Below are positions 1 through 64,000 of a DNA stretch of 64,000 nucleotides, one piece after another. The position numbers were made by a program, and so were the translations under genes. Location of the stretch: the NCBI RefSeq assembly GCF_020906515.1, contig NC_085851.1:1922001-1986000 (forward strand), given 5' to 3'. Each line of letters begins with the position of its first letter. Position 1 is the stretch's first letter. Below the pieces are notes generated by a model, which did no database searches, was not told where the DNA came from, and saw nothing but the letters and a program-made list of their open reading frames with translations. The stretch comes from Vanrija pseudolonga. Its lineage: Eukaryota; Basidiomycota; Tremellomycetes; Trichosporonales; Trichosporonaceae.

Positions 1-1158
1 GCGTTGGAAGGTCCGCCGGTACGCTCCTCGCGAGCCTTCTGGGCGAGCAGACGCAGGTTGTCCTCCTTCTGCGTCTTCTCCTTCTGGGCCAGGAGCTGCT
101 GCATCTGCGCACGAGCGCGGACTTCGTCACGCGCGTGGCGGTCGGCGACGTAGAGAGCCTCGGAGAACTTGGCAAAGTTGTCGTTGATGTGCACGTCCTG
201 CAGGCCACGGCCGTCGGCGGCGAGACGCTTGTCCAGAGGGATAGTGTAACCCTTGTTGTTCTTCCAGTTGGAGATACAAGGAGGGATCATCCAGTCCTTC
301 TGGTCCTGAGCCGTAGCAGCACGAGGGGGCGAGTGCATGACTGGGGGAGGAGGCTCAGCCGGGCCGCGGGGAATCTTCTTGTGCTTGAAGCGGGCGGGCT
401 CCAGGGGGTCCTCCTGCACCTCGGTCAACTTGATGATCCTCTGCTTGCTCTCGTCGGCGCCTTGGTTTGCTGGCGTGTAGCGAATGTACGAGGCGTCATT
501 GTTGCCCTTTGGCACATGCTTTGGCTGTGCAGCCTTGATCTTGCCGTGGGTGATGCGCTCCAGCGCCTGCCTCGTCCTCTCGGTCGTGTCGTTGACAGCC
601 GCGCCGTCAGGGCGCACCATCTCACGGTCCTCGTCCGTGACGTCGGTGCGGTTGGCCAGGGGAACAAGGTCTGGTAGACGTCAGTCATTGTTCTAGAACA
701 ACATTGAAGTAACAACTTACCCTTGAAGCTCGACTGGACCTTGGAGCCAGGCGCACGACCCTGCTGGGCAATAGCGTCGTAGCGCACCTTGCCGTCCGCG
801 TCGACTTGCAGCGCGACGGTTGTGCCAGGCGCGGCCTTCTTGCGGCCCATGTCGAGAGGGTACTGGGCGACATGGCACTGCGGTTGGTGTCAGTTAGGCG
901 TCCAGGTCGCAACAACAACACGCCGCAACTCACCTCGGGGTACGCTCCACCGCCGCCAAAGTCGGCCTGCGCCTTCGGCTTCCATCCCTTGCGCTTGCCA
1001 TAGGCAGGAATGACGACCTGGGGGACAGCCGGGAGGATCGGGCCTTCGTCGACCTCCTCCACGACGGTGTGGATCGGGACTGGGAGGGCACTGCGGGGTC
1101 AGTAACACTCCTTACGCACTGTTCGCCTGATGTCAACTTACCGAGCAAGAGCGGCCAT
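1..1158 (-). CDS. PRP45: Prp45/SNW1 (SKIP) pre-mRNA splicing factor, 3' part cut off by window
   Basis: SNW-domain protein of the spliceosome (the NineTeen/Prp19-associated group in known fungi), acting in the nucleus. The start at 1158 gives MAALARALPVPIHTV. Short introns follow at about 1093-1141, 892-932 and 666-722; splicing restores the family signatures GAYPE, CHVAQYPLDMGRKK and YDAIAQQGRAPGSK, then ITHGKIKAAQPKHVPKGN and the eponymous SNWKNNKGYTIPLDKR (around 222-275). A charged Gln/Lys/Arg-rich helix typical of the SNW domain runs to the window edge, so the C-terminal third lies outside. The start is supported by the short first exon joining exactly to the conserved N-terminus. Family assignment is very secure; the exact intron edges were read by eye. 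Confidence 0.95.
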
Positions 1159-2039
1159 GATGAATGAGCCTTGTTGTGGTTGTTACACAGCGATGGCAAT
1201 GTGGATATGATGGCACTTCAACATCTTGATCAGCTAGGTGGCGACTTCGTTGAAGGGACGGCATTTCGGAGAATGGGCCGTGTGGCACTGACACCGGTGC
1301 CTATGGTGAGGATTGTGCGTCGTGTGATTAATGATTTTCGCAGTTGCATTGGGCAGCTTCTCATGGTATAAACGTGCTTTACAAGGAGAGGTTAATGCAC
1401 TTCACACCTTGCCATGACATGCATGGCAGCCATGTTACAACTGCCAAGTGCCGCTGACCACATACGCGTCGTGACGTGTCAAGAGCCAGTCAACCACACG
1501 AACTCATCCCCGGTGGATGGGACGCCACTCCCCCGCATTCAGGGTTATCAATCACGCGTCGAGGGATGATACGCCTCTTGTGTGAGGAGGGACGAGATGA
1601 GATGCGCCGCCTAACAAAGTTATCAGTACAGCAGCGTCTGTCACAACTAAGTAGTCAGTCTTGCACTTGTGAACTGTCAGTGGCTGGTGTGTATCTACAT
1701 GCCCCGCGTTGTCGTTGTCGTCTCCAAGCCCCCTCTTCCCAAAGCATACCTTATAATGCAGCAGCGCCCAGCATTTGCCCAGCCCGCCCTTCGCCCATCG
1801 CCGCCCTGGGCATATCGGCATATTAGATCCCGCCCAGCCGAATTCAAGGACGTGTCCTCCCCGCTCCTTCACAACCTACAGGTAGGACTGACTGCTTCAA
1901 ACTTAGACCATCTCTACTTCTCCATGTCCACGTCTCTAGCATCCTGTACTTGATACTCATAGCTCGACATCACAAGACACGCACTTAGCGATCTTCGGCC
2001 GGGTTGTTTCCCCCTTTCCCACTTCCCCCCACCACCACC
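1159..2039. promoter_or_regulatory. Divergent promoter region between PRP45 and KEX2
   Basis: This 881-bp gap separates divergently transcribed genes, so it should carry both promoters. No open frame in it looks coding. A pyrimidine-rich stretch with CCCCC runs (about 1990-2039) immediately precedes the KEX2 start and looks like its 5' leader. No defined binding site was recognised. Confidence 0.5.
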
Positions 2040-5000
2040 ATGTTCCTGTCAACAGCGGTTCTTTTGCCGCTGGCCCTCGGCGCCTTGGCAACGCCAGCGG
2101 CTGCCAACGTGGCCGCAGCACCAAGGAGGCCGGTACCGCGCTCGTACGACACGCACGCCTACTACGCGCTCGAGCTCCCCGAGACGGCCGACGCGGCCTC
2201 GGTGCAGGCCGCAGCGAAAGCGCTCGGCGTTGAGGTCGTCGAACAGATCGGCGAGCTCGCAGGCCACTACCTCGTCCGCAGGGAAGGCGCTGTCATCTCG
2301 GCACGGAGCGCAGTTGGTGGCATGCCAGCCGACCCCGTCGTCGCGCGCTACCAGCACCTTCGGAGGGAGCAGCGCGCTCGTCGCTCCCTTGGTGGCTTGC
2401 CAGAGATCCGGGATCTCGCACCCCAAGAGCCGCACCAGCGTGCTAAGCGAGTCCCTCCGCCCGTCGAGCACAGGAGCCAACGGTCGCGTGCTCGTGCTGT
2501 GATCGACGTGGATCCCGAGCTGCGCGACGACACCGAGCTGCTGTATATCCAGAACGACCTGGGCTTCAAGGACCCATTGCTACCCATGCAGTGGCATCTC
2601 GCCAACACCAAAGACTCGCGATGGGAGCTTAATGTCACCAAGGCCTGGGGATCGGGTGTTACGGGCAAGGGTGTTCGCGTCGCCATGGTCGACGACGGAT
2701 TGGATCACGAGCATGCCGACCTGAAGGACAATTACTTTGCCGAGGGCTCGCACGACTTCAACGACCACGACGACGACCCCATTCCCGTGTTGTGGGACGA
2801 CCAGCACGGCACCCGCTGCGCTGGTGAGGTTGCGGCGGGCGCCAACAACGATGTCTGCGGTGTTGGTGTTGCCTACAACTCCAAGGTTGCCGGTATCCGT
2901 ATCTTGTCTGGCCCGATCACGGACGCCGACGAGGCCGCAGCCCTCAACTTTGGGTACCAGGAGAATGACATCTACTCGTGCTCTTGGGGTCCTCCCGACG
3001 ACGGCAAGAGCATGGAGGCGCCGTCCCGCTTGATCCTCAAGGCCATGGTCAACGGCGTCAACAAGGGCCGTGGAGGCAAGGGCAACATCTTTGTCTTTGC
3101 GGCCGGAAATGGCGGCGGCATGGACGACCAGTGCAACTTTGACGGCTACACCAACTCCATCTTCACTACTACTATTGGGTCTCTCGACTACACTGGTCGC
3201 CACCCCTACTACTCTGAAAAGTGCACGGCCATGCTTGTTGTCACCCCGTCTTCTGGGTCTGGCGAGTACATCCACACCACGGACCGCGGAAAGGACGACA
3301 AGGGCAAGGACAAGTGTGCCCACTCGCACGGAGGAACGTCGGCTGCCGCCCCGCTCGCCGCTGGCGTGTTTGCCCTTGCTCTCGAGGCCCGTCCCGAGCT
3401 CACCTGGCGTGACATTCAGCACATTGCCATCCGCACGGCCAAGTTTATCAACCCTGCCGACCCCGAATGGGTGATGAACAAGGCTGGTCGCAACTACAGC
3501 AACAAGTGTAAGTGTTGTGTTTGTGGGAGATTGTGGTTGTGTGCTGACTCGATGCAGTCGGCTACGGGCAGCTGAATGCTGGCAACTTTGTCGAGCTTGC
3601 GAAGACCTGGCCGCTGGTCAAGCCTCAGGAATGGTTCGACTCGCCCATCATTGACTTGCCCAACACCGGCCCCCCTCCTGGCGTCAACATCAGCGCACCT
3701 CCTCCCGTTCCTCAGTTCCAGGCACCAACTGGTGACCCTCTCCGGCGACAGGGAGGTGCCGCTCCGGCCCCCGCTCCTCCTGCCAAGGGTTCGTTCTTGT
3801 CCGCCGACCCGGTGACCAGCACTTTTGAGATTACTCGCAAGATGCTGGACGACGCCAACTTTGACAAGCTTGAGCACGTCACTGTCCGTGTTTGGATTAG
3901 TCATTCGCGTCGCGGTGACGTTGAGGTTTCTCTCCGTGCGCCCTCAGGCACTATCAGCGTTCTCTCCCTGCCCCGCAAGTACGACGAGGCGACCACCGGC
4001 TACAACGGATGGAAGTTCATGTCGCTCAAGCACTGGTAGGTGTACTCTTGGGTTGGACGTTCAGTCAGTGCTGACAGCGTCAAGGGAAGAGGACCCAGTT
4101 GGCACATGGACCATCTACGTCAAGGACCAGGGCAACGTTGGAGCATACGGACACTTCAAGAAGTGGTCTCTCCAGCTATGGGGTGACGCCCTTGTCCCCG
4201 AGCACGCCCGTCCTTGGGAGCCCGTGAGGGAGGGTGAGGCAGACGAGGAGGAGGTTGGCACCCAGCCCACCACCTACACCCGTAAGCCCAAGCCCACCGA
4301 GCACCCCGTTCCCGTCGAGGGTCTCCCCGACACTGCCGTTGGTGAGAACACCAAACCCACCGGCGCCGTCGACGACGAGGAGCACGATCACGACAACGCC
4401 GTCAGTGCCGATGAGGGCATCTTTGACGGCATCGACAGCTTGAAGAAGCACAGCGCCTGGCTTGCTGGTGCCTTCCTGGTCGTTCTCATCGCTGCCCTCG
4501 GCGGTGGCGCCTTCTTCCTCTACCGCCAGAAGAAGCGCCGTGACGCCCTCGGTCTGGCTTCGGGTGCGGCCGGCGCGCGCGGTGCGTACGCTCCCGTCGC
4601 CGACGACGAAGTGCCCATGGGTCTGCTGGAGCGCGGCGCACGGAGCATCGGTCTGCGCAAGAAGGGCACCAGCCCCGAGAGCAAGGAGCTTTACGATGCG
4701 TTTGGCGACGGCCCCAGCGACGATGAGAGCGAGGCGGGTGCAGACGAGAGCACGGCTCTGCGGTACCATGACTCGTTCCTCGAGGATGACGAGGACGGTA
4801 CCCCCCACGCCGGGGGCTCGGGCAGCGGCAGCCACGACGCCCACGAGCCCCCAGCCTACCGCGACGACGAGGAGCAGCCGCCTCGCGAGCCCTCAAGTCC
4901 CGAGGGCACTTCCACGCCGGCCGAGCTGATCGCCGGCGAGAGCAACACGAGCTCGGGGTCATGGCAAGACGCTGCGGACGATGTCCGGCCAAACGCCTAG
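2040..5000 (+). CDS. KEX2: Kexin, Golgi proprotein convertase (subtilisin family S8B)
   Basis: Membrane-bound Ca2+-dependent serine protease that cleaves secretory proproteins after dibasic sites in the late Golgi. Splicing out 3508-3557 and 4036-4084 gives 953 residues. Residues 1-22 form a signal peptide (MFLSTAVLLPLALGALA). A propeptide follows, with a dibasic RAKR site as the likely self-processing point. The catalytic domain shows Asp218 (AMVDDGLDHEHAD), His256 (DDQHGTRCAGE), oxyanion Asn357 (FAAGNGGG) and Ser434 (HGGTSAAAPLAAG). The P domain ends near HWEEDPVGTWTIYVKDQ. A single TM segment (WLAGAFLVVLIAALGGGAFF, genomic about 4458-4520) and an acidic cytosolic tail complete the kexin layout. 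The second intron uses an AAG acceptor; only that choice restores the conserved frame. The ATG at 2040 is preferred over an in-frame one at 2004 because it opens directly on the signal peptide. Confidence 0.96.
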
Positions 5001-6149
5001 GCGCCAGCATCACTCACGATAGAGGTCATTGCACGTCACATGTTGGCATCGATGCATTGTGTACATTGGTCGGGGTCGCGTGTGGTGTGAAGCAGCGAGG
5101 GTGACGGCATTGACTGACACTGACACGCACCTGGGGTCTGGGTAGCACTGACTGAGCTCTGCGCGTTTGTCGGCCATCCCGATTCAGTGCACGGCTCCCC
5201 GGCGATAAGGCACACGTCCCGACACGATGTTGGTCAACAGAGGGCGGCACGGCCGAGCTAGGGTGAAGCGGACTGCACGAGTCCCCATCGAACGGCGAAG
5301 CGATGACGACCACGGGTACAGGTCGCTTCATCCGACCGCGGGGACGTTTCAAACAGTATCGCGCAGGGGGGGCAGGGAGCACGAAGGGAGATAATAATTC
5401 CAAGGGGCTCCCCCTCCCCTTCCGCTCTCTGCGTGTGTGGTGTTTGACGTGACGTATACACACCCCGAGGCCGACGACTGCGGATCGTTCGCGAGGCGGA
5501 TCAGGCCTGGCCCGTCGCCTCGTTTCGTGGCGAAGTGCGCGTACCCCGTCTTCTTGGCAGGGGAGCTTGCAGCCTCCTTCTCCGTGACGTGCGAGTTGAG
5601 TACGACCACCCACTCCACTCCATCATCAGTCCGTCCCTGGCAACCAATGATGGCGGCGAGTGTGGCGTGGGGGAGGTGCTGCGCGGGCGGATGAAACGCC
5701 TATTGCCATTAACGCCCGATTGCAGCATGCATCCTGGCGACAAGCTTACGCCGCCCGCGTCGTGCGTGTGTGGTGTGGCACTCATACTCGAGGCGGTGTG
5801 ATGGGGTGCGAGTGTCAGGTAGCTTGCTACTGTAGCTGCATTACGTTGCTATGCACATCGCTGTGTCCTTGTTTCACTTGGCTGGTTGACTGACGTGGCT
5901 TCGTCTGTGCTCCTGTCGCACTTCTCGTCGTACACGGCATATCCCTGGTGTTTGCTTGGGGATTCTGGGCCCCATAGTGTCCAGCTGACCATGGTGCGAC
6001 GTTCAGTACCGTGCTGACCGGGGTGGTTGTCGTCTTGGGTGCGCGTCAGTTGATTATTCACATGGCGTGGCGGAGGAGCAAGTACCGTACTTAACCACGT
6101 CTCCGGCGCCGCCGTAATACCTCACCCCAACTCACCGCAAACCCTCACC
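5001..6149. other. Intergenic, no gene seen
   Basis: These 1,149 bp lie between the KEX2 stop and the small secreted protein gene. The short open frames on either strand have no recognisable signature and no splice pattern joining them. The right part should contain the promoter of the downstream gene; no TATA box is obvious there. Confidence 0.5.
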
Positions 6150-6517
6150 ATGCTCTTCACCAACATCCTCATTACCCTCGTCGCCGTCGCCGCCTCTGCA
6201 GTGTCCGCCGCGCCTACCGACTCAGACGCCAGCGTTCCTGCCCAGGCATACGACGGTTCTATCGCCGAGCGCGGTTACAACCCGCCCTACAGAACACCGT
6301 GCGGTGCGACCACAATCCCGTTCAACATGAAGTGCTGCGGGAACAACTGTGAGTCTCAGTAGGGCTGAAGATAGGATCATGCTGACACTGCCAGCTGGCT
6401 ACTCGTGCCCAAAGTATGTTTTGTGTCGACGGGATGTGTATGTAGCCCAAGCTGACGCCGCGCAGGAACAAGGTGTGCAACTACCGCAACAACGGGTGGT
6501 GGTGCGACAGGATGTAG
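6150..6517 (+). CDS. Small secreted cysteine-rich protein (89 aa, three exons)
   Basis: Three exons, 6150-6348, 6395-6413 (only 19 nt) and 6466-6517, join in frame to 89 codons plus stop. Introns of 46 and 52 nt both have CTGAC branch sites and CAG acceptors. The product begins with a clear signal peptide (MLFTNILITLVAVAASAVSA), then a short Asp/Ser-rich pro-like segment (PTDSDASVPAQ), then a compact 45-residue tail with six cysteines: one C, an adjacent CC pair (MKCCGNN), then C (YSCPK), C (KVCNYR) and C (WWCDRM). Six cysteines including a CC pair suit a small disulfide-stabilised extracellular protein, as in many fungal secreted effectors or antimicrobial-like peptides; no named family was recognised. 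Unspliced, it would read as a 70-residue protein lacking half the cysteines. Confidence 0.75.
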
Positions 6518-7364
6518 TAGTCGTCGTGGTCGTCGTTGTATCAGAAGTGAATGAACAGATGCTTGAGCGCAGCTCGTCGGAGATGGCGATGTCGCCCAGG
6601 CTGCTTGTCCGCCAGGAGGCACTTTTGGTGTGAACCGCCACCCTCGGTTACAAACCGGTGTCCCCTGCAAGCCTGCACGAGGAACGTGGCTGGCCAGAGC
6701 AGGTGTCGGCAGTGTTCGTCAGTCAGGACGGGCTTCTCTGTGGGGTGGGGCCGGTCGAGACCGCGCATATCCACAGTGCGTGTCGGCGCTCATGTGGTAG
6801 ACGGCGAAGGTGCCACTCGAGGTGGCACACAGTGGCACTGTACGTGTACGTAGCTCCCCCACCCGGCGGCCTCACGAGACCTGGGCAGAACGGTCGAGCA
6901 GCACACACTGTCACCGTTACCTCGTTCCAGGCAGACGAAATGTGCGTGTATGCCTGAACATTACCGGTTCCTGCCTCCAGTCGGGGTCCACTCTCTTTGC
7001 TTGGCGCGTCGTAGTTGTGGTGTGCCTACGACGGCAAGAGCTGTGCAAGGACCAGACTATAATACATACTGGTGCAATTGGTGGCCTGACAGAAATTAGG
7101 GGGCAGGCCGTATTCGACGCGAATATGCATGTGCTCGATCCCTCCTTGCGCGGTGTTCGTCGCTCGACGACAATAGAGGAGGAGTATGAGAATGGATTGC
7201 AGCCACTGCAGGTGGCACTCGAGGAATACTCCACTAAGAGCCAAATACAAGTGGCACCAAGGCCTCCGTCGTGTCAGACAATCTGCCCACCCATCTCCCC
7301 ATTGCCACACACCCCCACGCGTCGCCCATCCTCATCAAAAGCATGCACAACTGCAAAAGAACTG
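6518..7364. other. Intergenic between secreted protein gene and tRNA
   Basis: About 850 bp with no recognised gene. Several overlapping short open frames occur, but none has a signal, domain or consistent splice sites. It holds the 3' UTR of the secreted-protein gene and the 3' flank of the tRNA. Confidence 0.45.
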
Positions 7365-7454
7365 GGCTTCTCCGGGAATCGAACCCGGGTCTACCGCACT
7401 TGCGGGGGATCTGTTCAACCCGAAGCGGCAATTCTGCCACTAAACCAAGAAGCC
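7365..7454 (-). tRNA. tRNA-Pro (anticodon CGG) with a 20-nt intron
   Basis: On the minus strand a 90-nt stretch folds as a tRNA. The acceptor arm has seven perfect pairs (GGCTTCT with AGAAGCC). A D-arm of type GGTTTAGTGGCAG follows, then an anticodon stem GCCGC/GCGGT with loop TTCGGG. A 20-nt insertion sits after position 37, exactly where eukaryotic tRNA introns lie. The T-arm CCGGG-TTCGATT-CCCGG is perfect. Removing the intron leaves a 70-nt tRNA body. The loop motif CGCTTCGGGT is characteristic of tRNA-Pro. It reads CCG proline codons, which are common in this GC-rich genome. Confidence 0.93.
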
Positions 7455-7815
7455 CTGGAGGAGAAGGTGTTGGTGTCAGACGACACCGCGGATCGAACTC
7501 GAGTCGCACAGTCCAAATTGAAATTCGTAATGCAGTTCCTAACCCCGGTCCTAACACCCCTTCGACGGAATTGTTGCCGCTGATCAGTGTATGACCAGTT
7601 ACACTCCCAACAGGCACGCGGAATAAGGCCCAGTCTATTGGTCTCTGTGTGCACCGGATAATCTAATCCACGCTGCTTCCAAATATAATAGCCAGGAGTC
7701 CCTTTCCTCCCTCTGCGTCATTCCCCTTACCTTTCATACCTCGCCGTCACGTTCGAGACCGAGCCAGCCAACCAACAACGTGGGCTATATCGCGCACCTC
7801 CAAAGTCTAGCAACA
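7455..7815. promoter_or_regulatory. Promoter/5' leader of the SulP transporter gene; 5' flank of the tRNA
   Basis: This 361-bp gap holds an AT-rich TATA-like patch (AAATATAATAG, about 7680-7690) roughly 130 bp before the transporter ATG, followed by a pyrimidine-rich leader. No gene is seen. Confidence 0.45.
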
Positions 7816-10700
7816 ATGTCAACCGAGCCAAATAGCTCGCGGCCATTGACACCCACTCTGTCATCGGGCCTTGGAACGCCCACAGAGTCGAGCTTCATCT
7901 TTCGCACCATCGCAGGCACAGGCTCCTCGACCCCGGCTCCTGACGCTCCAACCTCGCGCGCCGCCATGACCGCGACACCCGTCCCCAATGAGCGCACGCG
8001 CCTCATCACCTACGGCGAGTCCCAGGGCGACGGCTTCGGCGGTGCGCACCACCAGCACAGCGTTGTCGGCCTCGGCGACCACGACGACCCAGATACCGAC
8101 GATACGCACCTCCAGGTCGGCGGGCACCACCACCACGACGGCGCTCCTGACGACCCGAACAGTGTGTGCGAGGTCGTGATGCAGCTGACCGTAGATCCGG
8201 GGTCTGGCCGCGGTCGCCTGGGCACCACCAAGGCCGTAGCGAAGAAGATCCGCCAGCGCTCCAAGTACTACGTCCCTGTGAGTACTGTCACTTCACGCGT
8301 CGCGCTGACGACCAAGGTCACGGCGTGGCTACCAGAATACAGCTGGGCATTGTACGTCTCGACCTCGCCACTGAGCTAACTTCAGGTTTGCCGGTGATGT
8401 GTCTGCTGGCGTGTCCGTGAGTCGGCTTCTCCGAATTTGGGCCTCGACTGACACTGGTTCCAGGTCGCGTGTCTCCTCATTCCGCAGGTGCGCTTCAACG
8501 ACACCACCACAACTGACACCCACAGGCCATGTCCTATGCCAACGGTCTGGCACACCTCCCGCCCGTGGCCGGTCTATGGGCATCGGCCATCCCAGCGCTC
8601 GTGTACGGAGCCCTTGGCACTTGCAGGTGAGTTTACCGCGATTCGAGATGCCAAGACGTGGCGGAGGGCCTGGCCGCCTGCCAACCGACCAACCGAAATC
8701 TCGGAACTCTCCCGTCGTCAACAATCCGTGTTTCGGTCACTAAACCCGCCCACAGGCAAATGTCCATGGGACCCGAAGCGTCTCTCTCACTGCTCATGGG
8801 TAACACCATCAACGAGCTCGTGCATAGTGACCCACACTCGACGCCCGAGAATGCAGACCTTGAGGCCATTGCCATTTCGGTCATCACGACGTTTATGGCA
8901 GGCGCCATGACTACCATTCTCGGTCTTCTCCGACTCGGCTTCCTGGATGTCGTGCTTTCGCGGGCTCTGCTCCGCGGTTTCCTCACCGCCATTGGTTGTG
9001 TAAGTGGCACCGTGGCTACCGGCACTAACCTGTGCAGATCATCATGATCGAGCAGCTCGTGCCATTGCTTGGCCTCGCGCCGGTCCTCCGTGCCCACGAC
9101 GACCCGCCGACCTTGCCGCTCTCCAAGCTCGTGTTCATTCTCAAGCACATTCGCCAAGCCAACATTCCCACCACGATCCTGTCAGTTTGCTGCATTTCTT
9201 TCCTTCTCGGCAGCCGCATCATTAAGCGTCGTCTTGTCAAGCGCCCAGGTGGTGCTTGGCTGCGCTACATTCCCGAGATTCTGATCTGTGTGGTTACGGT
9301 GACGGGTAAGCTACCCCCACGCCTTCAAGTGGTGCTTAGCTCACGTCACAGTGCTTACCCAGGTCTTCCGCTGGGACCTCCTCGGTGTCGACATCCTTGG
9401 CAAGCTCAAGGGCGGCAAGGAGTTCCCCTTCGGCCTGCCCCTCTACCCTCGCTCGCTGAAATATGTCAACGAGACGGTTGGTTACCGGTCTGCGAAGTCT
9501 GCTGACCTGCCAGTTCTCGACCGCCTTCGTCATGGCTGTCGTCGGTGTCGTCGACTCGATGGTCGCCGCCAAGGAGAACTCGACCAAGTACGGCTACCCC
9601 GTGAGCCCTAACCGCGAGCTCGTGGCCCTGGGTGAGTTGGCGTCCATCCGACCGCAGCTAATCGCCAGGCTCTGCGAACCTCGTCGCGTCGTGCATCACG
9701 CTCACCGGTACTGTGCCCATCTTCGGATCTCTGACCCGTGAGTGTTGATTCTGTCGCACGTTCTGACGCCCGCAGGCTCCCGCCTCAACGGCCAGATTGG
9801 CGCCCGCACCCAGATGGCCAGCATGATCACGGCTATCCTCCTGATCCTCGCTGCCCTCTTCCTCTTGCCTTACCTGTGGTTCCTGCCAAGGGTGAGTGGG
9901 TTGTAACGCAAGGCGCTGACCTCAGGCTGTGCTCGCGTCGGTCATCACTCTCGTCGTCTACTCGCTTCTCGACGAAGCGCCGCACGACATCATCTTCTTC
10001 TGGAAGATGAAGGCTTGGACCGACTTCCTCCAGATGACCGGCACGTTCCTCCTCACCCTCCTCTTCTCCATTGAGGTCGGTGTCGTTGCCAGCGTCTGCT
10101 TCTCGCTCCTGCTTGTGATCCAGCGATCGACGCAGCCCCGCATCAAAATCATCGGCCGCAGACCCGACTCGGACGACTGGGTGCCCATTGATGATGACGA
10201 CGAGGCGCGTGAGGAGATACCTGGAGTGGTGAGTGGTCAATGGCGACTGCTTTTGCTAACGCCCCTCAGCTTGTTGTTCGCATTCGCGAACCCCTGTCCT
10301 TTGCCAACACTGGCCAGCTCAAGGAGCGTCTCCGCCGCCTCGAGCTGTACGGCCCCAAGAAGATCCACCCATCCGAGGCTCCGCGCCGCAGCGAGGCCAA
10401 GGCTGTGATTCTGCACATGGGCGATGTTGACGACATTGATGCGAGGTGGGTGATCTATAACACCATGAGCTGACGACCTTCAGTGCGTTACAGATCATTG
10501 GCGAGCTCGTCCAGTCGTACCATGAGCGCGGTGTCGGCATTTACTTTGCGCACCTGAGACAGCACCAGCTCGACAAGTTCCGTCTCGTCGGCATTACCGA
10601 TCTCCTTGGGCCGCACCACTTCCACCCGGATCTGCGCAGCGCCATGATGGAGATTGAGTCCCTGGGGTACAGCAACACGACGCGCTCTCGCTATGTCTAA
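7816..10700 (+). CDS. SulP-family anion (sulfate-type) transporter with STAS domain
   Basis: Multi-exon membrane transporter of the SLC26/SulP family. A long Ser/Thr/His-rich cytosolic N-terminus (about 130 residues) precedes the SulP core. The core is recognisable from SWLPEYSWALFAGDVSAG, ACLLIPQAMSYANGLAHLPP, the GTCRQMSMGPEASLSLLMGN motif and successive hydrophobic helices to about 10130. The C-terminal STAS domain runs from about 10265 (VVRIREPLSFANTGQLKERL) through AVILHMGDVDDIDASALQII to FRLVGITDLLGPHHFHP. At least nine short introns restore the frame; one exon (8464-8487) is only 24 nt and encodes VACLLIPQ inside a TM helix. Transport of sulfate, bicarbonate or a related anion is family knowledge; substrate and membrane (plasma membrane or vacuole) are not shown by the sequence. 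The ATG at 7816 is preferred over an upstream non-ATG start. Confidence 0.92.
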
Positions 10701-10944
10701 CAAACTGTAAAGCATACTACACGTATATACATTCGTTCATAAAGCATAGTATGGCATGTCAACCGACAGAGATGCTACAATCATCTGTATAGGTACGTGT
10801 CTGTGGCATTAGGTTGCGTGGCGTCTGCGTTGCGTTGCGTTGCGTTGCGCGTCGTCGCCGTCGTGTTGTCTCGGATCGTGGTGCAATGTTACAGTGCTCG
10901 CGGGGGTGCTACAGTGGCCAGGCGGCCGGCTAGTGGCGGAAATA
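10701..10944. other. Convergent 3' region with a TGCGT pentanucleotide run
   Basis: This 244-bp gap lies between two convergent genes and should hold both 3' UTRs and poly(A) signals. It contains about five tandem copies of a TGCGT unit near 10827-10850. Confidence 0.55.
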
Positions 10945-12935
10945 TTATTCAAATTCGACGCGAGAGCTGCTGGCGGGCGTAGGTGCGAGGAGGTGGGCTA
11001 TGGACATCTTGAAGGCCGGCCCGCGGGCGTCGTCAACAGAAGTGCGAGGCTCGGAGGCCATCGACTCGTCGGTGTGGTTCGGAGACGGGAGATCGGCGGG
11101 CAAGGGGGTCGGGGATGCGACCGAAGCCTCGAACGCTGGGCCAGCCAGCGTCGTCGGCGGGGGTGGTTCGAGCTCGCGCCACCTGCTCGGCGGGCTGGCA
11201 TACGCCGGCACCGGGCCCGGCGGCGGAGGGGGCAGGTAGAGCGGGAGGGGGTCGCAGTCGCGGGGCTCGCCGTTCTCCTCAAACACCTGGATGTAGGCGG
11301 GTGGGGCGGCCGACTCCATGGGCATCGTGTGCGGTGCGGTGCCGAAGCGAATTGGGGTGGCAAAGGTGATAGGCTGGTGGGTGGGTCAGTGTTGGCCGCG
11401 AAAGTGGCACACGACTCACGAGGATGTCACCGCCAGGCAGGCGGTACTTGAGGGTCGTCTTGAGGAGGTGCGCGCGGCGCACGAACGGCCCGTCGTAGTC
11501 TGCCTGAGGGGCGGCGGTGCTGCTTGCATCGGGGAGAGGTAAGATGACGTTCACCTTGCGCCACTTGCGTCCGATGCGCAGGCCCGAGGCGGCGAAACAA
11601 AAGTTGCGCTGCAGCCCCTCGTCGGAGAGCAGGCACGCACGCTTCACCACGGCGCGGATGGGCAGGTCCGTGTCGCCCAGCTGTGGGGCGTCGGCTCGCG
11701 GCGAGCGTACAAGCAGGGGGTGTTGGCGGCCAAAACGCGTAGGCTGCTCGAGCGGAATGGGGAAGGAAAGCCCGTATGACGGCAGACGCGTTGAGCTAAT
11801 GGTGTCAGTGTGGCAGTAAGTCCCCGACTCACCAATACCGGTCCGTCTCCTCCACCTCCATGCCAATCTCGGTGACGAGCACCTCGTCGGCCTCGCTGTC
11901 CTCCGGGACGCGGAGGAGGACCGACACGCGCAGGCTGCGGTCGCCGCCGTGCATGTCGACCCACTCGGGCACGTGGAACGTGGCGTCTAGCGGGCCGTCC
12001 CGGCGCACATGGTGCGCGCGGAGGCGGATGGCGGACTCGGGGCTGATGGCTGTGGGCATGCGGTGGCGGCGGACGAGGAAGGGCGCGTACGCCGATGTGG
12101 AGGTGTGGGTGTCTGCTTCGCGCAGGAGACGGGGGCGCGCCCACGCCATCTTCGCTGCTGCGACGACGCCGAACGCCGTCTGCGCGAACACGCCCGCGTA
12201 CGAGCTCGGCACCCACCCCGGCACTCTGAGGTCGAACGGCACCGCGAGTGTCAGGCTGCGCGTGCTGCCATCCGATGGCGGGACCTGGAGCGCCGACGCT
12301 AGCAGCGCAAAGCTCGCGGTGTGCAGGCGCATCGGCGTGTACCGCCCTTTGGGTAATTAGCAACATTAGAGATCGGCAACGTCCCACGCGCCCCCACGAA
12401 AGGGCGCCCACGCACGTACGCACCATGGTCGTCAAAGTACTCGCTCTTAGCCTCGAGTGTGACGCTGAGGTCTCGCACGACACGGAAGCGCTCGAACGGC
12501 GCGAGGGCGGGGAAGACGAGGAACACGGTACCCGGGAGCGAGTAGGACGTGCTGGTCGTCGTCAGTATGGCTGGCGACAGAGAGCACTCACCCAGTCTGT
12601 GCGCTCCCGATGAGGTCGACGACGCCTGTGCTGAACTCGACGTGGATCTGCGCCGCGAGGGGGTTGTTGCTGTATCCCCACATTGTGAGGTCGGACGGGG
12701 AGGCGGGGACGGCCAGGTCGAGCCAGGCAAGGGCGAGCCGCGTTGCAGGGGACGGAGGAGGCTCGTCGCCGCTGTTGGCGACGGGGGGAGGAGGGGCGAT
12801 GGTCGTCTTGCTGAGCCGTCGACGCCGGAGCAGGCTGGACAAGGAGGACACGGAGAGGAAGAACTGGGAGAGCTGGCGAAGTCGCCGCCGCCGGTGCTGG
12901 CGCTTATCTACTGGCGTCGGTAGGGGGTGGGGCAT
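10945..12935 (-). CDS. Arrestin-like protein (predicted arrestin fold), disordered C-terminus
   Basis: Three or more short introns join the pieces. The first exon starts MPHPLPTPVDKRQHRRRR, an Arg-rich segment, and proceeds to GSAQTG. Splicing continues with TSYSLPGTVFLVFPALAPFERFR, VVRDLSVTLEAKSEYFDDHG and RYTPMRLHTASFALLAS. The alternating beta-strand pattern, followed by LTLAVPFDLRVPGWVPSSYAG and VFAQTAFGVVAAA, fits the fungal arrestin/ART N-domain. A second beta-rich part (WVDMHGGDRSLRVSVLLRVP to VRRAHLLKTTLKYRLPGG) fits the arrestin C-domain. The tail after about 11330 is Pro-rich (PPAYIQVFEENGEPRDCDPL) and disordered. Known arrestin-related proteins recruit ubiquitin ligases to membrane cargo; that role is family inference. 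No PPxY motif was confirmed. An in-frame ATG at 13091 would add 52 residues. Confidence 0.65.
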
Positions 12936-14038
12936 CGAAGCGGCACGGCGTGGCGCTGGGCGACGACAAGAGAAGAAGGCAGTGAGGGGGGAGGAAGGAT
13001 TTCCCACCGCTGGCCTATGTATTGTGCGAGAGGGCGCAGGGAGGAGAGCAAAAGACGGCGGCGTGGGATCGTCACAGACGACAGACGACAAGGACGACGA
13101 TGCATGTGCGCAGATGCAGACGAGGCGCAGGCGCCCAGCTTAAGTATGCGCGCGCAAGGCAGGTCATGACACGAGCGAGCGAGTGGCGACACGCTGCTCA
13201 TGTCGCCGCGCGCCATCGGCGCCGAACAATGCCCCCAACGCGCGGCACAATGACTGACCTTAGTCGAGCCGCGTGCGTGCGTGACGGAGTTGTATCGTTG
13301 CTGCTCGACGCCCGCGGGTCCGACAATGGCATCGGCTCGGGAATATCCTCCCAATCATGTCCTTTGTACACACGACTCGAGCGCGATGCGCTCTCGCTGT
13401 TCTTCCATTCCCGCGCAGCACCGTCCTTTGGCCGACTGGTGGGTCGGTTGTTGCCTGCCTGCCCGCCTACCTGCCCACCCACCCGCCTGCCTCCCTCGTG
13501 TGCGCCCAAAGGACGCGCAGGTTTGCACACGTCGCACACGCACATGCACACCTACACGCACGCCCGGCACGACGGCATGCTTCTATTGTCAGATCGCGGC
13601 TGAGCCCCGCGACGACGCCAGGCGCGAACACTGCCTGCCACAAACCTTGACTTGTGGTCAATGCGACTGCCACCACCCAACGTGAGTCGGCACTCGGACC
13701 GACACCCATCAGCAGTTCTCTGCCAACCGCCACCGCCGCCTTTGCACACAGTGCAGCACATAGCGACAACTAATCCCACGCGACCTTGTTCGCACCGCTC
13801 GTGCCGCCTCCACAAGCCTCCCACCGCCTCCCAGCCCGCTATTCCGACCGCCCAGAACGAGTCTTGCATAACATTTTACTGTCCGACGCACAGGCCCGGA
13901 CCTGTGTCCGTCCTTTGGTCTTCGTGGGAATGGGTAGGTGAGAGTGGATATAGCGGTGAGCAGCTATCTATGTTGGTCGTAGTCGTTGATGTTGTGGTGG
14001 TTCAGACACGCAGTGTGTGAACACAAAAGGGGGCCAGC
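12936..14038. other. Intergenic, promoter of the arrestin-like gene
   Basis: About 1.1 kb upstream of the minus-strand arrestin-like gene and downstream of the minus-strand methyltransferase gene. No coding frame is convincing. The right end (about 13900-14038) should be the methyltransferase 3' UTR. Confidence 0.45.
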
Positions 14039-15831
14039 TTAGGCGCTGGAGCCGTAGATCTCGGGCCAGAGGGCCTTGTGCGAGACGACGGGCGAAATCT
14101 TGCGCGCGACAGGAGCCTGGGTCGCGGCGTGGGTGGGGATACCCTCGACACGGTGGTACGCGTTGAGGTTCTTGTGGAGGGTGATCTGGAAGACGGAAGA
14201 CGAGCCCTGGCGAGCGACACTGGGCAGGTTAGTTACGGTCCAAGCGATGCACACTGTCTCGTTTCCACTTACATGACCGAGTAGGCGAGGAAGTAGGCCC
14301 AGATGCGGTACCAGCGGATGCCGTAGGCAGCGACAACCTTCTCCTTGTTGGCAACCCAGTTCTCGTACCAGCGGTGGATGGTGGCAGAGTAGTGGACACC
14401 GAGGACGTCGACCGACTTGACCTCGAAGCCGGCACCCTCGAGGGCGTTGATGACCCAGCCGAGGTTGAGGGAGGCGTCGGCACCGGGGAAGACGTACTTG
14501 TTCATGTAGATACCCCAGATGAGGTCCTCGAACTGCCAGCACTTGCGGAGACCAGCGACCTGGAAGACGAGGGTTCCGTCGTCGGCAAGGAGGTCGTAGA
14601 TCTCACGGAGGAAGGTACCGTAGCGCTTGATACCGACGTGCTCGGCCATCTCCAGGCACGAAATCTTGTTGAAGTAGCCCTTGGGGTGGGGGATCTCGCG
14701 GTAGTCCATGCAGAGAGCGCGGGCCTGCGACTCGGGGATGCCGTTCTCGCGGAGGCGGGCGTTGGCAAAGGCAGCACCAGTCTGGGCAAGGGTGACTGGG
14801 AAGGTCCGTCAGCGAGGCCCAAGCTCCCACATGCCACCACACCCCCACACCCAACTACTCACCACCAGTGACATCAGCACCGTAGTTCTTGGCAGCGTGA
14901 GCGAGCAGAGTGCCCCAGCCACAGCCAATGTCGAGCATCTTGTCTCCGGGCTTGAGGTCAAGCTTCTCGCAAACCATGTTGAGCTTGTTGTCCTGGAGCT
15001 CCTCGAGGGTCTCCTTGCGGTTAATGTCACGGATAACACCCGAGGTGTAGATCATGCGGGGGCCAAGGAAGAACGAGTAGAAGTCGTCTCCGCGGTCGTA
15101 GTTGTCACGGATCTGGTTGCGGTCCTGGTCCTGCGAGTGGATAATGACGTCGGGAACGAGGTTGAAGAGGACGTAGCGGAAGTTGTCGGCGGTGAGCTCG
15201 AAGCGCGACCAGTCGTGGCGGTACTCCATCACGTCGAGGACGTCGCCGTTGAAGTCGAGCTTGCCGTCAAAGTAGGCGTCGTGGAAGATCTGCATGGGGA
15301 TCTTCTTGCCCTCCCACTTCTCCTTGAAGTCGGCGTCGGTGATGGTGTAGTAGGTGCTGAGGGGCTTGTTGGGGAGGGGGACCTTCTCGTCGATGCGGCG
15401 GCCATAGCGAGAAGTGGCGACCCAGTAGGCAATGGTGAGGGGAAGGAAGAGAAGGACGACGAGAACCCAGTAGGTAGTCCAGCCCTTGAAGTAGGGGATG
15501 AAGCGCTGGACAATCCACGGGACAATGAGGACGATGGCAGCAAGGTGGTAGTTGCTGAACGCGCCAGAGCCCTCAGCGGGGAGAGGAGCGTTGGCGATCG
15601 CGGGGTAGTTTGTGCTGTTGGGCAAAGGGCGTGAGCGTCGTCGTCCGTGATACGCAACTCTACTGTTGCCCGCTGATAACTTACACGCGGTAGGCAGGCT
15701 TCTCGGCCGCGTCGACAAAGTCGGCCTTCTTGCCGTTGGCAGCAGCAGGAGCAGCCGCCGCGGGGGCAGCGGCGGCAGGAGCAGCAGCGGGCGCTGCCGG
15801 GGTAGCCTTGATGTCCTCCACCGTCGACATT
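14039..15831 (-). CDS. MTS1: Sphingolipid C9-methyltransferase (CFA-synthase-like)
   Basis: SAM-dependent enzyme that adds the C9 methyl branch to the sphingoid base of fungal glucosylceramides, acting at the ER. An Ala/Pro-rich N-terminus (MSTVEDIKATPAAPA) leads to two hydrophobic helices (HLAAIVLIVPWIVQRF and TTYWVLVVLLFLPLTIAYWV). The catalytic domain carries the SAM-binding glycine loop (DKMLDIGCGWGTLLAHAA), preceded by YDRGDDFYSFFLGPRMIYTS and followed by KISCLEMAEHVGIKRYGTF and YSATIHRWYENWVANKEKV, all typical of the fungal family. Three introns at about 15604-15684, 14796-14862 and 14220-14273 restore the frame. The reverse strand just before the start codon is A/T-rich (ATATAAAA), unusual here. 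The family is distinguished from bacterial cyclopropane synthases by the two N-terminal membrane helices. Confidence 0.95.
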
Positions 15832-16507
15832 TTTATATAAAATGAATGATTTTACACGAATGAAGGGATGGGAAGAGTGAATGTGGACCTGGGGGGTTTC
15901 ATGAAATGACCGCTGGCAGCTGGCTGGTAGTGGTGGTGGTCGTCGTCTCCTCTGCATGCTGGCTGGCTGGCTGGGTGCGTCCGGAGGCCGCGGAACGCGA
16001 CACGCTCCCAGGCTAATCGGCGGCGCGCGCGGCGCGCGACGTGGCACCACTCAAAGGCATCCACCACTGGAGCGCGCCTGGCTGGCCTGGCTGGCCTGTC
16101 TGGCGCGATCAAAGCGCAAAGTCAGGAGCCAAGCCCGATTTCCTGTCCGCCCCGTGTCCTTCCCTCGCACCGCGGCCCTCTGCCTTCCTCGCCCAGGCAC
16201 GCCGTACCAGGCTAGTGTCCATGCCTCGGAACATGGACCACCCAAGACCATTGCACGAGACACAGGGTCGTCGACACGGATATCCCATCACTGTCCGTGA
16301 AACAATCTTGGCCTTCCCTCACACGTCACTTGAACTCTTTGCGGCATCAATTCTATCAACCTTCCCCGCCTTCCCTCAAGTCGCGTTGACCTCATCGCCC
16401 TGCACGGCGCGCGTAGAGCAGCGACAACAACAACAAAATCACCCACCACTCACCCACACCCATTACAACCGCGCGCGTCACCCCCTCCAGTCCGGCTCTC
16501 GTCCCAA
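15832..16507. promoter_or_regulatory. Divergent promoter region (C9-methyltransferase / Myb protein)
   Basis: 676 bp between divergent genes. An A/T-rich TATATAAAA-like stretch (15832-15845) abuts the methyltransferase start codon. Direct GGCTGGCTGG-type repeats (about 15957-15975 and 16078-16098) occur. No small gene is recognisable. Confidence 0.5.
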
Positions 16508-19500
16508 ATGTCTTCGGCAAGAGGTTCGGCCTCTGCCGGGCCATCAAGGCAGACACAGAGCGAAACGGGGCAACCAACACAACTGCGCAGGTCACTTCGG
16601 TCCGCGTCACGGGCATCATCGGTCCAGTCGGACACCGAAACTCAGCATGTCGCTCGCAAGACGCGTCGGGGGCGCAACGCTCCACAGGAAGCCATTCCAG
16701 AAGACGAGTTGGAGGGTCAGCTGAAGCCCAGCCCTCGGCGCGGCCCTACGCGCTCAGCACCACCTGCTGCAACGCAGCTCTCTACACCAGCCAGACACCG
16801 CGTGCGACATTCCCTCCACGGCGGTCAGTTACAGGAAATGCCCTTGGGCAGCAGAGTGGACATGCTCTCCAACGTCGCAGGCGACTGTCTGGCAAGACTC
16901 CTGAAGACGAGCTCTGTCAATGACGACTCTGACCTCGACGGATTGAGAGATGATGGTCAGAGATCGTTTGAAGGCTTGCGAGGTGAGCTGTCCGTGCATG
17001 CACGACTGACGCGAAAGGAGTATTGCAGCAGTACATCTACTCAACAGAACCGCCGGCATACACCGATGTCGACGAGCTCATGAAGTCGCTCGATCCATTC
17101 ACAAGGACAACAGTCGCACGCGGAGACATGGACCGGGCGATCTGGCTCACCAACTTGGCAACCTTCGTGTGGACAATAACGTACCCCGATCTCGCTGCCA
17201 GCCTTGCCGATGCTGAAGAGGCGCAAGGAGATAAGGGCAAGGGCAAGGCGAAGGCAATCGCCCTGTTGAGCCCCGAAGACAAGATTCGGAGGCGCAACGG
17301 TGTCCTGATCGACGCATGGAAGAAGTTCTGGCTGGCCATGGGTGACACGAGTGTCGATGCAGCGTTGTCATTGTGGCTGGACTTGGCGACTCTTGTGGGT
17401 CATTGTTATCACGATAATAGCTGACACTCCGCAGATTGTCCTCACGTATCGCCTGCCAACAATAGACCCATTTACTGCGCCCAATACAGCGCTCGCCTCC
17501 CCGCCAGAGGATCTCCTCCAGCAATTGTTCTCCGCAGACGCATTGCAAGAGTTTGGCCACTTACCGGTGGATTACGACGCAAGGCAGCGATGGCAAGCGG
17601 CAGCGGAAGAGCGCCGAGAGGAGGTGAGGGTCAAATGGGCTAGGGTCGCGCTGACGACCGCAGCTTGCATCTGAGACAATAGTACTTGCCGACGCGGCTG
17701 TGTACAACGACTTTCGCGACAAAATGAGGTCATTCATTCGCCTCGACATCTTGGCGGACGACGAGAGCGTGTCGTCAAGCGAGGCCAAGGATGCGAGCCA
17801 AGATGAGCCCGCATCGGATGAGGATTCCTCCGAGTCCTACAGCTCCGACGACGAGCCCTTTGACGACGTTGGTATCGACTTTGATCTCTTCGCGGATGTC
17901 GTCGCCGAGTTGGACGGCGAGCCAAACGTTGCGTCGTCGGGTGGCAAATTGCCCGACTCGCAGGATGACGGCGTGGAGGAGGACCCGCTTTTGCCTTTCG
18001 AAGACGACGACGACGACGATGACGACGACTTGCTTCCTTCTCCGAGCTTGCTTCAAGGGCATGAAACTGAAGTGCAACCTGAATCTCATCCGGAGGATGA
18101 GGTGCAAGCCGCCCCAGTCGCCGAGGCCGTCGACGATGCCGGCCCTGAAGATCAGCTTCAGGACGGCGATGAGGACAGCCTATTGCCCCACTCTCTGCTC
18201 AACTCGCAAAAGTCTATCGATGATGGCGCAGACGGCGAGGACAAAGCCGCCCGTTCAGACCGAGACGAAACTCCGCGTCCCAAGGGCGCCGATGCCCCGA
18301 GCGACAGCCAGAGCCAACCGAATGGCAGCTCGTCGCAACCATCCCAGCCACTCTCCAATGGCTCGCTGCTTCGCGTGCAGCGGGCGTCGTCGGTGGCCTC
18401 AACGCTGACACCGGCACCGCCGTCCTCTCCTCCGTCCGCTCTGTCCTCTGCCCCGCCGACACCGAAGGCACGCGGGAAGGGGAGAGTGCATGTCGTTACC
18501 AAAGTGAATGGCGACGCCCCAACCACTGCCAATGAGCTTCGTGACGCTTCCCTCGTCCCCGACGCCCCCGTGGAGGTGGGTGCTGCGAATCCCCAGAACA
18601 CTGAGGAAGTCGAGTTCAACGACATCTTGGCCGACGCCGAGCCTACGGCTACCGAACCGGAACCAGCTACAGATGATGTCGAACCGGAGCCAGCTACAGA
18701 TGATGTTGAACCGGTGACCGCCGCGCCAGAGCCTGCGGCTACTGGGGAGGAGCCCGTCACCGACGCTCTCCCTCCGCCAACGCCACAGCGTGATCCTCGT
18801 CCGCCTGTTCGCCACAACCAGAGAGCTTTCCTCAACCGCTCGTACCAGCGCGCTGAAGACCTGACGGCATTTGCACCAGACTCTGAAGACGAGCTCCAAG
18901 AAGTGCAGGACACCCCAAGGCCCGATACTAGTGCTCGCCGCGTTACGGGACCTCGACCGTCAATCCAGCAACGACGACCTGCCACCCCCGAGCCAGCTCC
19001 TCGCTCTGTCACGTCCCTTAGAATCAAGCAGTCGCCCCGTTCGCCCGACCTGTTGCTGCCGTACAAACCGCGAAAGAGCTTACCCGCGTCGCCGTTGGCA
19101 CGACAACGCCAGGCCTCGGGCTCGCACCGAGTGTCGTCGCAGAAAGCGCCGTTATCAAGCCGAGCTCGCATGCCCTCGTCCAACAGGGCGCCTTCGCGCG
19201 AGGGCGAGGCCGCTCCACGTGCAGACTCGCTCCGCCCCGCTTCGCCAGACGCCGGCCCCTCTGCCTTCCTCCCGGTGCAGGTTCCTCAGCACGCCGACCG
19301 ACTCATGGTCGACTGGGACGGTGGCCCGCTGGAGACGGACGAAGATTACATCCTCCCTCCTGACTACAACCCCCAGCCGTCGCGACTGCACGGGAGGGTC
19401 AACGGCACAGGGTTCCGTTATGCGCGCAAGTCTGGCAAGCGACGGTGGACGGATGCCGAGGAGTTGACGCTGTACCGCACGCTGCAAAAGGTGCCCATGT

Positions 19501-21135
19501 CCGAGTCGTACCCTCTTCGTGTCGTGTGGTACCTGCACGGCGAGTCGGGCATACATTCTCGCGTGCTGTCCGATTTCAACCCCCAGCATATGAAGGACAA
19601 GATGCGCACGATTATCGACCGGCGGAGGAACCAGCGGCTGCCTATTGTTGGCCGTGCGAGGGCGTTCCTTCCGGCCACCGACCCGAGGCGGGACGAGTTC
19701 AACGCCGAGATGGTGCACCATAACGAACTTATGGCGGAGTTGCGGTACCAGCAGGAGGAGGAAGCGGCGGCGGCGGTGAAGTCGGAGGAGTTAAGCGAGG
19801 AGGAGGATGAGGAGCCGGAGGAAGATGTGGAGGAAGGCGGGGACTACACCGACAGCTACGGCCACTACGGCGACGACGACATTGAGGTAGACGACGCGGA
19901 ACTGGACGAGCTCGACAGCGACACGAGCGACCAGGCGTACTTCAACGCTTTGGGGAACGACGAGGAGCCACGAAGAGTGCAACCGTCTTGGGCCGTGCAA
20001 CCATCACCACCTCGCCGTCGTCGGCAGCCCACTGTGGAGATCCCTGTGCGACGCCGGCTGCCTGGACCACCCGTGCCAGTGCCGCGGGTCTCACTGCCTG
20101 GCCCTCCGCGCCGTGGCAAGGCCAAGCGCAAGGCTCCAGCGCCGCCGCCGCCAGAACCCGAATCGGAGGAGAGCGAGGAGGAGGAGGAGGAGGCTGTTGC
20201 TGCCGACTCAACAAGGGCCGTGGCCGACTCGCCGCCACTTGTGAGTTTCCTGTGTGCGTAGCGCTGACATTCAGCCGGAGTCTTCGGATGAAGAAGAGGA
20301 CGAGTTCTTCAGCATGTCGTCGGTGTCGCCGCTCCGGGCCCGGTCTGTGCCATCATCGACAACGCCGCCTGCCATTTCTGTGGCACTGCGGCACCAGACA
20401 ACTCGTTCGGCCTCGCGGTCGGCATCGCGTTCGGCCTCGCCTCCGGTGCGCAGGTCAAGCAGGAATCAGCGGGGCGACGGAGGCGCCGCTGAAACTGGCC
20501 GTGTTCTGCGTAGCGCCGACCCCAACGTCGCGCTGCGCACCCGACAGTCCAACGCCAATGCCGGCCGCCGGAGCCTCCGCCACAGCGGTGCCAACGTGCG
20601 GTACCGTGAGGCGTCTCTTCCCGAGTCGGACATAGAAGAGGTGGCCCCGCCAAAGGCAGTGGAAGAGGAAGGGCGGGTGAAGCGGGGCCGGGGCCGGCCT
20701 CGGGGTTCAGGCAGGAAGAAGCCCACACCACCGGTACAGAATGTGAGTGTGTGGTGGTGGGATGCCACTGACATGCAGGTTACCGTGGTGGACGATGACA
20801 GCGATGGAGTGCCGGCGAGGAGAACGAGAGCTCGAGGACGAGCGCAGAAGTCCGCGGGGCGTGCCGTGGAGGCTGCTGCAGAGGTCGGCGAGGTGGACGA
20901 TGGCGAGCCCGACTTGGACGAGTTCGACCAACCGGACTCTGCCGAGGAGGAAGAGGCCGCAGCGGAGGGAGAAGAGGCTGTGGCTGAAGACAGCGATGAC
21001 GCCGACGAACCGCTGATGATGACGCGGCACAAGCGCAAGGCTGCCGAGGCGTTATTCCTCCCTGGCCCGGAAACCGACGAGGACGACGAGGACGAGCGCA
21101 GAGAGGTGCTCCGGCGCAAGGTGATGGGTTTGTAG
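16508..21135 (+). CDS. Large acidic Myb/SANT and AT-hook DNA-binding protein (possible TRF-like telomere protein)
   Basis: Five short introns restore one frame of roughly 1,450 codons: after GLRG about 16982-17018, after DLATL about 17395-17434, after RREE about 17622-17663, after SPPL about 20240-20274, and about 20742-20778. The N-terminus is basic and Ser-rich. A helical region follows (LSNVAGDCLARLLK, then YTDVDELMKSLDPFTR, RAIWLTNLATFVWTI, LIDAWKKFWLAMG). A long acidic Ser/Glu/Pro-rich stretch has a near-exact duplicated EPEPATDDV unit (18655-18715). A Myb/SANT-like domain at about 19435-19640 (KRRWTDAEELTLYRTLQKV) ends in MKDKMRTIIDRR, reminiscent of the telobox LKDKWR motif. Acidic coiled stretches follow, then an AT-hook (RGRGRPRGSGRKK, about 20680-20720). 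The order helical domain then Myb resembles TRF/Taz1 proteins, but that identity is inference; a general chromatin factor is the alternative. Confidence 0.7.
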
Positions 21136-21729
21136 GGCGTGTGTGGCGTGCTATGTCATGCTGTGCTGTGCCGTCGGTCGTGTGGTTTGTGTATTACTAG
21201 AGCACCCTGTTGTAGGCATACGAGCATGCATGTAGAGTGGGGCGTGGCGCAGACGACCACCCACTGCCCCAATGTGGCATTTTGAGGCCCGTGCGGCGTG
21301 GTTGCGGCGCGGCGCCACAAAGGATGTGCGCGCTTTGGGCGGGGGGCTGGTGGGTGGGTGTGGGTGGGCGTGGCCGGCGTGGCGTGACAAAAGTCGGCGC
21401 GGCGTCGACGACGACTTGACGAGGAGGAGATCGGGCTGATATGTGTACACGGCACATTGGCATGCATCCTTTCCGTCCAGCGCGAGGACAGCCAGCGTGT
21501 GATCGTCGCCATTCATCCAAAGCAAGCACGGCTGAAGTGTGCCCCCGGTCGTCATGACCCCCACCCGCCCCGACATTACCAACCTCGTCGCGTCGCACCG
21601 AGCAGTAGCACAGGCAGTGGCACAGACGACCCCGAGCTCGCTGCTCGCTGTCGACGAACACGCGCACGCACGACCACCACGCTTGCTTGATTGATCGATC
21701 GACTCGACACTCTACACCACCACAACGCA
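21136..21729. other. Intergenic
   Basis: 594 bp between two same-strand genes, with G/T-rich tracts (for example GGTGGGTGGGTG about 21348-21362) on the left and a pyrimidine/A-rich leader on the right. No gene is seen. Confidence 0.5.
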
Positions 21730-23049
21730 ATGAGCAGCAACAGCGACAAGGACGACGGCAGCAACGCGGTCCTCACCCCGCCGCAGGTCGTCGCCGACAA
21801 CGACGCGCCGGCTACCCCCGCCGCCGCGCCAGCCGCACCCTCCACGCCCCCGCCCACGACCGCGCGCCGCGGCCCCCCCATGGCCCTCCAACTGCCCTCG
21901 CTCCCGCTGACCGGCAGCGCGCTCGACCTGCCGTCGCTCGCGCACGCCGAGGCCGACGACGCGGGCACACAGGCGGAGGACAGCGTCCCGCCGACCCCCG
22001 CCGCCGCGCTGCCAACCCGCACGCTCTCGCTGCCGGCGCTGCGCGCCCTCGCGGCCCGCGGAGGCGACTTCACGCACTTCCCAAGTGTGTCACTGCACCC
22101 GAGCCCCACTCGCCGCACCGTTATATCACACGTCGTGCCCGTCGCGCCGGGCTTCCTGCCCTCCACGTCCCCGGAGGACGTCGCAGGCGTGACCAGCGCC
22201 GCGAGCCTGCTCTTCGGGCCCGACCTGGCGGCGGCGCTGGTCGTGCGCCTCGCCGAGGCTGGCGCGCGGCCTGGCTCGCCTATCGCGAGCAGCCCGCGTA
22301 AAGGCTCCGCGGCGGGCGTGCCAGAGGCGTGGTGGGCCGGCCTGCCGTCCATCCGTGCGGCAGCACACGGCGCGCTCTTCGGCCTGCAGCAGGACGAGGG
22401 GGACGAGATGGCCCCCGTCGTGTGGGACGGCGGCGAGTTCGCGGTGGTCGATGGCCGGGGCGGCGTGTTCGCCTTCTCGCCGCCGTTTGGCGACGCCGAG
22501 CTCGAGGGCGTCATGGAGCTCGTGGCGGCGCGCGCGGCGGCTGCTGTCGCGCCTGCCCCCCCGCCAGCGAGGGAGAGCGAGCTCGACGCCGCGTTTGCTG
22601 GGTTTAGCCTCGCGCCGCGCGCGAGTGCCGAGCTGCTTGCTGCGCCGCCTGCTAGCCCGACCAAGCCCAGTTCGGCGGTCACCTCGCCCCGTTCCTCGGC
22701 CGAGCTGCTGCGTACCCCCGCGCCGCCGAGCCCGACCAAGCCCGCGGCGACGCCGCGCTCGTCGAGCGAGCTCCTCCGCCATAACAACAACCCGCCGTCG
22801 TCGCCTACCAAGCCGGCTGCGAGCCCCGCTGGCCCGTCGCCTCGCGCCTCGACAGAGCTCCTCCGCTCGTCGACTGAGCTCCTTCGCTCGCCTGCCCTTC
22901 CCCCCTCGACGACGGCCAAGGTCGCCGACGCCGATGACCCAGACACCCCGCAACCCCCCAGCTCGCCCCGCCAGCGCCGCTCCACCCTCGGCGGCATCTC
23001 GTTCCTCTCCCTCGGCGCTGCCGTCGGCATTGGCAGAAAGAAAAAGTAA
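21730..23049 (+). CDS. Unknown low-complexity protein with repeated (S/T)ELLR motifs
   Basis: Intronless frame of 439 residues, rich in Ala, Pro and Ser. The N-terminal half has short conserved-looking patches (TRTLSLPALRALAARGGDF, VSLHPSPTRRTVISHVVPV, VPEAWWAGLPSIRAAAHGAL, MAPVVWDGGEFAVVDGRGG). The C-terminal half repeats a short unit of the type S-P-T-K-P ... S-S-x-E-L-L-R at least five times (ASAELLAA, SSAELLRT, SSSELLRH, ASTELLRS, SSTELLRS). It ends with a small hydrophobic patch and a basic tail (GAAVGIGRKKK). No family was recognised. The repeats could be short linear docking motifs on a disordered chain. The ATG at 21730 is chosen as the first after a leader-like region; an in-frame non-ATG start upstream is ignored. 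Confidence 0.75.
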   Translation: MSSNSDKDDGSNAVLTPPQVVADNDAPATPAAAPAAPSTPPPTTARRGPPMALQLPSLPLTGSALDLPSLAHAEADDAGTQAEDSVPPTPAAALPTRTLSLPALRALAARGGDFTHFPSVSLHPSPTRRTVISHVVPVAPGFLPSTSPEDVAGVTSAASLLFGPDLAAALVVRLAEAGARPGSPIASSPRKGSAAGVPEAWWAGLPSIRAAAHGALFGLQQDEGDEMAPVVWDGGEFAVVDGRGGVFAFSPPFGDAELEGVMELVAARAAAAVAPAPPPARESELDAAFAGFSLAPRASAELLAAPPASPTKPSSAVTSPRSSAELLRTPAPPSPTKPAATPRSSSELLRHNNNPPSSPTKPAASPAGPSPRASTELLRSSTELLRSPALPPSTTAKVADADDPDTPQPPSSPRQRRSTLGGISFLSLGAAVGIGRKKK

Positions 23050-23252
23050 ACGGTCCGGTCCAGCCCGACCAACCCCATCCCCCATCCCCATGGCCCTGTA
23101 CATACCCGGCGCTGGCGCCGGCGCCGGTGCCGCCTAACGACCACCGCGTGAATCCGCGCTCATGACACTGCATTGGCCACAAGCCACAGTACAACGTTAT
23201 GTAACTCTACGATGTGCTCCTCCGGCCACCAGACAAGGGCCAGACACTCGCG

Positions 23253-26200
23253 CTAGATGTGCCCGCCCAGGTTGCGCCGCGCGCTGCCCGCCGCGACAGC
23301 AGCAGGCGCCGGCGCCCCACTGATCCCCAGCGCATTGTCACTCTTGTCCGACATGCTCACATCGGCATTGTTGCTCGAGCTCGCCTTGGCACTCGAGCTC
23401 GCCTTGGCAGCACTTGACGACCCCGTAGACGAGTGGCTCTCGGTCGTCTTGTGCCCCGACATGAGCTTGGGCTTGGGTCGTATGGCCGACATGGAGCTCG
23501 GACGAGGCGCAGGCGACGCAACAGGCCGCGTGGACGAGTTCCACGGCGGCTTGGTGGCAGTACCAGACGTGGCAGTCGCCTCACGCGAGTGCAGCTCGCG
23601 TGACGTACGGATAGACGGCGTGTCCCGCCCAGCCACGTTGGTCAGGGTCGGGGACAACACAGATGTCGACCGCAGTGCGCCGACATTCGCCATCGCTGGC
23701 GGGAGCGACCGGCGTGAGCGAGAGGCCGGCCGAATGGTCGCACCGCCGACAATGTCGTCGCTGGACCGCAGTCGGTTGGCAAACTTGGCATTGGCCGCCG
23801 CACTGCCCAGACTGGTCGACGCCCCATTGCCCAGCTGCCGCTGAAGCGACGCAGCAGTCGCCCGGTTGAGCGATGCCCGCGGGCTCGTGCTCGCACTCCC
23901 AACCTTGGTCTTGCGTGGACCAACAGGATTGGGCCGCGCCTCGCTGCGGAACGCAAACGACATGACCGACATGCTTTCCGACCGGTCGTCGTCAAAGCTG
24001 GTAAGAGGCAGAGACTGCCCACCCGGCCGGCGCCGTGGCGTCAGCTTGGTCGGCGTGTCGTCCTCGCCCTTGAGCGGCACAATCTTGGACGGCGTGGCGA
24101 GCGGCGTGCGGTGAGGCGACGCCTTGGGCGTGCTCGGAGCCTCTGCCAGTCTCTCAAGCGGAGCCCGTCGCCCGACACCCAGAGGGTCCACAGACGTTCG
24201 ACGCACAGGCGACGGTGTCGCCTTTTGATGCCATTCGTGCACCTTGACAAATCGGTACAGATTGCGCGATCGCACCGACTGGTGCCTCTTGTTGTTGATG
24301 CCACTTAAGCGTTTGTTGGTCGTCCCAAGGTCTGTGACAGACTCAGAGCGCTTGCCAGTGGACAACGGCAATGTGGTCGTGCCAGTGAGCTCGCAGAGGA
24401 GGGAGACGTCGGTGAATTTGCTGCAGAGTAAGCGCTGTCCTAACCTCCCTAGGTGGCGCCACTTACACAATCCACTGGTCGCTGTCCTTCTTGCCCTTGA
24501 GAATGTCGCTCAGGCGGTGGTGGCTCTTCCGCTCCTTGATCGGCGGCGCATCCTTGCCCTTGCTTTGCTCCTTGAGCTCCTTGAGTGACGTTTCGCTAAC
24601 AAGCAAGCGGCTGGGGCGTGGCGCCATCAGCAACTTGTTGCGCTCAATGCCGTCAATGCGCGCCCAGGCATCGTGTGCCTTTTCTCTGTCCTCGGTTGAG
24701 CTCTTCTCGTCCTCGATACTGCGAACGATTCGCTGGACCTCGTCCACCATTGCGAGCGTGGCTTCATACTCGCGCGTCGAAGGGGACGTGTTCTGCGGTG
24801 TGTCAGTAGCTGCAAACACCCCTACCACTCACATAGAGGAGGTTCTGGAACAGCAGAGGGTACTTCAACAGGCGCTGAAACGGCTTGCTTAGAGCAATGC
24901 TCAGCCCCGCCTCGCCACGCTCAGCGGCCACGTCCTCCAGGCTCTGGAGTAATTTGCCCAGTTTGCCAAGCTGTGAATCTTCAAGGCGCCGTGACGACCG
25001 CTTTCCAGCCGTGGAATGGATCTTCTCGGCAATCTGCAGCGCCTCGTCTACCTGCGCCAACGCACGCTCCAGGTGCAGCACGTAGGTGGCGTATTCGCGA
25101 AGTATGTCCGACTGCCTTGTCAGCACCGCCAGCCCCACCGCCACTCACATGAGACGTGAACACATCTGCCAGGCTGCGGACAAGCGGGAACTGCTCATCA
25201 TACTTTGTCCGCAGCTCCGTCACCTGCTTGATATGCCCCTGCAGAATACCTTGGGAAATCACCGCAAGCACTTGCTCGAGATCGTCGGGAAGCGTGACGG
25301 GTCCGTTTGCGACCGAAGACAAGCTCGATCGCGAGCCCAGGCGCGAATGGCCGCTGTCGCTCGTGTCAATGACGGGCGCCGATGCTCTTCTTGTTGCGAG
25401 TGGCGCCGTTGGTCCATGTGTAATGACAACGCTGTTTCGGGCGTACGCGTCCTTGTTCTGGTGCGGTCGGCTCGCCTGGTTTTCCTGCGATGCGCTAGCC
25501 CCAGCAACACCGCCGCTACGGGTTAAGGCGTTGTACGCGTCGATGCGGGCGGCCACAGCCGACGGCCGACCCGGGGGCCCATACGAGCTGTCGGTTGCTT
25601 CTGGCGAATCGACCAGGCCAGCCGAGTTGCGGAACGAGTCGGACGAGAACCTGGCCGAAGAGAACTGGGCGGCAATGGGCAGAAATGACGAATCAGTCGT
25701 GGTGGCGGACGAATCGTGATACGATGTGGAGCCTCCAGATGATATCGTCGGCGATAACGGCGACATTGTGCGCGTAGTCGTTACCGGGTCAGGGAGAGAG
25801 AATGGGGTGGGATCGGACGCGGGTAGGAGCGTCTTGCAAAAAGTTTCATTGAGGGTCTCGAGGTCGCGCACGTATCTGTGCAATGTCAGTAGCGCCCCGA
25901 GCTCCACATGCGCCGGTGACACGTACCGCTCTTCGCTGTGAACAATCTCCCAGAGGACCTCTTGGCGGGCACGTTCCCGTGGACCGAGGTTGGCGACCAG
26001 CTCGTCGTCCATGGCCGCGCTCCAGCTCTCTGGTTGTGGTAGGTAGCTTTCGGCGCTCATGGTCGAGGCGTCGGACGGGGCAAGTGACGACAATGTCGAC
26101 TTGGTCGGCGAGTGGCTCACACCACTGGCCGACACTGACGACGACGAGGTCTTGCGCAGGTGCGAGTGCGAGTTTGACGCTCGGGAGCTTGGGCGCTGCA

Positions 26201-26987
26201 CAATGTGACGTGAGGTAGGTGTGGGCGAGCGGTGCTGGCGTGTGGGAGACGCAGCACGTCCTTTGGATGGCGACGCCGCACGCACAGATGACCGGCGGGG
26301 CGAGGATACCCTGCGGACATGGGCACGCGAGGTACTACGCGGCGGTGCCGGTTCCATACGTGACCGGAGGTCTGTCTCGCTCGAGTGCTCTGTCGCCCGC
26401 GCTGGGGACTGGAATGCAACCTTTTTGATATTGTCCGAGCTCATGCGACGCCGAGGCGACTCGAGGTCCCAGTGCGCTCTCAGGTGCGTGTCGTCGTGGG
26501 TGGTCGCCACGGCCGCTGGCTCGACGCCTGAGAGCAGTAGGGAATCCTTGCGCTCAGGCAGCTCGGCAGGCTGGGGCACCGGCGTTGCGGCCTGCAAAGG
26601 ACCTGGGGTAGTGGGGCGGGGATAGTGGTGGTGTTCATGGTGATTGTGTTCGTGGTGGTGGTGTTCGTGATGGTGATGACTGTGGTGGTGCTCGCTGGCT
26701 TCGCCTGCTGTTGCTGCTGCAGCCGTTGTCGGGGTAGGGGTCCGCACAGCATGTCTGCTGCTAGGCCTGCGGTTCAGTAACGATCGTGACCTGCTGACGC
26801 GGACGGTGCGGTCGCCACCGCCGCCGCTGCTGTCCCTGTCCGAGCGGCCTCCGATCGCTGCGGTTACTGGGTGGGGGTGCGCAACATTAACCTTCTCCTT
26901 GTGCTTTTCTGGGACTGGGGGGTGGCCGGTATGCTTCTCGGTGGTTGTGGTCCCCGCCGACTTGAATCTCGAGAAAAGCGACTTCAT
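23253..26987 (-). CDS. RhoGEF (DBL-homology) protein with His-rich N-terminus
   Basis: Rho-type GTPase exchange factor. A long disordered N-terminus starts MKSLFSRFKSAGTTTT and contains a His/Glu tract (26623-26690, about residues 99-121) and many Ser/Arg phosphosite-like segments. The DH domain begins at about 26000 (RARQEVLWEIVHSEERYV RDLETLNETFCKTLLP), resumes with YDEQFPLVRSLADVFTSH and contains the diagnostic helix LSKPFQRLLKYPLLFQNLL (about 24845-24900). A PH-like segment (DSDQWIVKFTDVSLLCELTG) and a Ser-rich tail follow, the tail carrying a duplicated AKASSS unit (about 23370-23410). Introns lie at about 25877-25927, 25084-25147, 24795-24832 and 24428-24465. The insertion between DH helices (about 25150-25870) is long and low-complexity, as in some fungal GEFs. 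The target GTPase is not shown. Confidence 0.9.
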
Positions 26988-29268
26988 GGTGTCAACAGTG
27001 GCGTTGTCGTCGGTCGCGGCCGTTGGGTGAGGCCGGCTCGGTGCCCCCTAAGCTGTGGAGATGAGGTTGCTGATGGGTGCGAGGGGGATAAAGGTGGGCG
27101 AGAAGGAGAGATGAAGGTAGTAGAGGGAGCCGTGTTACGCGGGTGGGATCATGCGGTCGGTCGGTGGCAAAGGTCTTTGTGAGAGAGTGACACTCTCTTT
27201 GTCTGCTGCAGCCAGGGGAAGTACCAGATGTGGTCTGCGGGATATGGGGGGGCAAGTGTTTCGAGTAGAGCTATTAGGGGTGGTGGTCGTTGTCGTTACA
27301 AGGTCGTCCAAGGTCGTGAGCAAGCCGTGTAAGCTTGCGGCCGGGAGAAGGGCGTGCTGAAAAATGGGTATGCAAAGAGTGATGAGTAAAAGGAGAAGTT
27401 GAGGTCTGTGCCAGTGTAACGACGGGCAGCAGCGAGCAGCAGCGGACAGCGGCGGCGGCGGCGGCATCAGCAACAACGGCGGCAACAACGGCGGCAGTGG
27501 CAATGGCGGCAACACAGGGCAACACACGTCAAAATCCTGGGTGGGGTGGGGGTCACGGTGCATCGCGCATTGACTTTGATTTTTTCTGCTTACTCGGGCA
27601 CGCGCACACGACTCTCTTTGCTAGACGCGCATGTAAATAGCAGCAGCGCGATGCATACATGGGCCCTCGTCGCAATCTCTTTCGATGCACACACACACAA
27701 AAGACACAAACACACGGCCTTGATGCACGTAAACAAGCAGGTGCGAACGAGGTACCGACGGGCCCACGCGAGTGTCCCCGACTGTTGGCCTGTTGCCTGT
27801 AGGCTTGTCGCAGTTGCCCTGCAGGTCCCAACCCGGTTTCAAGTTGCAAAATACACCACAAACGTAGAGAGACTGACGACTACCATGCAATGGCGACGAC
27901 GCCGACAACAGGCAGCAGGACAGACAGACGGGCAGTCATCTGATACGATACTGTCTTGTGTGCAAATCAGACGCGTCGAGTGGAATTGTTCGGCGTCTGC
28001 AGTTGGACGCGTCGCGTCCCAACTTGGTAGTTGGGTGGCAAACGACGACACGGACTGAATCAGAATTGTCTTGGATGCACACGAGTGGGCAGCAAGGCGA
28101 GGCAAGCCTGGCTGACTGGCTAGGAGGCAGGCAGGCAGTCAGGATGGTTCAAGGTCCTGCCTGGCGGGACAAACTTGACTGCAGGGAAGGGCCTTGTCGC
28201 TCAGAGAGGAAGGTGGGTTGGGGTGGACCATAGCAGTGCATGACGTCACCGAGAAATGATTCCGGAGGTCGGTGATTTTACGTAACGAAACTTGGAGCTG
28301 TTCCAGGGTGCAGCTCCCGCATGCGTCAAAGCCTTCGGCCCCCATTCCCCCCCTTTTGGCTGGTGGGTGGCTCGACGGCGCCCGAAGGCCGAGATGACTG
28401 ACACCGATGGCGAGCGGCGGAGTGACGCGGCGCCGCATAAACGAGCGAGCAGCGAGATTGGTGGGGGGCGGTGTGAAGAGGAGAGTGATGCAGAGGAGAA
28501 GAGTTTGGACGACTGCAACGAATGAGGCTGTGGAGTGAGAGAGTCACGGAGAGGAGTCAGCTCCAGTGCAGCAAGCGACCTCTGGTCGATGTCGTCCAGG
28601 TCCCAAATCACTATCCTGAGCCACGGCTGCCGGGCGACCCTTTTCATTTGCACTGCAGCAGGAGCAGCAGCACCACTGCACCACTACAGTGCACACCACC
28701 ACTCACCACTCTGTCATCATCCATCTCTTGTGACATTCATACCCCACTCGTTTCCACCTGTCAATCACAATCTCCCAAAGCACAACACACACTGTCACTC
28801 ACTGCATCTCTTCTCCTCCCTTCTTCTCCTCTCACGTCGACTCGGCAAACCCTGGCAGCAACCCCTCCCCCTCCCAGGATTCATACGCAACAAACCCATC
28901 ACCCTCTTGTCGTTTGACCTACGTCATTTAGCACACCAGCTCCAGCATACCTCCCTCTGCTCCTCCCCCCTTTCCTCCTTCAGAGACGTCCATCAAGTCA
29001 ACGACGCATCGACAAGCACACCTACACACTCCATCTCGTCGACGACTTGCGCATCACCCACTACACCACTACTACTCAATCCACAATACCCACCCCAACT
29101 CGGACGGCCACTCCCCGTCAACACCCCTTTGCGCGCCGCCTGACCCCCCGATAACCTTTATCCACCACGACGTCCCTCGCTCTCTCATAACGGGCGACGC
29201 CCCGTGATAGCGTCCCCCTCAACCTCCTTTTCCCTCATCCTCCCCCTCCTCTCCCTCGCAACGGCGCC
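26988..29268. promoter_or_regulatory. Large divergent intergenic region (2.3 kb)
   Basis: No convincing gene. The left part carries a GGC/AAC-type repetitive patch (about 27440-27520). The right 700 bp (about 28570-29268) is strongly pyrimidine-rich with CACCACT/CTCCTC stretches, resembling a long 5' leader of the gene at 29269; a leader intron is possible but not demonstrated. Divergent promoters of the RhoGEF and the unknown gene must lie here. Confidence 0.45.
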
Positions 29269-31663
29269 ATGTTGACGATATTGAATCGACCGTCAAGGTC
29301 GTACAAGAACGTCCAGCATGACGCCGAGGGTCTGTCAGCCGTCGGATCGGCACCGTATGGGGCGTCGTCTTCTTCGTCGGCATCCCATGCCGTACCGTCA
29401 AAGGCGCAAAAGGCAGAACAGGAGCACCAATTCAAGACGTTTCGGCCTTGTGAGTGGGCGCTTACCCCCCCTTCGGGGTTTGATGATGGGTAGCTGACTC
29501 TGTCAAGCTTATGCCGAGATGCACTTTAAGCGTCAGGCTATGCACGACCCCAACCCGTCGTCAGCGTTCTCGCCACTACCGCCAGCTTTCAACATTGGCC
29601 GAAAGCACAACAAGGAGAAGGCTCTGGCCGGTCAGCGCGCCGAGTTGGATCACCTCCTCGAACCAGAATACAAGTCGGTTCGGAACTATGCTGGCGGCGA
29701 CGACGAGACCGCTAGCGTCGCTGGCCCAAGCAGACTATCGTCGGTTCGCACCGCCGGTGGTCTCAGCGCCCTGTCCCGCAGGAGTAAAGACAAGGAAGAG
29801 AGCACGAGAGCCACGGGCTCCACAACAAGCTTCCACGGCGGCCAGCAGCCGTCAGGTCCCCCGCGGCGTGGGATGGGTGGCGTGTACATCGACTCAACTG
29901 GGCGACTACACGACACCGAGTACGATCCCTTTGCTGGTGTATCTGAAATGTCGCGACGGAAATCACGACGACGAAGCGCTTTCGGACACCAGCGACGGCA
30001 TTCGTCGGGCTCGAGCTCGGGCTCCGAGGCAAGTTCCGATTCTGGCCCTCGGCAACCGCAGCGAGTAAGCTTTGACGGCCGAGAATCGATGGAAGACGGA
30101 GACCGCGAGCGAGAAGAGATTCGTCGCAGGCTCGAAGTCGAGCGGAGACGAATGGACGAGGTATCGGGCTATGCTGCTGCGCGCCGCCGCAGCATGATGA
30201 GCGACCGAGCGAGCGGCTTCATGAACGGTCGTTCGACGCCCAGCATTCGCTCGGGGTACGAAGACGCCGTTTCCCTAAGCAGTCACGCTCATACCAATGG
30301 CGGGCTTGGTCACGCGCCATCTCGCCTGAGCCAACGCCATCAAGCACCCAACTCTCCTCTATCTGAAACTTACGACGAAGAGGACACGAGAGCATCTGGC
30401 AGCTCGTACAATACGACACGAACAGGCCAGTCGCAGCGTGCAACAAGCAGTATCGGGGGCACGGACGAGTCGCCCCGGAAACATACCGAGACCACACCCG
30501 AGAGCTCGAGCACCGAACGACACATGAAGGCCAAACCGTCGATCTCTAGCAGCTTTGCCGGCGACGACTTTTCTCCGCAAAAACCTCCAGTCGGAGCTCG
30601 CACCACGTCGGAGGACACTCTCAAGGCCGAGTCGAGGAATGTGTCCGAGATGACGCTCCGGGAGCGCCAGCCCGACCAACAGAGCTCGCCATTGGTATCC
30701 GAGGCGCTGCCCAGGTATGAGGAGGCCGAGTCTGTGCCACCAAGACTCCCTGAAAAGCTCAAGTCGACGCCAATGAAACCGGCACAGAGGGTGGAGCGTG
30801 CGCCGAGTGGCGCGACACGCATCACTGGGTTTGATGCCGCGCCGCGCAAGGTGTCACAAGCGATCTCTGTGCAGTCGGTGCAGTCGTCGGTGTTGAAGGT
30901 GCCCGAGTCGGTCAAGAGTGGGGCGAGCTCGAGGGGAAGTTCGGAGCGGGAGCACGCCGTGCATCAGCGCCAGAAGCCAGTGGAGCGCCCTCGCGAGCAG
31001 CTGTTCCCCGAGACGCCGGCCCAGAGCAAGAAGCGTGAGGACCGTGAGAGGCGCAACGCACGCGTTGCGCGCCCTACGACGGGGCGTGTTGTGGAGCCGG
31101 TCATGTCTTCGAGCAGCCGCTCGCGCATCCTGCCCGAGATCCAGATCCTCGAGGACGACGACCCGCGCATCATCTTCCCTCCCCATGGCCCGTCGACCCG
31201 GATCCAGCAGCCGCGTATGGTGTCGCAGACTCCCCAGTCGCCGCAACAGCACTCTGGCATCCACAGTGGACCTACCAGCCTCAACGGCGGCGAGCGACGC
31301 GACAGCTCCACCCGGTCGATCACATACAACGACAGCAACAAGGCGACGAGTACGATCATCGAGGAGACGGGTGGCGGCTATGTGCCGTCGCTGTGGGCTG
31401 GCGGTGATCGCCACTTGCGAACCACCGAGGAGGAGAGGGAGCGCTACCGTCCCAAGGAGTGGGGCGGCAAGCACGGTGACCTGGGCGGCAGACCTGAAGG
31501 GTGGCAGTGAGTATTGTGGCGGGGTTGGCGCGTGTTTACTGTACTGACACCCCTACCCAGACCCGACCTCAAGGACGGCTTCAAACGCAACGTCAAGGAA
31601 ATGTCCACGAATGCGCGGTTCAGCGTGTTCCGGACCAAGAAGAAGCTTCTCAGGAATCTGTAA
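29269..31663 (+). CDS. Unknown conserved-looking basic/Ser-rich protein
   Basis: Three exons. The first encodes MLTILNRPSRSYKNVQHDAEG ending FKTFRP. A short intron (about 29450-29508) leads into SYAEMHFKRQAMHDPNPSSAF. The long middle exon (to about 31508) is disordered, with structured-looking patches GGVYIDSTGRLHDTEYDPF, SRRKSRRRSAFGHQRRHSS and an Arg/Glu-rich helix (REREEIRRRLEVERRRMDE). After a second intron (about 31509-31560) the C-terminus is compact and basic (PDLKDGFKRNVKEMSTNAR, FSVFRTKKKLLRNL). Both introns restore the frame exactly. No named domain was recognised; the N- and C-terminal exons look most constrained. It is probably a scaffold or cytoskeletal or membrane-associated protein, but this is a guess. 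Confidence 0.8.
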
Positions 31664-33675
31664 CACTAGACCAACCAACCACACACACGGACGCACACAT
31701 ATCATCCGGCACTCTTTTTTCTTCTTTCTCAACCCCCCAACACCGTCACTGTTTGTGCAAGACGACATGAGCCAAGAGTTCGAGTTTGACCATTTGCAAA
31801 CTCGGTAGAGTGTACAAATATTGCAACGCAAACACATGCCTGTACCAGTTGTCGTACCACAACTCATAGCTTGATATACAGCAGATGCCACTGGCGACTG
31901 CCATTTTGGACCAAAGTAGATTGGTTGTGGCGGTGACGCGTGTGATGTGCCAAGGGCATTGAGGATTGTCATAGTGGCGGCAGACGAGACGGGCGACGGG
32001 CAGATCTCGCAGTCGAGCGCGCGCAGTCGTTTAATGACCTGCGGAGGCAGTTGGCGCCAAAACACCAGACACGCATCCCTCTGTCGGTTTGCCACTAAGC
32101 GTTGTCGAGGCCACAAACTGAACCCAATTCTGGCTGGTAGCAACGGCAAAGCGCAGCCAGCCCACAGCCCACAGCCTCAGCCCACCAGCAGCACAACCGA
32201 CCCGACCGCAGCCAAGGCCAAGTCAACCCCGAAACACGACGGGCAGTCGGGCGTGTGTTTATTATTGACTGACGGACGTGCGTGCGTGCGCGCGCGCGCC
32301 GCGCGGCGCCCCTGTCTGTCCGACCCAAGCCGTCGCTGCTGGTGGTGGTATTGATGAGGTGATCCATGGTGTGCAGGGTACGTAATCCGGCAGTGAGTCG
32401 CTCGTCGCTGTCAAGTGGTGTAGCTAAGTCTTGCTTGGCGTCTTGGCGCGGCTGGGCGCGGTACGGTCGTACGGCGCGGTGCTCCACGTGGACGACGGCA
32501 GGTGCAGGGTTGCAGCGTTGCTTGGAGCAGCGCAGGAGGAGAGCCCCCGAGCCGAGGTTGTGTCGTGTGCCTGAACGACGTCACTCGCCGCCAGTGCCAC
32601 CACCAGTGCGCCACAAGGCCAGAGCCTTGAAATCCGGCGACACGCAGGCCGCCCGCCTGCTGCTCGCCCGCGCTCCCGCGGGCTCTCAGCTGCTCCTGCT
32701 AGGACAACGAAAATCAAATCGCACCGACGGACGACCCGTCGCTCCACAACTTTCGCAGCTCGCTAGTGTCGTCCGTGGGTAGTGGTGCATGTGGGTGCGT
32801 GCACTGGCGTACTGGCGCTGCACGCAGGCGGTCGGGGCCGCCGCTACTGCTTCGTTTGGCACGCAGCCGAAATGAATATGACGAGGAAGGTTTTTGCTTG
32901 CTTCTAGCGAACACTCTCCGACCGGGCAGTTGGGGGACGCGGCCGTATGTCTCCGTCGCCGCGAGGTCTTGAGCCAACGTGGGTTCATTCTCGCTGCTGC
33001 TGACGTGGGTTTAGCTACTGCTGCTGCTGCTGCTGCATGCTGCACGCTGCTCTCTGCGCCAGTGGCGGTGCTACAAAGGAAGGGAAAATTAGGAGAAAAA
33101 GGGAAGCGACCTTCCTTCCTAAGCGACTCGTAGAGCCACACGCCACAAAATACTCCCCCCCTTTAACCCGGGGCCATCACTTTTTGCCAAGTCCTGGGCT
33201 GTCTGGGCATTGCTGGGCATTTCTTGGCCCTCTTGGCAACGCCAAGGATTCCGCCGCCCTGCCGAGGTTTCCTTGGCTCTGACCCCCCTGCCCCCCCCAA
33301 GAGGTCTCGCCTTTATTCCCACATCCTCCTACTGCCCCCCCCATCTCTCTCTTTCTCTTCTTCTTCTTTCTCCTTCTCCACATTGCTCATCAGACGTTTG
33401 TTTGTTGATTCTTTATTGTCGATAGCGACACAGCGACAGCGACGACGACGACGACACACACACACAACCTCCGACCGCCGACCCGCGTAGCCCGACTGCG
33501 ATCGCCCTGGAAATAGACTTGGCCCACATCGCACCCCCCAGCATCGCATTCTAGAGCCTAGGCCACGCCGACACAACTGGCGCCACTTGACTCTTGCTAC
33601 GTCTGACAACGAATCGTTGCGACAACAAAGTCGACGACACACATCATCACCCCCCCTCTACACCCACCACCCACC
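31664..33675. promoter_or_regulatory. 2.0-kb region upstream of the Rim101/PacC gene
   Basis: No gene is supported. Multiple GCCAAG/CTTGGC hexamers occur, densest at 33186-33277. The final 300 bp are a pyrimidine-rich leader with TTCTTCTTTCTCC and a GAC/CA microsatellite (about 33436-33466). A CG-alternating patch (about 32280-32310) is present. Confidence 0.5.
33186..33277. promoter_or_regulatory. Cluster of five PacC/Rim101 consensus sites (GCCAAG)
   Basis: GCCAAG occurs at 33186-33191 and 33241-33246, and its complement CTTGGC at 33223-33228, 33232-33237 and 33272-33277. The known PacC/Rim101 consensus is GCCARG. The cluster lies about 400-490 bp before the start codon of a PacC/Rim101 gene, suggesting autoregulation (inference). 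Confidence 0.6.
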
Positions 33676-36083
33676 ATGTCCTACCCTTCCCTCCCTACCG
33701 CGTACCTGCATCCGCCAACAGTCTCGTCCGAGTCGGCGTCCTCGGTCGAGCCACTGACCCCGACCTCGGCGGCGAGCGGACCCACTTCCCGTCCGTCCCC
33801 GTCCGAGGTTGAGCGCGACGAGCTCGACTCGGACGAGGCCTCGGCCAACCAGCACGGCAACAACGCCGCATCCGAGCCCGGCATTGAGTGCAAGTGGAAG
33901 GACTGCACCTACTCTGCACCCGGCCCCGAGGAGCTCTACACCCACCTCTGCGAGTCGCACATTGGCCGCAAGAGCACCAACAACCTCTGCCTCACCTGCG
34001 GCTGGGAGGGATGTGGTGTCAAGTGTGTCAAGCGCGACCACATCACGTCGCATCTTAGGGGTGAGTCATTTGTGCATGAAATGGGGCTGCTTGCTGCGGC
34101 ATGCACACATGGTCATGTTCACTTTAGGAATACCCGCTGACACCCAAAATAGTCCACACTCCCCTCAAACCCCACCCGTGTTCCGTCTGCGGCAAGACGT
34201 TCAAGCGTCCCCAGGACTTGAAGAAGCACGAGCGCATCCACACCCAGGAGCACCACCAGCTGCACAAGCTCTCCAAGGCTACCACCTCAAACGACCCAGA
34301 CTTCAACTCTCGGTTTCCTAGCCACCGCCACGATGGTCACCACCTCCCCCACCCTGCGGATCGATCCCCCGTCTCGCTCAGCCTCTCCCCCTCGTCTTCG
34401 GCACAGGACCCCACCTCGCCTTATGACAACCCGCACCTCCTCGGACTCCCCGCCTCTGGACAGGCACCCTCGCCCTCGTCTCTCGCTGCCCTCCACAAAA
34501 AGCAGCATGAGGAGCTCGCTGCGTACCAGCAGCGAGAGCTCATGATCCTCCAGCAGCTCGCCTACCAGCAGCAGCAGAGCTCGGCGTACGCCGCCCAGCT
34601 CGCAGCCGAGTCGCTTGGCGCTAACCGCCTCAAGCGCGGTCACGACGACGGCTTTGACCACTTCGTCGAGGACATGAAGAAGAGGAAGATGGACCCCGTC
34701 TACGACGTCGACATGATTGCCAGGCTCAACGCGCTCATGCCTCCGGGGCTCCCCTCGGCTGGCTTCCCCCAGCTCTCGGCCCTCGCCGGTGCCGCCGGCG
34801 CCAACGGCGGACAGTTCTACCCCGGCCTCCCCAACCTCAACCTCCAGACCCCCTCGTCCATGCCCCCCATGCCCATCCCCGACATCCGCACCGAGGCCGA
34901 TCTCGCCCTCTTCAACCAGTTCATGGTGTCGCTCGGTCGCGAGGCCACCCAGCCCAACGGCCCCACTGCCTTCCCTATGGAGTCGAACGGCAGCAGCGCC
35001 TCGGGCTCCAACGCCTCGCGCAACTCGCTCTCGCCCCTGTCGGAGAACAGCCCCATCGAGGACCTCTTCAACCCCAGCGAGCTGGCCTCGCTTGGCCTTG
35101 CCGGCATGCCCGGTATCCCCCAGGGTGCCTCGCTCCCCAACAACGCCGGCAGCGTCTCGCTTGGCTCGCTCTACCCGTCGCTCGACAGCCTCGACTCGCG
35201 CCCCCGTGCCTCGTCGCTGTCCGAGGCTGCTGAGCCTCCTCGTCGCCCCATTGCCGGCCTCCCCCGCGCCGGCAGCACGAGCGGCGCGACCGCCCGCCAG
35301 GCCTTCAACTACAGCGGCGGTGGCGAGTCGCAGTACCCCAACCTGCCCAACAACTGGCTCTCGTCGCCCCCTGGCGGCACTGCCGAGCAGAACTTTGCCT
35401 CGTTCGACTCGCTTGCCCGTTCGCGCTCGTCCCTCCCCGCTGCCACCCTCGCCCCCCGCGACTTCTACAAGCGCACCTACCGCCACATTGCTCCTCTTGG
35501 TGCCGCCCCCAACCACCGCGAGAGCGCCGAGCGCACCGGTGCCGACGAGGACGACGACGAGGAGTCTGTTTCGTCCGAGGAGAACGACCGTGAGATCCAC
35601 CCCAGGATACCCATCAACGCTCTCCTCGCCGACGGCGACCCGGCGTACAAGCTGCCCGCTATCCGCCGTCTCGAGAGCGACTCGACCTCCCTGCCAAGCC
35701 TGCGCCAGCAGCTCGCTGTCCCCTCGACTTCGCGCCGCACGCTCTCGCCTGCGCGCAACCCGCCTGTCAAGCGCCACACGGACGACGACAACATTGTCCA
35801 CGGCGTCAAGCGTCTCGAGCTCGACGACCGCCGCCGCGGCGACTCGCCCGCGCTCGAGGGTGTCTCGTCGCCATCGTCGGTCGCGTCTAGCACCGCCACG
35901 TCGCGCCCTGCCACTGCCACACCACGGGACCCCATGGCTGAGATGCGCCGCCGCCATGCTGCCCTCATCCGCGCGTGGCTCGTCGCTGTCAACCTCGAGT
36001 TTAAGCGCAAGCAGGTGGCAGACAAGGCCAAGCACGAGTGGGCGCCGGCGACTCCTAGCCGCCTGAGCGAGATTGCTGCCTAA
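33676..36083 (+). CDS. RIM101: pH-response zinc-finger transcription factor PacC/Rim101
   Basis: One 92-nt intron (34061-34152) is removed to give 771 residues. Three C2H2 fingers match PacC/Rim101 closely. Finger 1 has [19 protein letters not shown]. Finger 2 includes [20 protein letters not shown] and HITSHLR, spliced to VHTPLKPHP. Finger 3 has [20 protein letters not shown]. The remainder is disordered and rich in Pro, Ser, Ala and Gln ([11 protein letters not shown]), with a nuclear-signal-like [19 protein letters not shown] and an acidic patch ([14 protein letters not shown]). It activates alkaline-pH and stress genes through GCCARG sites; in related fungi it is activated by Rim-pathway proteolysis and controls cell-wall and ion genes. 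The upstream region contains a tight cluster of such sites. Confidence 0.96.
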
Positions 36084-36667
36084 AGGGTTGTGTTATCGGG
36101 TTGTAGTTTTATGTACCATAGGAATCTTGATGTATTCATCGACGAGTGCAATGCGAGCTGCGAGCTGGCGAAGCCAGCGAGGCAGCGAGGTGCAGGGGAT
36201 AATACTTAGTGCTGCAGCGGTGACCAAAGTAACGATGGTGACGCAGTGACGCCGGAAATTGGACGCCGAAGACCCCTCTGCTTGATTGGACGGATGCATG
36301 CATACGACCTGGCCCTGCAGCTCGTCCGAGCAGTAGCAGGAGCAAGCAGCATGCGACCATGCGACCATGCAGCGGAGCGGGCGCGTATCTCGCAAACGTG
36401 TGTGTGCTCTTTGCATAGGCCGATAACCAGGGGGCGAGTTAGCCACTTTCGGTGGGCGGGGGCGAGGTAGGCTGAAGGGCAGCAGGGCTGTCTGTCCCTT
36501 TGCCACTTGTGCCCGAAATGACGCCGTCGCGCCAAGTCGAGTTGATCCGGAACGTGCCCGGCCACACAGGCTGGACTCTTGACTTCTTTATCACGGACAT
36601 TGTTGTTGCGAGTCGACGACGACTGCATCGCACTTCATACCACATCGCATCACACGCTCGCACGTAG
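36084..36667. other. Intergenic, including the unresolved 5' end of the zinc transporter gene
   Basis: 584 bp. The only ATG with a plausible reading near the transporter (36518) runs in the transporter frame but meets a stop at 36665-36667. A first exon and intron may lie here, but no phase-compatible splice pair was found by eye. Confidence 0.4.
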
Positions 36668-39265
36668 ACAGATACGCTCGACAACGTCTACTCACTCACT
36701 CACCCACTCCCGACGACAGACCCCTCCACCCTGTCGTCTCGGCACTATACACCTCCGACGACGCCGCGCCGGCCGCAGCGGCCCCGGGCTGGCGGCGCGG
36801 GCGCGCAGTCGTCGTCTTCGTCGTGGACGGCACTGCTGACGGCCGTCGCGGTCCTGTCGGCGCATGCGCTGCTCTCGTCTCCCCACGACCACGACCACGA
36901 GCACGCCCACGACCACGGCCACGGCGCCGCCGAAGGACACGTCGATCTGCTGCAACGCTCGGACCACCACCACCACGCGCACGCCGCCCTCGGCCCATTG
37001 CTCGGCGGCGCGGCGTTCCTCGTGCTCGCGCGCAGTGGGCGCTCCCTGCTCTCCGACGTGCGGAAACGCGACTTGCGCAGGACGGACGGCGCGCTCGAGG
37101 TGCTCCTGTCCGCGGCGCAGGCGGCGCTCTTCGCCCTCGCGTTGCCGCAAACCGGGGCGTTACGGTGAGTAGAGTAGTGCTAGTTCGCAAGGCCCAGACC
37201 TGACCCACCCCGCAGCGCGACGATTCTCGTGCTCGCCGCTACGTCTGCCGTCGGGGGCGGTAAGCGCGCCATTGGCGCCGCGGTCCTCGGCGCCGGCGTC
37301 TTGACCCTCCTTGCGCTGGAGGACGAGTTTGGCGCCACCGCCGGCGCGGCGCTCGCGGTCGTGTCTGCTGTTCTGGCGAAGCGCGCCTCGTCGCCGAGGG
37401 TAGCGAGCCGCGACGCCCGCATTTCGGCGCTTATCGCCGTTGTTGTCGTCGCGCTGCTCGTGCTCACCTTCTCCGTGAGTAGGGTCGCCGCTTGATCAGA
37501 CTACCCAGCTCACGCCGCCCCAGGGACCCATGTCCGCCATCGGCTCGATTGGCGCTGCGCTCCTCGTCGCGCTGTCCGCGCCCTCCCTCCCGCAGGCCAG
37601 CACGCCCGCGCTCTCGCTCGCGGCCATCGCGCTGGGCCAGGTCTTTGTCCTCCCGCCATGGCCGAGCGCGGTCGACCTCGGTCTCGCAGCGGCCGCCACC
37701 GTCGTGTGCTGGCCGCGCACGCGGCACGACTGGAGCTTCGCGCCGCCCGCAACGCCGAGCCTCACGCTCTCCCGCCGCTGGACGTTCCTCAAGCTCCTGC
37801 CCCCCGCGTGGCGGCCGCATCTGCACACCATCCTCCAGACGCCGGGCTCGCGCAAGATCTTCTGGTTCCTGATGATCAACCTCGCGTACATGGGCGTCCA
37901 GATGGGCTACGGGATCATGACCAACTCGTTGGGCCTGATCTCTGACGGTGAGTTAGGAGCAGAGAACAGCGCTGACGTACAGCCATCCACATGCTCTTCG
38001 ACTGCCTCGGCCTCGCGGTCGGCCTGTGGGCCTCGGTCGCGGCGACATGGAAGCCCGACACAAAGTACACGTTTGGCTACTCGCGCGTCGAGACGCTGAG
38101 TGGTTTCGCGAATGGTTCGTTGGTGCCTTGGGCGGAGCTGACACCCAGGCTGCTTCCTCCTCCTCATCTCCGTGTTCATCATGTTTGAGGGCATCCAGCG
38201 GCTGATCAACCCGCCCGAGATTGAGACCGATCAGCTGTTGACGGTTTCGGGGATCGGCCTCGCGATTAACCTGTTTGGGATGTACGCGACTGGCGGGCAC
38301 CACCACCACGGGCACGGGCACGACCATGGGCACGACCACGGCCACAGCCATGGCAACGGTGACGCCCATGCGCACAGTAATGGCAATGGGCACATCCATG
38401 TCCACGAGAAGAAGGAAGACCATCGGGTGAACGGGGTGAGTTTGTGGCGGCGGCATGGCGGCGGCGATGGCTGACGGTGCAGTATGCCAACGGTGCGGCT
38501 TGCGACCACGGCCACGATCACGGCCACGACGATGGCCATGACCACGCCCACAGCAACGGCCACCACCATGACCACAGCCACGACCACAGCCACCACGCCC
38601 ATGCCCACGGCGAGGCCTGCTCTGATCCCCACCAGCACGGGGAACGCCACCACGACAACCACCCTCACCACCACCACGACATCCACTCTCACGACAGCCA
38701 CTCCCACGACCACCACAACCACAACCACTCCCACGACCACCACGACCACGCCTCCCACTCCCATTCCCACGGCCATGGCCACGGCCACTCGCACAACATG
38801 CGCGGCGTCTTCCTGCACGTCATGGCCGACACGCTGGGCTCGGTCGGCGTAATCGTGTCCACCATCCTGATCCGGTGGACGGGCTGGACAGGCTTTGACC
38901 CGCTCGCGTCGCTCTTCATCGCGGCGCTGATCCTCGCGTCCGTCTTCCCGCTCGTGATGGACGCGGCACGCGTGCTCTCACTCGACGTGGGACCAGCGTA
39001 CGAGGCAGACATCCGCGGCGCACTGGCGGAGCTCACGACCGTCAACGGCGTCGCGTCGTACTCTGCCGCGCGGTTCTGGCCGCGGACCGAGTCGGCCGTC
39101 GTCGGCTCGATCCACATCCAGCTCAGCGGCGGCGCTCACGTCGCAAAGGTCAAGAGCCGCGTCGAGAGCATTCTTCGCCGCCGCGTTGCCGGCCTCGGCG
39201 AGCTCGTCGTCCAGCTCGAGGGCGGAAACGAGCGCTTCTGCCAGTGCATGACTGGCGCTGCTTAG
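36668..39265 (+). CDS. MSC2: Msc2/ZnT5-type zinc transporter (CDF family), start unresolved
   Basis: Cation diffusion facilitator moving Zn2+ into the ER/Golgi, as in yeast Msc2. The frame from 36668 runs through several hydrophobic helices before the CDF core, giving the extended-N-terminus Msc2/ZnT5 layout. Core motifs include FWFLMINLAYMGVQMGYGIM, SLGLISDAIHMLFDCLGLAV (zinc-site D with HxxxD), YTFGYSRVETLSGFANG and MRGVFLHVMADTLGSVGVIV (second HxxxD). A His/Asp-rich loop of roughly 160 residues lies between them (38290-38800), interrupted by an intron near 38436-38482. The cytosolic C-terminal domain ends ERFCQCMTGAA. Introns near 37165-37215, 37474-37523, 37948-37980 and 38115-38148 join in frame. 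No in-frame ATG precedes the core, so the true N-terminus must come from an unidentified exon or from 36518. Confidence 0.9.
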
Positions 39266-39425
39266 GGCTTAGCGCTTAGCGCAACGACGACGACTAGGGC
39301 GTACATCGCCAGTGTATATTGTTCATCTTTGGGTATAGTGCACATCATTGGACCATGCATAGAGGTATACAGTGCTGGGTATGGATTATGGCTGGGGCTA
39401 AAGGGGAGGAAGGGGGGGGGGAGGA
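39266..39425. other. Short convergent 3' region
   Basis: 160 bp between the stops of convergent genes. It includes a TTTGGGTATAGTGC-like A/T patch and a G-rich run (about 39400-39422). It holds both 3' ends. Confidence 0.5.
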
Positions 39426-42400
39426 CTACTCGCGCAGCTTCGCCAGCTTGGCGCTGAACTGATCCTTGCAGTGGAGGTGGGTGACTTCGCCGCTGGATGT
39501 TAGCTAGTCAGAAACGGTGCTTTAGCTTACCGAGGCGCATGAACCGCAATCGCAGACTGCCCGAGACGCTTCTGACACTGCGGGCACGTCCGCTGGTCAG
39601 TGACCCGGACGCGCTTGACCTCGAGGCCCACGACCAGGCGCTCAACCTGCTGCTTGCGCGCCTGGAGCAGGCCGCGCATGATGCGGTGTTCGTTCCGCCG
39701 GGTGCGGCTCTCGCCCAGTGTGCGGAGGAAGAAGTCGTGCAAGTCCTTCACGGGGACCAGCGGTGGGAGGAGGTCGAGCACCTCGCGCGCGTCAATACGC
39801 GTGCCGTGTCTCCCTACGAGGGAGAGGGCCGGCTGAATGAGCACGTCCTGAGGTGGCTTGGGGCGGAGGTACAGCTTGAGGAGGTGCAGGAAGATGCCTC
39901 GTGGGTCGGGCTTCTTGGCGTAGACGCGAGCACAGTAGCTGAGTGGGTCAGACTGCGTTCGAAACCGGGTACCCACGCTTCCGCTGCAGCGTAGTCCTTC
40001 AGCTTGTACGCGTAGATCTGGAGAGCCTCGTCGTGGTTGCCCATGCGGCCAAGTAAGATTGCCCGGGCCTCGGGCATTTCTGGCGGGTAAGCTACGAACC
40101 CAGACTTCAAACGCACCCTCTGGCTTGAGCTTGCTGAGGAGACGGTACGCGCGGTAGTGCGACGACGAGTTGAGGAAGTCGAGGAAGTGGTGGTACTTCT
40201 TCTCGTGGTCGTCCACCTGCCGCGCTCGGGACAGGTACAGCTCGGCGAGCTTGTCGTGGAAGTCTGGGTTGGTGTCTCCCAGCTCAACAAGGTGCTCGAG
40301 GTATGTGACTGCCGACTCGGCATTCTCCTTCTCAAGGAAAGCGACGATGTCGGTGCGGGGGAGCGCGTCCACCTCGGGCTCGTCGGCAGTGAAGATCTGC
40401 GTGGGTCAGCGTTACATACACGGCCTACCCACCTGCAGAGCTCGCTTTGGGTCCTCCTTGAAGATCCACTTGGAGGAGTCGAAGATCAGCTGGAGATGCT
40501 TCGGACCGAGCTTCTGGAGGTAGCGAATTGTGGGAGGATATCTGTCCAGTGGGTCGTCCTCGTCCTTTGCCTGCCTGGCAGGTTAGCGACGCTCTCTAGG
40601 ATAACCCACTCCGAAAGCATTGCAATCGCCTTGTCATGCATCTGCTTCTGCATGTAAAGATCGCGCAGGTCGTCAAAGCGCTGCCAGGTGAGCCAATGTC
40701 CATTATTCGCCACGTACCATCTTCTGGCGCAGTAACGGCTCCACTTCTGCCACATCACACCAGTTCTCGATGCGACACAGACTGCCGACGAGGCTGGGCC
40801 GCGCGACGAGGTACACCTTGAGCAGGGATGTGTAGACGACCTGTGCTGTGCGAAGGAGGTCGATGGGTGAGAGGTCCGTCAGCGGGCCATTGGGCAGCGA
40901 GTGCACCTCGGCTGCATGGAGCGATGACAGCGGCGTGAGGTCGCCCTCGGAAGGCAGTGGCTGGCCCAGGGCTGGGATAGCACCGGCCAGCTTCTGTCGT
41001 CTATCGGAGAGGTAGTAGATCAGCTCATCGATGGCCTTGCGTGGTAATGTGACTGGCGGGTCAGAACCTTACGGGGCACTTAACCCACCTTCGCTGGAGC
41101 TCGTCTCTTCCTTCAATGTTGGGCTCGTCGGAGCCGCTTCCTCCTTCACTCCACTGGCGACCGAGCGCAGCGTCTCATTGCTGCCCTTGCGTAACAGCGA
41201 TAGGTGTGGCTTGAAGGCCGGCTTTGCCGGCTCTTCGCTCGTGGCTGGTGGCGGGTCTATTCTCGCGCCGTCGACAGCACCGAATAGTGACATCCACTGC
41301 TTGCGTGGGACAGCGAGGTTGCCCGAGATCGTGTCCTTGGGGAACAGGGCGACGACCTTGGCCGGGTGGACGTTGTGCACCACGAACGCCTCCATCGCCG
41401 ACTTGTAGTCGCCGTGGGCGAACTGGATTAAGCCTTGGAGGATGCGGAGGTGGGGCAGGCGTTGTGACTGGGTGTCAGCTCGAGTTCCAACTTGTGCTAG
41501 CTCACTGGTTCCAGGCCGGCGTCGCCGACCGCCTCAACGAGGCCAATGGCATCTACCACACGTCCATCACGGACGAGATCGTCGACCTGCTCGCCGATAT
41601 TTGGTGCAGGCAGCTGCCAGATGGTACTTCCCTCCGCTGCCAGAAGGGCGCGGTCAGTCGGCGTCGACACGAGAAGCAACCTTGGCAGGGGCTTGCCCTC
41701 GCCTGTGGCCGTCGACAACCCTACCGTCGGGCAGGTGATGTTTAACACCCCGGCCGAGGGCGAGGGGAAGGTTAGTGTCTGTCGGTGAGCCAAGGTCGGC
41801 GCGAGGTGTACGTGGATCGAAGGAAGGGGGACGGAGTGCGCGTTGACGGACACCGGAGGAACCACGGAGTAGATGTATGGGTTTGCGAAAGCTGCGGTGT
41901 CAGCTCGGCCCGGGCAAATGGCATAGCTCACCAATGCCGTCGGGGGTCGCGGGCCAGTGTAGAGACTGCTCGCGGGTAAAGTTGCCTTCTGACGAGAAGA
42001 AAACGCCGGCGTCATCGCGGATGAGTAACACCTCTCCACCGACAGTCCGCGTGCCGACTGGCACCGGCGCGCTCTTGCCAAGCAGGCCGCCGAGGCCAGA
42101 TAAGCCGTAGCTCGATGTCGAGGCGGGGAGCGACGGGGCGGCCGTCTTGCCCGCTACTGGCGGATATCCTGTCGACGGGAGCTCGGTGACCGTCAACCGC
42201 TCGGCAGGGGGCACGCCAGCGCGGATGCTGAGGATCACGGACGACGACGGCGTGTATAGCAGGTGCACGGCGCCGGGGATGTCGGCGTACACTGGTGCGG
42301 GGAAGATGACTCGGCGCGGCGAGTGGGGTAGGGAGAGTTCCTGGGGGTGGTGAATAACGGGTCCGTTATCGACATTACTCACCCATAGCTCGCCGAGGTT

Positions 42401-42917
42401 CTTGCCGGCGCCGTAGACGACGACCTTCTTCCAGCACCCGACGACGAGGATGTCGCGGGCGGCCTTGGCGCCGTCCCGCGCCTCAAAGTACGTCGTGGCT
42501 GCGAAGGCGTGCGCGTACCGCGCGCCCGTGAGGACCGTAGAGTTGCCCTTTGCTGTTGGGTTGTCGAGCTTGTCGAGCTTGATGAGGGTGACGACTGTGT
42601 CTGCGCGGGGTTAGCGACGGGCGCGGGATGAGATGGCGATGGGGGCAGCTTACCGATGAGGACGGCGAGCTGGCCCGCTTCGGAGAGCACGGCGATCTGC
42701 TCTATGGCCTTCTTTCCGAGCGTGTGCGTGCCGCTCAGGACCGGCTCGGCGGCGCCCAAGTCGTACACGCGCAGCGTTCCGTCCGCGCACCCGGCATACA
42801 GGGTCGTTTCTGTTGTCAGCTGCCTGCAGCAAGGAGCAAGGACCCACCATGCTGGTGCAGCGCGGTGATGCGCGCCTTTGTTGCCTGGAGCAGCGGGGAG
42901 AGGGACAGGCTGCCCAT
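39426..42917 (-). CDS. VPS39: Vps39/Vam6, HOPS tethering complex subunit
   Basis: HOPS subunit that tethers vacuole/late-endosome membranes via the Rab7-like GTPase. The N-terminal CNH-type beta-propeller is seen from the start (MGSLSLSPLLQATKARITAL) through TLYAGCADGTLRVYDLG, AIEQIAVLSEAGQLAVLID, the AFANPYIYSVVPPVSVNAH turn and PRLLLVSTPTDRALLAA. An alpha-solenoid follows (ILQGLIQFAHGDYKSAMEAF, KVVALFPKDTISGNLAVP, AYLEHLVELGDTNPDFHDK-like repeats and LLSKLKPEGAFE). The last exons carry the zinc-binding CPQCQKRLGQSAIAVH followed by GEVTHLHCKDQFSAKLAKL, the Vps39 C-terminal signature. About ten short introns, each with a CTGAC/CTAAC-type branch site, are needed. The start at 42917 opens on the propeller. 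Identity rests on the domain order and the C-terminal Cys motif. Confidence 0.9.
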
Positions 42918-43238
42918 TGCGCTGCTGTGGATGGATGGCGATGCGATGAGATGACAATAATCGAGCGAGGTTGAGATGGCGTCGCGGTGCCGAGAGGGGT
43001 AATCCGTCGCCAGTTGGAAAGGTGGAGGGTGACCAGTCAGTGACGTCGTAGCGCGTCGCTGCGACATTGCACTCTGTCAGTGTGTTGTGTCTTCCTCGAA
43101 TCCATGTCCATCAACCTCACAACAACGACTCTGTTTACACTTCAAGCAGCACGCTCGACTCGCTATATACTATCACGCAGCAGCATCCTTCGTACTCCGA
43201 CCCACCGCACCATACACAACAACCGCTTCGCCACCACG
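42918..43238. promoter_or_regulatory. Compact bidirectional promoter (VPS39 / macro-domain gene)
   Basis: Only 321 bp separate the divergent start codons. CA/AC-rich leader sequence precedes the plus-strand gene, and TATATACTATC (about 43163-43173) could serve as its TATA element. Confidence 0.5.
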
Positions 43239-44697
43239 ATGCCGTTCACCGACCCGGCGTCGCTGCCTACGATTGCCGATCTGCCCGCGTCCGACGCCAA
43301 GCCAAAGTACAAGCCTGACGCCTCGATCAACAAGCGCGTCAGCATCTGGCGGGGTGAGTGCTGTGTTGGGCGACGCCGACACTGACAAGAAGGCGACATC
43401 ACCAAGCTCGAGGTGGGTATCGAGGAAGGAGGCCCGTGCCGCACGTGGACTCGGCGTGTTCTACACGCGCTGAGGCTTCTGTACTGCCTGGCGCCTAGCA
43501 CAGCGCGTAGCTGACGGAAACTCAGGCCGACATGATTGTGAATGCCGCAAACAAGGTAGGTCCTACATTGACATGCCAGGGACGATGACTGACGCCCACG
43601 CGTAGAGCCTCCTTGGAGGCGGCGGAGTCGACGGGGCGATCCACCGCGCCGCGGGCCCAGGCCTTCTCCGCGAGTGCCGCACCCTCGGCGGCGCTAACAC
43701 GGGCGAGGTCAAGGCCACGGACGGTTACAATGTGAGTTGCGGCCGCGGAGAGAGCCGTGGTAAAGCTGCATGGAGTGGTGGTGGGTGGTGGCACAAACCT
43801 GACGAGAGCGGCCTTACGAGGTCGAAGTCGCGGAGATGGAGTCGAACGCCGCTATGCTCCGCCCGAAGTCCGTCCGTGCTGGTCCGTGCTGACGGCTCCC
43901 TCTTTTCTTACTTAGCTTCCGTCCAAGCGGGTCGCGCATGCCGTCGGGCCCATTTACGACGAAGATGAGGCTGATCTGTGCGAGGAGGAGCTCACAAGCT
44001 GCTACAAGCGCTCGCTTGAGCTCTGTGCGACGCACGGAGGCGGAAGCATAGGCTTCTCGAGCATCTCGACTGGTATTTGTGAGTCGAGAGTCGTGAGCCA
44101 GTCGGCTCGGGCCGAGTAAGACCGTGTCCAGAGCGTGTTCGTCCGAGCGTGTGAGCACACTCGCACGAGCTTGCGCAGCGCACAGTGCCAGTGCGGGGGT
44201 AGAGGGGTCCCGCTGGAGAAGCAACAACCCAAAAAAAGTTGCCGATGAACTGACCGCGGCGGCTAGACGGATACCCGATTGTGGATGCCACGCGCGTTGC
44301 GCTCGAGACGACTCGCAAGTTTCTGCAGGAGGACACATCGGTGAGTTGAGTTGGGGTTGGTGGCGAGGGTGGCGACAGGCCCTGTCCTGTGCCTCCTCGG
44401 GTGGGATGAGCGCGGATGGGATGCCGCCGCGCCAGGTGGCGGCAGCCGTCACTGTCCCAGATTGAGGTCCCGCGGAATCGTGATTTCGCAGCTCACACGA
44501 CTGGGGCTCTCACGACGACCGACGGACCGACTGGACGTAACTGATGCATCCGTCTCCAGGTGACTCGAGTTGTCTATGTCGTCTTTTCCGAGCGGGATCA
44601 AGAGGTGTATGAGACGCTGGCACCAGAGTACTTCCCCCCGGTTAGTGGGGATGCCACCGCCGCCACTGCCACAGCGACTCAGGGCGGTGGCGAGTAG
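43239..44697 (+). CDS. Macro-domain protein (ADP-ribose/O-acetyl-ADP-ribose hydrolase type)
   Basis: MacroD-class enzyme predicted to remove ADP-ribose from proteins or deacetylate O-acetyl-ADP-ribose. Six introns are spliced, two of them long for this genome (about 115 nt and 180 nt). The first is placed so that [17 protein letters not shown] reads through. The macro signature [20 protein letters not shown] is complete and continues [14 protein letters not shown]. Further conserved blocks are [18 protein letters not shown], the phosphate-loop [12 protein letters not shown] and [18 protein letters not shown] short Ala/Thr tail follows. The whole product is only slightly longer than one macro domain. 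Substrate class follows from the family; catalytic Asn and Gly-loop residues are intact. Confidence 0.93.
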
Positions 44698-47048
44698 CAA
44701 CCAGTAGCAAGCAGCAAGCAAATACTAGCGCGGTAGTGATGTATGGAAGCAGTGTTTAGTGATCGCGCGGCACGGCGCTAGGAGTCATAGCGGCGAGGGG
44801 AAAGGCATGCCAAGCAACAGCGGCGGCGGCGATGTGACGTCGAAGGAAGCGGAAGAAGGGGGAAGTGGAGTGACTGCTAGCGTCACGGACAAGTCAAGGC
44901 AGGCTAGTGGAGACGCTGGCGCTGGCGTTGTTGACAAGATGCTACTGCGGTGAGGTGCGGGCAAAGGTCTGTCGTCACCTGCCCTGCGATGCCTGCTGCG
45001 TGGGTCGGGGGCCCATGGCCGCCATTCATTCCAGTGCGACCCAATGCACGTCACGAGCGAAACGGTGCAATCATCATCATCCCCTTGTTGCCCCTTGAGA
45101 TGGAGCAGCGAGCTAATGGCGTGGGCAACGATGACACTGTCGTCAAGCTGGCGCCGTCTGCTGTAGCTTGTTTGTGTTATTCGGTAAGCAAACACCCAAC
45201 TGGCCAATGGAGCGGTGAGTTGCATGCGCCACTTTTGGACGCCAACGCCAGCCAGCCAAGCAGCGTATTCCCAACCCATGGCGACGACGCAAACATGAGC
45301 ACCACTGCCCCGTGGCTGGCTGGATCTGGCATCTGGCTGGGGCGACGCCTGGGTGACTATGCATCCGGTGCCCAGGACCATGGACATGGATGCGCCCCTT
45401 CCGTGGCTCTGGCTCCAAAAAAGAGGAGCGCTGACGCATCCACCAACGCACGTACATTCGCGACGATCTTATTCCCGCTGGTAACATGCATGGCATCATG
45501 GGCCATGGGCGTGGGGCGGATGGGCGGGAGTTTACTTGACACGGCTCCAAAGTATCGGGATCGCGGAGTTGGAGGGTTGTTGGGTTGCTGGGCGATCGTC
45601 GCTCAGCTGCCCCCTGCCTTGAGCGGCCAAGCCCAGCATGCCCATTAGCCGGGCTATAAACTGCTCCATCCCTGCCAGCGCGGCTCCGATGCGCGCCCAA
45701 AACAATTGCCCATGGGTGCCAAATAGGTCCCGCCAATATCTTGGCCACCATTGGACAACAAAGTAATCGCTCAAATTTTGATGCCGTTGGCAAGGCGGCA
45801 AGGGGGGAAGAGAGCAAGCAGCATGCAGTGCCTGGCGTGTTACGAGGGTCAAAGGGGGGAGGGGAGATCGAGCAGGCAGGCAACGACAGGGCCAAACGGA
45901 GCCGCTTGTCAAACCGTTGCGAGGGTCACTGAGAAACCAGGACAGACGCAAGCAAGGCAAGCACAGGCAGGCAGGCTGCACAGGACGCATCCTGCCAGAG
46001 AGGGAGGACGGACGAGAGAAGCCCGCCGCCGCCGCTGCACGCACACATACGCTAGCCGCCAGGGTGAGGGACAGTTGGCCAGCGAAACAAACTAGGATCA
46101 AATGGTTACGAGGCGGATGCCACCACCACCACCACTGCTGCTGCACCCCCCCCACCCAAATCCTTCACATCGTCTCTCCCATCCCATCAGTCAAGTCTTC
46201 ATCAGCCCATCACCATCACCACTCGCAGCGCGTTCTCGGCGCCTCGTCGTCTCGCATCGTCGTGTCGTCTCTGTCGCGTCGCGGCCGTGCACACACTGCT
46301 GTTGCTGCTGTCTGCGTAACTGCGTAACCTTTTCACCACACTCCCATATTTTCTTCCGCCCTGGCACGCAGAGTCGAGGTCTCCTCACCCAGCCACCCAG
46401 CGACCCAGCCCACGACAACCCGCCCACCCAGCCAGTTAGCCAGACCAGACCCAGCGGGCCGCTCCAGTCGCCGTCTCGTCTCGTCTTCCTTTCTACGACT
46501 ACATCTTCGTGTCGCTTGCAGCAGCTTGCAGCAGCGCTCTCGCTCCACGCCCGTGGCGTTGTGCGTCTTCGCCTTGCCTCGCCTCGCGCCCGCGCCAATC
46601 CATCCCACGACGCCCAACCCAGCAGTGCATCTCGGCGCCACCCGTCGCCCAGAAGCCTAGTCTAGAGTGAGTCTGGCTGCAGCAACCTGCTGCACCACAC
46701 TGCCATCAATAAATCGTGGCAATGGCTCGAGAAGCCTCGCTTCCTTCTCTGCCGCGCCGCGTCGCTTTTGTTCATCACTGACACCATCTTCAGCACCCCC
46801 CATCCCATCACTTGACACCACTCTTAACCCCCCACGGTTGCGATGCTTTTGGAAGACTGAGACGACCTCCGTCGACTAGTCGGCACCACACCTCTACAGC
46901 CTCCGGGTTACTAGAGGCATTCCTACTCTGTGGCAGCATTCTAGCCCCATCGTCTTCAATCTACTCGCTCGTATCGCGTTCAAACCAACCCCAACCCCAT
47001 TAAGACTACTACTCTTCCTCTCTACCACCACAGTCTCCCCGTCACACA
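44698..47048. promoter_or_regulatory. Large gene-free region (2.35 kb) upstream of the gene at 47049
   Basis: Open frames on both strands are overlapping, lack domains and show no splice logic. The last 900 bp (46100-47048) are rich in CACCACC/CCCATCC pyrimidine stretches, resembling a long leader or leader intron. A GCTATAAAC sequence (about 45651-45659) is TATA-like but far from any start. Confidence 0.45.
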
Positions 47049-48173
47049 ATGACATCCACACACCCTCTCACCCACTCGCCCGTGCCGCAGCCGGCAAAGA
47101 AGCTGCGCCCCTGTCTCTCGCCCACAAGGTTCGGTCGATCCATCACTGTGTGTGAGACCCAGAGCATTCACGTGGCTATCTCGACCTCGCGCTCGCCATC
47201 GGTCGCCTCGACCTCATCAAGCATCTACACCGAGGCCTCTGAGGGCCTCGCGCGTCGCCCGTCCAAGAGCGTCCGCTGGAAGGGCGAGGACGGCACCTGT
47301 GACGTATCGGTGAGTTTGTTACTGTTACTGCAAAGGACGCCCAGGCTGGCCAGTGCACGCTTGCTGACGCAATTCGCTCAGTCCTACTCGGAAACCTGGT
47401 CTGCTACCGAGTACGACCGCACGCCGCTTGCGCCTCCTTCGGAGGAAGAACGTGCTTGTGTCCTTCCTGCCCGTGGCTCGCGCTGTCTCTCGACATTATG
47501 GAACGGTGGCGATGCCGACGACGCCGCCGAGGCCGACGAGGAATCCGACGACGTCTACCAGCCCCCGTCGCCCTTTGCGACCCCCGAGGACTCGGACTCG
47601 GATGCCGACTGCGAGGAAGGCGACGAGTGGTCCGAGTGCTTTGCTCGTCGCCAGATGATGTTTGCTCGCATGTGCCCGCTCGGTCGCCAACCTCAGTTTG
47701 AGGGTTACCGCTCCCTGTCTCAGACCCTCACCGACCTGCTGCGCTCGGTCGGCGCCGACTCTTCGTCTGAAGAAGAGGACGCTGACGAGGTCGAGGGCGA
47801 GGACGACGCGGCGACCACCCCGCGTGTTGCCCACACCCCCGTCGGCGACAGCACCGAGGAGGAGGACGAGGACGAGTCTGAGCCAGAAGACCACGGCTTC
47901 CCGATCACCGGCCTCACTGGCCTCACCGTCACATCAGCCTCCTCATTCCCCTTCACCGACCTGTTCCACCGTCTTCGCGAGAGTAGCGAAGACTCGGACG
48001 ACCCGATTGGCACGCCGTCGCTCATCTCGTCTGCCGACAGCGACGGCGAGCACTCTCGCCTGGCGAGCCCCAGGGGCTCTGCCGTCGACTTCCTTCCCGG
48101 CGGCGCTGCCGTCTGGAAGGGCGTCTCGCCCGTGCGCGTCGAGCGCCAGCTCGCCCCCACGACCGACTTGTAG
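47049..48173 (+). CDS. Unknown acidic protein with SVRWKG...EYDRTP motif
   Basis: Two exons; an intron of about 72 nt (about 47310-47381) with CTGAC and CTCAG joins DGTCDVS to SYSETWSATEYDRTP. The N-terminus is Ser/Thr/Pro-rich with RFGRSITVCETQSIHVAIST. The SVRWKG strand and the WSATEYDRTPLAPPSEEE segment look like the conserved core; a similar 'strand then EYDR(T/x)P' arrangement is common in basidiomycete proteins of unknown function (from memory, not searched). The rest is acidic and disordered (ESDDVYQPPSPFATPEDSDS, SSSEEEDADEVEGEDD) with one helical patch, FEGYRSLSQTLTDLLRSVG. No function is assigned. It is preceded by a very long pyrimidine-rich leader, consistent with regulated expression. 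Confidence 0.75.
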   Translation: MTSTHPLTHSPVPQPAKKLRPCLSPTRFGRSITVCETQSIHVAISTSRSPSVASTSSSIYTEASEGLARRPSKSVRWKGEDGTCDVSVSLLLLLQRTPRLASARLLTQFAQSYSETWSATEYDRTPLAPPSEEERACVLPARGSRCLSTLWNGGDADDAAEADEESDDVYQPPSPFATPEDSDSDADCEEGDEWSECFARRQMMFARMCPLGRQPQFEGYRSLSQTLTDLLRSVGADSSSEEEDADEVEGEDDAATTPRVAHTPVGDSTEEEDEDESEPEDHGFPITGLTGLTVTSASSFPFTDLFHRLRESSEDSDDPIGTPSLISSADSDGEHSRLASPRGSAVDFLPGGAAVWKGVSPVRVERQLAPTTDL

Positions 48174-49187
48174 CATATCGCCCCCGCACTATAATCGGTA
48201 GCTGCTACGCCTCCCTCCCCTCGACTCGACGAGGTCTGGTACTTTGTCGTCCATCCTCATCGGTACACCACCTGTACCACCTTCACACACCCCCACACAT
48301 TTTCGCATTCCATCCTCCACATTGCATATTGCATGGTCCCATGTTGTGTTCAATAGCCAACCCGATGACCCGTGAACGAGACCCGGCGAGAAAGACCACC
48401 CTGCATGCATGTTCCTACCCAGAGCGAGAGTGCGGCAGCGAGCGAGCAGAGCGAGCCAGCGGGGATGTTGGGGGAGATTGGGCGTGGGGCGAGGCGTGGG
48501 GCACTTAGCTGCACTTAGCTGACGCTGGACTGACATCCATGGGGCTCAGTTTGGCACCAAGCAGCAGCGCAGCAGCGAGCACCGAGCACGAGCGCACTGG
48601 CGTGGGCATGGAGGCACGCAATGGGAGCGGGTAAGCTTGTGCAGATAACAAAGAAGTGTGGGGCAGCGCCGGCATGTGTGAGTAGCCTAAGCGTAAGCGG
48701 GGCGGGTGGGAGGAGCCTGCAGGCATCGGATGGCGGATATGGTGCGGATCGTGCGTGCGGTGCGGATGGCTTTGTGCTCGGAATGGCGAGTTGCGCTGCG
48801 GGTGCCAAGTCAAGGTAAGGTCACAGGCGTGCAACGATGTACATAGGCGAGAGGTCTCGTGCGCCGGCCTTGTGTCCGATCCGCGAGTCGAGCCGCCTCG
48901 GTTGACAATGTTACAGAGGAGGAGGGCTCACGTGCTGCCTTGTAACGAGAGCACAAGACAGTTCACATGTTGCCTTGTTGTTGTGGGGAGGATACGTTGT
49001 GCCACCCACGGGAGGAGACGAGGGCGCGGGGCAACACCCAAGGCATGGCTGGCGGCGGGCATGGCCGAGAATGGTAGGCAAGGCGATTTGCCGCCGTCGC
49101 CGTCTCAAACCTGCACCCACCCTGCACCATGGGGTATGGTAAGCAACAACCCAACCACGCCTCCACTTCCTGCATCACACTATCAAG
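48174..49187. other. Intergenic
   Basis: About 1 kb between two same-strand genes. One reading frame stays open across it into the F-box gene but uses another frame than that gene's first exon and shows no homology-like features; it is judged noncoding. It contains GCAGCAGCGAG-type repeats around 48555-48600. Confidence 0.45.
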
Positions 49188-52100
49188 ATGAGCACGTACG
49201 GCCGCGAGGCCGCCGTCGCGGTCCTCGCTGGGCCGAAAGACACCCGCGACGCGGCGCCAGCTGGCGCTGCGTCGCCCGACACTGGCGGTGCTGCTGCCTC
49301 CCCCGACAGCGCCGAGCCCGCCACCGCCGGCCCGACGACGCTCGCGTCCCTCCCCCCCGAGCTCCTCGACCACATCCTCTCCCACGTCCCCCCGCGCCAG
49401 CGCCAGCGCGCGGCCCTCGCCCTCTCCCAGGTCCTTCGCCACCATGCGCCGGACACGCGCCATATCTGGGCGCATATGCCCGTTGGCTCGGCACGCCAGG
49501 TCATGCCCCTCTGGCGCAGGCTGATGGTCGAGCAGAACAAGGCGCGCGGCGGGGGCGCGGGGGTCGTCAAGACTTTTGGAATGGTGAGTCCGCCGTGCGC
49601 CGAGGCGAGGCGCGCGCAGCGCGCCGAGGGGATTGGGTGTCGGCCGGGGTGTTCGATGTGAAGCGGGGTGCGGCTTGGCGTGCGTCGAAGTGTGCGATGG
49701 AAGACATCTCACCGCCCTCGGCCCACTCGGCCCAGCCAGTCGTCACGAGAGGCATGCGCCCCGCCCCCACTGCTCGCTCGCTCGCGACGTCACGTGCGCG
49801 CGTGCTCGCCCGCTCGACCCGCTATGTCGGGCCGAGGGGGCGAGAGCGAAGCCGAGAGAGCGCACGAGTGCGAGCTCGCAAGCACGTCGTGCCTTTGCGC
49901 GTCTTCTTGTCGGCTTCGACGCCTCGTGCTTGCCCGCGCCCAGTGCCCTCGCCTGGCGCGCACAGCCCTTCTCCGCCCGTGCACGCACAGCAGCTCACAC
50001 CCGCAGGAATCGTGGCGCGGCGACGCCGACATTCTCAACAAGTAAGTCGCGGCGTGGCGTGTGCGCGCGCCTGTGCGCCTGTGCGCCCCGCAACCATTAC
50101 CCATGCTCACACCCCCAGCGCGCTCCGCTGCATGCCGTACATCAACACCCTCCTCGTCAACGTCGGCACAAACTTTGCCCCCGAGCACCTCCAGGAGATG
50201 TTTGAGCGGCCCCGCCCGCAGATGGAGCGCATGGAGATGCGCTTCAGGCCGTATGTCGAGCAGGCTTCGTATTACCAGTTTTTGAAGGGTGAGTGGCGGC
50301 GGCGCGAGGCACCCAGCGCCGAGCTGGTCAGAGCGCATCGTGGCGTGCCAAGACCTGCCACAAGCACCGGCAAGCAGCAGCTAACCCCCACCCCAGGCTC
50401 CTACTTCGACGCTGCCGTCGAAACCCTCTACAAGAACTGGCCCGAGACGCCCTCCTTCACGCACATCTCCCTCGTACAGGACCTGCCCCCGCGCGTGACG
50501 GCGCCGCCGACGCGCGCCCACTCGCCCGCGCCGTCGCTCGCCAACAGCTTTGCCGACCTCAGGCTCGTCAGCCGGTTCCCGACGGCCGCACCAAGCGCCG
50601 CGACGAGTGTGGCGGGCAGTGTGGCACCGAGTGCTGTGGCCAGTGCTGCGGCCAGTGCCGCTGGTAGCGTCCCGACTAGCACCGCTGGCAGCGTCCCGCC
50701 CAGCACCGCAGCCAGCGTTGCCAGCGGTGCCGCAACCCCCGACGCCGGCTCCGACACCGAGTCGGGCAACTCTGGCTCGGAGGAGTCGACCACCCCGCCC
50801 ACGTCCTTGTCCGAGGCCGACGACTCGCTCGAGTCCAAGGGCTTCACCCGCAAGGGCCCGTTCCCCTACCTCTCGGAATGCCTCCAGCACCTCAAGCCCA
50901 AGACGTTTGCCCAGCCCATCGTGTTCTTCGACATCAAGTGCATGGCGCGTTTCGGCGCTGCGCCGGTCGCGAAGCACCTCACGCACCTGCGTCTGCGTGT
51001 GCCAAGCCGCGACCTGGCCCTCGTGCTCGTCTCCCCGCCGCCCAACACGCGCCTCTTCCCGTCGCTGCGCTACCTCGACCTGTCGACCAGCAATGTCCGC
51101 CTCGACGCCGTGTTCGCCACCCTTCTGCGCCAGTACGAGCGCCTTGAGCACATCGTTCTCGACCGCGTCAACCTCTTTGCCTTCTCGGCGAGAGAGCGCG
51201 GCAACGACATGTGCAAGGAGCTCGGACAGCTGTGTGTCGGCGCTGGACTCGCCCGCGGCAAGGAGCGCGAGCGCCTGATTGCCGCGTGGGACACGGCGCA
51301 GCGCACGCGCGTGGCGCAGCAGGAGATTGCGCTCCGTCAGGCCGCGGCGCGCCGCGCGTCAGAGGACGAGTCTGACGCCGACGAGGACGACGAGGTGCGC
51401 GAGGAGCGCCGTGCCCTCCGCGAGGCCGAAGCCGCGCGCGAGGAGATGCAGCGCCAGATTGCCTTGTCCCGCTCGCGGCGTAACCGCCCGGCGCCGGCTT
51501 CACACTCGACCTTTTCCCTGCGCGACCGCCCGTCGCGCCGCGGTGCCGCCACCTCCACCGGGCCGGCCGTGTCCGCTGCCGACCTCCCGCCGCAGGACAA
51601 GGCCTACTTTGTCCTCCCGCCCCTGCCGACGATGAAGACGATCTGTATCGGCGGTGAGGCCCCGCTCATCTCGACGTTCAAGGTGTCGCACTGGGAGGAT
51701 GAGTTCCACAGTGGCTGGCGCGATGGCCTGGCCAAGTTGCACGGGTGGGCGGTGCACATTGCCGACAAGTACGAGCGGGCCGTCAAGAAGGCCAACGAGT
51801 TCAAGGAGGCCGAGGTCAAGGCACCGTCGGCCCAGAAGGGCAAGAGCAAGGGTAAGGCGGCGGCGCCAGTCAACAAGGTGCGCCCGCCGACCGATATCCG
51901 CCTGTTCCGCTTTGCGCGCCCCGACGAGCCGCTGCCCGACTGGGACCCGCGTGACCCGACGGTCGGGCTCATCGAGGTGGACGTCTCGGACGCGGCGCCG
52001 CGCGCCTACCTCGACGGGTACAAGCAGGCGATTGCCGATGCCGAGCTGTACACGCACTCGCAGGCTGTGCGGCCGCCGTGCGTGCTCTGCACTGTGCCCG

Positions 52101-52234
52101 GGTGTGATGGCCCCTCGCGCCGCGGCGAGGAGGGCGAGCGCGTCGACGGTCGCGGTGGCATGCTGGGCAAGCACAAGGACGGGTGCGGGCATGCCATTGG
52201 CGAGGAGATGTGGGGGTGGGAGGGAGTTGTGTGA
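49188..52234 (+). CDS. F-box protein with disordered inserts
   Basis: The F-box is at residues about 50-85 (TLASLPPELLDHILSHVP then QRQRAALALSQVLRH). F-box proteins bind Skp1 and present substrates to SCF ubiquitin ligases (family knowledge). Introns: a long one at 49584-50008 (425 nt), then about 50042-50118 and about 50288-50396. Spliced exons continue ESWRGDADILNN, ALRCMPYINTLLVNVGTNFA and EHLQEMFERPRPQMERMEM, which looks like a leucine-rich-repeat-like region resumed at LTHLRLRVPSRDLALVLV and LRYLDLSTSNVRLDAVFATL. A Ser/Ala linker contains imperfect AGSVPPSTAASV repeats (about 50605-50730). A Glu/Arg coiled segment (about 51290-51480) precedes the conserved end (FRFARPDEPLPDWDPRDPT), which has two possible Cys sites (CVLCTVPGC). 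The substrate is unknown. Confidence 0.8.
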
Positions 52235-52357
52235 AGGGGGAGGATTTGGGACTCTGGTATGCTGCTGTTGCTGTTTGCTGCGCTGCGTTTGCTCATACTT
52301 TGGGATTTATGTGTTTGTATGATGCAAATTGTAGCATAGGGCGGGGCAGGGCAGAGG

Positions 52358-52378
52358 GAAGGAAGGCAGTCGCGTCGG
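52358..52378 (+). promoter_or_regulatory. Shared cluster element, copy 1
   Basis: Contains AAGGAAGGCAGTCGCGTCG. It ends 50 bp before the start of the first zinc-module gene; three related copies precede the next three genes. Confidence 0.6.
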
Positions 52379-52428
52379 TGACTTCAACAAGTCATCTCTA
52401 ACTTACACCTGCGCCATCACACACAGCA

Positions 52429-53570
52429 ATGGATGACACCGACCCCAGCCTCGCAGCCACCCTCGCCAGGCTCGAGCAAGCCCAAGCGGCCCACACGGCC
52501 CTCCTCCAGTCCATAAGCGCGCAGCAGGGAGCACTGGCGACGGCTCTCGACACGCCAAGCGCCGACGAGCACGAGCAAGGCAGGATGGCGCGCGCGCTCG
52601 TCGCGGCGCTGGGGGGGATCGTGACCGCGCAGGCGGGGCACGGCGGCGTCCTGCTGCAGCTGATGGGCGACGTGCGGGCGCTCATGCGCGCGGAGGGGGT
52701 CCCCACGGCGCTGACGCCGATCGCGAGCGCCGCGCCGTCGACAGAACGCCCGCAGACCGTGGCGACGACGACGCCGCGCTACACGCCTTCTGCGCCGGTG
52801 GCGAGTCCGCCCCCGCCCGCGACCACCAGTGTCCCGGTCGTCACGCCGACGCCCGCGCAGCGCAAGGCCACCGCGCAGCGCATGCTCGCCGCCATCGCTG
52901 ATATCGAGGCCGGCGAGCCAGCGCGCCGGACGGTGACGATCACGCCGCGGCACGCGTCGACGCCGGGGCTGGTGACGAGCCCGCGCAAGCCGCCGTCGCC
53001 GTCGCGGCCAGCCCCAGCCCCAAGCCCGCCGTCGTACCCAGCCTCAAGCCCGTCCCCGCACCCGCCCCCGCTCCCAACCCCGCGCCGAAGGCTGCCCCCG
53101 AACAGTCTCTCACGATGGACCAGCTCAAGGCCGCGCAGGTCGCGCTGGACCGGCTGCGTCTCGCGCCAAGGCCGAACACTATCGTCCGCAGCGGGGGCAC
53201 GCCGCTCACAGCCAAGCACGGCACGCCGGCGCCCAAGACCAAGCCTGCGGCCACCACCCCGCCGAAGAGCAAGCCCGACGTCTCTGCCCTGGCACCCAAG
53301 ACCAAGCAGGCCGCTGCGGCACCCAAACCCGCCATGCCCACGCCCAAGACCAAGCCCAAGGGGGCCGCGACTGCACCGAAGGCCAAGTCCAAGCCCCCTC
53401 CCACCCCCGCCCCGCCCGCCGCTCCCGGCTACTGCGCGGCGTGGAACACGAAGCAGAACATGTGCAAGGCCTTCTCGTGCCCCCTCCTGCACGAGTGTCA
53501 CGTCTGTGGGCCTGCGGGGCGGCCGGCTACGCATCGGTTCTTTGTGGGATGTCCGTACCGTAAGAAGTGA
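52429..53570 (+). CDS. Zinc-module cluster protein 1 (N-terminal helices, disordered linker, CCCH+CCHC)
   Basis: First tandem member. The N-terminus (LAATLARLEQAQAAHTALLQ, then LLQLMGDVRALMRAEG) matches members 2-4. The linker is Pro/Ala/Lys-rich with repeated PKTKP. The C-terminus carries the shared module C-x9-C-x4-C-x3-H-E-C-x2-C-x8-H-x5-C (AAWN after the first Cys, CPLLHEC core) and ends PYRKK. The N- and C-terminal halves lie in different frames. A 53-nt intron at 52972-53024 (donor GTGACG, acceptor AAG) joins them exactly and gives 362 residues, but it lacks the usual GTGAGT donor and CTGAC branch site, so a frameshift is the alternative. The linker reading E-P-A-Q then repeated Lys-Pro supports the second frame before 53115. 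The function is unknown; nucleic-acid binding is a reasonable guess from the CCCH geometry. Confidence 0.7.
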
Positions 53571-53640
53571 GGTGTGGGAGTGTTTGTTTTGTATGACATG
53601 CACGGTTGTATCCTGGGTAGGTGGCGGCGGTTGTGGTTTC

Positions 53641-53661
53641 GAAGGAAGACAGTCGCGTCGG
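53641..53661 (+). promoter_or_regulatory. Shared cluster element, copy 2
   Basis: Contains AAGGAAGACAGTCGCGTCG, 106 bp before the start of member 2; it differs from copy 1 at one position. Confidence 0.6.
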
Positions 53662-53767
53662 ATTGATCGCTTTTCTCCACTCTGCCGTCGTCTATCCTCC
53701 ACTCACACCCAACTCACGCCCCACACACACACACCTCACAGCAGCACTCATCACGAACTGAGACGCA

Positions 53768-54718
53768 ATGGACATCGACCACGACCCACTCACCGCCGCC
53801 CTCCTGCACCTCGCACACACGCAAGAATCCCACACCGCCCTCCTCCAGTCCATCGTCAACCAGCAGGCGGCACACACGCGCACCCTCGAGTCAGTCTCGC
53901 GGGCCCTCACGGCCCTGACGCGGCGCGTGGACGCCACGGCCTCGGGGGACGTGCTGCGCTCCCTCTGCGGCTGCGTGGGCGAGCTGGTCGCCATGCAGGC
54001 TGGGCATGGGGTCGCGCTGCTCGACCTCATGGGCGATGTGCGCGGCGTGATGCGAGCTGTTGGCGCCGAGGTGCCGTTACTCGCGCCGTTTGTTCCAGAT
54101 CTGTCGGAGGACAAGATCAAGAACAGGGGGAAGGGCGCGGTGACACCGACGCCGGTGCCGCCGCCGCCGCCGCCCGCCAAGATCGACCAGCCGCGGGCTG
54201 CGCCCCTCACGAACGGCAAGCTGGTGACTCTGCCCATGCCGACTGAGGCAACAGCGCCGACACCCCCACCCCCGCGCAAGCCTGCTCCGCCGCCCCATCC
54301 CAAGCCTGCCCCCATCCGCCCACCACCAGCACCGTCCAAGCCCAGGCCCTTCACCTTCTCGTCCAAGGGCCTGACCTACATCCCTCCGCCAACGCCAGAC
54401 GGTGGCTGGGGGAGGTCGACCTGGGTACCCAACTCCAGCCCGGCGCCGCCCAAGCTCAAGCCCAACCCTGCCCCCGAACCCGTTCCCAAGCCCGCCCCCA
54501 AACCTGCTCCACGACCCACTCCCAAGCCCACACCCACGACCACCCCCAGTCGCCCCTCTGGCCCCCGGCCGCCATACTGTGCCCGCTGGAACCAGGGCAA
54601 AGGCGTCTGCACGGAGCGCGTCTGCCCGCTCCTACATGAGTGCTTTGCGTGCGCCGCGACGGGGCGGCCCTCGAATCACCGGTGCTGGTGGGGCCGGTGT
54701 ATCAAGAAGTGGAAGTGA
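53768..54718 (+). CDS. Zinc-module cluster protein 2
   Basis: Intronless, 316 residues. It opens MDIDHDPLTAALLHLAHTQE; the start is nearly identical to member 3 in protein and DNA. Next come the helical HTALLQSIVNQQAAHTRTL and the shared GVALLDLMGDVRGVMRAVG. A long Pro/Lys-rich linker follows (repeats of PAPKP/KPAPRPTPKP). The C-terminal module is C-x9-C-x4-C-x3-H-E-C-x2-C-x8-H-x6-C with ARWN, CPLLHECFAC and GRPSNH. It ends KKWK, a basic tail like member 1. The N-terminal helices are likely to oligomerise. The module would hold two zinc ions, a CCCH site and an adjoining C-x2-C/H/C site. The family is not recognised. Confidence 0.85.
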   Translation: MDIDHDPLTAALLHLAHTQESHTALLQSIVNQQAAHTRTLESVSRALTALTRRVDATASGDVLRSLCGCVGELVAMQAGHGVALLDLMGDVRGVMRAVGAEVPLLAPFVPDLSEDKIKNRGKGAVTPTPVPPPPPPAKIDQPRAAPLTNGKLVTLPMPTEATAPTPPPPRKPAPPPHPKPAPIRPPPAPSKPRPFTFSSKGLTYIPPPTPDGGWGRSTWVPNSSPAPPKLKPNPAPEPVPKPAPKPAPRPTPKPTPTTTPSRPSGPRPPYCARWNQGKGVCTERVCPLLHECFACAATGRPSNHRCWWGRCIKKWK

Positions 54719-54770
54719 GGCATGTCATGTTCGGTGGGCTGGTTGGGTTGAGCCAATGTTGCAAGTGGAG

Positions 54771-54793
54771 GAAGGAAGGGCCGAGTCGCGTCT
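54771..54793 (+). promoter_or_regulatory. Shared cluster element, copy 3 (2-nt insertion)
   Basis: GAAGGAAG, then a diverged spacer, then AGTCGCGTCT; 64 bp before the member 3 start. It is the most diverged of the four copies. Confidence 0.5.
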
Positions 54794-54857
54794 GATTACA
54801 CTCATCCAGTGCCCAATCTTCCTCCAACCACCACATCGCCACACCCAGCCTAAAGCC

Positions 54858-55760
54858 ATGGACATCGACCACGACCCACTCACAACCACGCTCCTCCGCC
54901 TCGTGCGCGTCCAAGAATCCCACAGCGCCCTCCTGCAGTCCATCGTCTCCCAGCAAGCGGCGCAGGCACGCGCGCTCGAGGGCCTCGCCCGGCGCCTAGA
55001 CGACAACGGCATGGTCCACACCGTATCTGGTGCGCTACGCGAGCTCGTCAACGCCCAGCAGAGCCAGGGACACGCGATTCTCAACCTCATGGGCGACGTG
55101 CGCGCCGTCATGCGCGCCGTTGGGGCACAGGTGCCCGATCGGTGGGGCAGGCCGACGATGCTCCCTGCGGTGGCGGAGGGAACGCCCATGCCCAAGGCGA
55201 CGGTACGGCCTGCGCCCTTGGGTACCCACATTCCCCCGCAGGTGACACGCGCACCTGCTACCCCCGAGTCCAAGGGCGCTGTCCCCCTCCCCCTCGCCGG
55301 TGGCATCGTCAAGCCGACCCGCACGGTGGAGACCACGTCGACACCACCTGCCCCGCTCACTCCGCTCCCGGTCACTTCGCAGCCCAAGCCTCGGGCAGCA
55401 CCGACACCCAAGCCTCAGGTAGCACCGACACCCAAGCCCCCTGCTGTGGCACCAACATCATCGCCAAAGACCACGACCTTTCCACCCTCCGCTAAGCCTA
55501 AACCCCTCGCCAGCACAAGCAATTCAGCGTCCACCTCCACCACGGCCCTCAAGCCCATCCCCAAGCCCAAGCTCACTCCGAAGCCCGACCGCGCGCGTCT
55601 CCGCGCCGAGCCCCCCTACTGTGCCTCGTGGAACGAGGGCAACGGCGCCTGTGACCCGCACACCTGCCCGCTCCTGCACGAGTGCTTCGCCTGCGCTGCG
55701 GTGGGTCGGCCCTCGAAGCATCGGTACCACTCAGGCCGGTGCCTCAAGGGGTTGAAGTGA
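54858..55760 (+). CDS. Zinc-module cluster protein 3
   Basis: Intronless, 300 residues and the closest relative of member 2 (MDIDHDPLTTTLLRLVRVQE; SALLQSIVSQQAAQARALEG). The MGDVRAVMRAVG motif is present. The linker is a Pro/Thr/Ala chain with tandem APTPKPQV-type units (55395-55445). The C-terminal module C-x9-C-x4-C-x3-H-E-C-x2-C-x8-H-x6-C carries ASWN, CPLLHECFAC and GRPSKHRY, ending CLKGLK. The ATG at 54858 is chosen because it aligns with member 2; the open frame extends further upstream but is not conserved there. Recent tandem duplication with member 2 is inferred from near-identical first codons and shared upstream element. Confidence 0.85.
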   Translation: MDIDHDPLTTTLLRLVRVQESHSALLQSIVSQQAAQARALEGLARRLDDNGMVHTVSGALRELVNAQQSQGHAILNLMGDVRAVMRAVGAQVPDRWGRPTMLPAVAEGTPMPKATVRPAPLGTHIPPQVTRAPATPESKGAVPLPLAGGIVKPTRTVETTSTPPAPLTPLPVTSQPKPRAAPTPKPQVAPTPKPPAVAPTSSPKTTTFPPSAKPKPLASTSNSASTSTTALKPIPKPKLTPKPDRARLRAEPPYCASWNEGNGACDPHTCPLLHECFACAAVGRPSKHRYHSGRCLKGLK

Positions 55761-55834
55761 GGCGTTGGCTGTGGGTAACGGTGGGAAGCGGTGTAGGATG
55801 AATTGTAGCGCAGATGTACATGAAGTGGAAAGCA

Positions 55835-55855
55835 GAAGGAAGACAGTCACGTCGA
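55835..55855 (+). promoter_or_regulatory. Shared cluster element, copy 4
   Basis: Contains AAGGAAGACAGTCACGTCG, only 34 bp before the start of member 4; one base differs from copy 2 within this stretch. Confidence 0.6.
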
Positions 55856-55889
55856 TCTTTCCCTTCCATTTTTCTCTTCTCCACTCACC

Positions 55890-56711
55890 ATGTCGAGCAC
55901 CCGCACACAGCACACCACGCCGCTGCAGCAAGTTGAAGTCGACACCGACCCGCTCACGGCAGCCATGCCACGCCTGGCAGCAACGCGAGAGGCCCACACC
56001 GCCCTGCTGCATTCCCTCGTCCGCCAGCAGGAAGAGCAGGGCCGCACCCTCGCCGCCCTCCTCCGCCGCGCCGACGATAACCCCGGCGCCGCCATGGTCC
56101 GCGCCGTGTCTGGGGCGATGCGCGACCTCGTCAAGACACAAGCGAGGCAGGGGTACGCTCTGCTCGATGTCATGGGCGACGTCCGCGCCGTGATGCGCGC
56201 GGTTGGCGCGCGGGAGCTACCAAGCTTGGAGGGTGGCGTGGCTGCGTCGCTGCCTGTCGGCCCGATGCAACCCCGTATCGATAGGAGGCGGATGGCTCGG
56301 AGTGACAAGGTCAAGGCGGCAACGACGAATGCAGCGGCCAAGTCTACGCCGACGCCCGCAACCAAGATCCACGCCACGGCCTCCTCGTTACCGCCCAAGC
56401 CGGCCAGTCTGCCGCCACGGCCCGCCCGGAATCAGTCCCGCAAGCCCGGTGCCAATGCAGCCACAACCCCCATCACGTCGAGCACAACGCCCGCCTTAAC
56501 CTCGGCTGCAGCCGCCACCTCCACGTCCGCCCACACGCCCCCTGCCAACGCGGCCTACTGCACCTCGTGGAACCTCGGCCAGAAGAACCACCTCTGCAAG
56601 GCGCTCAACTGCGCCCTGCTGCACGAGTGCTTTGTCTGCCACCCCATTGGCGCCGGTCACGGCAAGAAGCACCGGTACAACCCGCAGCGTTGTGGGGACA
56701 ATAAAGCGTAG
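55890..56711 (+). CDS. Zinc-module cluster protein 4
   Basis: Intronless, 273 residues. The N-terminus (QVEVDTDPLTAAMPRLAATR, HTALLHSLVRQQEEQGRTLA) and the motif YALLDVMGDVRAVMRAVG align with members 1-3. The linker is shorter and Thr/Ala/Pro-rich. The module is slightly expanded: C-x11-C-x4-C-x3-H-E-C-x2-C-x10-H-x6-C, with TSWN and CALLHECFVC, ending RCGDNKA. All eight presumed ligands and the Trp after the first Cys are kept despite the loop insertions, which indicates selection on the fold. It lies between member 3 and the diverged member 5, in the same orientation. Confidence 0.85.
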   Translation: MSSTRTQHTTPLQQVEVDTDPLTAAMPRLAATREAHTALLHSLVRQQEEQGRTLAALLRRADDNPGAAMVRAVSGAMRDLVKTQARQGYALLDVMGDVRAVMRAVGARELPSLEGGVAASLPVGPMQPRIDRRRMARSDKVKAATTNAAAKSTPTPATKIHATASSLPPKPASLPPRPARNQSRKPGANAATTPITSSTTPALTSAAAATSTSAHTPPANAAYCTSWNLGQKNHLCKALNCALLHECFVCHPIGAGHGKKHRYNPQRCGDNKA

Positions 56712-57105
56712 GGTGCGAGTGATGCGTGGGGAGAGTGAGTGATGCGTGTGTGGGTGAGAGTGATGCGCGTGTAGGCGCGAGTAATGCATGTTGTATTGTC
56801 GTGAGTGATGTGTGTTTCATGTGTGTTTGTGGCGGTGTGTGTGTGGCGGCGTCATTGTCCAGCCGGCAAAACGAGGCACGACAATGACCGACGTCCGGTG
56901 CGAGATGGTGCGGACGGCGCCGTGTATTGTGTTTGCTTCGGGCTTGATGGCGGAGGCAGCATTGTGTACGGCCTCGCCCCGCTTCGCCCCACGATCACAG
57001 CCAAACAGCCAGCAGCGATGACACACACAGCCGGTGCATACATATATGACAGACAGCTGCGCCGCATCCTTCCATCCACAACTCTCAACCACACATCCCA
57101 CCACC
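56712..57105. other. Intergenic with a degenerate minisatellite
   Basis: About 394 bp. Five degenerate copies of GAGTGATGCGTG occupy 56717-56814, immediately after the member 4 stop. A CATATATGAC stretch (57041-57050) about 60 bp before the member 5 ATG is TATA-like. Confidence 0.6.
56717..56814 (+). repeat. Degenerate GAGTGATGCGTG minisatellite (about 5 copies)
   Basis: Units at about 56717, 56737, 56757, 56779 and 56803, spaced 20-24 bp, the first two identical over 12 bases. It lies in the 3' flank of member 4. Confidence 0.6.
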
Positions 57106-58506
57106 ATGAAGCGCGGACGCAACTTTGAGATCAAGCTTGCCATTGGCACCCACAACGACAGCAACAGCGAGGGCGAGGAGGTGAGTCGCGTCGTGACGCG
57201 AGCTAGCTGACAACAGAACGCGCCCGACGCGCCCAAGGCCAAGCGCGTGCGCAAGTACGACGTGCGCGTCGTTGTCCCCGCTGGCGGGGAGGGCGGGGAC
57301 GAGTACCCAGCGCAGCGCAACAACGACCTCCTCGACGGTATGGACCGCGAGCTCGGCGTGATTCGCGGCGTGCAGTAGACCCACGGCAACCGCCTCGCCC
57401 ACATTGAAAGCCAGAACCGCCGTCGCACTGCCATGCTGCACCGCCACCTCGACCTCATCGAGCGCCGGGTGGAGGACATGCTCGAACATGTCAGGGCAGA
57501 GCGCAGGCGCGAGTACGACAGTCGCCGCAACGTCGAGGGCGAGGAGGACTCTGACCGTGGCTATGATACGGACGATAGCAGGGACGGCAGGCGCAACGAC
57601 TACCGCAACGACTACCGCAACGACTACCGCAACGACTACCGCAATGACTATTCCAACGACTACCGCAACGATGGCCCACCCCACCGCGACCCCGGCACCG
57701 AGTCCCGCCGCCATGTCGGCGACGGCCGCCGCATCCTTGTTACGAACAATGGACTGTTCCGCCGCGACGCCTCCGAGCAGCAGCTCGCCGACGAACTCCG
57801 CTACGGCCCGGCGCCTGTGAGGCTTCCGCACGAGTCGGACCGGGCGTACTTCGAATTCGCGTACCAGATGGGCCGCAACTACGAGGCGGAAGACAGGCGC
57901 GAGCGCAGCAGCGAGGACGGCCAGTCCTCTTCGTGCGATATCGACTGCGGCTGTCTCTACCACCTGAGGCACATCGACAGCGACACCGACAGCGACACCG
58001 AGTCGTGGCACCCCAGAGCGTACGACCCCGACGAGGCGTACCGCGCCCGCGACGACGATGACGACCAGACCGAGTTCCCGTCCGAGGAGGGCGACTACCG
58101 CGCGGCGCTGGAGATCCTCGACCTGGCGGTACTGGCGCAGGATGCGCTCGAGTTTCGCGCGATGGAAGAGCGCGAGGAACGCGAGCAGACGCAGGAGCAG
58201 GAGATGCGCGGGCAGGACGAGGCGTACGAGTTCGAAGATGAGCACGTGGACTACCTGGGCCCTCCGGTGAGCGTGAGCAGCGCCGCCGGTGACAACCTCG
58301 TCAACCGCTACCCCACCGCCGACGACATGCCTGTCGCGACGTGCGCCGCGTGGAACCTCGGCCGCTGTGCCGACGCGCCCGAGTGCCCCAACGGCAGGCT
58401 TCACGCGTGCGCCGTGTGCCACATGTTCATGCTGCCCGCAGACCACCGCCACATCCGCGACGGGTGCCCGAGCTACCTTGTGTACGAGGAGTATGACGAG
58501 GAGTAG
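57106..58506 (+). CDS. Zinc-module cluster protein 5 (diverged; in-frame TAG near residue 80)
   Basis: Starts MKRGRNFEIKLAIGTHNDS. A 36-nt intron (57181-57216) joins to NAPDAPKAKRVRKYDVRVVV. Coding continues to MDRELGVIRGVQ, then meets TAG at 57376-57378, and the same frame continues uninterrupted (THGNRLAHIESQNRRRTAML, then a coiled coil HLDLIERRVEDMLEHVRAER) to 58506. So either the gene is broken by one change (CAG to TAG would explain it), the protein starts at Met 57433, or the stop is read through. The middle holds (RNDY)n repeats and acidic/Arg-rich stretches. The C-terminal module C-x7-C-x5-C-x5-H-A-C-x2-C-x8-H-x6-C keeps all ligands and AAWN. It is longer and more charged than members 1-4. 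Confidence 0.65.
57592..57671 (+). repeat. 12-bp tandem repeat encoding (RNDY)n
   Basis: Unit CGCAACGACTAC starts at 57592 and repeats every 12 bp: four exact copies, two variants (CGCAATGACTAT, TCCAACGACTAC) and a partial one. It encodes Arg-Asn-Asp-Tyr repeats in member 5. Confidence 0.9.
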
Positions 58507-58747
58507 GGGTTGAGAAGCAGGAAGGGGTGTGCATTCGGTTCAGCTTGAGTGAGCTGCTGACAAGTTGGGGACATGTACGTACACACACGTCTGTGCAGGT
58601 ATGCAATGCGTCGCACGTCATGCTGCCTCGACTGGCTCAACTGTTGTTCATCACTCATATCATCTCAACTCACGTTCAAGCTACACAGCAGCATACATAT
58701 CATTCGTCAACTGATCCAACGATTCAAAGCACGACCGAACCCAGTCA
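58507..58747. other. Convergent 3' region
   Basis: 241 bp between the member 5 stop and the stop of the minus-strand zinc-ribbon gene. Relatively A/T-rich for the window, with ACACACACG and CATACATATC stretches. No gene is seen. Confidence 0.5.
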
Positions 58748-59361
58748 CTAATCCTTGCCCGCGATGACCTCTGCAGCGCGCTTCGCCACACTGGCCTCGA
58801 GGAGCACAGGCGCCACGCCGTCCGGCACGTCCTGCTTGGCGGGGTCGGCGCCCTTTCCGCGCTCCTGGCGCCAGCCTTTCGTCAGCCTGACCACCCCGAC
58901 AAACCCACCACAGCGGCCGCAGCCCCAGATGTTGCGCGAGCCCATAGGCATGATCGGGATGACGTAAAGGAGGGAGAAGACGCGCATCTCGTGTGCCCCG
59001 ACGACGGACGCTGGCGTCAGTCAGCTTGGTCTGGTGGAGGAAAGGCGCACGTTCGCCACACTGAGGGCAGATGCGGCCGTACTGCGTGCCCGTCTCCTGT
59101 ACGATCTGGGCCGTCAGCACCTGGGATCGGTGCGCTGGCTTGCTTGACGCACCCGCTTCGGCGCAGCATAGTCCCCTGGGTTGGGTACGTCAGCGAATGC
59201 CGCCAGCGACAGCGACAGCACCGCGCGCGCTCACAGAAACTGTTGTTGCGCTCCCAGCGTGGCAGGGCCGGCGCCGTCTCGCCCGTTTTGGCGTTCACGA
59301 CGGCGCTGTCCTTTGCATTGGGGTTGTTGCCGCCGATACCGAAGAGGGAGAAGCTGGACAT
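58748..59361 (-). CDS. Zinc-ribbon protein (fungal zinc_ribbon_15-like), 155 aa
   Basis: Four exons. It starts MSSFSLFGIGGNNPNAKDSA, where the FGIGGN N-terminus resembles small fungal zinc-ribbon proteins. Splicing (introns about 59175-59236 and about 59105-59151, both with CTGAC branch sites, and about 59018-59058) gives NNSFWDYAAPKR, IVQETGTQYGRICPQCGEPS and VVGAHEMRVFSLLYVIPIMP, then NIWGCGRCGGFVG. The CPQC and CGRC pairs flank a hydrophobic strand with PI-MP, the hallmark of this zinc ribbon (CPxC ... FxxPxxP ... CxxC). An Ala/Glu/Lys-rich helix ends KD. The function of the family is not established. It is unrelated in sequence to the composite CCCH modules around it and lies on the opposite strand. 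Confidence 0.8.
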
Positions 59362-59902
59362 TGTGGGGGTGGGCTGGCTTGGGGGATGGGAGGGAGCTGC
59401 ACGCCAGTCACCATGTGCTGCCAACCCCCATGCTTTATACATGCCCCGTTGCGACTGCCTGCCCACAACTACATAGCTGCACCAGACACTTCGCACACGG
59501 AGATCCATTGCCTTCTCGTGACCTCTGCCGCCACATCACGGCGGGCATGCATGGCCGTAATTGCCACGTGAGCGCACTACAGAGTTCAAGAGTTCAAGCC
59601 GGCAGTGGGTGGGCAGGTGGCACGGCGATTTCGACGGGCACTCTGAAACGCTGCGTCATGCATGCCTCACAACAAATGGTGGGCGGGGTGGTAGGTTTCC
59701 GCAGTCGTGTGCTTGGCACCAGGAACCGAGGTGGTCACAAGGCCAGCATCGGCTTGTTTAGCTGCACACCACCACGGCGACAATGTTGTCGTTGCCAACT
59801 TTGCCATCAATCGAGCTGTCCAGAGGCCGAGTCTGACCTGGCTGCTGCTTCCGACGCGTCTCAACTTTTGCCCGACCCGACGCCGCCACTGCCACCGCCA
59901 CC
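59362..59902. promoter_or_regulatory. Divergent promoter region
   Basis: 541 bp between the divergent zinc-ribbon and four-TM genes. GAGTTCAAGAGTTCAAG (about 59584-59600) is a short direct repeat. No coding frame is supported. Confidence 0.5.
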
Positions 59903-61071
59903 ATGTCTGTCGGCGCAGCACGCGCGCACACGGCACTGTTCGTCGTGGCGCTCATCGTGGCTGTGATCGTCGTCTTCTCGTCTGCCGCGTTCGTCGGCAT
60001 CCTCTTCGGAGGTGGTGCGTATGCTGTGGCGTTGTGGCGCTGTGCTCGGCTGACCATCCAGATGCCTACTGGAAGTACAAGACAGACCCCGCGCCGCCCA
60101 TTGTCGCGCTGGTATGGAGCTTCCTCACGACCCTCTACTTTATCGTCTAGTGAGCCGAGAGTCGCGTGCGCATCCACCACGACGCTGACGCGGCGCCAGC
60201 TTCATCGTGCGCTTCGCAAACTCGCACAACTTCTTCGTGTGCATCATCATGGACGTCGTGTTCCTCTCGGTCCTGACCATCATCGGGATCGGCGTCATGT
60301 CGACCATGGCGCTGATTGGCGTCCGCGGCCGCTGGGTCGACGCCGTCTCGAACGGCTTCACGGGCGGCATCCCGAGGTGAGTGTGCGCGAACAGGCAGGA
60401 ACTAACGCCAGCGTCGGCATCGTGGTCATCACCCTTGGATGGACTCTGGTCGGCATGGTACGTGTGCCACTCTGAGCGCGCCTGACGCATCACAGCTCCT
60501 CATCATCATCGCCTTCGAGGTCATCTACACGCTGCGGCAGTACGGCCGTTCGACCAACTTCTGGCAGCTGAGCTTCCTCGACCTGACGGACGACACACGA
60601 CCTCTCGACGGCCCGCGCGTACGCCGCGCCCGTATCGACATTGAGGGAGAGGAGGCTTTGCCCATGCGCGCTGCGAACGCGAGCGCTATGTCGCCGTTCT
60701 CGCTCCCGCATCCAGACGTCACCCCGTTCTCGATGTCGCATGGCGGCACCGCACCGTCGTCACCGTACAAGGCTGACGCGCTGCCCCCCTACGAGCCCCC
60801 AGCGGACTCGGGGATGGCATCGGTGCTCGTCCACTCGTCGCCGTCGACCAGCTCACCATCAGCCGTAGTCCCGACGCTGGGACATGCACAGTCGCGCCAG
60901 TCATCGTCGGGATACCCATTCTCGGGATACGCCGGGCAGCAGCAGGACATGCCCGACTGGAAGCGCGCCGCACTCGACGCGCCAATGCCAGATTGGAAGC
61001 GCGACGCGCTGCAAGGCCCGAGTGGGGATGGGCTGCCGCCCGGAGCTGCGCCGTCGCGTCCATCGCAGTGA
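59903..61071 (+). CDS. Four-TM (MARVEL-like) membrane protein with Ser/Pro-rich tail
   Basis: Five exons. TM1 is ALFVVALIVAVIVVFSSAAF. After an intron (about 60016-60061) comes DAYWKYKTDPAPPIVALVWS with TM2 (FLTTLYFIV). The next exon gives FIVRFANSHNFFVCIIMDVV, FLSVLTIIGIGVMSTMALIG and GRWVDAVSNGFTGGIPS. The fourth gives VGIVVITLGWTLVGM, joined to LLIIIAFEVIYTLRQYGRS. Four hydrophobic helices with short loops and an aromatic NFFVC helix resemble fungal MARVEL-type proteins. The tail is cytosolic-looking and phosphorylatable (PHPDVTPFSMSHGGTAPSSP), with two QQDMPDWKR/PMPDWKR units. It probably organises membrane subdomains; the exact role is unknown. It sits within the zinc-module cluster but has no Cys module itself. 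Confidence 0.75.
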
Positions 61072-61349
61072 GGGGCTGCTGAGTACCGCTCACGCGACCT
61101 GGTGCGTCTGGCGCGTTTGCACAACTAGACTATGGCTGTGTATATAATGACAGTGGCCAACAACCCCCCTAATCATGGAGCGGCGGTCCACCTCACCAAA
61201 AGGAAGGCGAGGAAGGTGGTCTGGCACTCAGCGCCGCTGGCAGCCCGCAGCCTGCGTATAAATGATGCGCCGATCTTCCTCGTCTACGTCAACCGCACAC
61301 TCTTCCTCCCACCTTCCCCTTCCTCCATCGACTTTGCTGCTTCGTCACC
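61072..61349. promoter_or_regulatory. Promoter of the heptad-repeat gene
   Basis: 278 bp. A TATAAAT box at 61257-61263 lies 87 bp before the ATG; a pyrimidine-rich leader follows. Another TATATAATG occurs at about 61140-61148, near the previous gene's 3' end. Confidence 0.6.
61257..61263 (+). promoter_or_regulatory. TATA box upstream of the heptad gene
   Basis: TATAAAT, 87 bp from the start codon at 61350, in an otherwise GC-rich flank. Confidence 0.6.
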
Positions 61350-62007
61350 ATGCCCCAAGGTCGCCCTAGCAACAGCCCCACCGTGCCCTCCCACAGCAAC
61401 CTCACGAGCGCCAGAAACACGATCGCCATCGACGACGCTACCACAACCGCCGATACGGGCATCCATAACCAAGCCCTCGGCAGCCCAAACCAGTATTGCG
61501 AGCGTGATAACATCGCCCGTGAGCTGGCGGGAATCGCCTGGGAGCGCGCGAGGATCGCTCTCGAGCGCATAACCATCGCCTGCGACCGCATGGACGTCGC
61601 CCATCAGCGCATGAACCTCGCCCACCGGCTCATGAATATTGCCCGCCTGCGCCAGAGCATAACCCTCGAACTCGAGGCCCATGGGTACATGAGCTCGGCC
61701 CGAGAGCTCATGGGTACCGCCTACGAGCACATGGACATCGGTCGCGAACTCCTCGCCCAAGCAGTCGAGTGGCTCAATCAGCTTGTCGCCCGTGGACACA
61801 GCGACGCTGTTCGCGCGGCTTTCAGCGAGCTCGACGCCGAGCAGCAAGCTATTCCTGGCACCACCAGCGCCACGAACAATGAAGTAAGCAGGGTACCGTA
61901 CTCTCAATGAGCTATCCTCCTAACCAAACCACCCGCAGGGCAGCTCCTCTGCTGGCTCCTTCGATGACCCCGCTCGCGAGGAGCAAGCCCATTCACCGGA
62001 CCGCTAG
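61350..62007 (+). CDS. Heptad-repeat helical protein (200 aa)
   Basis: Two exons, 61350-61883 and 61939-62007; the 55-nt intron has a CTAAC branch site and CAG acceptor. The N-terminus is Ser/Thr-rich and the C-terminus short and acidic (DDPAREEQAHSPDR). The core (61512-61679) consists of eight consecutive 21-bp units, each encoding a heptad of the form (I/V/L)-A-x-(E/D/Q)-R-x-x, for example IAWERAR, IALERIT, IACDRMD, VAHQRMN. The register continues more loosely to about 61790. It would form a long amphipathic helix or coiled coil with an Ile-Ala seam and Arg/Glu flanks. It has no zinc module. Placement next to coiled-coil zinc-module genes suggests a related scaffold or partner (inference). 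Confidence 0.8.
61512..61679 (+). repeat. Eight 21-bp tandem units encoding heptads
   Basis: Units start every 21 bp from 61512 to 61659, each beginning ATC/GTC/CTC/ATT/ATA then mostly GCC or GCT. Adjacent units share the ATCGCC ... GAGCGC framework but are diverged, indicating old internal duplication under protein-level selection. Confidence 0.85.
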
Positions 62008-62393
62008 CCGGCACGACGACTCACCATTCCTCGTAAACGTCCTTCAAGTCCGTTTCTGCTCCGAGAGACGATGTCTAGTATGAGGCAGCAGGGTGAAGCA
62101 TGGCGAAAGAGCTAGTGGGGTGCTGCTCGATGACATGAGGCTCATGTACACATTCCAGAATGCTGTGGGGCAGATGCGAGGTGCGGCGCGAAGGGTGGCG
62201 GCTGACTGCATTGACGTTCACGTTCACACTCCTTGTCCGATTGTGTGTGATGCTCATTCACCAGGATGCGACCCTCGCCCTCGTCGTCTTGCACGACTCT
62301 TGCTCAGCGTGTATAAGTCGGCGGTCCTGCTCTCCCACATTCATACTCATTCACTCAACCACACTCCCTCCCTATCGACCCACACTTCTCATC
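62008..62393. promoter_or_regulatory. Promoter of cluster protein 7
   Basis: About 386 bp. TATAAG at 62312-62317, 77 bp before the ATG, and a CTCATTCACTCAACC-type leader. No gene is seen in the left part. Confidence 0.55.
62312..62317 (+). promoter_or_regulatory. TATA-like box upstream of cluster protein 7
   Basis: TATAAG within GTGTATAAGTCGG, 77 bp before the start codon at 62394. Confidence 0.5.
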
Positions 62394-63201
62394 ATGCCAG
62401 ACGAGGACCACCAGCGTCAGCGGCCCTCCACCGAGGGAAACCACCACACGGCGCATGTCGGTGGCGTTCCATCTGCCACCGGCGCTGCCAATACCGTGGC
62501 GCGTGCTCCCGCAACTGTCGACGCAACCGTGCACACCGTTACGACCCTTTACCAAGTCATTGCTGGTATTCAGCGCCGGTTGGACGCCAACGATGCGACT
62601 ATCAAGACCATCACACGCCTCCAAGCTCAGAACCAGGCTGAGCTGGATGCACTCCAGCGTCGCTTGAAAGCGCACGAGCAGGCGCTCGATGCCGTCGCCC
62701 GCGGCCTGGCAGCGAACGCTACGGCCATGGCTGGCCAGGCTGTCGGCAGCGCACATGCCGAGGGTAACAGTAAGCTTGATGATTTAGCTCGAACAAGACA
62801 ACGCTGACAGTGTAGCCAACCTCGAAGCGATTTCCCACCAGATACGCGGGAACGGAGAGACCCTGGACCAGATATACAGGGACATCGAGCGGGTTGGGAG
62901 GAATCTGCAGACGCAGAGCACGCTGCTGAGCGCGAGTGTCGCCGAGCGCGCCACTGCCGCGGAGGTGCTTGGCCAACTCGTCACCAGGGGTCAGGCTCGC
63001 CACACCTCGCGCGAGGTTGCCGGCCCCGCGGCGCTCGAGGACAGCTCGCCTCGTCTCCCTGGCTGCTGCCCCGACTGGGCTGCCGGCAACTGTGCGGGCC
63101 AGACGTGCCCTCGCAACCTGCTCCATGCCTGTGCTCTGTGCTCGACGGCAGACAAGCATGTCCACCACCAGTCGGCCGCCTGCCCCAAGCACAGCGCGTG
63201 A
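62394..63201 (+). CDS. Zinc-module cluster protein 7 (coiled coil plus CCCH+CCHC)
   Basis: Two exons; a 46-nt intron (62770-62815) gives 253 residues. The N-terminal half is predicted coiled coil (LYQVIAGIQRRLDANDATIK, QAELDALQRRLKAHEQALDA), continued after the splice by AISHQIRGNGETLDQIYRDI. The C-terminus carries the family module, C-x7-C-x4-C-x5-H-A-C-x2-C-x8-H-x4-C, with the Trp kept (CPDWAAGNC) and the L-H-x-C-x2-C core (LLHACALC). It lacks the long Pro/Lys linker of members 1-3 and has an extra Cys directly before the first ligand. It is the most distant complete copy, 6 kb from the tandem block, and shows that the module rather than the linker defines the family. Confidence 0.8.
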
Positions 63202-63453
63202 GGTAGCTACATAGGTTGCGTCGAGGACCTTGGCATGGCATATGCACTCTGTTGGTGCGTCGCGCGACGTGTGGCGCAGTTGGTGCCACCGTGCCACCAA
63301 CGCGCTGACATCATTGACGCCTGTGCGCCCCAAGGGCGTTTGAGCCAGTCACTCAACAATCCGTGTCTTGCTCGTCTTGCTCATCATCCTTTGACTTCCT
63401 CCATCAACACTTTCTCACCTCTTTCCCTTTATCACCCCTCCCGCAACTGCATC
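63202..63453. other. Intergenic between cluster genes
   Basis: 252 bp. The right half is a pyrimidine-rich leader (TTGCTCGTCTTGCTCATC). No TATA box is evident. Confidence 0.45.
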
Positions 63454-64000
63454 ATGACCAAGCGCCGCCGTACCCCGTCGGTGGACACGCTCGACGTCAC
63501 GTCCGACACCGACACTGAGGCCACCTCCGCCGGCACTCACGCTGGCGCCCCCACCGCGGTGACCCACAACCACAACAACTTCAACAACTTTTCCGTCAAC
63601 ATTGACACCGATGCCATTCATCGCGCTATCGAGCAACAGAATGCGCTTCTCTCGTCCATCCAGGCCACCCAAGTCGAGCATACCGACATGCAGAACCAGC
63701 ATGCCGAAGTGACCAAGTCTGTCCAGGTGGTCCAGGAGCAGCACGGCGAAGCCCATGCCGAGCACCGCGACGCTCTCGCCGGAATCAAGCGCACCCTCGA
63801 CAACCATGACAAGGCATTTGACGACCACGGCAAGGCACTTGCCATTCTGGTCGACTCTCAGAAGAAGCACGACGAGGTCCTTCAGTCCATTCTCCAGGGG
63901 CAGAAGGACCAAACAGACCTCCTTCAGTCCATTCTCGCCACTCAAAGGACCCTCGCTGAGAAGCTTGACGCCTCTGCCGCCATCGTCACGGCCACCGTAG
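63454..64000 (+). CDS. Coiled-coil cluster protein 8, cut by window end
   Basis: Partial. It starts MTKRRRTPSVDTLDVTSDTD, followed by a Thr/Ala/His-rich stretch with HNHNNFNNFSVNID, then a long coiled coil (IHRAIEQQNALLSSIQATQ, ALAGIKRTLDNHDKAFDDH, KKHDEVLQSILQGQKDQTDL). The NALLSSIQATQ and LLQSIL segments recall TALLQSIxxQQ in members 1-4, so it probably belongs to the same family. Any C-terminal Cys module would lie beyond position 64000 and cannot be judged. The frame is open to the edge with no intron seen. Confidence 0.7.
   Translation, partial: MTKRRRTPSVDTLDVTSDTDTEATSAGTHAGAPTAVTHNHNNFNNFSVNIDTDAIHRAIEQQNALLSSIQATQVEHTDMQNQHAEVTKSVQVVQEQHGEAHAEHRDALAGIKRTLDNHDKAFDDHGKALAILVDSQKKHDEVLQSILQGQKDQTDLLQSILATQRTLAEKLDASAAIVTATV

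Follow-up and report, generated by a model that had tools for sequence, protein, structure and literature searches.

A tandem array of 11 genes, which together carry 13 copies of one C-terminal Cys/His module, occupies ~18 kb of the genome of the yeast Vanrija pseudolonga, with every member on the + strand (Table 1). The window, a stretch of 64,000 nucleotides that was analysed as a whole, contains the six modules reported in an earlier note on this DNA, all of them where that note had placed them and all on the + strand. The array extends past the window end by a further ~6.2 kb, where member 7 ends and members 8-11 follow. The stretch scanned comprises the window and 19.5 kb downstream (83.5 kb); coordinates marked L007 refer to the downstream DNA, in which position p corresponds to window position 63500+p. 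The last gene, member 11, has three modules in a row (11a, 11b and 11c). One clear gene, and probably a second, without the module lies between members 5 and 6, and a Pfam search of two frames in this interval gives no match in either. V. pseudolonga belongs to the Trichosporonaceae (Tremellomycetes), in agreement with the class implied by the earlier note. PMC7026411 describes the genus as generally free-living and also lists V. humicola JCM 1457 and UJ1.

Table 1. Array members, the intervening gene and the shared upstream element (window positions unless marked L007)
Feature	Position	Strand	Module	Remarks
Member 1	52429..53570	+	53433-53552	N-terminal helices in frame from ATG 52429; module in another frame; stop 53568-53570
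Member 2	53768..54718	+	54578-54700	single open frame, 316 aa
Member 3	54858..55760	+	55620-55742	single open frame, 300 aa; orthologue P0002
Member 4	55890..56711	+	56559-56693	single open frame, 273 aa
Member 5	57106..58506	+	58342-58467	long open frame 57379-58506; NDYR repeats
Clear non-module gene	61350-61910			between members 5 and 6; 21-base repeats
Member 6	62394..63201	+	63067-63183	LOC62_03G004349, 253 aa
Member 7	63454 to L007:1189	+	L007:1058-1180	411 aa; coiled-coil-like periodicity
Member 8	L007:1488 to ~2317	+		degenerate; Tyr at second Cys
Member 9	L007:2713-3582	+		annotated LOC62_03G004352
Member 10	L007:3970-4986	+		annotated LOC62_03G004353
Member 11	L007:5250-6707	+	three modules	LOC62_03G004354, uncharacterised protein
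Shared upstream element GAAGRCAGTCRCGTCG	52362..52377	+		member 1
Shared upstream element	53645..53660	+		member 2
Shared upstream element	55839..55854	+		member 4

Open frames are present in members 2, 3, 4, 7, 9, 10 and 11 (the N-terminal part of member 7 within the window is 63454..64000), and member 6 is annotated as spliced, with exon 1 at 62394-62769, an intron at 62770-62815 and exon 2 at 62816-63201. Members 1, 5 and 8 look interrupted or degenerate. In member 1, the N-terminus and the module are in different frames, with a putative intron or frameshift between ~52800 and ~53270; in the strongest candidate introns the donor departs from consensus (5/6 positions) or a branch motif is absent, and none is convincing. 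Member 5 has a likely first exon (57106-57180) and intron (57181-57216, GTGAGT..CTGAC..AG), but the frame that would connect the first exons with the module frame contains a TAG stop codon ahead of the long frame (57376-57378), removable by unusual introns only. For member 8, nine candidate introns were combined up to three at a time, and none of the resulting models connects its parts. The array members returned by protein search are annotated only as uncharacterised. Member 11 has 467 aa in the annotation, which uses a later start, versus 485 aa in the frame used here. The assignment of annotation numbers 350 and 351 to members 7 and 8 relies solely on their place in the numerical series.

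The module has eight ligands, Cys or His, which form two groups of four. The spacing given in the earlier note, C-x2-W-x(4-8)-C-x(4-5)-C-x(3-5)-H-(E/A)-C-x2-C-x(8-10)-H-x(4-6)-C, fits all six modules in the window. As a regular expression, the module pattern has 11 matches in the 83.5-kb stretch and none in 40 order-1 Markov simulations of equal length or in 20 local shuffles of all six frames. Ligands and Trp had also been called invariant, which is correct for the six window copies but not across the whole array and its orthologues: member 8 has Tyr instead of the second Cys, the third module of member 11 lacks the last Cys, and in the orthologue of member 3 the second Cys is shifted two residues towards the N-terminus. 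Member 9 reads C-W-A-Y, in which Tyr falls at the Trp position if the alignment is ungapped; MAFFT did introduce a gap here. The conservation of the ligands suggests that the module may bind two zinc ions. It would fold as one small unit.

CCCH zinc fingers have the spacing C-x(7-9)-C-x(4-6)-C-x3-H, and an aromatic residue three positions after the first Cys is a feature of the RNA-binding members of this class. The first four ligands of the module, C-x(7-11)-C-x(4-5)-C-x(3 or 5)-H, are similarly arranged and likewise have an aromatic residue at first Cys +3; members 1-3 are spaced C-x9-C-x4-C-x3-H, member 4 has x11 in the first interval, and members 5-7, 9, 10 and 11 have x5 before the His. 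However, the second four-ligand set begins after a single residue, and the zf-CCCH profile (PF00642) has no match at E <=10 in 12 of the 13 modules (member 8 was left out), with HMMER filters dropping most matches with E above 0.1. A genome scan with the same profile at E <=1 gives 26 matches, all of them outside the array; 19 exceed the cut-off. The label CCCH is apt only for the CCCH-like spacing of the first four ligands, which agrees with that of the class in members 1-3. The retroviral-type CCHC zinc knuckle is C-x2-C-x4-H-x4-C. The second half of the module has the same order of ligands (C, C, H, C) and the same C-x2-C start, but there is no zf-CCHC profile match in the 12 modules scanned, and the loop is longer, as had been noted: C-x2-C-x(8-10)-H-x(2-6)-C in the 11 matched copies. 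A third point of comparison is the Nanos-type zinc module, in which two adjoining zinc sites form one small RNA-binding module. The adjoining sites would be shared, and there is a weak alignment at profile positions 14-46 with PDB 5kl1 and 5kl8; however, these alignments (E 4.7 and 4.9, 10.4 bits) are not significant and rank behind five unrelated chains.

Broader searches place the module in no characterised family. Pfam assigns no family to eight of ten array frames, and the matches to the member 6 second-exon frame and to member 7 are below curated cut-offs, that of member 7 being coiled-coil-like. Among 12 modules, five Pfam families match one module each; the best (CD45, E 0.01) and the other four are taken as chance. 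PHROGs yields one family for one module (E 0.055), which is not meaningful, and none of the seven hits of a PDB profile search with the module is significant (best E 0.21). A plasmid collection searched by tblastn with member 3 gives no match, and no description of the family was found in the literature searched. A gag-like protein with a zinc knuckle, so named in PMC10351740, is comparable to the array by description only. The earlier view that this is not a described family therefore stands for the libraries searched.

The motifs xALLxSxxxQQ and MGDVRxxMRAxG, previously attributed to members 1-4, are indeed common to these four. At least two N-terminal types are present, one in members 1-4 and another in members 10, 11 and probably 9. 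In hhalign comparisons, member 10 scores 92% against member 11 (E 7e-7) and 71% against member 9 (E 4e-5), and member 9 scores 3.5% against member 11. Members 1-4 score 0.4%, 2.2% and 10.6% against members 9, 10 and 11, and 21% and 18% against members 6 and 7; eleven reversed controls, drawn from groups 1-4, 9, 10 and 11 only, reach at most 4.5%. Helices of similar composition score alike, and cross-type links, including a common ancestry of all N-termini, are therefore suggestive at best. The linker between N-terminus and module is variable and often of low complexity. The full-length prediction for member 3, made with five sequences (mean pLDDT 50.7), has two long helices (residues 7-47 and 53-87), a low-confidence, disordered-looking linker and a poorly predicted tail, in which the module (~37-44) is not confidently folded. 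When 12 aligned module sequences are used for a prediction of the module by itself, the five models range from pLDDT 62.9 to 84.3. A hydrophobic period of 3.45-3.55 residues is found in member 3 (13 of 500 shuffles as strong) and member 7 (0 of 500). The heptad signal is weak in members 2 and 6 (30 and 98 of 500) and no stronger than in shuffled sequence in members 9, 10 and 11 (264, 345 and 294 of 500).

Charge varies considerably as well. The net charge of the 13 modules ranges from -5 to +7, with values of +3 to +7 in members 1-4, +4 and +5 in members 7 and 9, and -5 to +1 in members 5, 6, 8, 10, 11a, 11b and 11c. Given this range, RNA binding as a property of all members is not supported by charge. 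Whole proteins have a net charge of +18 to +19 in members 2-4, and proteins 7, 9 and 10 are acidic. Charge is not kept in member 11, at +9 versus -29 in its orthologue.

Between member 11 and its orthologue, 23 of 23 aligned ligands are identical, compared with 49 of the 95 remaining positions of the modules (Fisher p 2.4e-6; the 24th ligand, missing in V. pseudolonga, was left out). The alignment anchors on the ligands, and the contrast is somewhat favourable to the claim for this reason, but it argues for a metal site under selection and agrees with the conserved ligand set proposed before. Outside the ligands, module identity is unevenly spread (22/41, 33/41 and 17/36); the values for modules 1 and 3 are no higher than those for two of the linkers (44/101 and 44/103), the third linker having 8/17 and the N-terminus 44/78. 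In the member 3 pair, the ends are better kept (N-terminus 69/93, module 31/41) than the linker (72/144). Identity to the orthologue is 72% for member 9 and 70% for member 10, and is visibly highest at the front and tail. Among members 1-4, dN is below dS in 6/6 pairs, in N-terminus and module alike; dS exceeds 1 in module pairs involving member 1 or member 11. Members 2 and 3 give dN 0.27 and dS 0.585 for the N-terminus and dN 0.26 and dS 0.537 for the module; dN at about half of dS indicates that coding constraint exists but is mild. The fast divergence described in the earlier note is supported.

Tandem expansion, also proposed there, is supported by the spacing of genes 1-4, whose copies are 0.95-1.37 kb apart, and by the upstream element GAAGRCAGTCRCGTCG, whose only three perfect copies in the genome precede members 1, 2 and 4. 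Gene 3 has an altered copy. With one mismatch allowed, the element occurs at 21 further places, all elsewhere in the genome; this total of 24, versus 5 for a backwards control, means that the looser element is not unique to the array. A promoter motif common to all members was considered and is not seen.

No copy of the module was found elsewhere in the V. pseudolonga genome, and it may be confined to this one locus, within the limited sensitivity of the searches. Those that used member 2, member 11 and each of three individual modules as query return 6, 5, 9, 3 and 2 matches including self, all in the array, and the most sensitive of them recovers 9 of the 13 modules present. A pair of degenerate DNA patterns has 17 and 21 genome matches, of which 10 are in the array and 28 outside it; 27 of the outside matches have readable DNA, and none of these encodes the module. 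Word-based searches of 5.8 billion proteins return V. pseudolonga proteins and only four orthologues (P0002, P0004, P0008 and P0009). Each of the four has 65,554 bp as the length of its longest contig; they apparently come from this one contig and would represent an orthologous array in a relative. The queries included a chain of seven modules, and matching requires exact shared five-residue words, which means that remote relatives outside the genus may have been overlooked; the chain search did not return members 5 and 7, though their modules were in the query. Within these limits, the suggestion of a lineage-specific system is upheld, and this is apparently an orphan family with a putative zinc module, restricted to the genus Vanrija and absent from the libraries searched.

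Zinc binding, oligomerisation and nucleic-acid binding by the array proteins are inferred. The reading we favour, with a probability of roughly 0.4, is that of an adaptor-like family, tandemly amplified and apparently Vanrija-restricted, whose oligomers present modules to a shared partner, RNA being the likeliest for members 1-4. The succession of helices, flexible linker and zinc module points to an oligomer in which one partner is offered several modules. The N-terminal helices would assemble into homo- or hetero-oligomers, the flexible linker would let the modules reach, and the many modules on display could grip a shared ligand with avidity. Members 2-4 are basic and modules 1-4 have a charge of +3 to +7, and these could hold RNA or DNA; the less basic paralogues may be partners or modulators, and modules of -5 to +1 may bind proteins or tune other members. 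RNA or nucleoprotein binding by oligomers, as the earlier note had it, is a plausible proposal. Counted for this adaptor-like reading were the CCCH-like spacing with its aromatic residue, the basic members 2-4 and modules 1-4, ligand retention, the well-kept ends of the member 3 pair, the helices of member 3, the hydrophobic period of members 3 and 7, the best module model, the mild coding constraint between members 2 and 3 and the lack of module matches elsewhere in the genome. Counted against it were the acidic or near-neutral modules, the acidic proteins 7, 9 and 10, the lack of a significant nucleic-acid-binding profile match, the low-confidence module in the full-length model of member 3, the spread of the module-only models, the heptad signal that is missing in members 9-11 and weak in members 2 and 6, the low identity of modules 1 and 3 of member 11, the apparent damage to members 1, 5 and 8, and the charge flip in the orthologue of member 11. 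If it holds, the array would represent a young protein family in which metal ligands are fixed while the rest changes, and a usable system for studying the origin and diversification of new zinc modules. As annotation, it provides 11 genes with one common module and a testable function. A bolder form, in which a new two-site zinc fold arose in Vanrija and the array encodes combinatorial hetero-oligomers whose N-terminal types choose partners and whose modules choose RNA or DNA, is unlikely; if true, a single yeast genus would have evolved a young system for binding RNA or chromatin.

It may be instead that the same anatomy serves protein binding. MYND, ZZ and B-box domains are zinc domains with a role in protein interaction, and an array of scaffold or regulatory partners built on such a module is a serious possibility, if a tentative one: 7 of the 13 modules have a net charge of -5 to +1, and no nucleic-acid-binding profile matches. 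However, this would leave the CCCH-like first half with its aromatic residue and the strongly basic members 2-4 to be explained, and known zinc domains for protein interaction do not match significantly either, the ZZ_ADA2 match of one module (E 0.058) being at chance level. The parts are also in the order found in retroelement gag (helices, linker, C-terminal zinc knuckle), and mild purifying selection and local multiplication could fit relics or domesticated copies of such a gene. This origin seems improbable, since, within the sensitivity of the searches, the module is found at one locus only, the genes are on one strand, member 6 has an intron, the orthologues are apparently on one contig, and the helical N-terminus of ~90 residues is shorter than a capsid domain. 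RVT_1 has no match in the genome at E 0.001, and the nearest of six RVT_2 matches is ~757 kb from the array. The idea that the genome has no retroelements was dropped, as copia-type frames were found.

Genes for recognition or defence that diversify rapidly, their modules serving as variable readers in self/non-self or anti-element systems, would account for a tandem array with at least two N-terminal types, copy-specific losses and diverging linkers. The likelihood of this reading is small, as dN remains below dS in every pair of members 1-4 and the Pfam scan of the array frames finds no effector domain. The frame change in member 1, the stop in member 5 and the lost ligand in member 8 could be taken further, to mostly non-functional remnants of one ancestral gene that decays by duplication. 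This is very improbable for the array as a whole, however, considering the complete retention of the compared ligands between the member 11 orthologues, the seven members with open frames and the annotated splicing of member 6.

Within the array lies a gene without the module, in which 21-base repeats encode seven-residue, helical-looking units (ARELAGIAWERARIALERITIACDRM...), and an intron of canonical look follows window position 61883. Pfam scans of this gene and of the large frame neighbouring the array gave no match. The large frame contains, by eye, leucine-rich-repeat-like text and a Cys-rich C-terminus. In member 5, a tandem repeat with a twelve-base unit (window 57592-57671) encodes NDYR repeats.

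Features in and beside the array (L007, DNA reaching beyond the window end; position p is window 63500+p)
Feature	Position	Strand	Basis
Module-free gene	window 61350-61910, short second exon to ~62007		second exon by eye
Large frame	window 48686-52231		
Small gene	L007:~7072-7447	+	by eye
Second small gene	L007:~7450-7946	-	by eye

A W-T-x-E-H motif lies at the start of both small genes, as STAWTNEHQ in one and KDRWTEEHT in the other; the two adjoin the array in opposite orientation and are possibly paralogues.

Elsewhere in the genome, four of the six matches to copia-type reverse transcriptase (RVT_2 profile), at contig positions C1:3174011, C2:893217, C2:2929472 and C3:1216759, have equal scores and equal open frames, each of 1540 aa; this suggests that they are recent copies.
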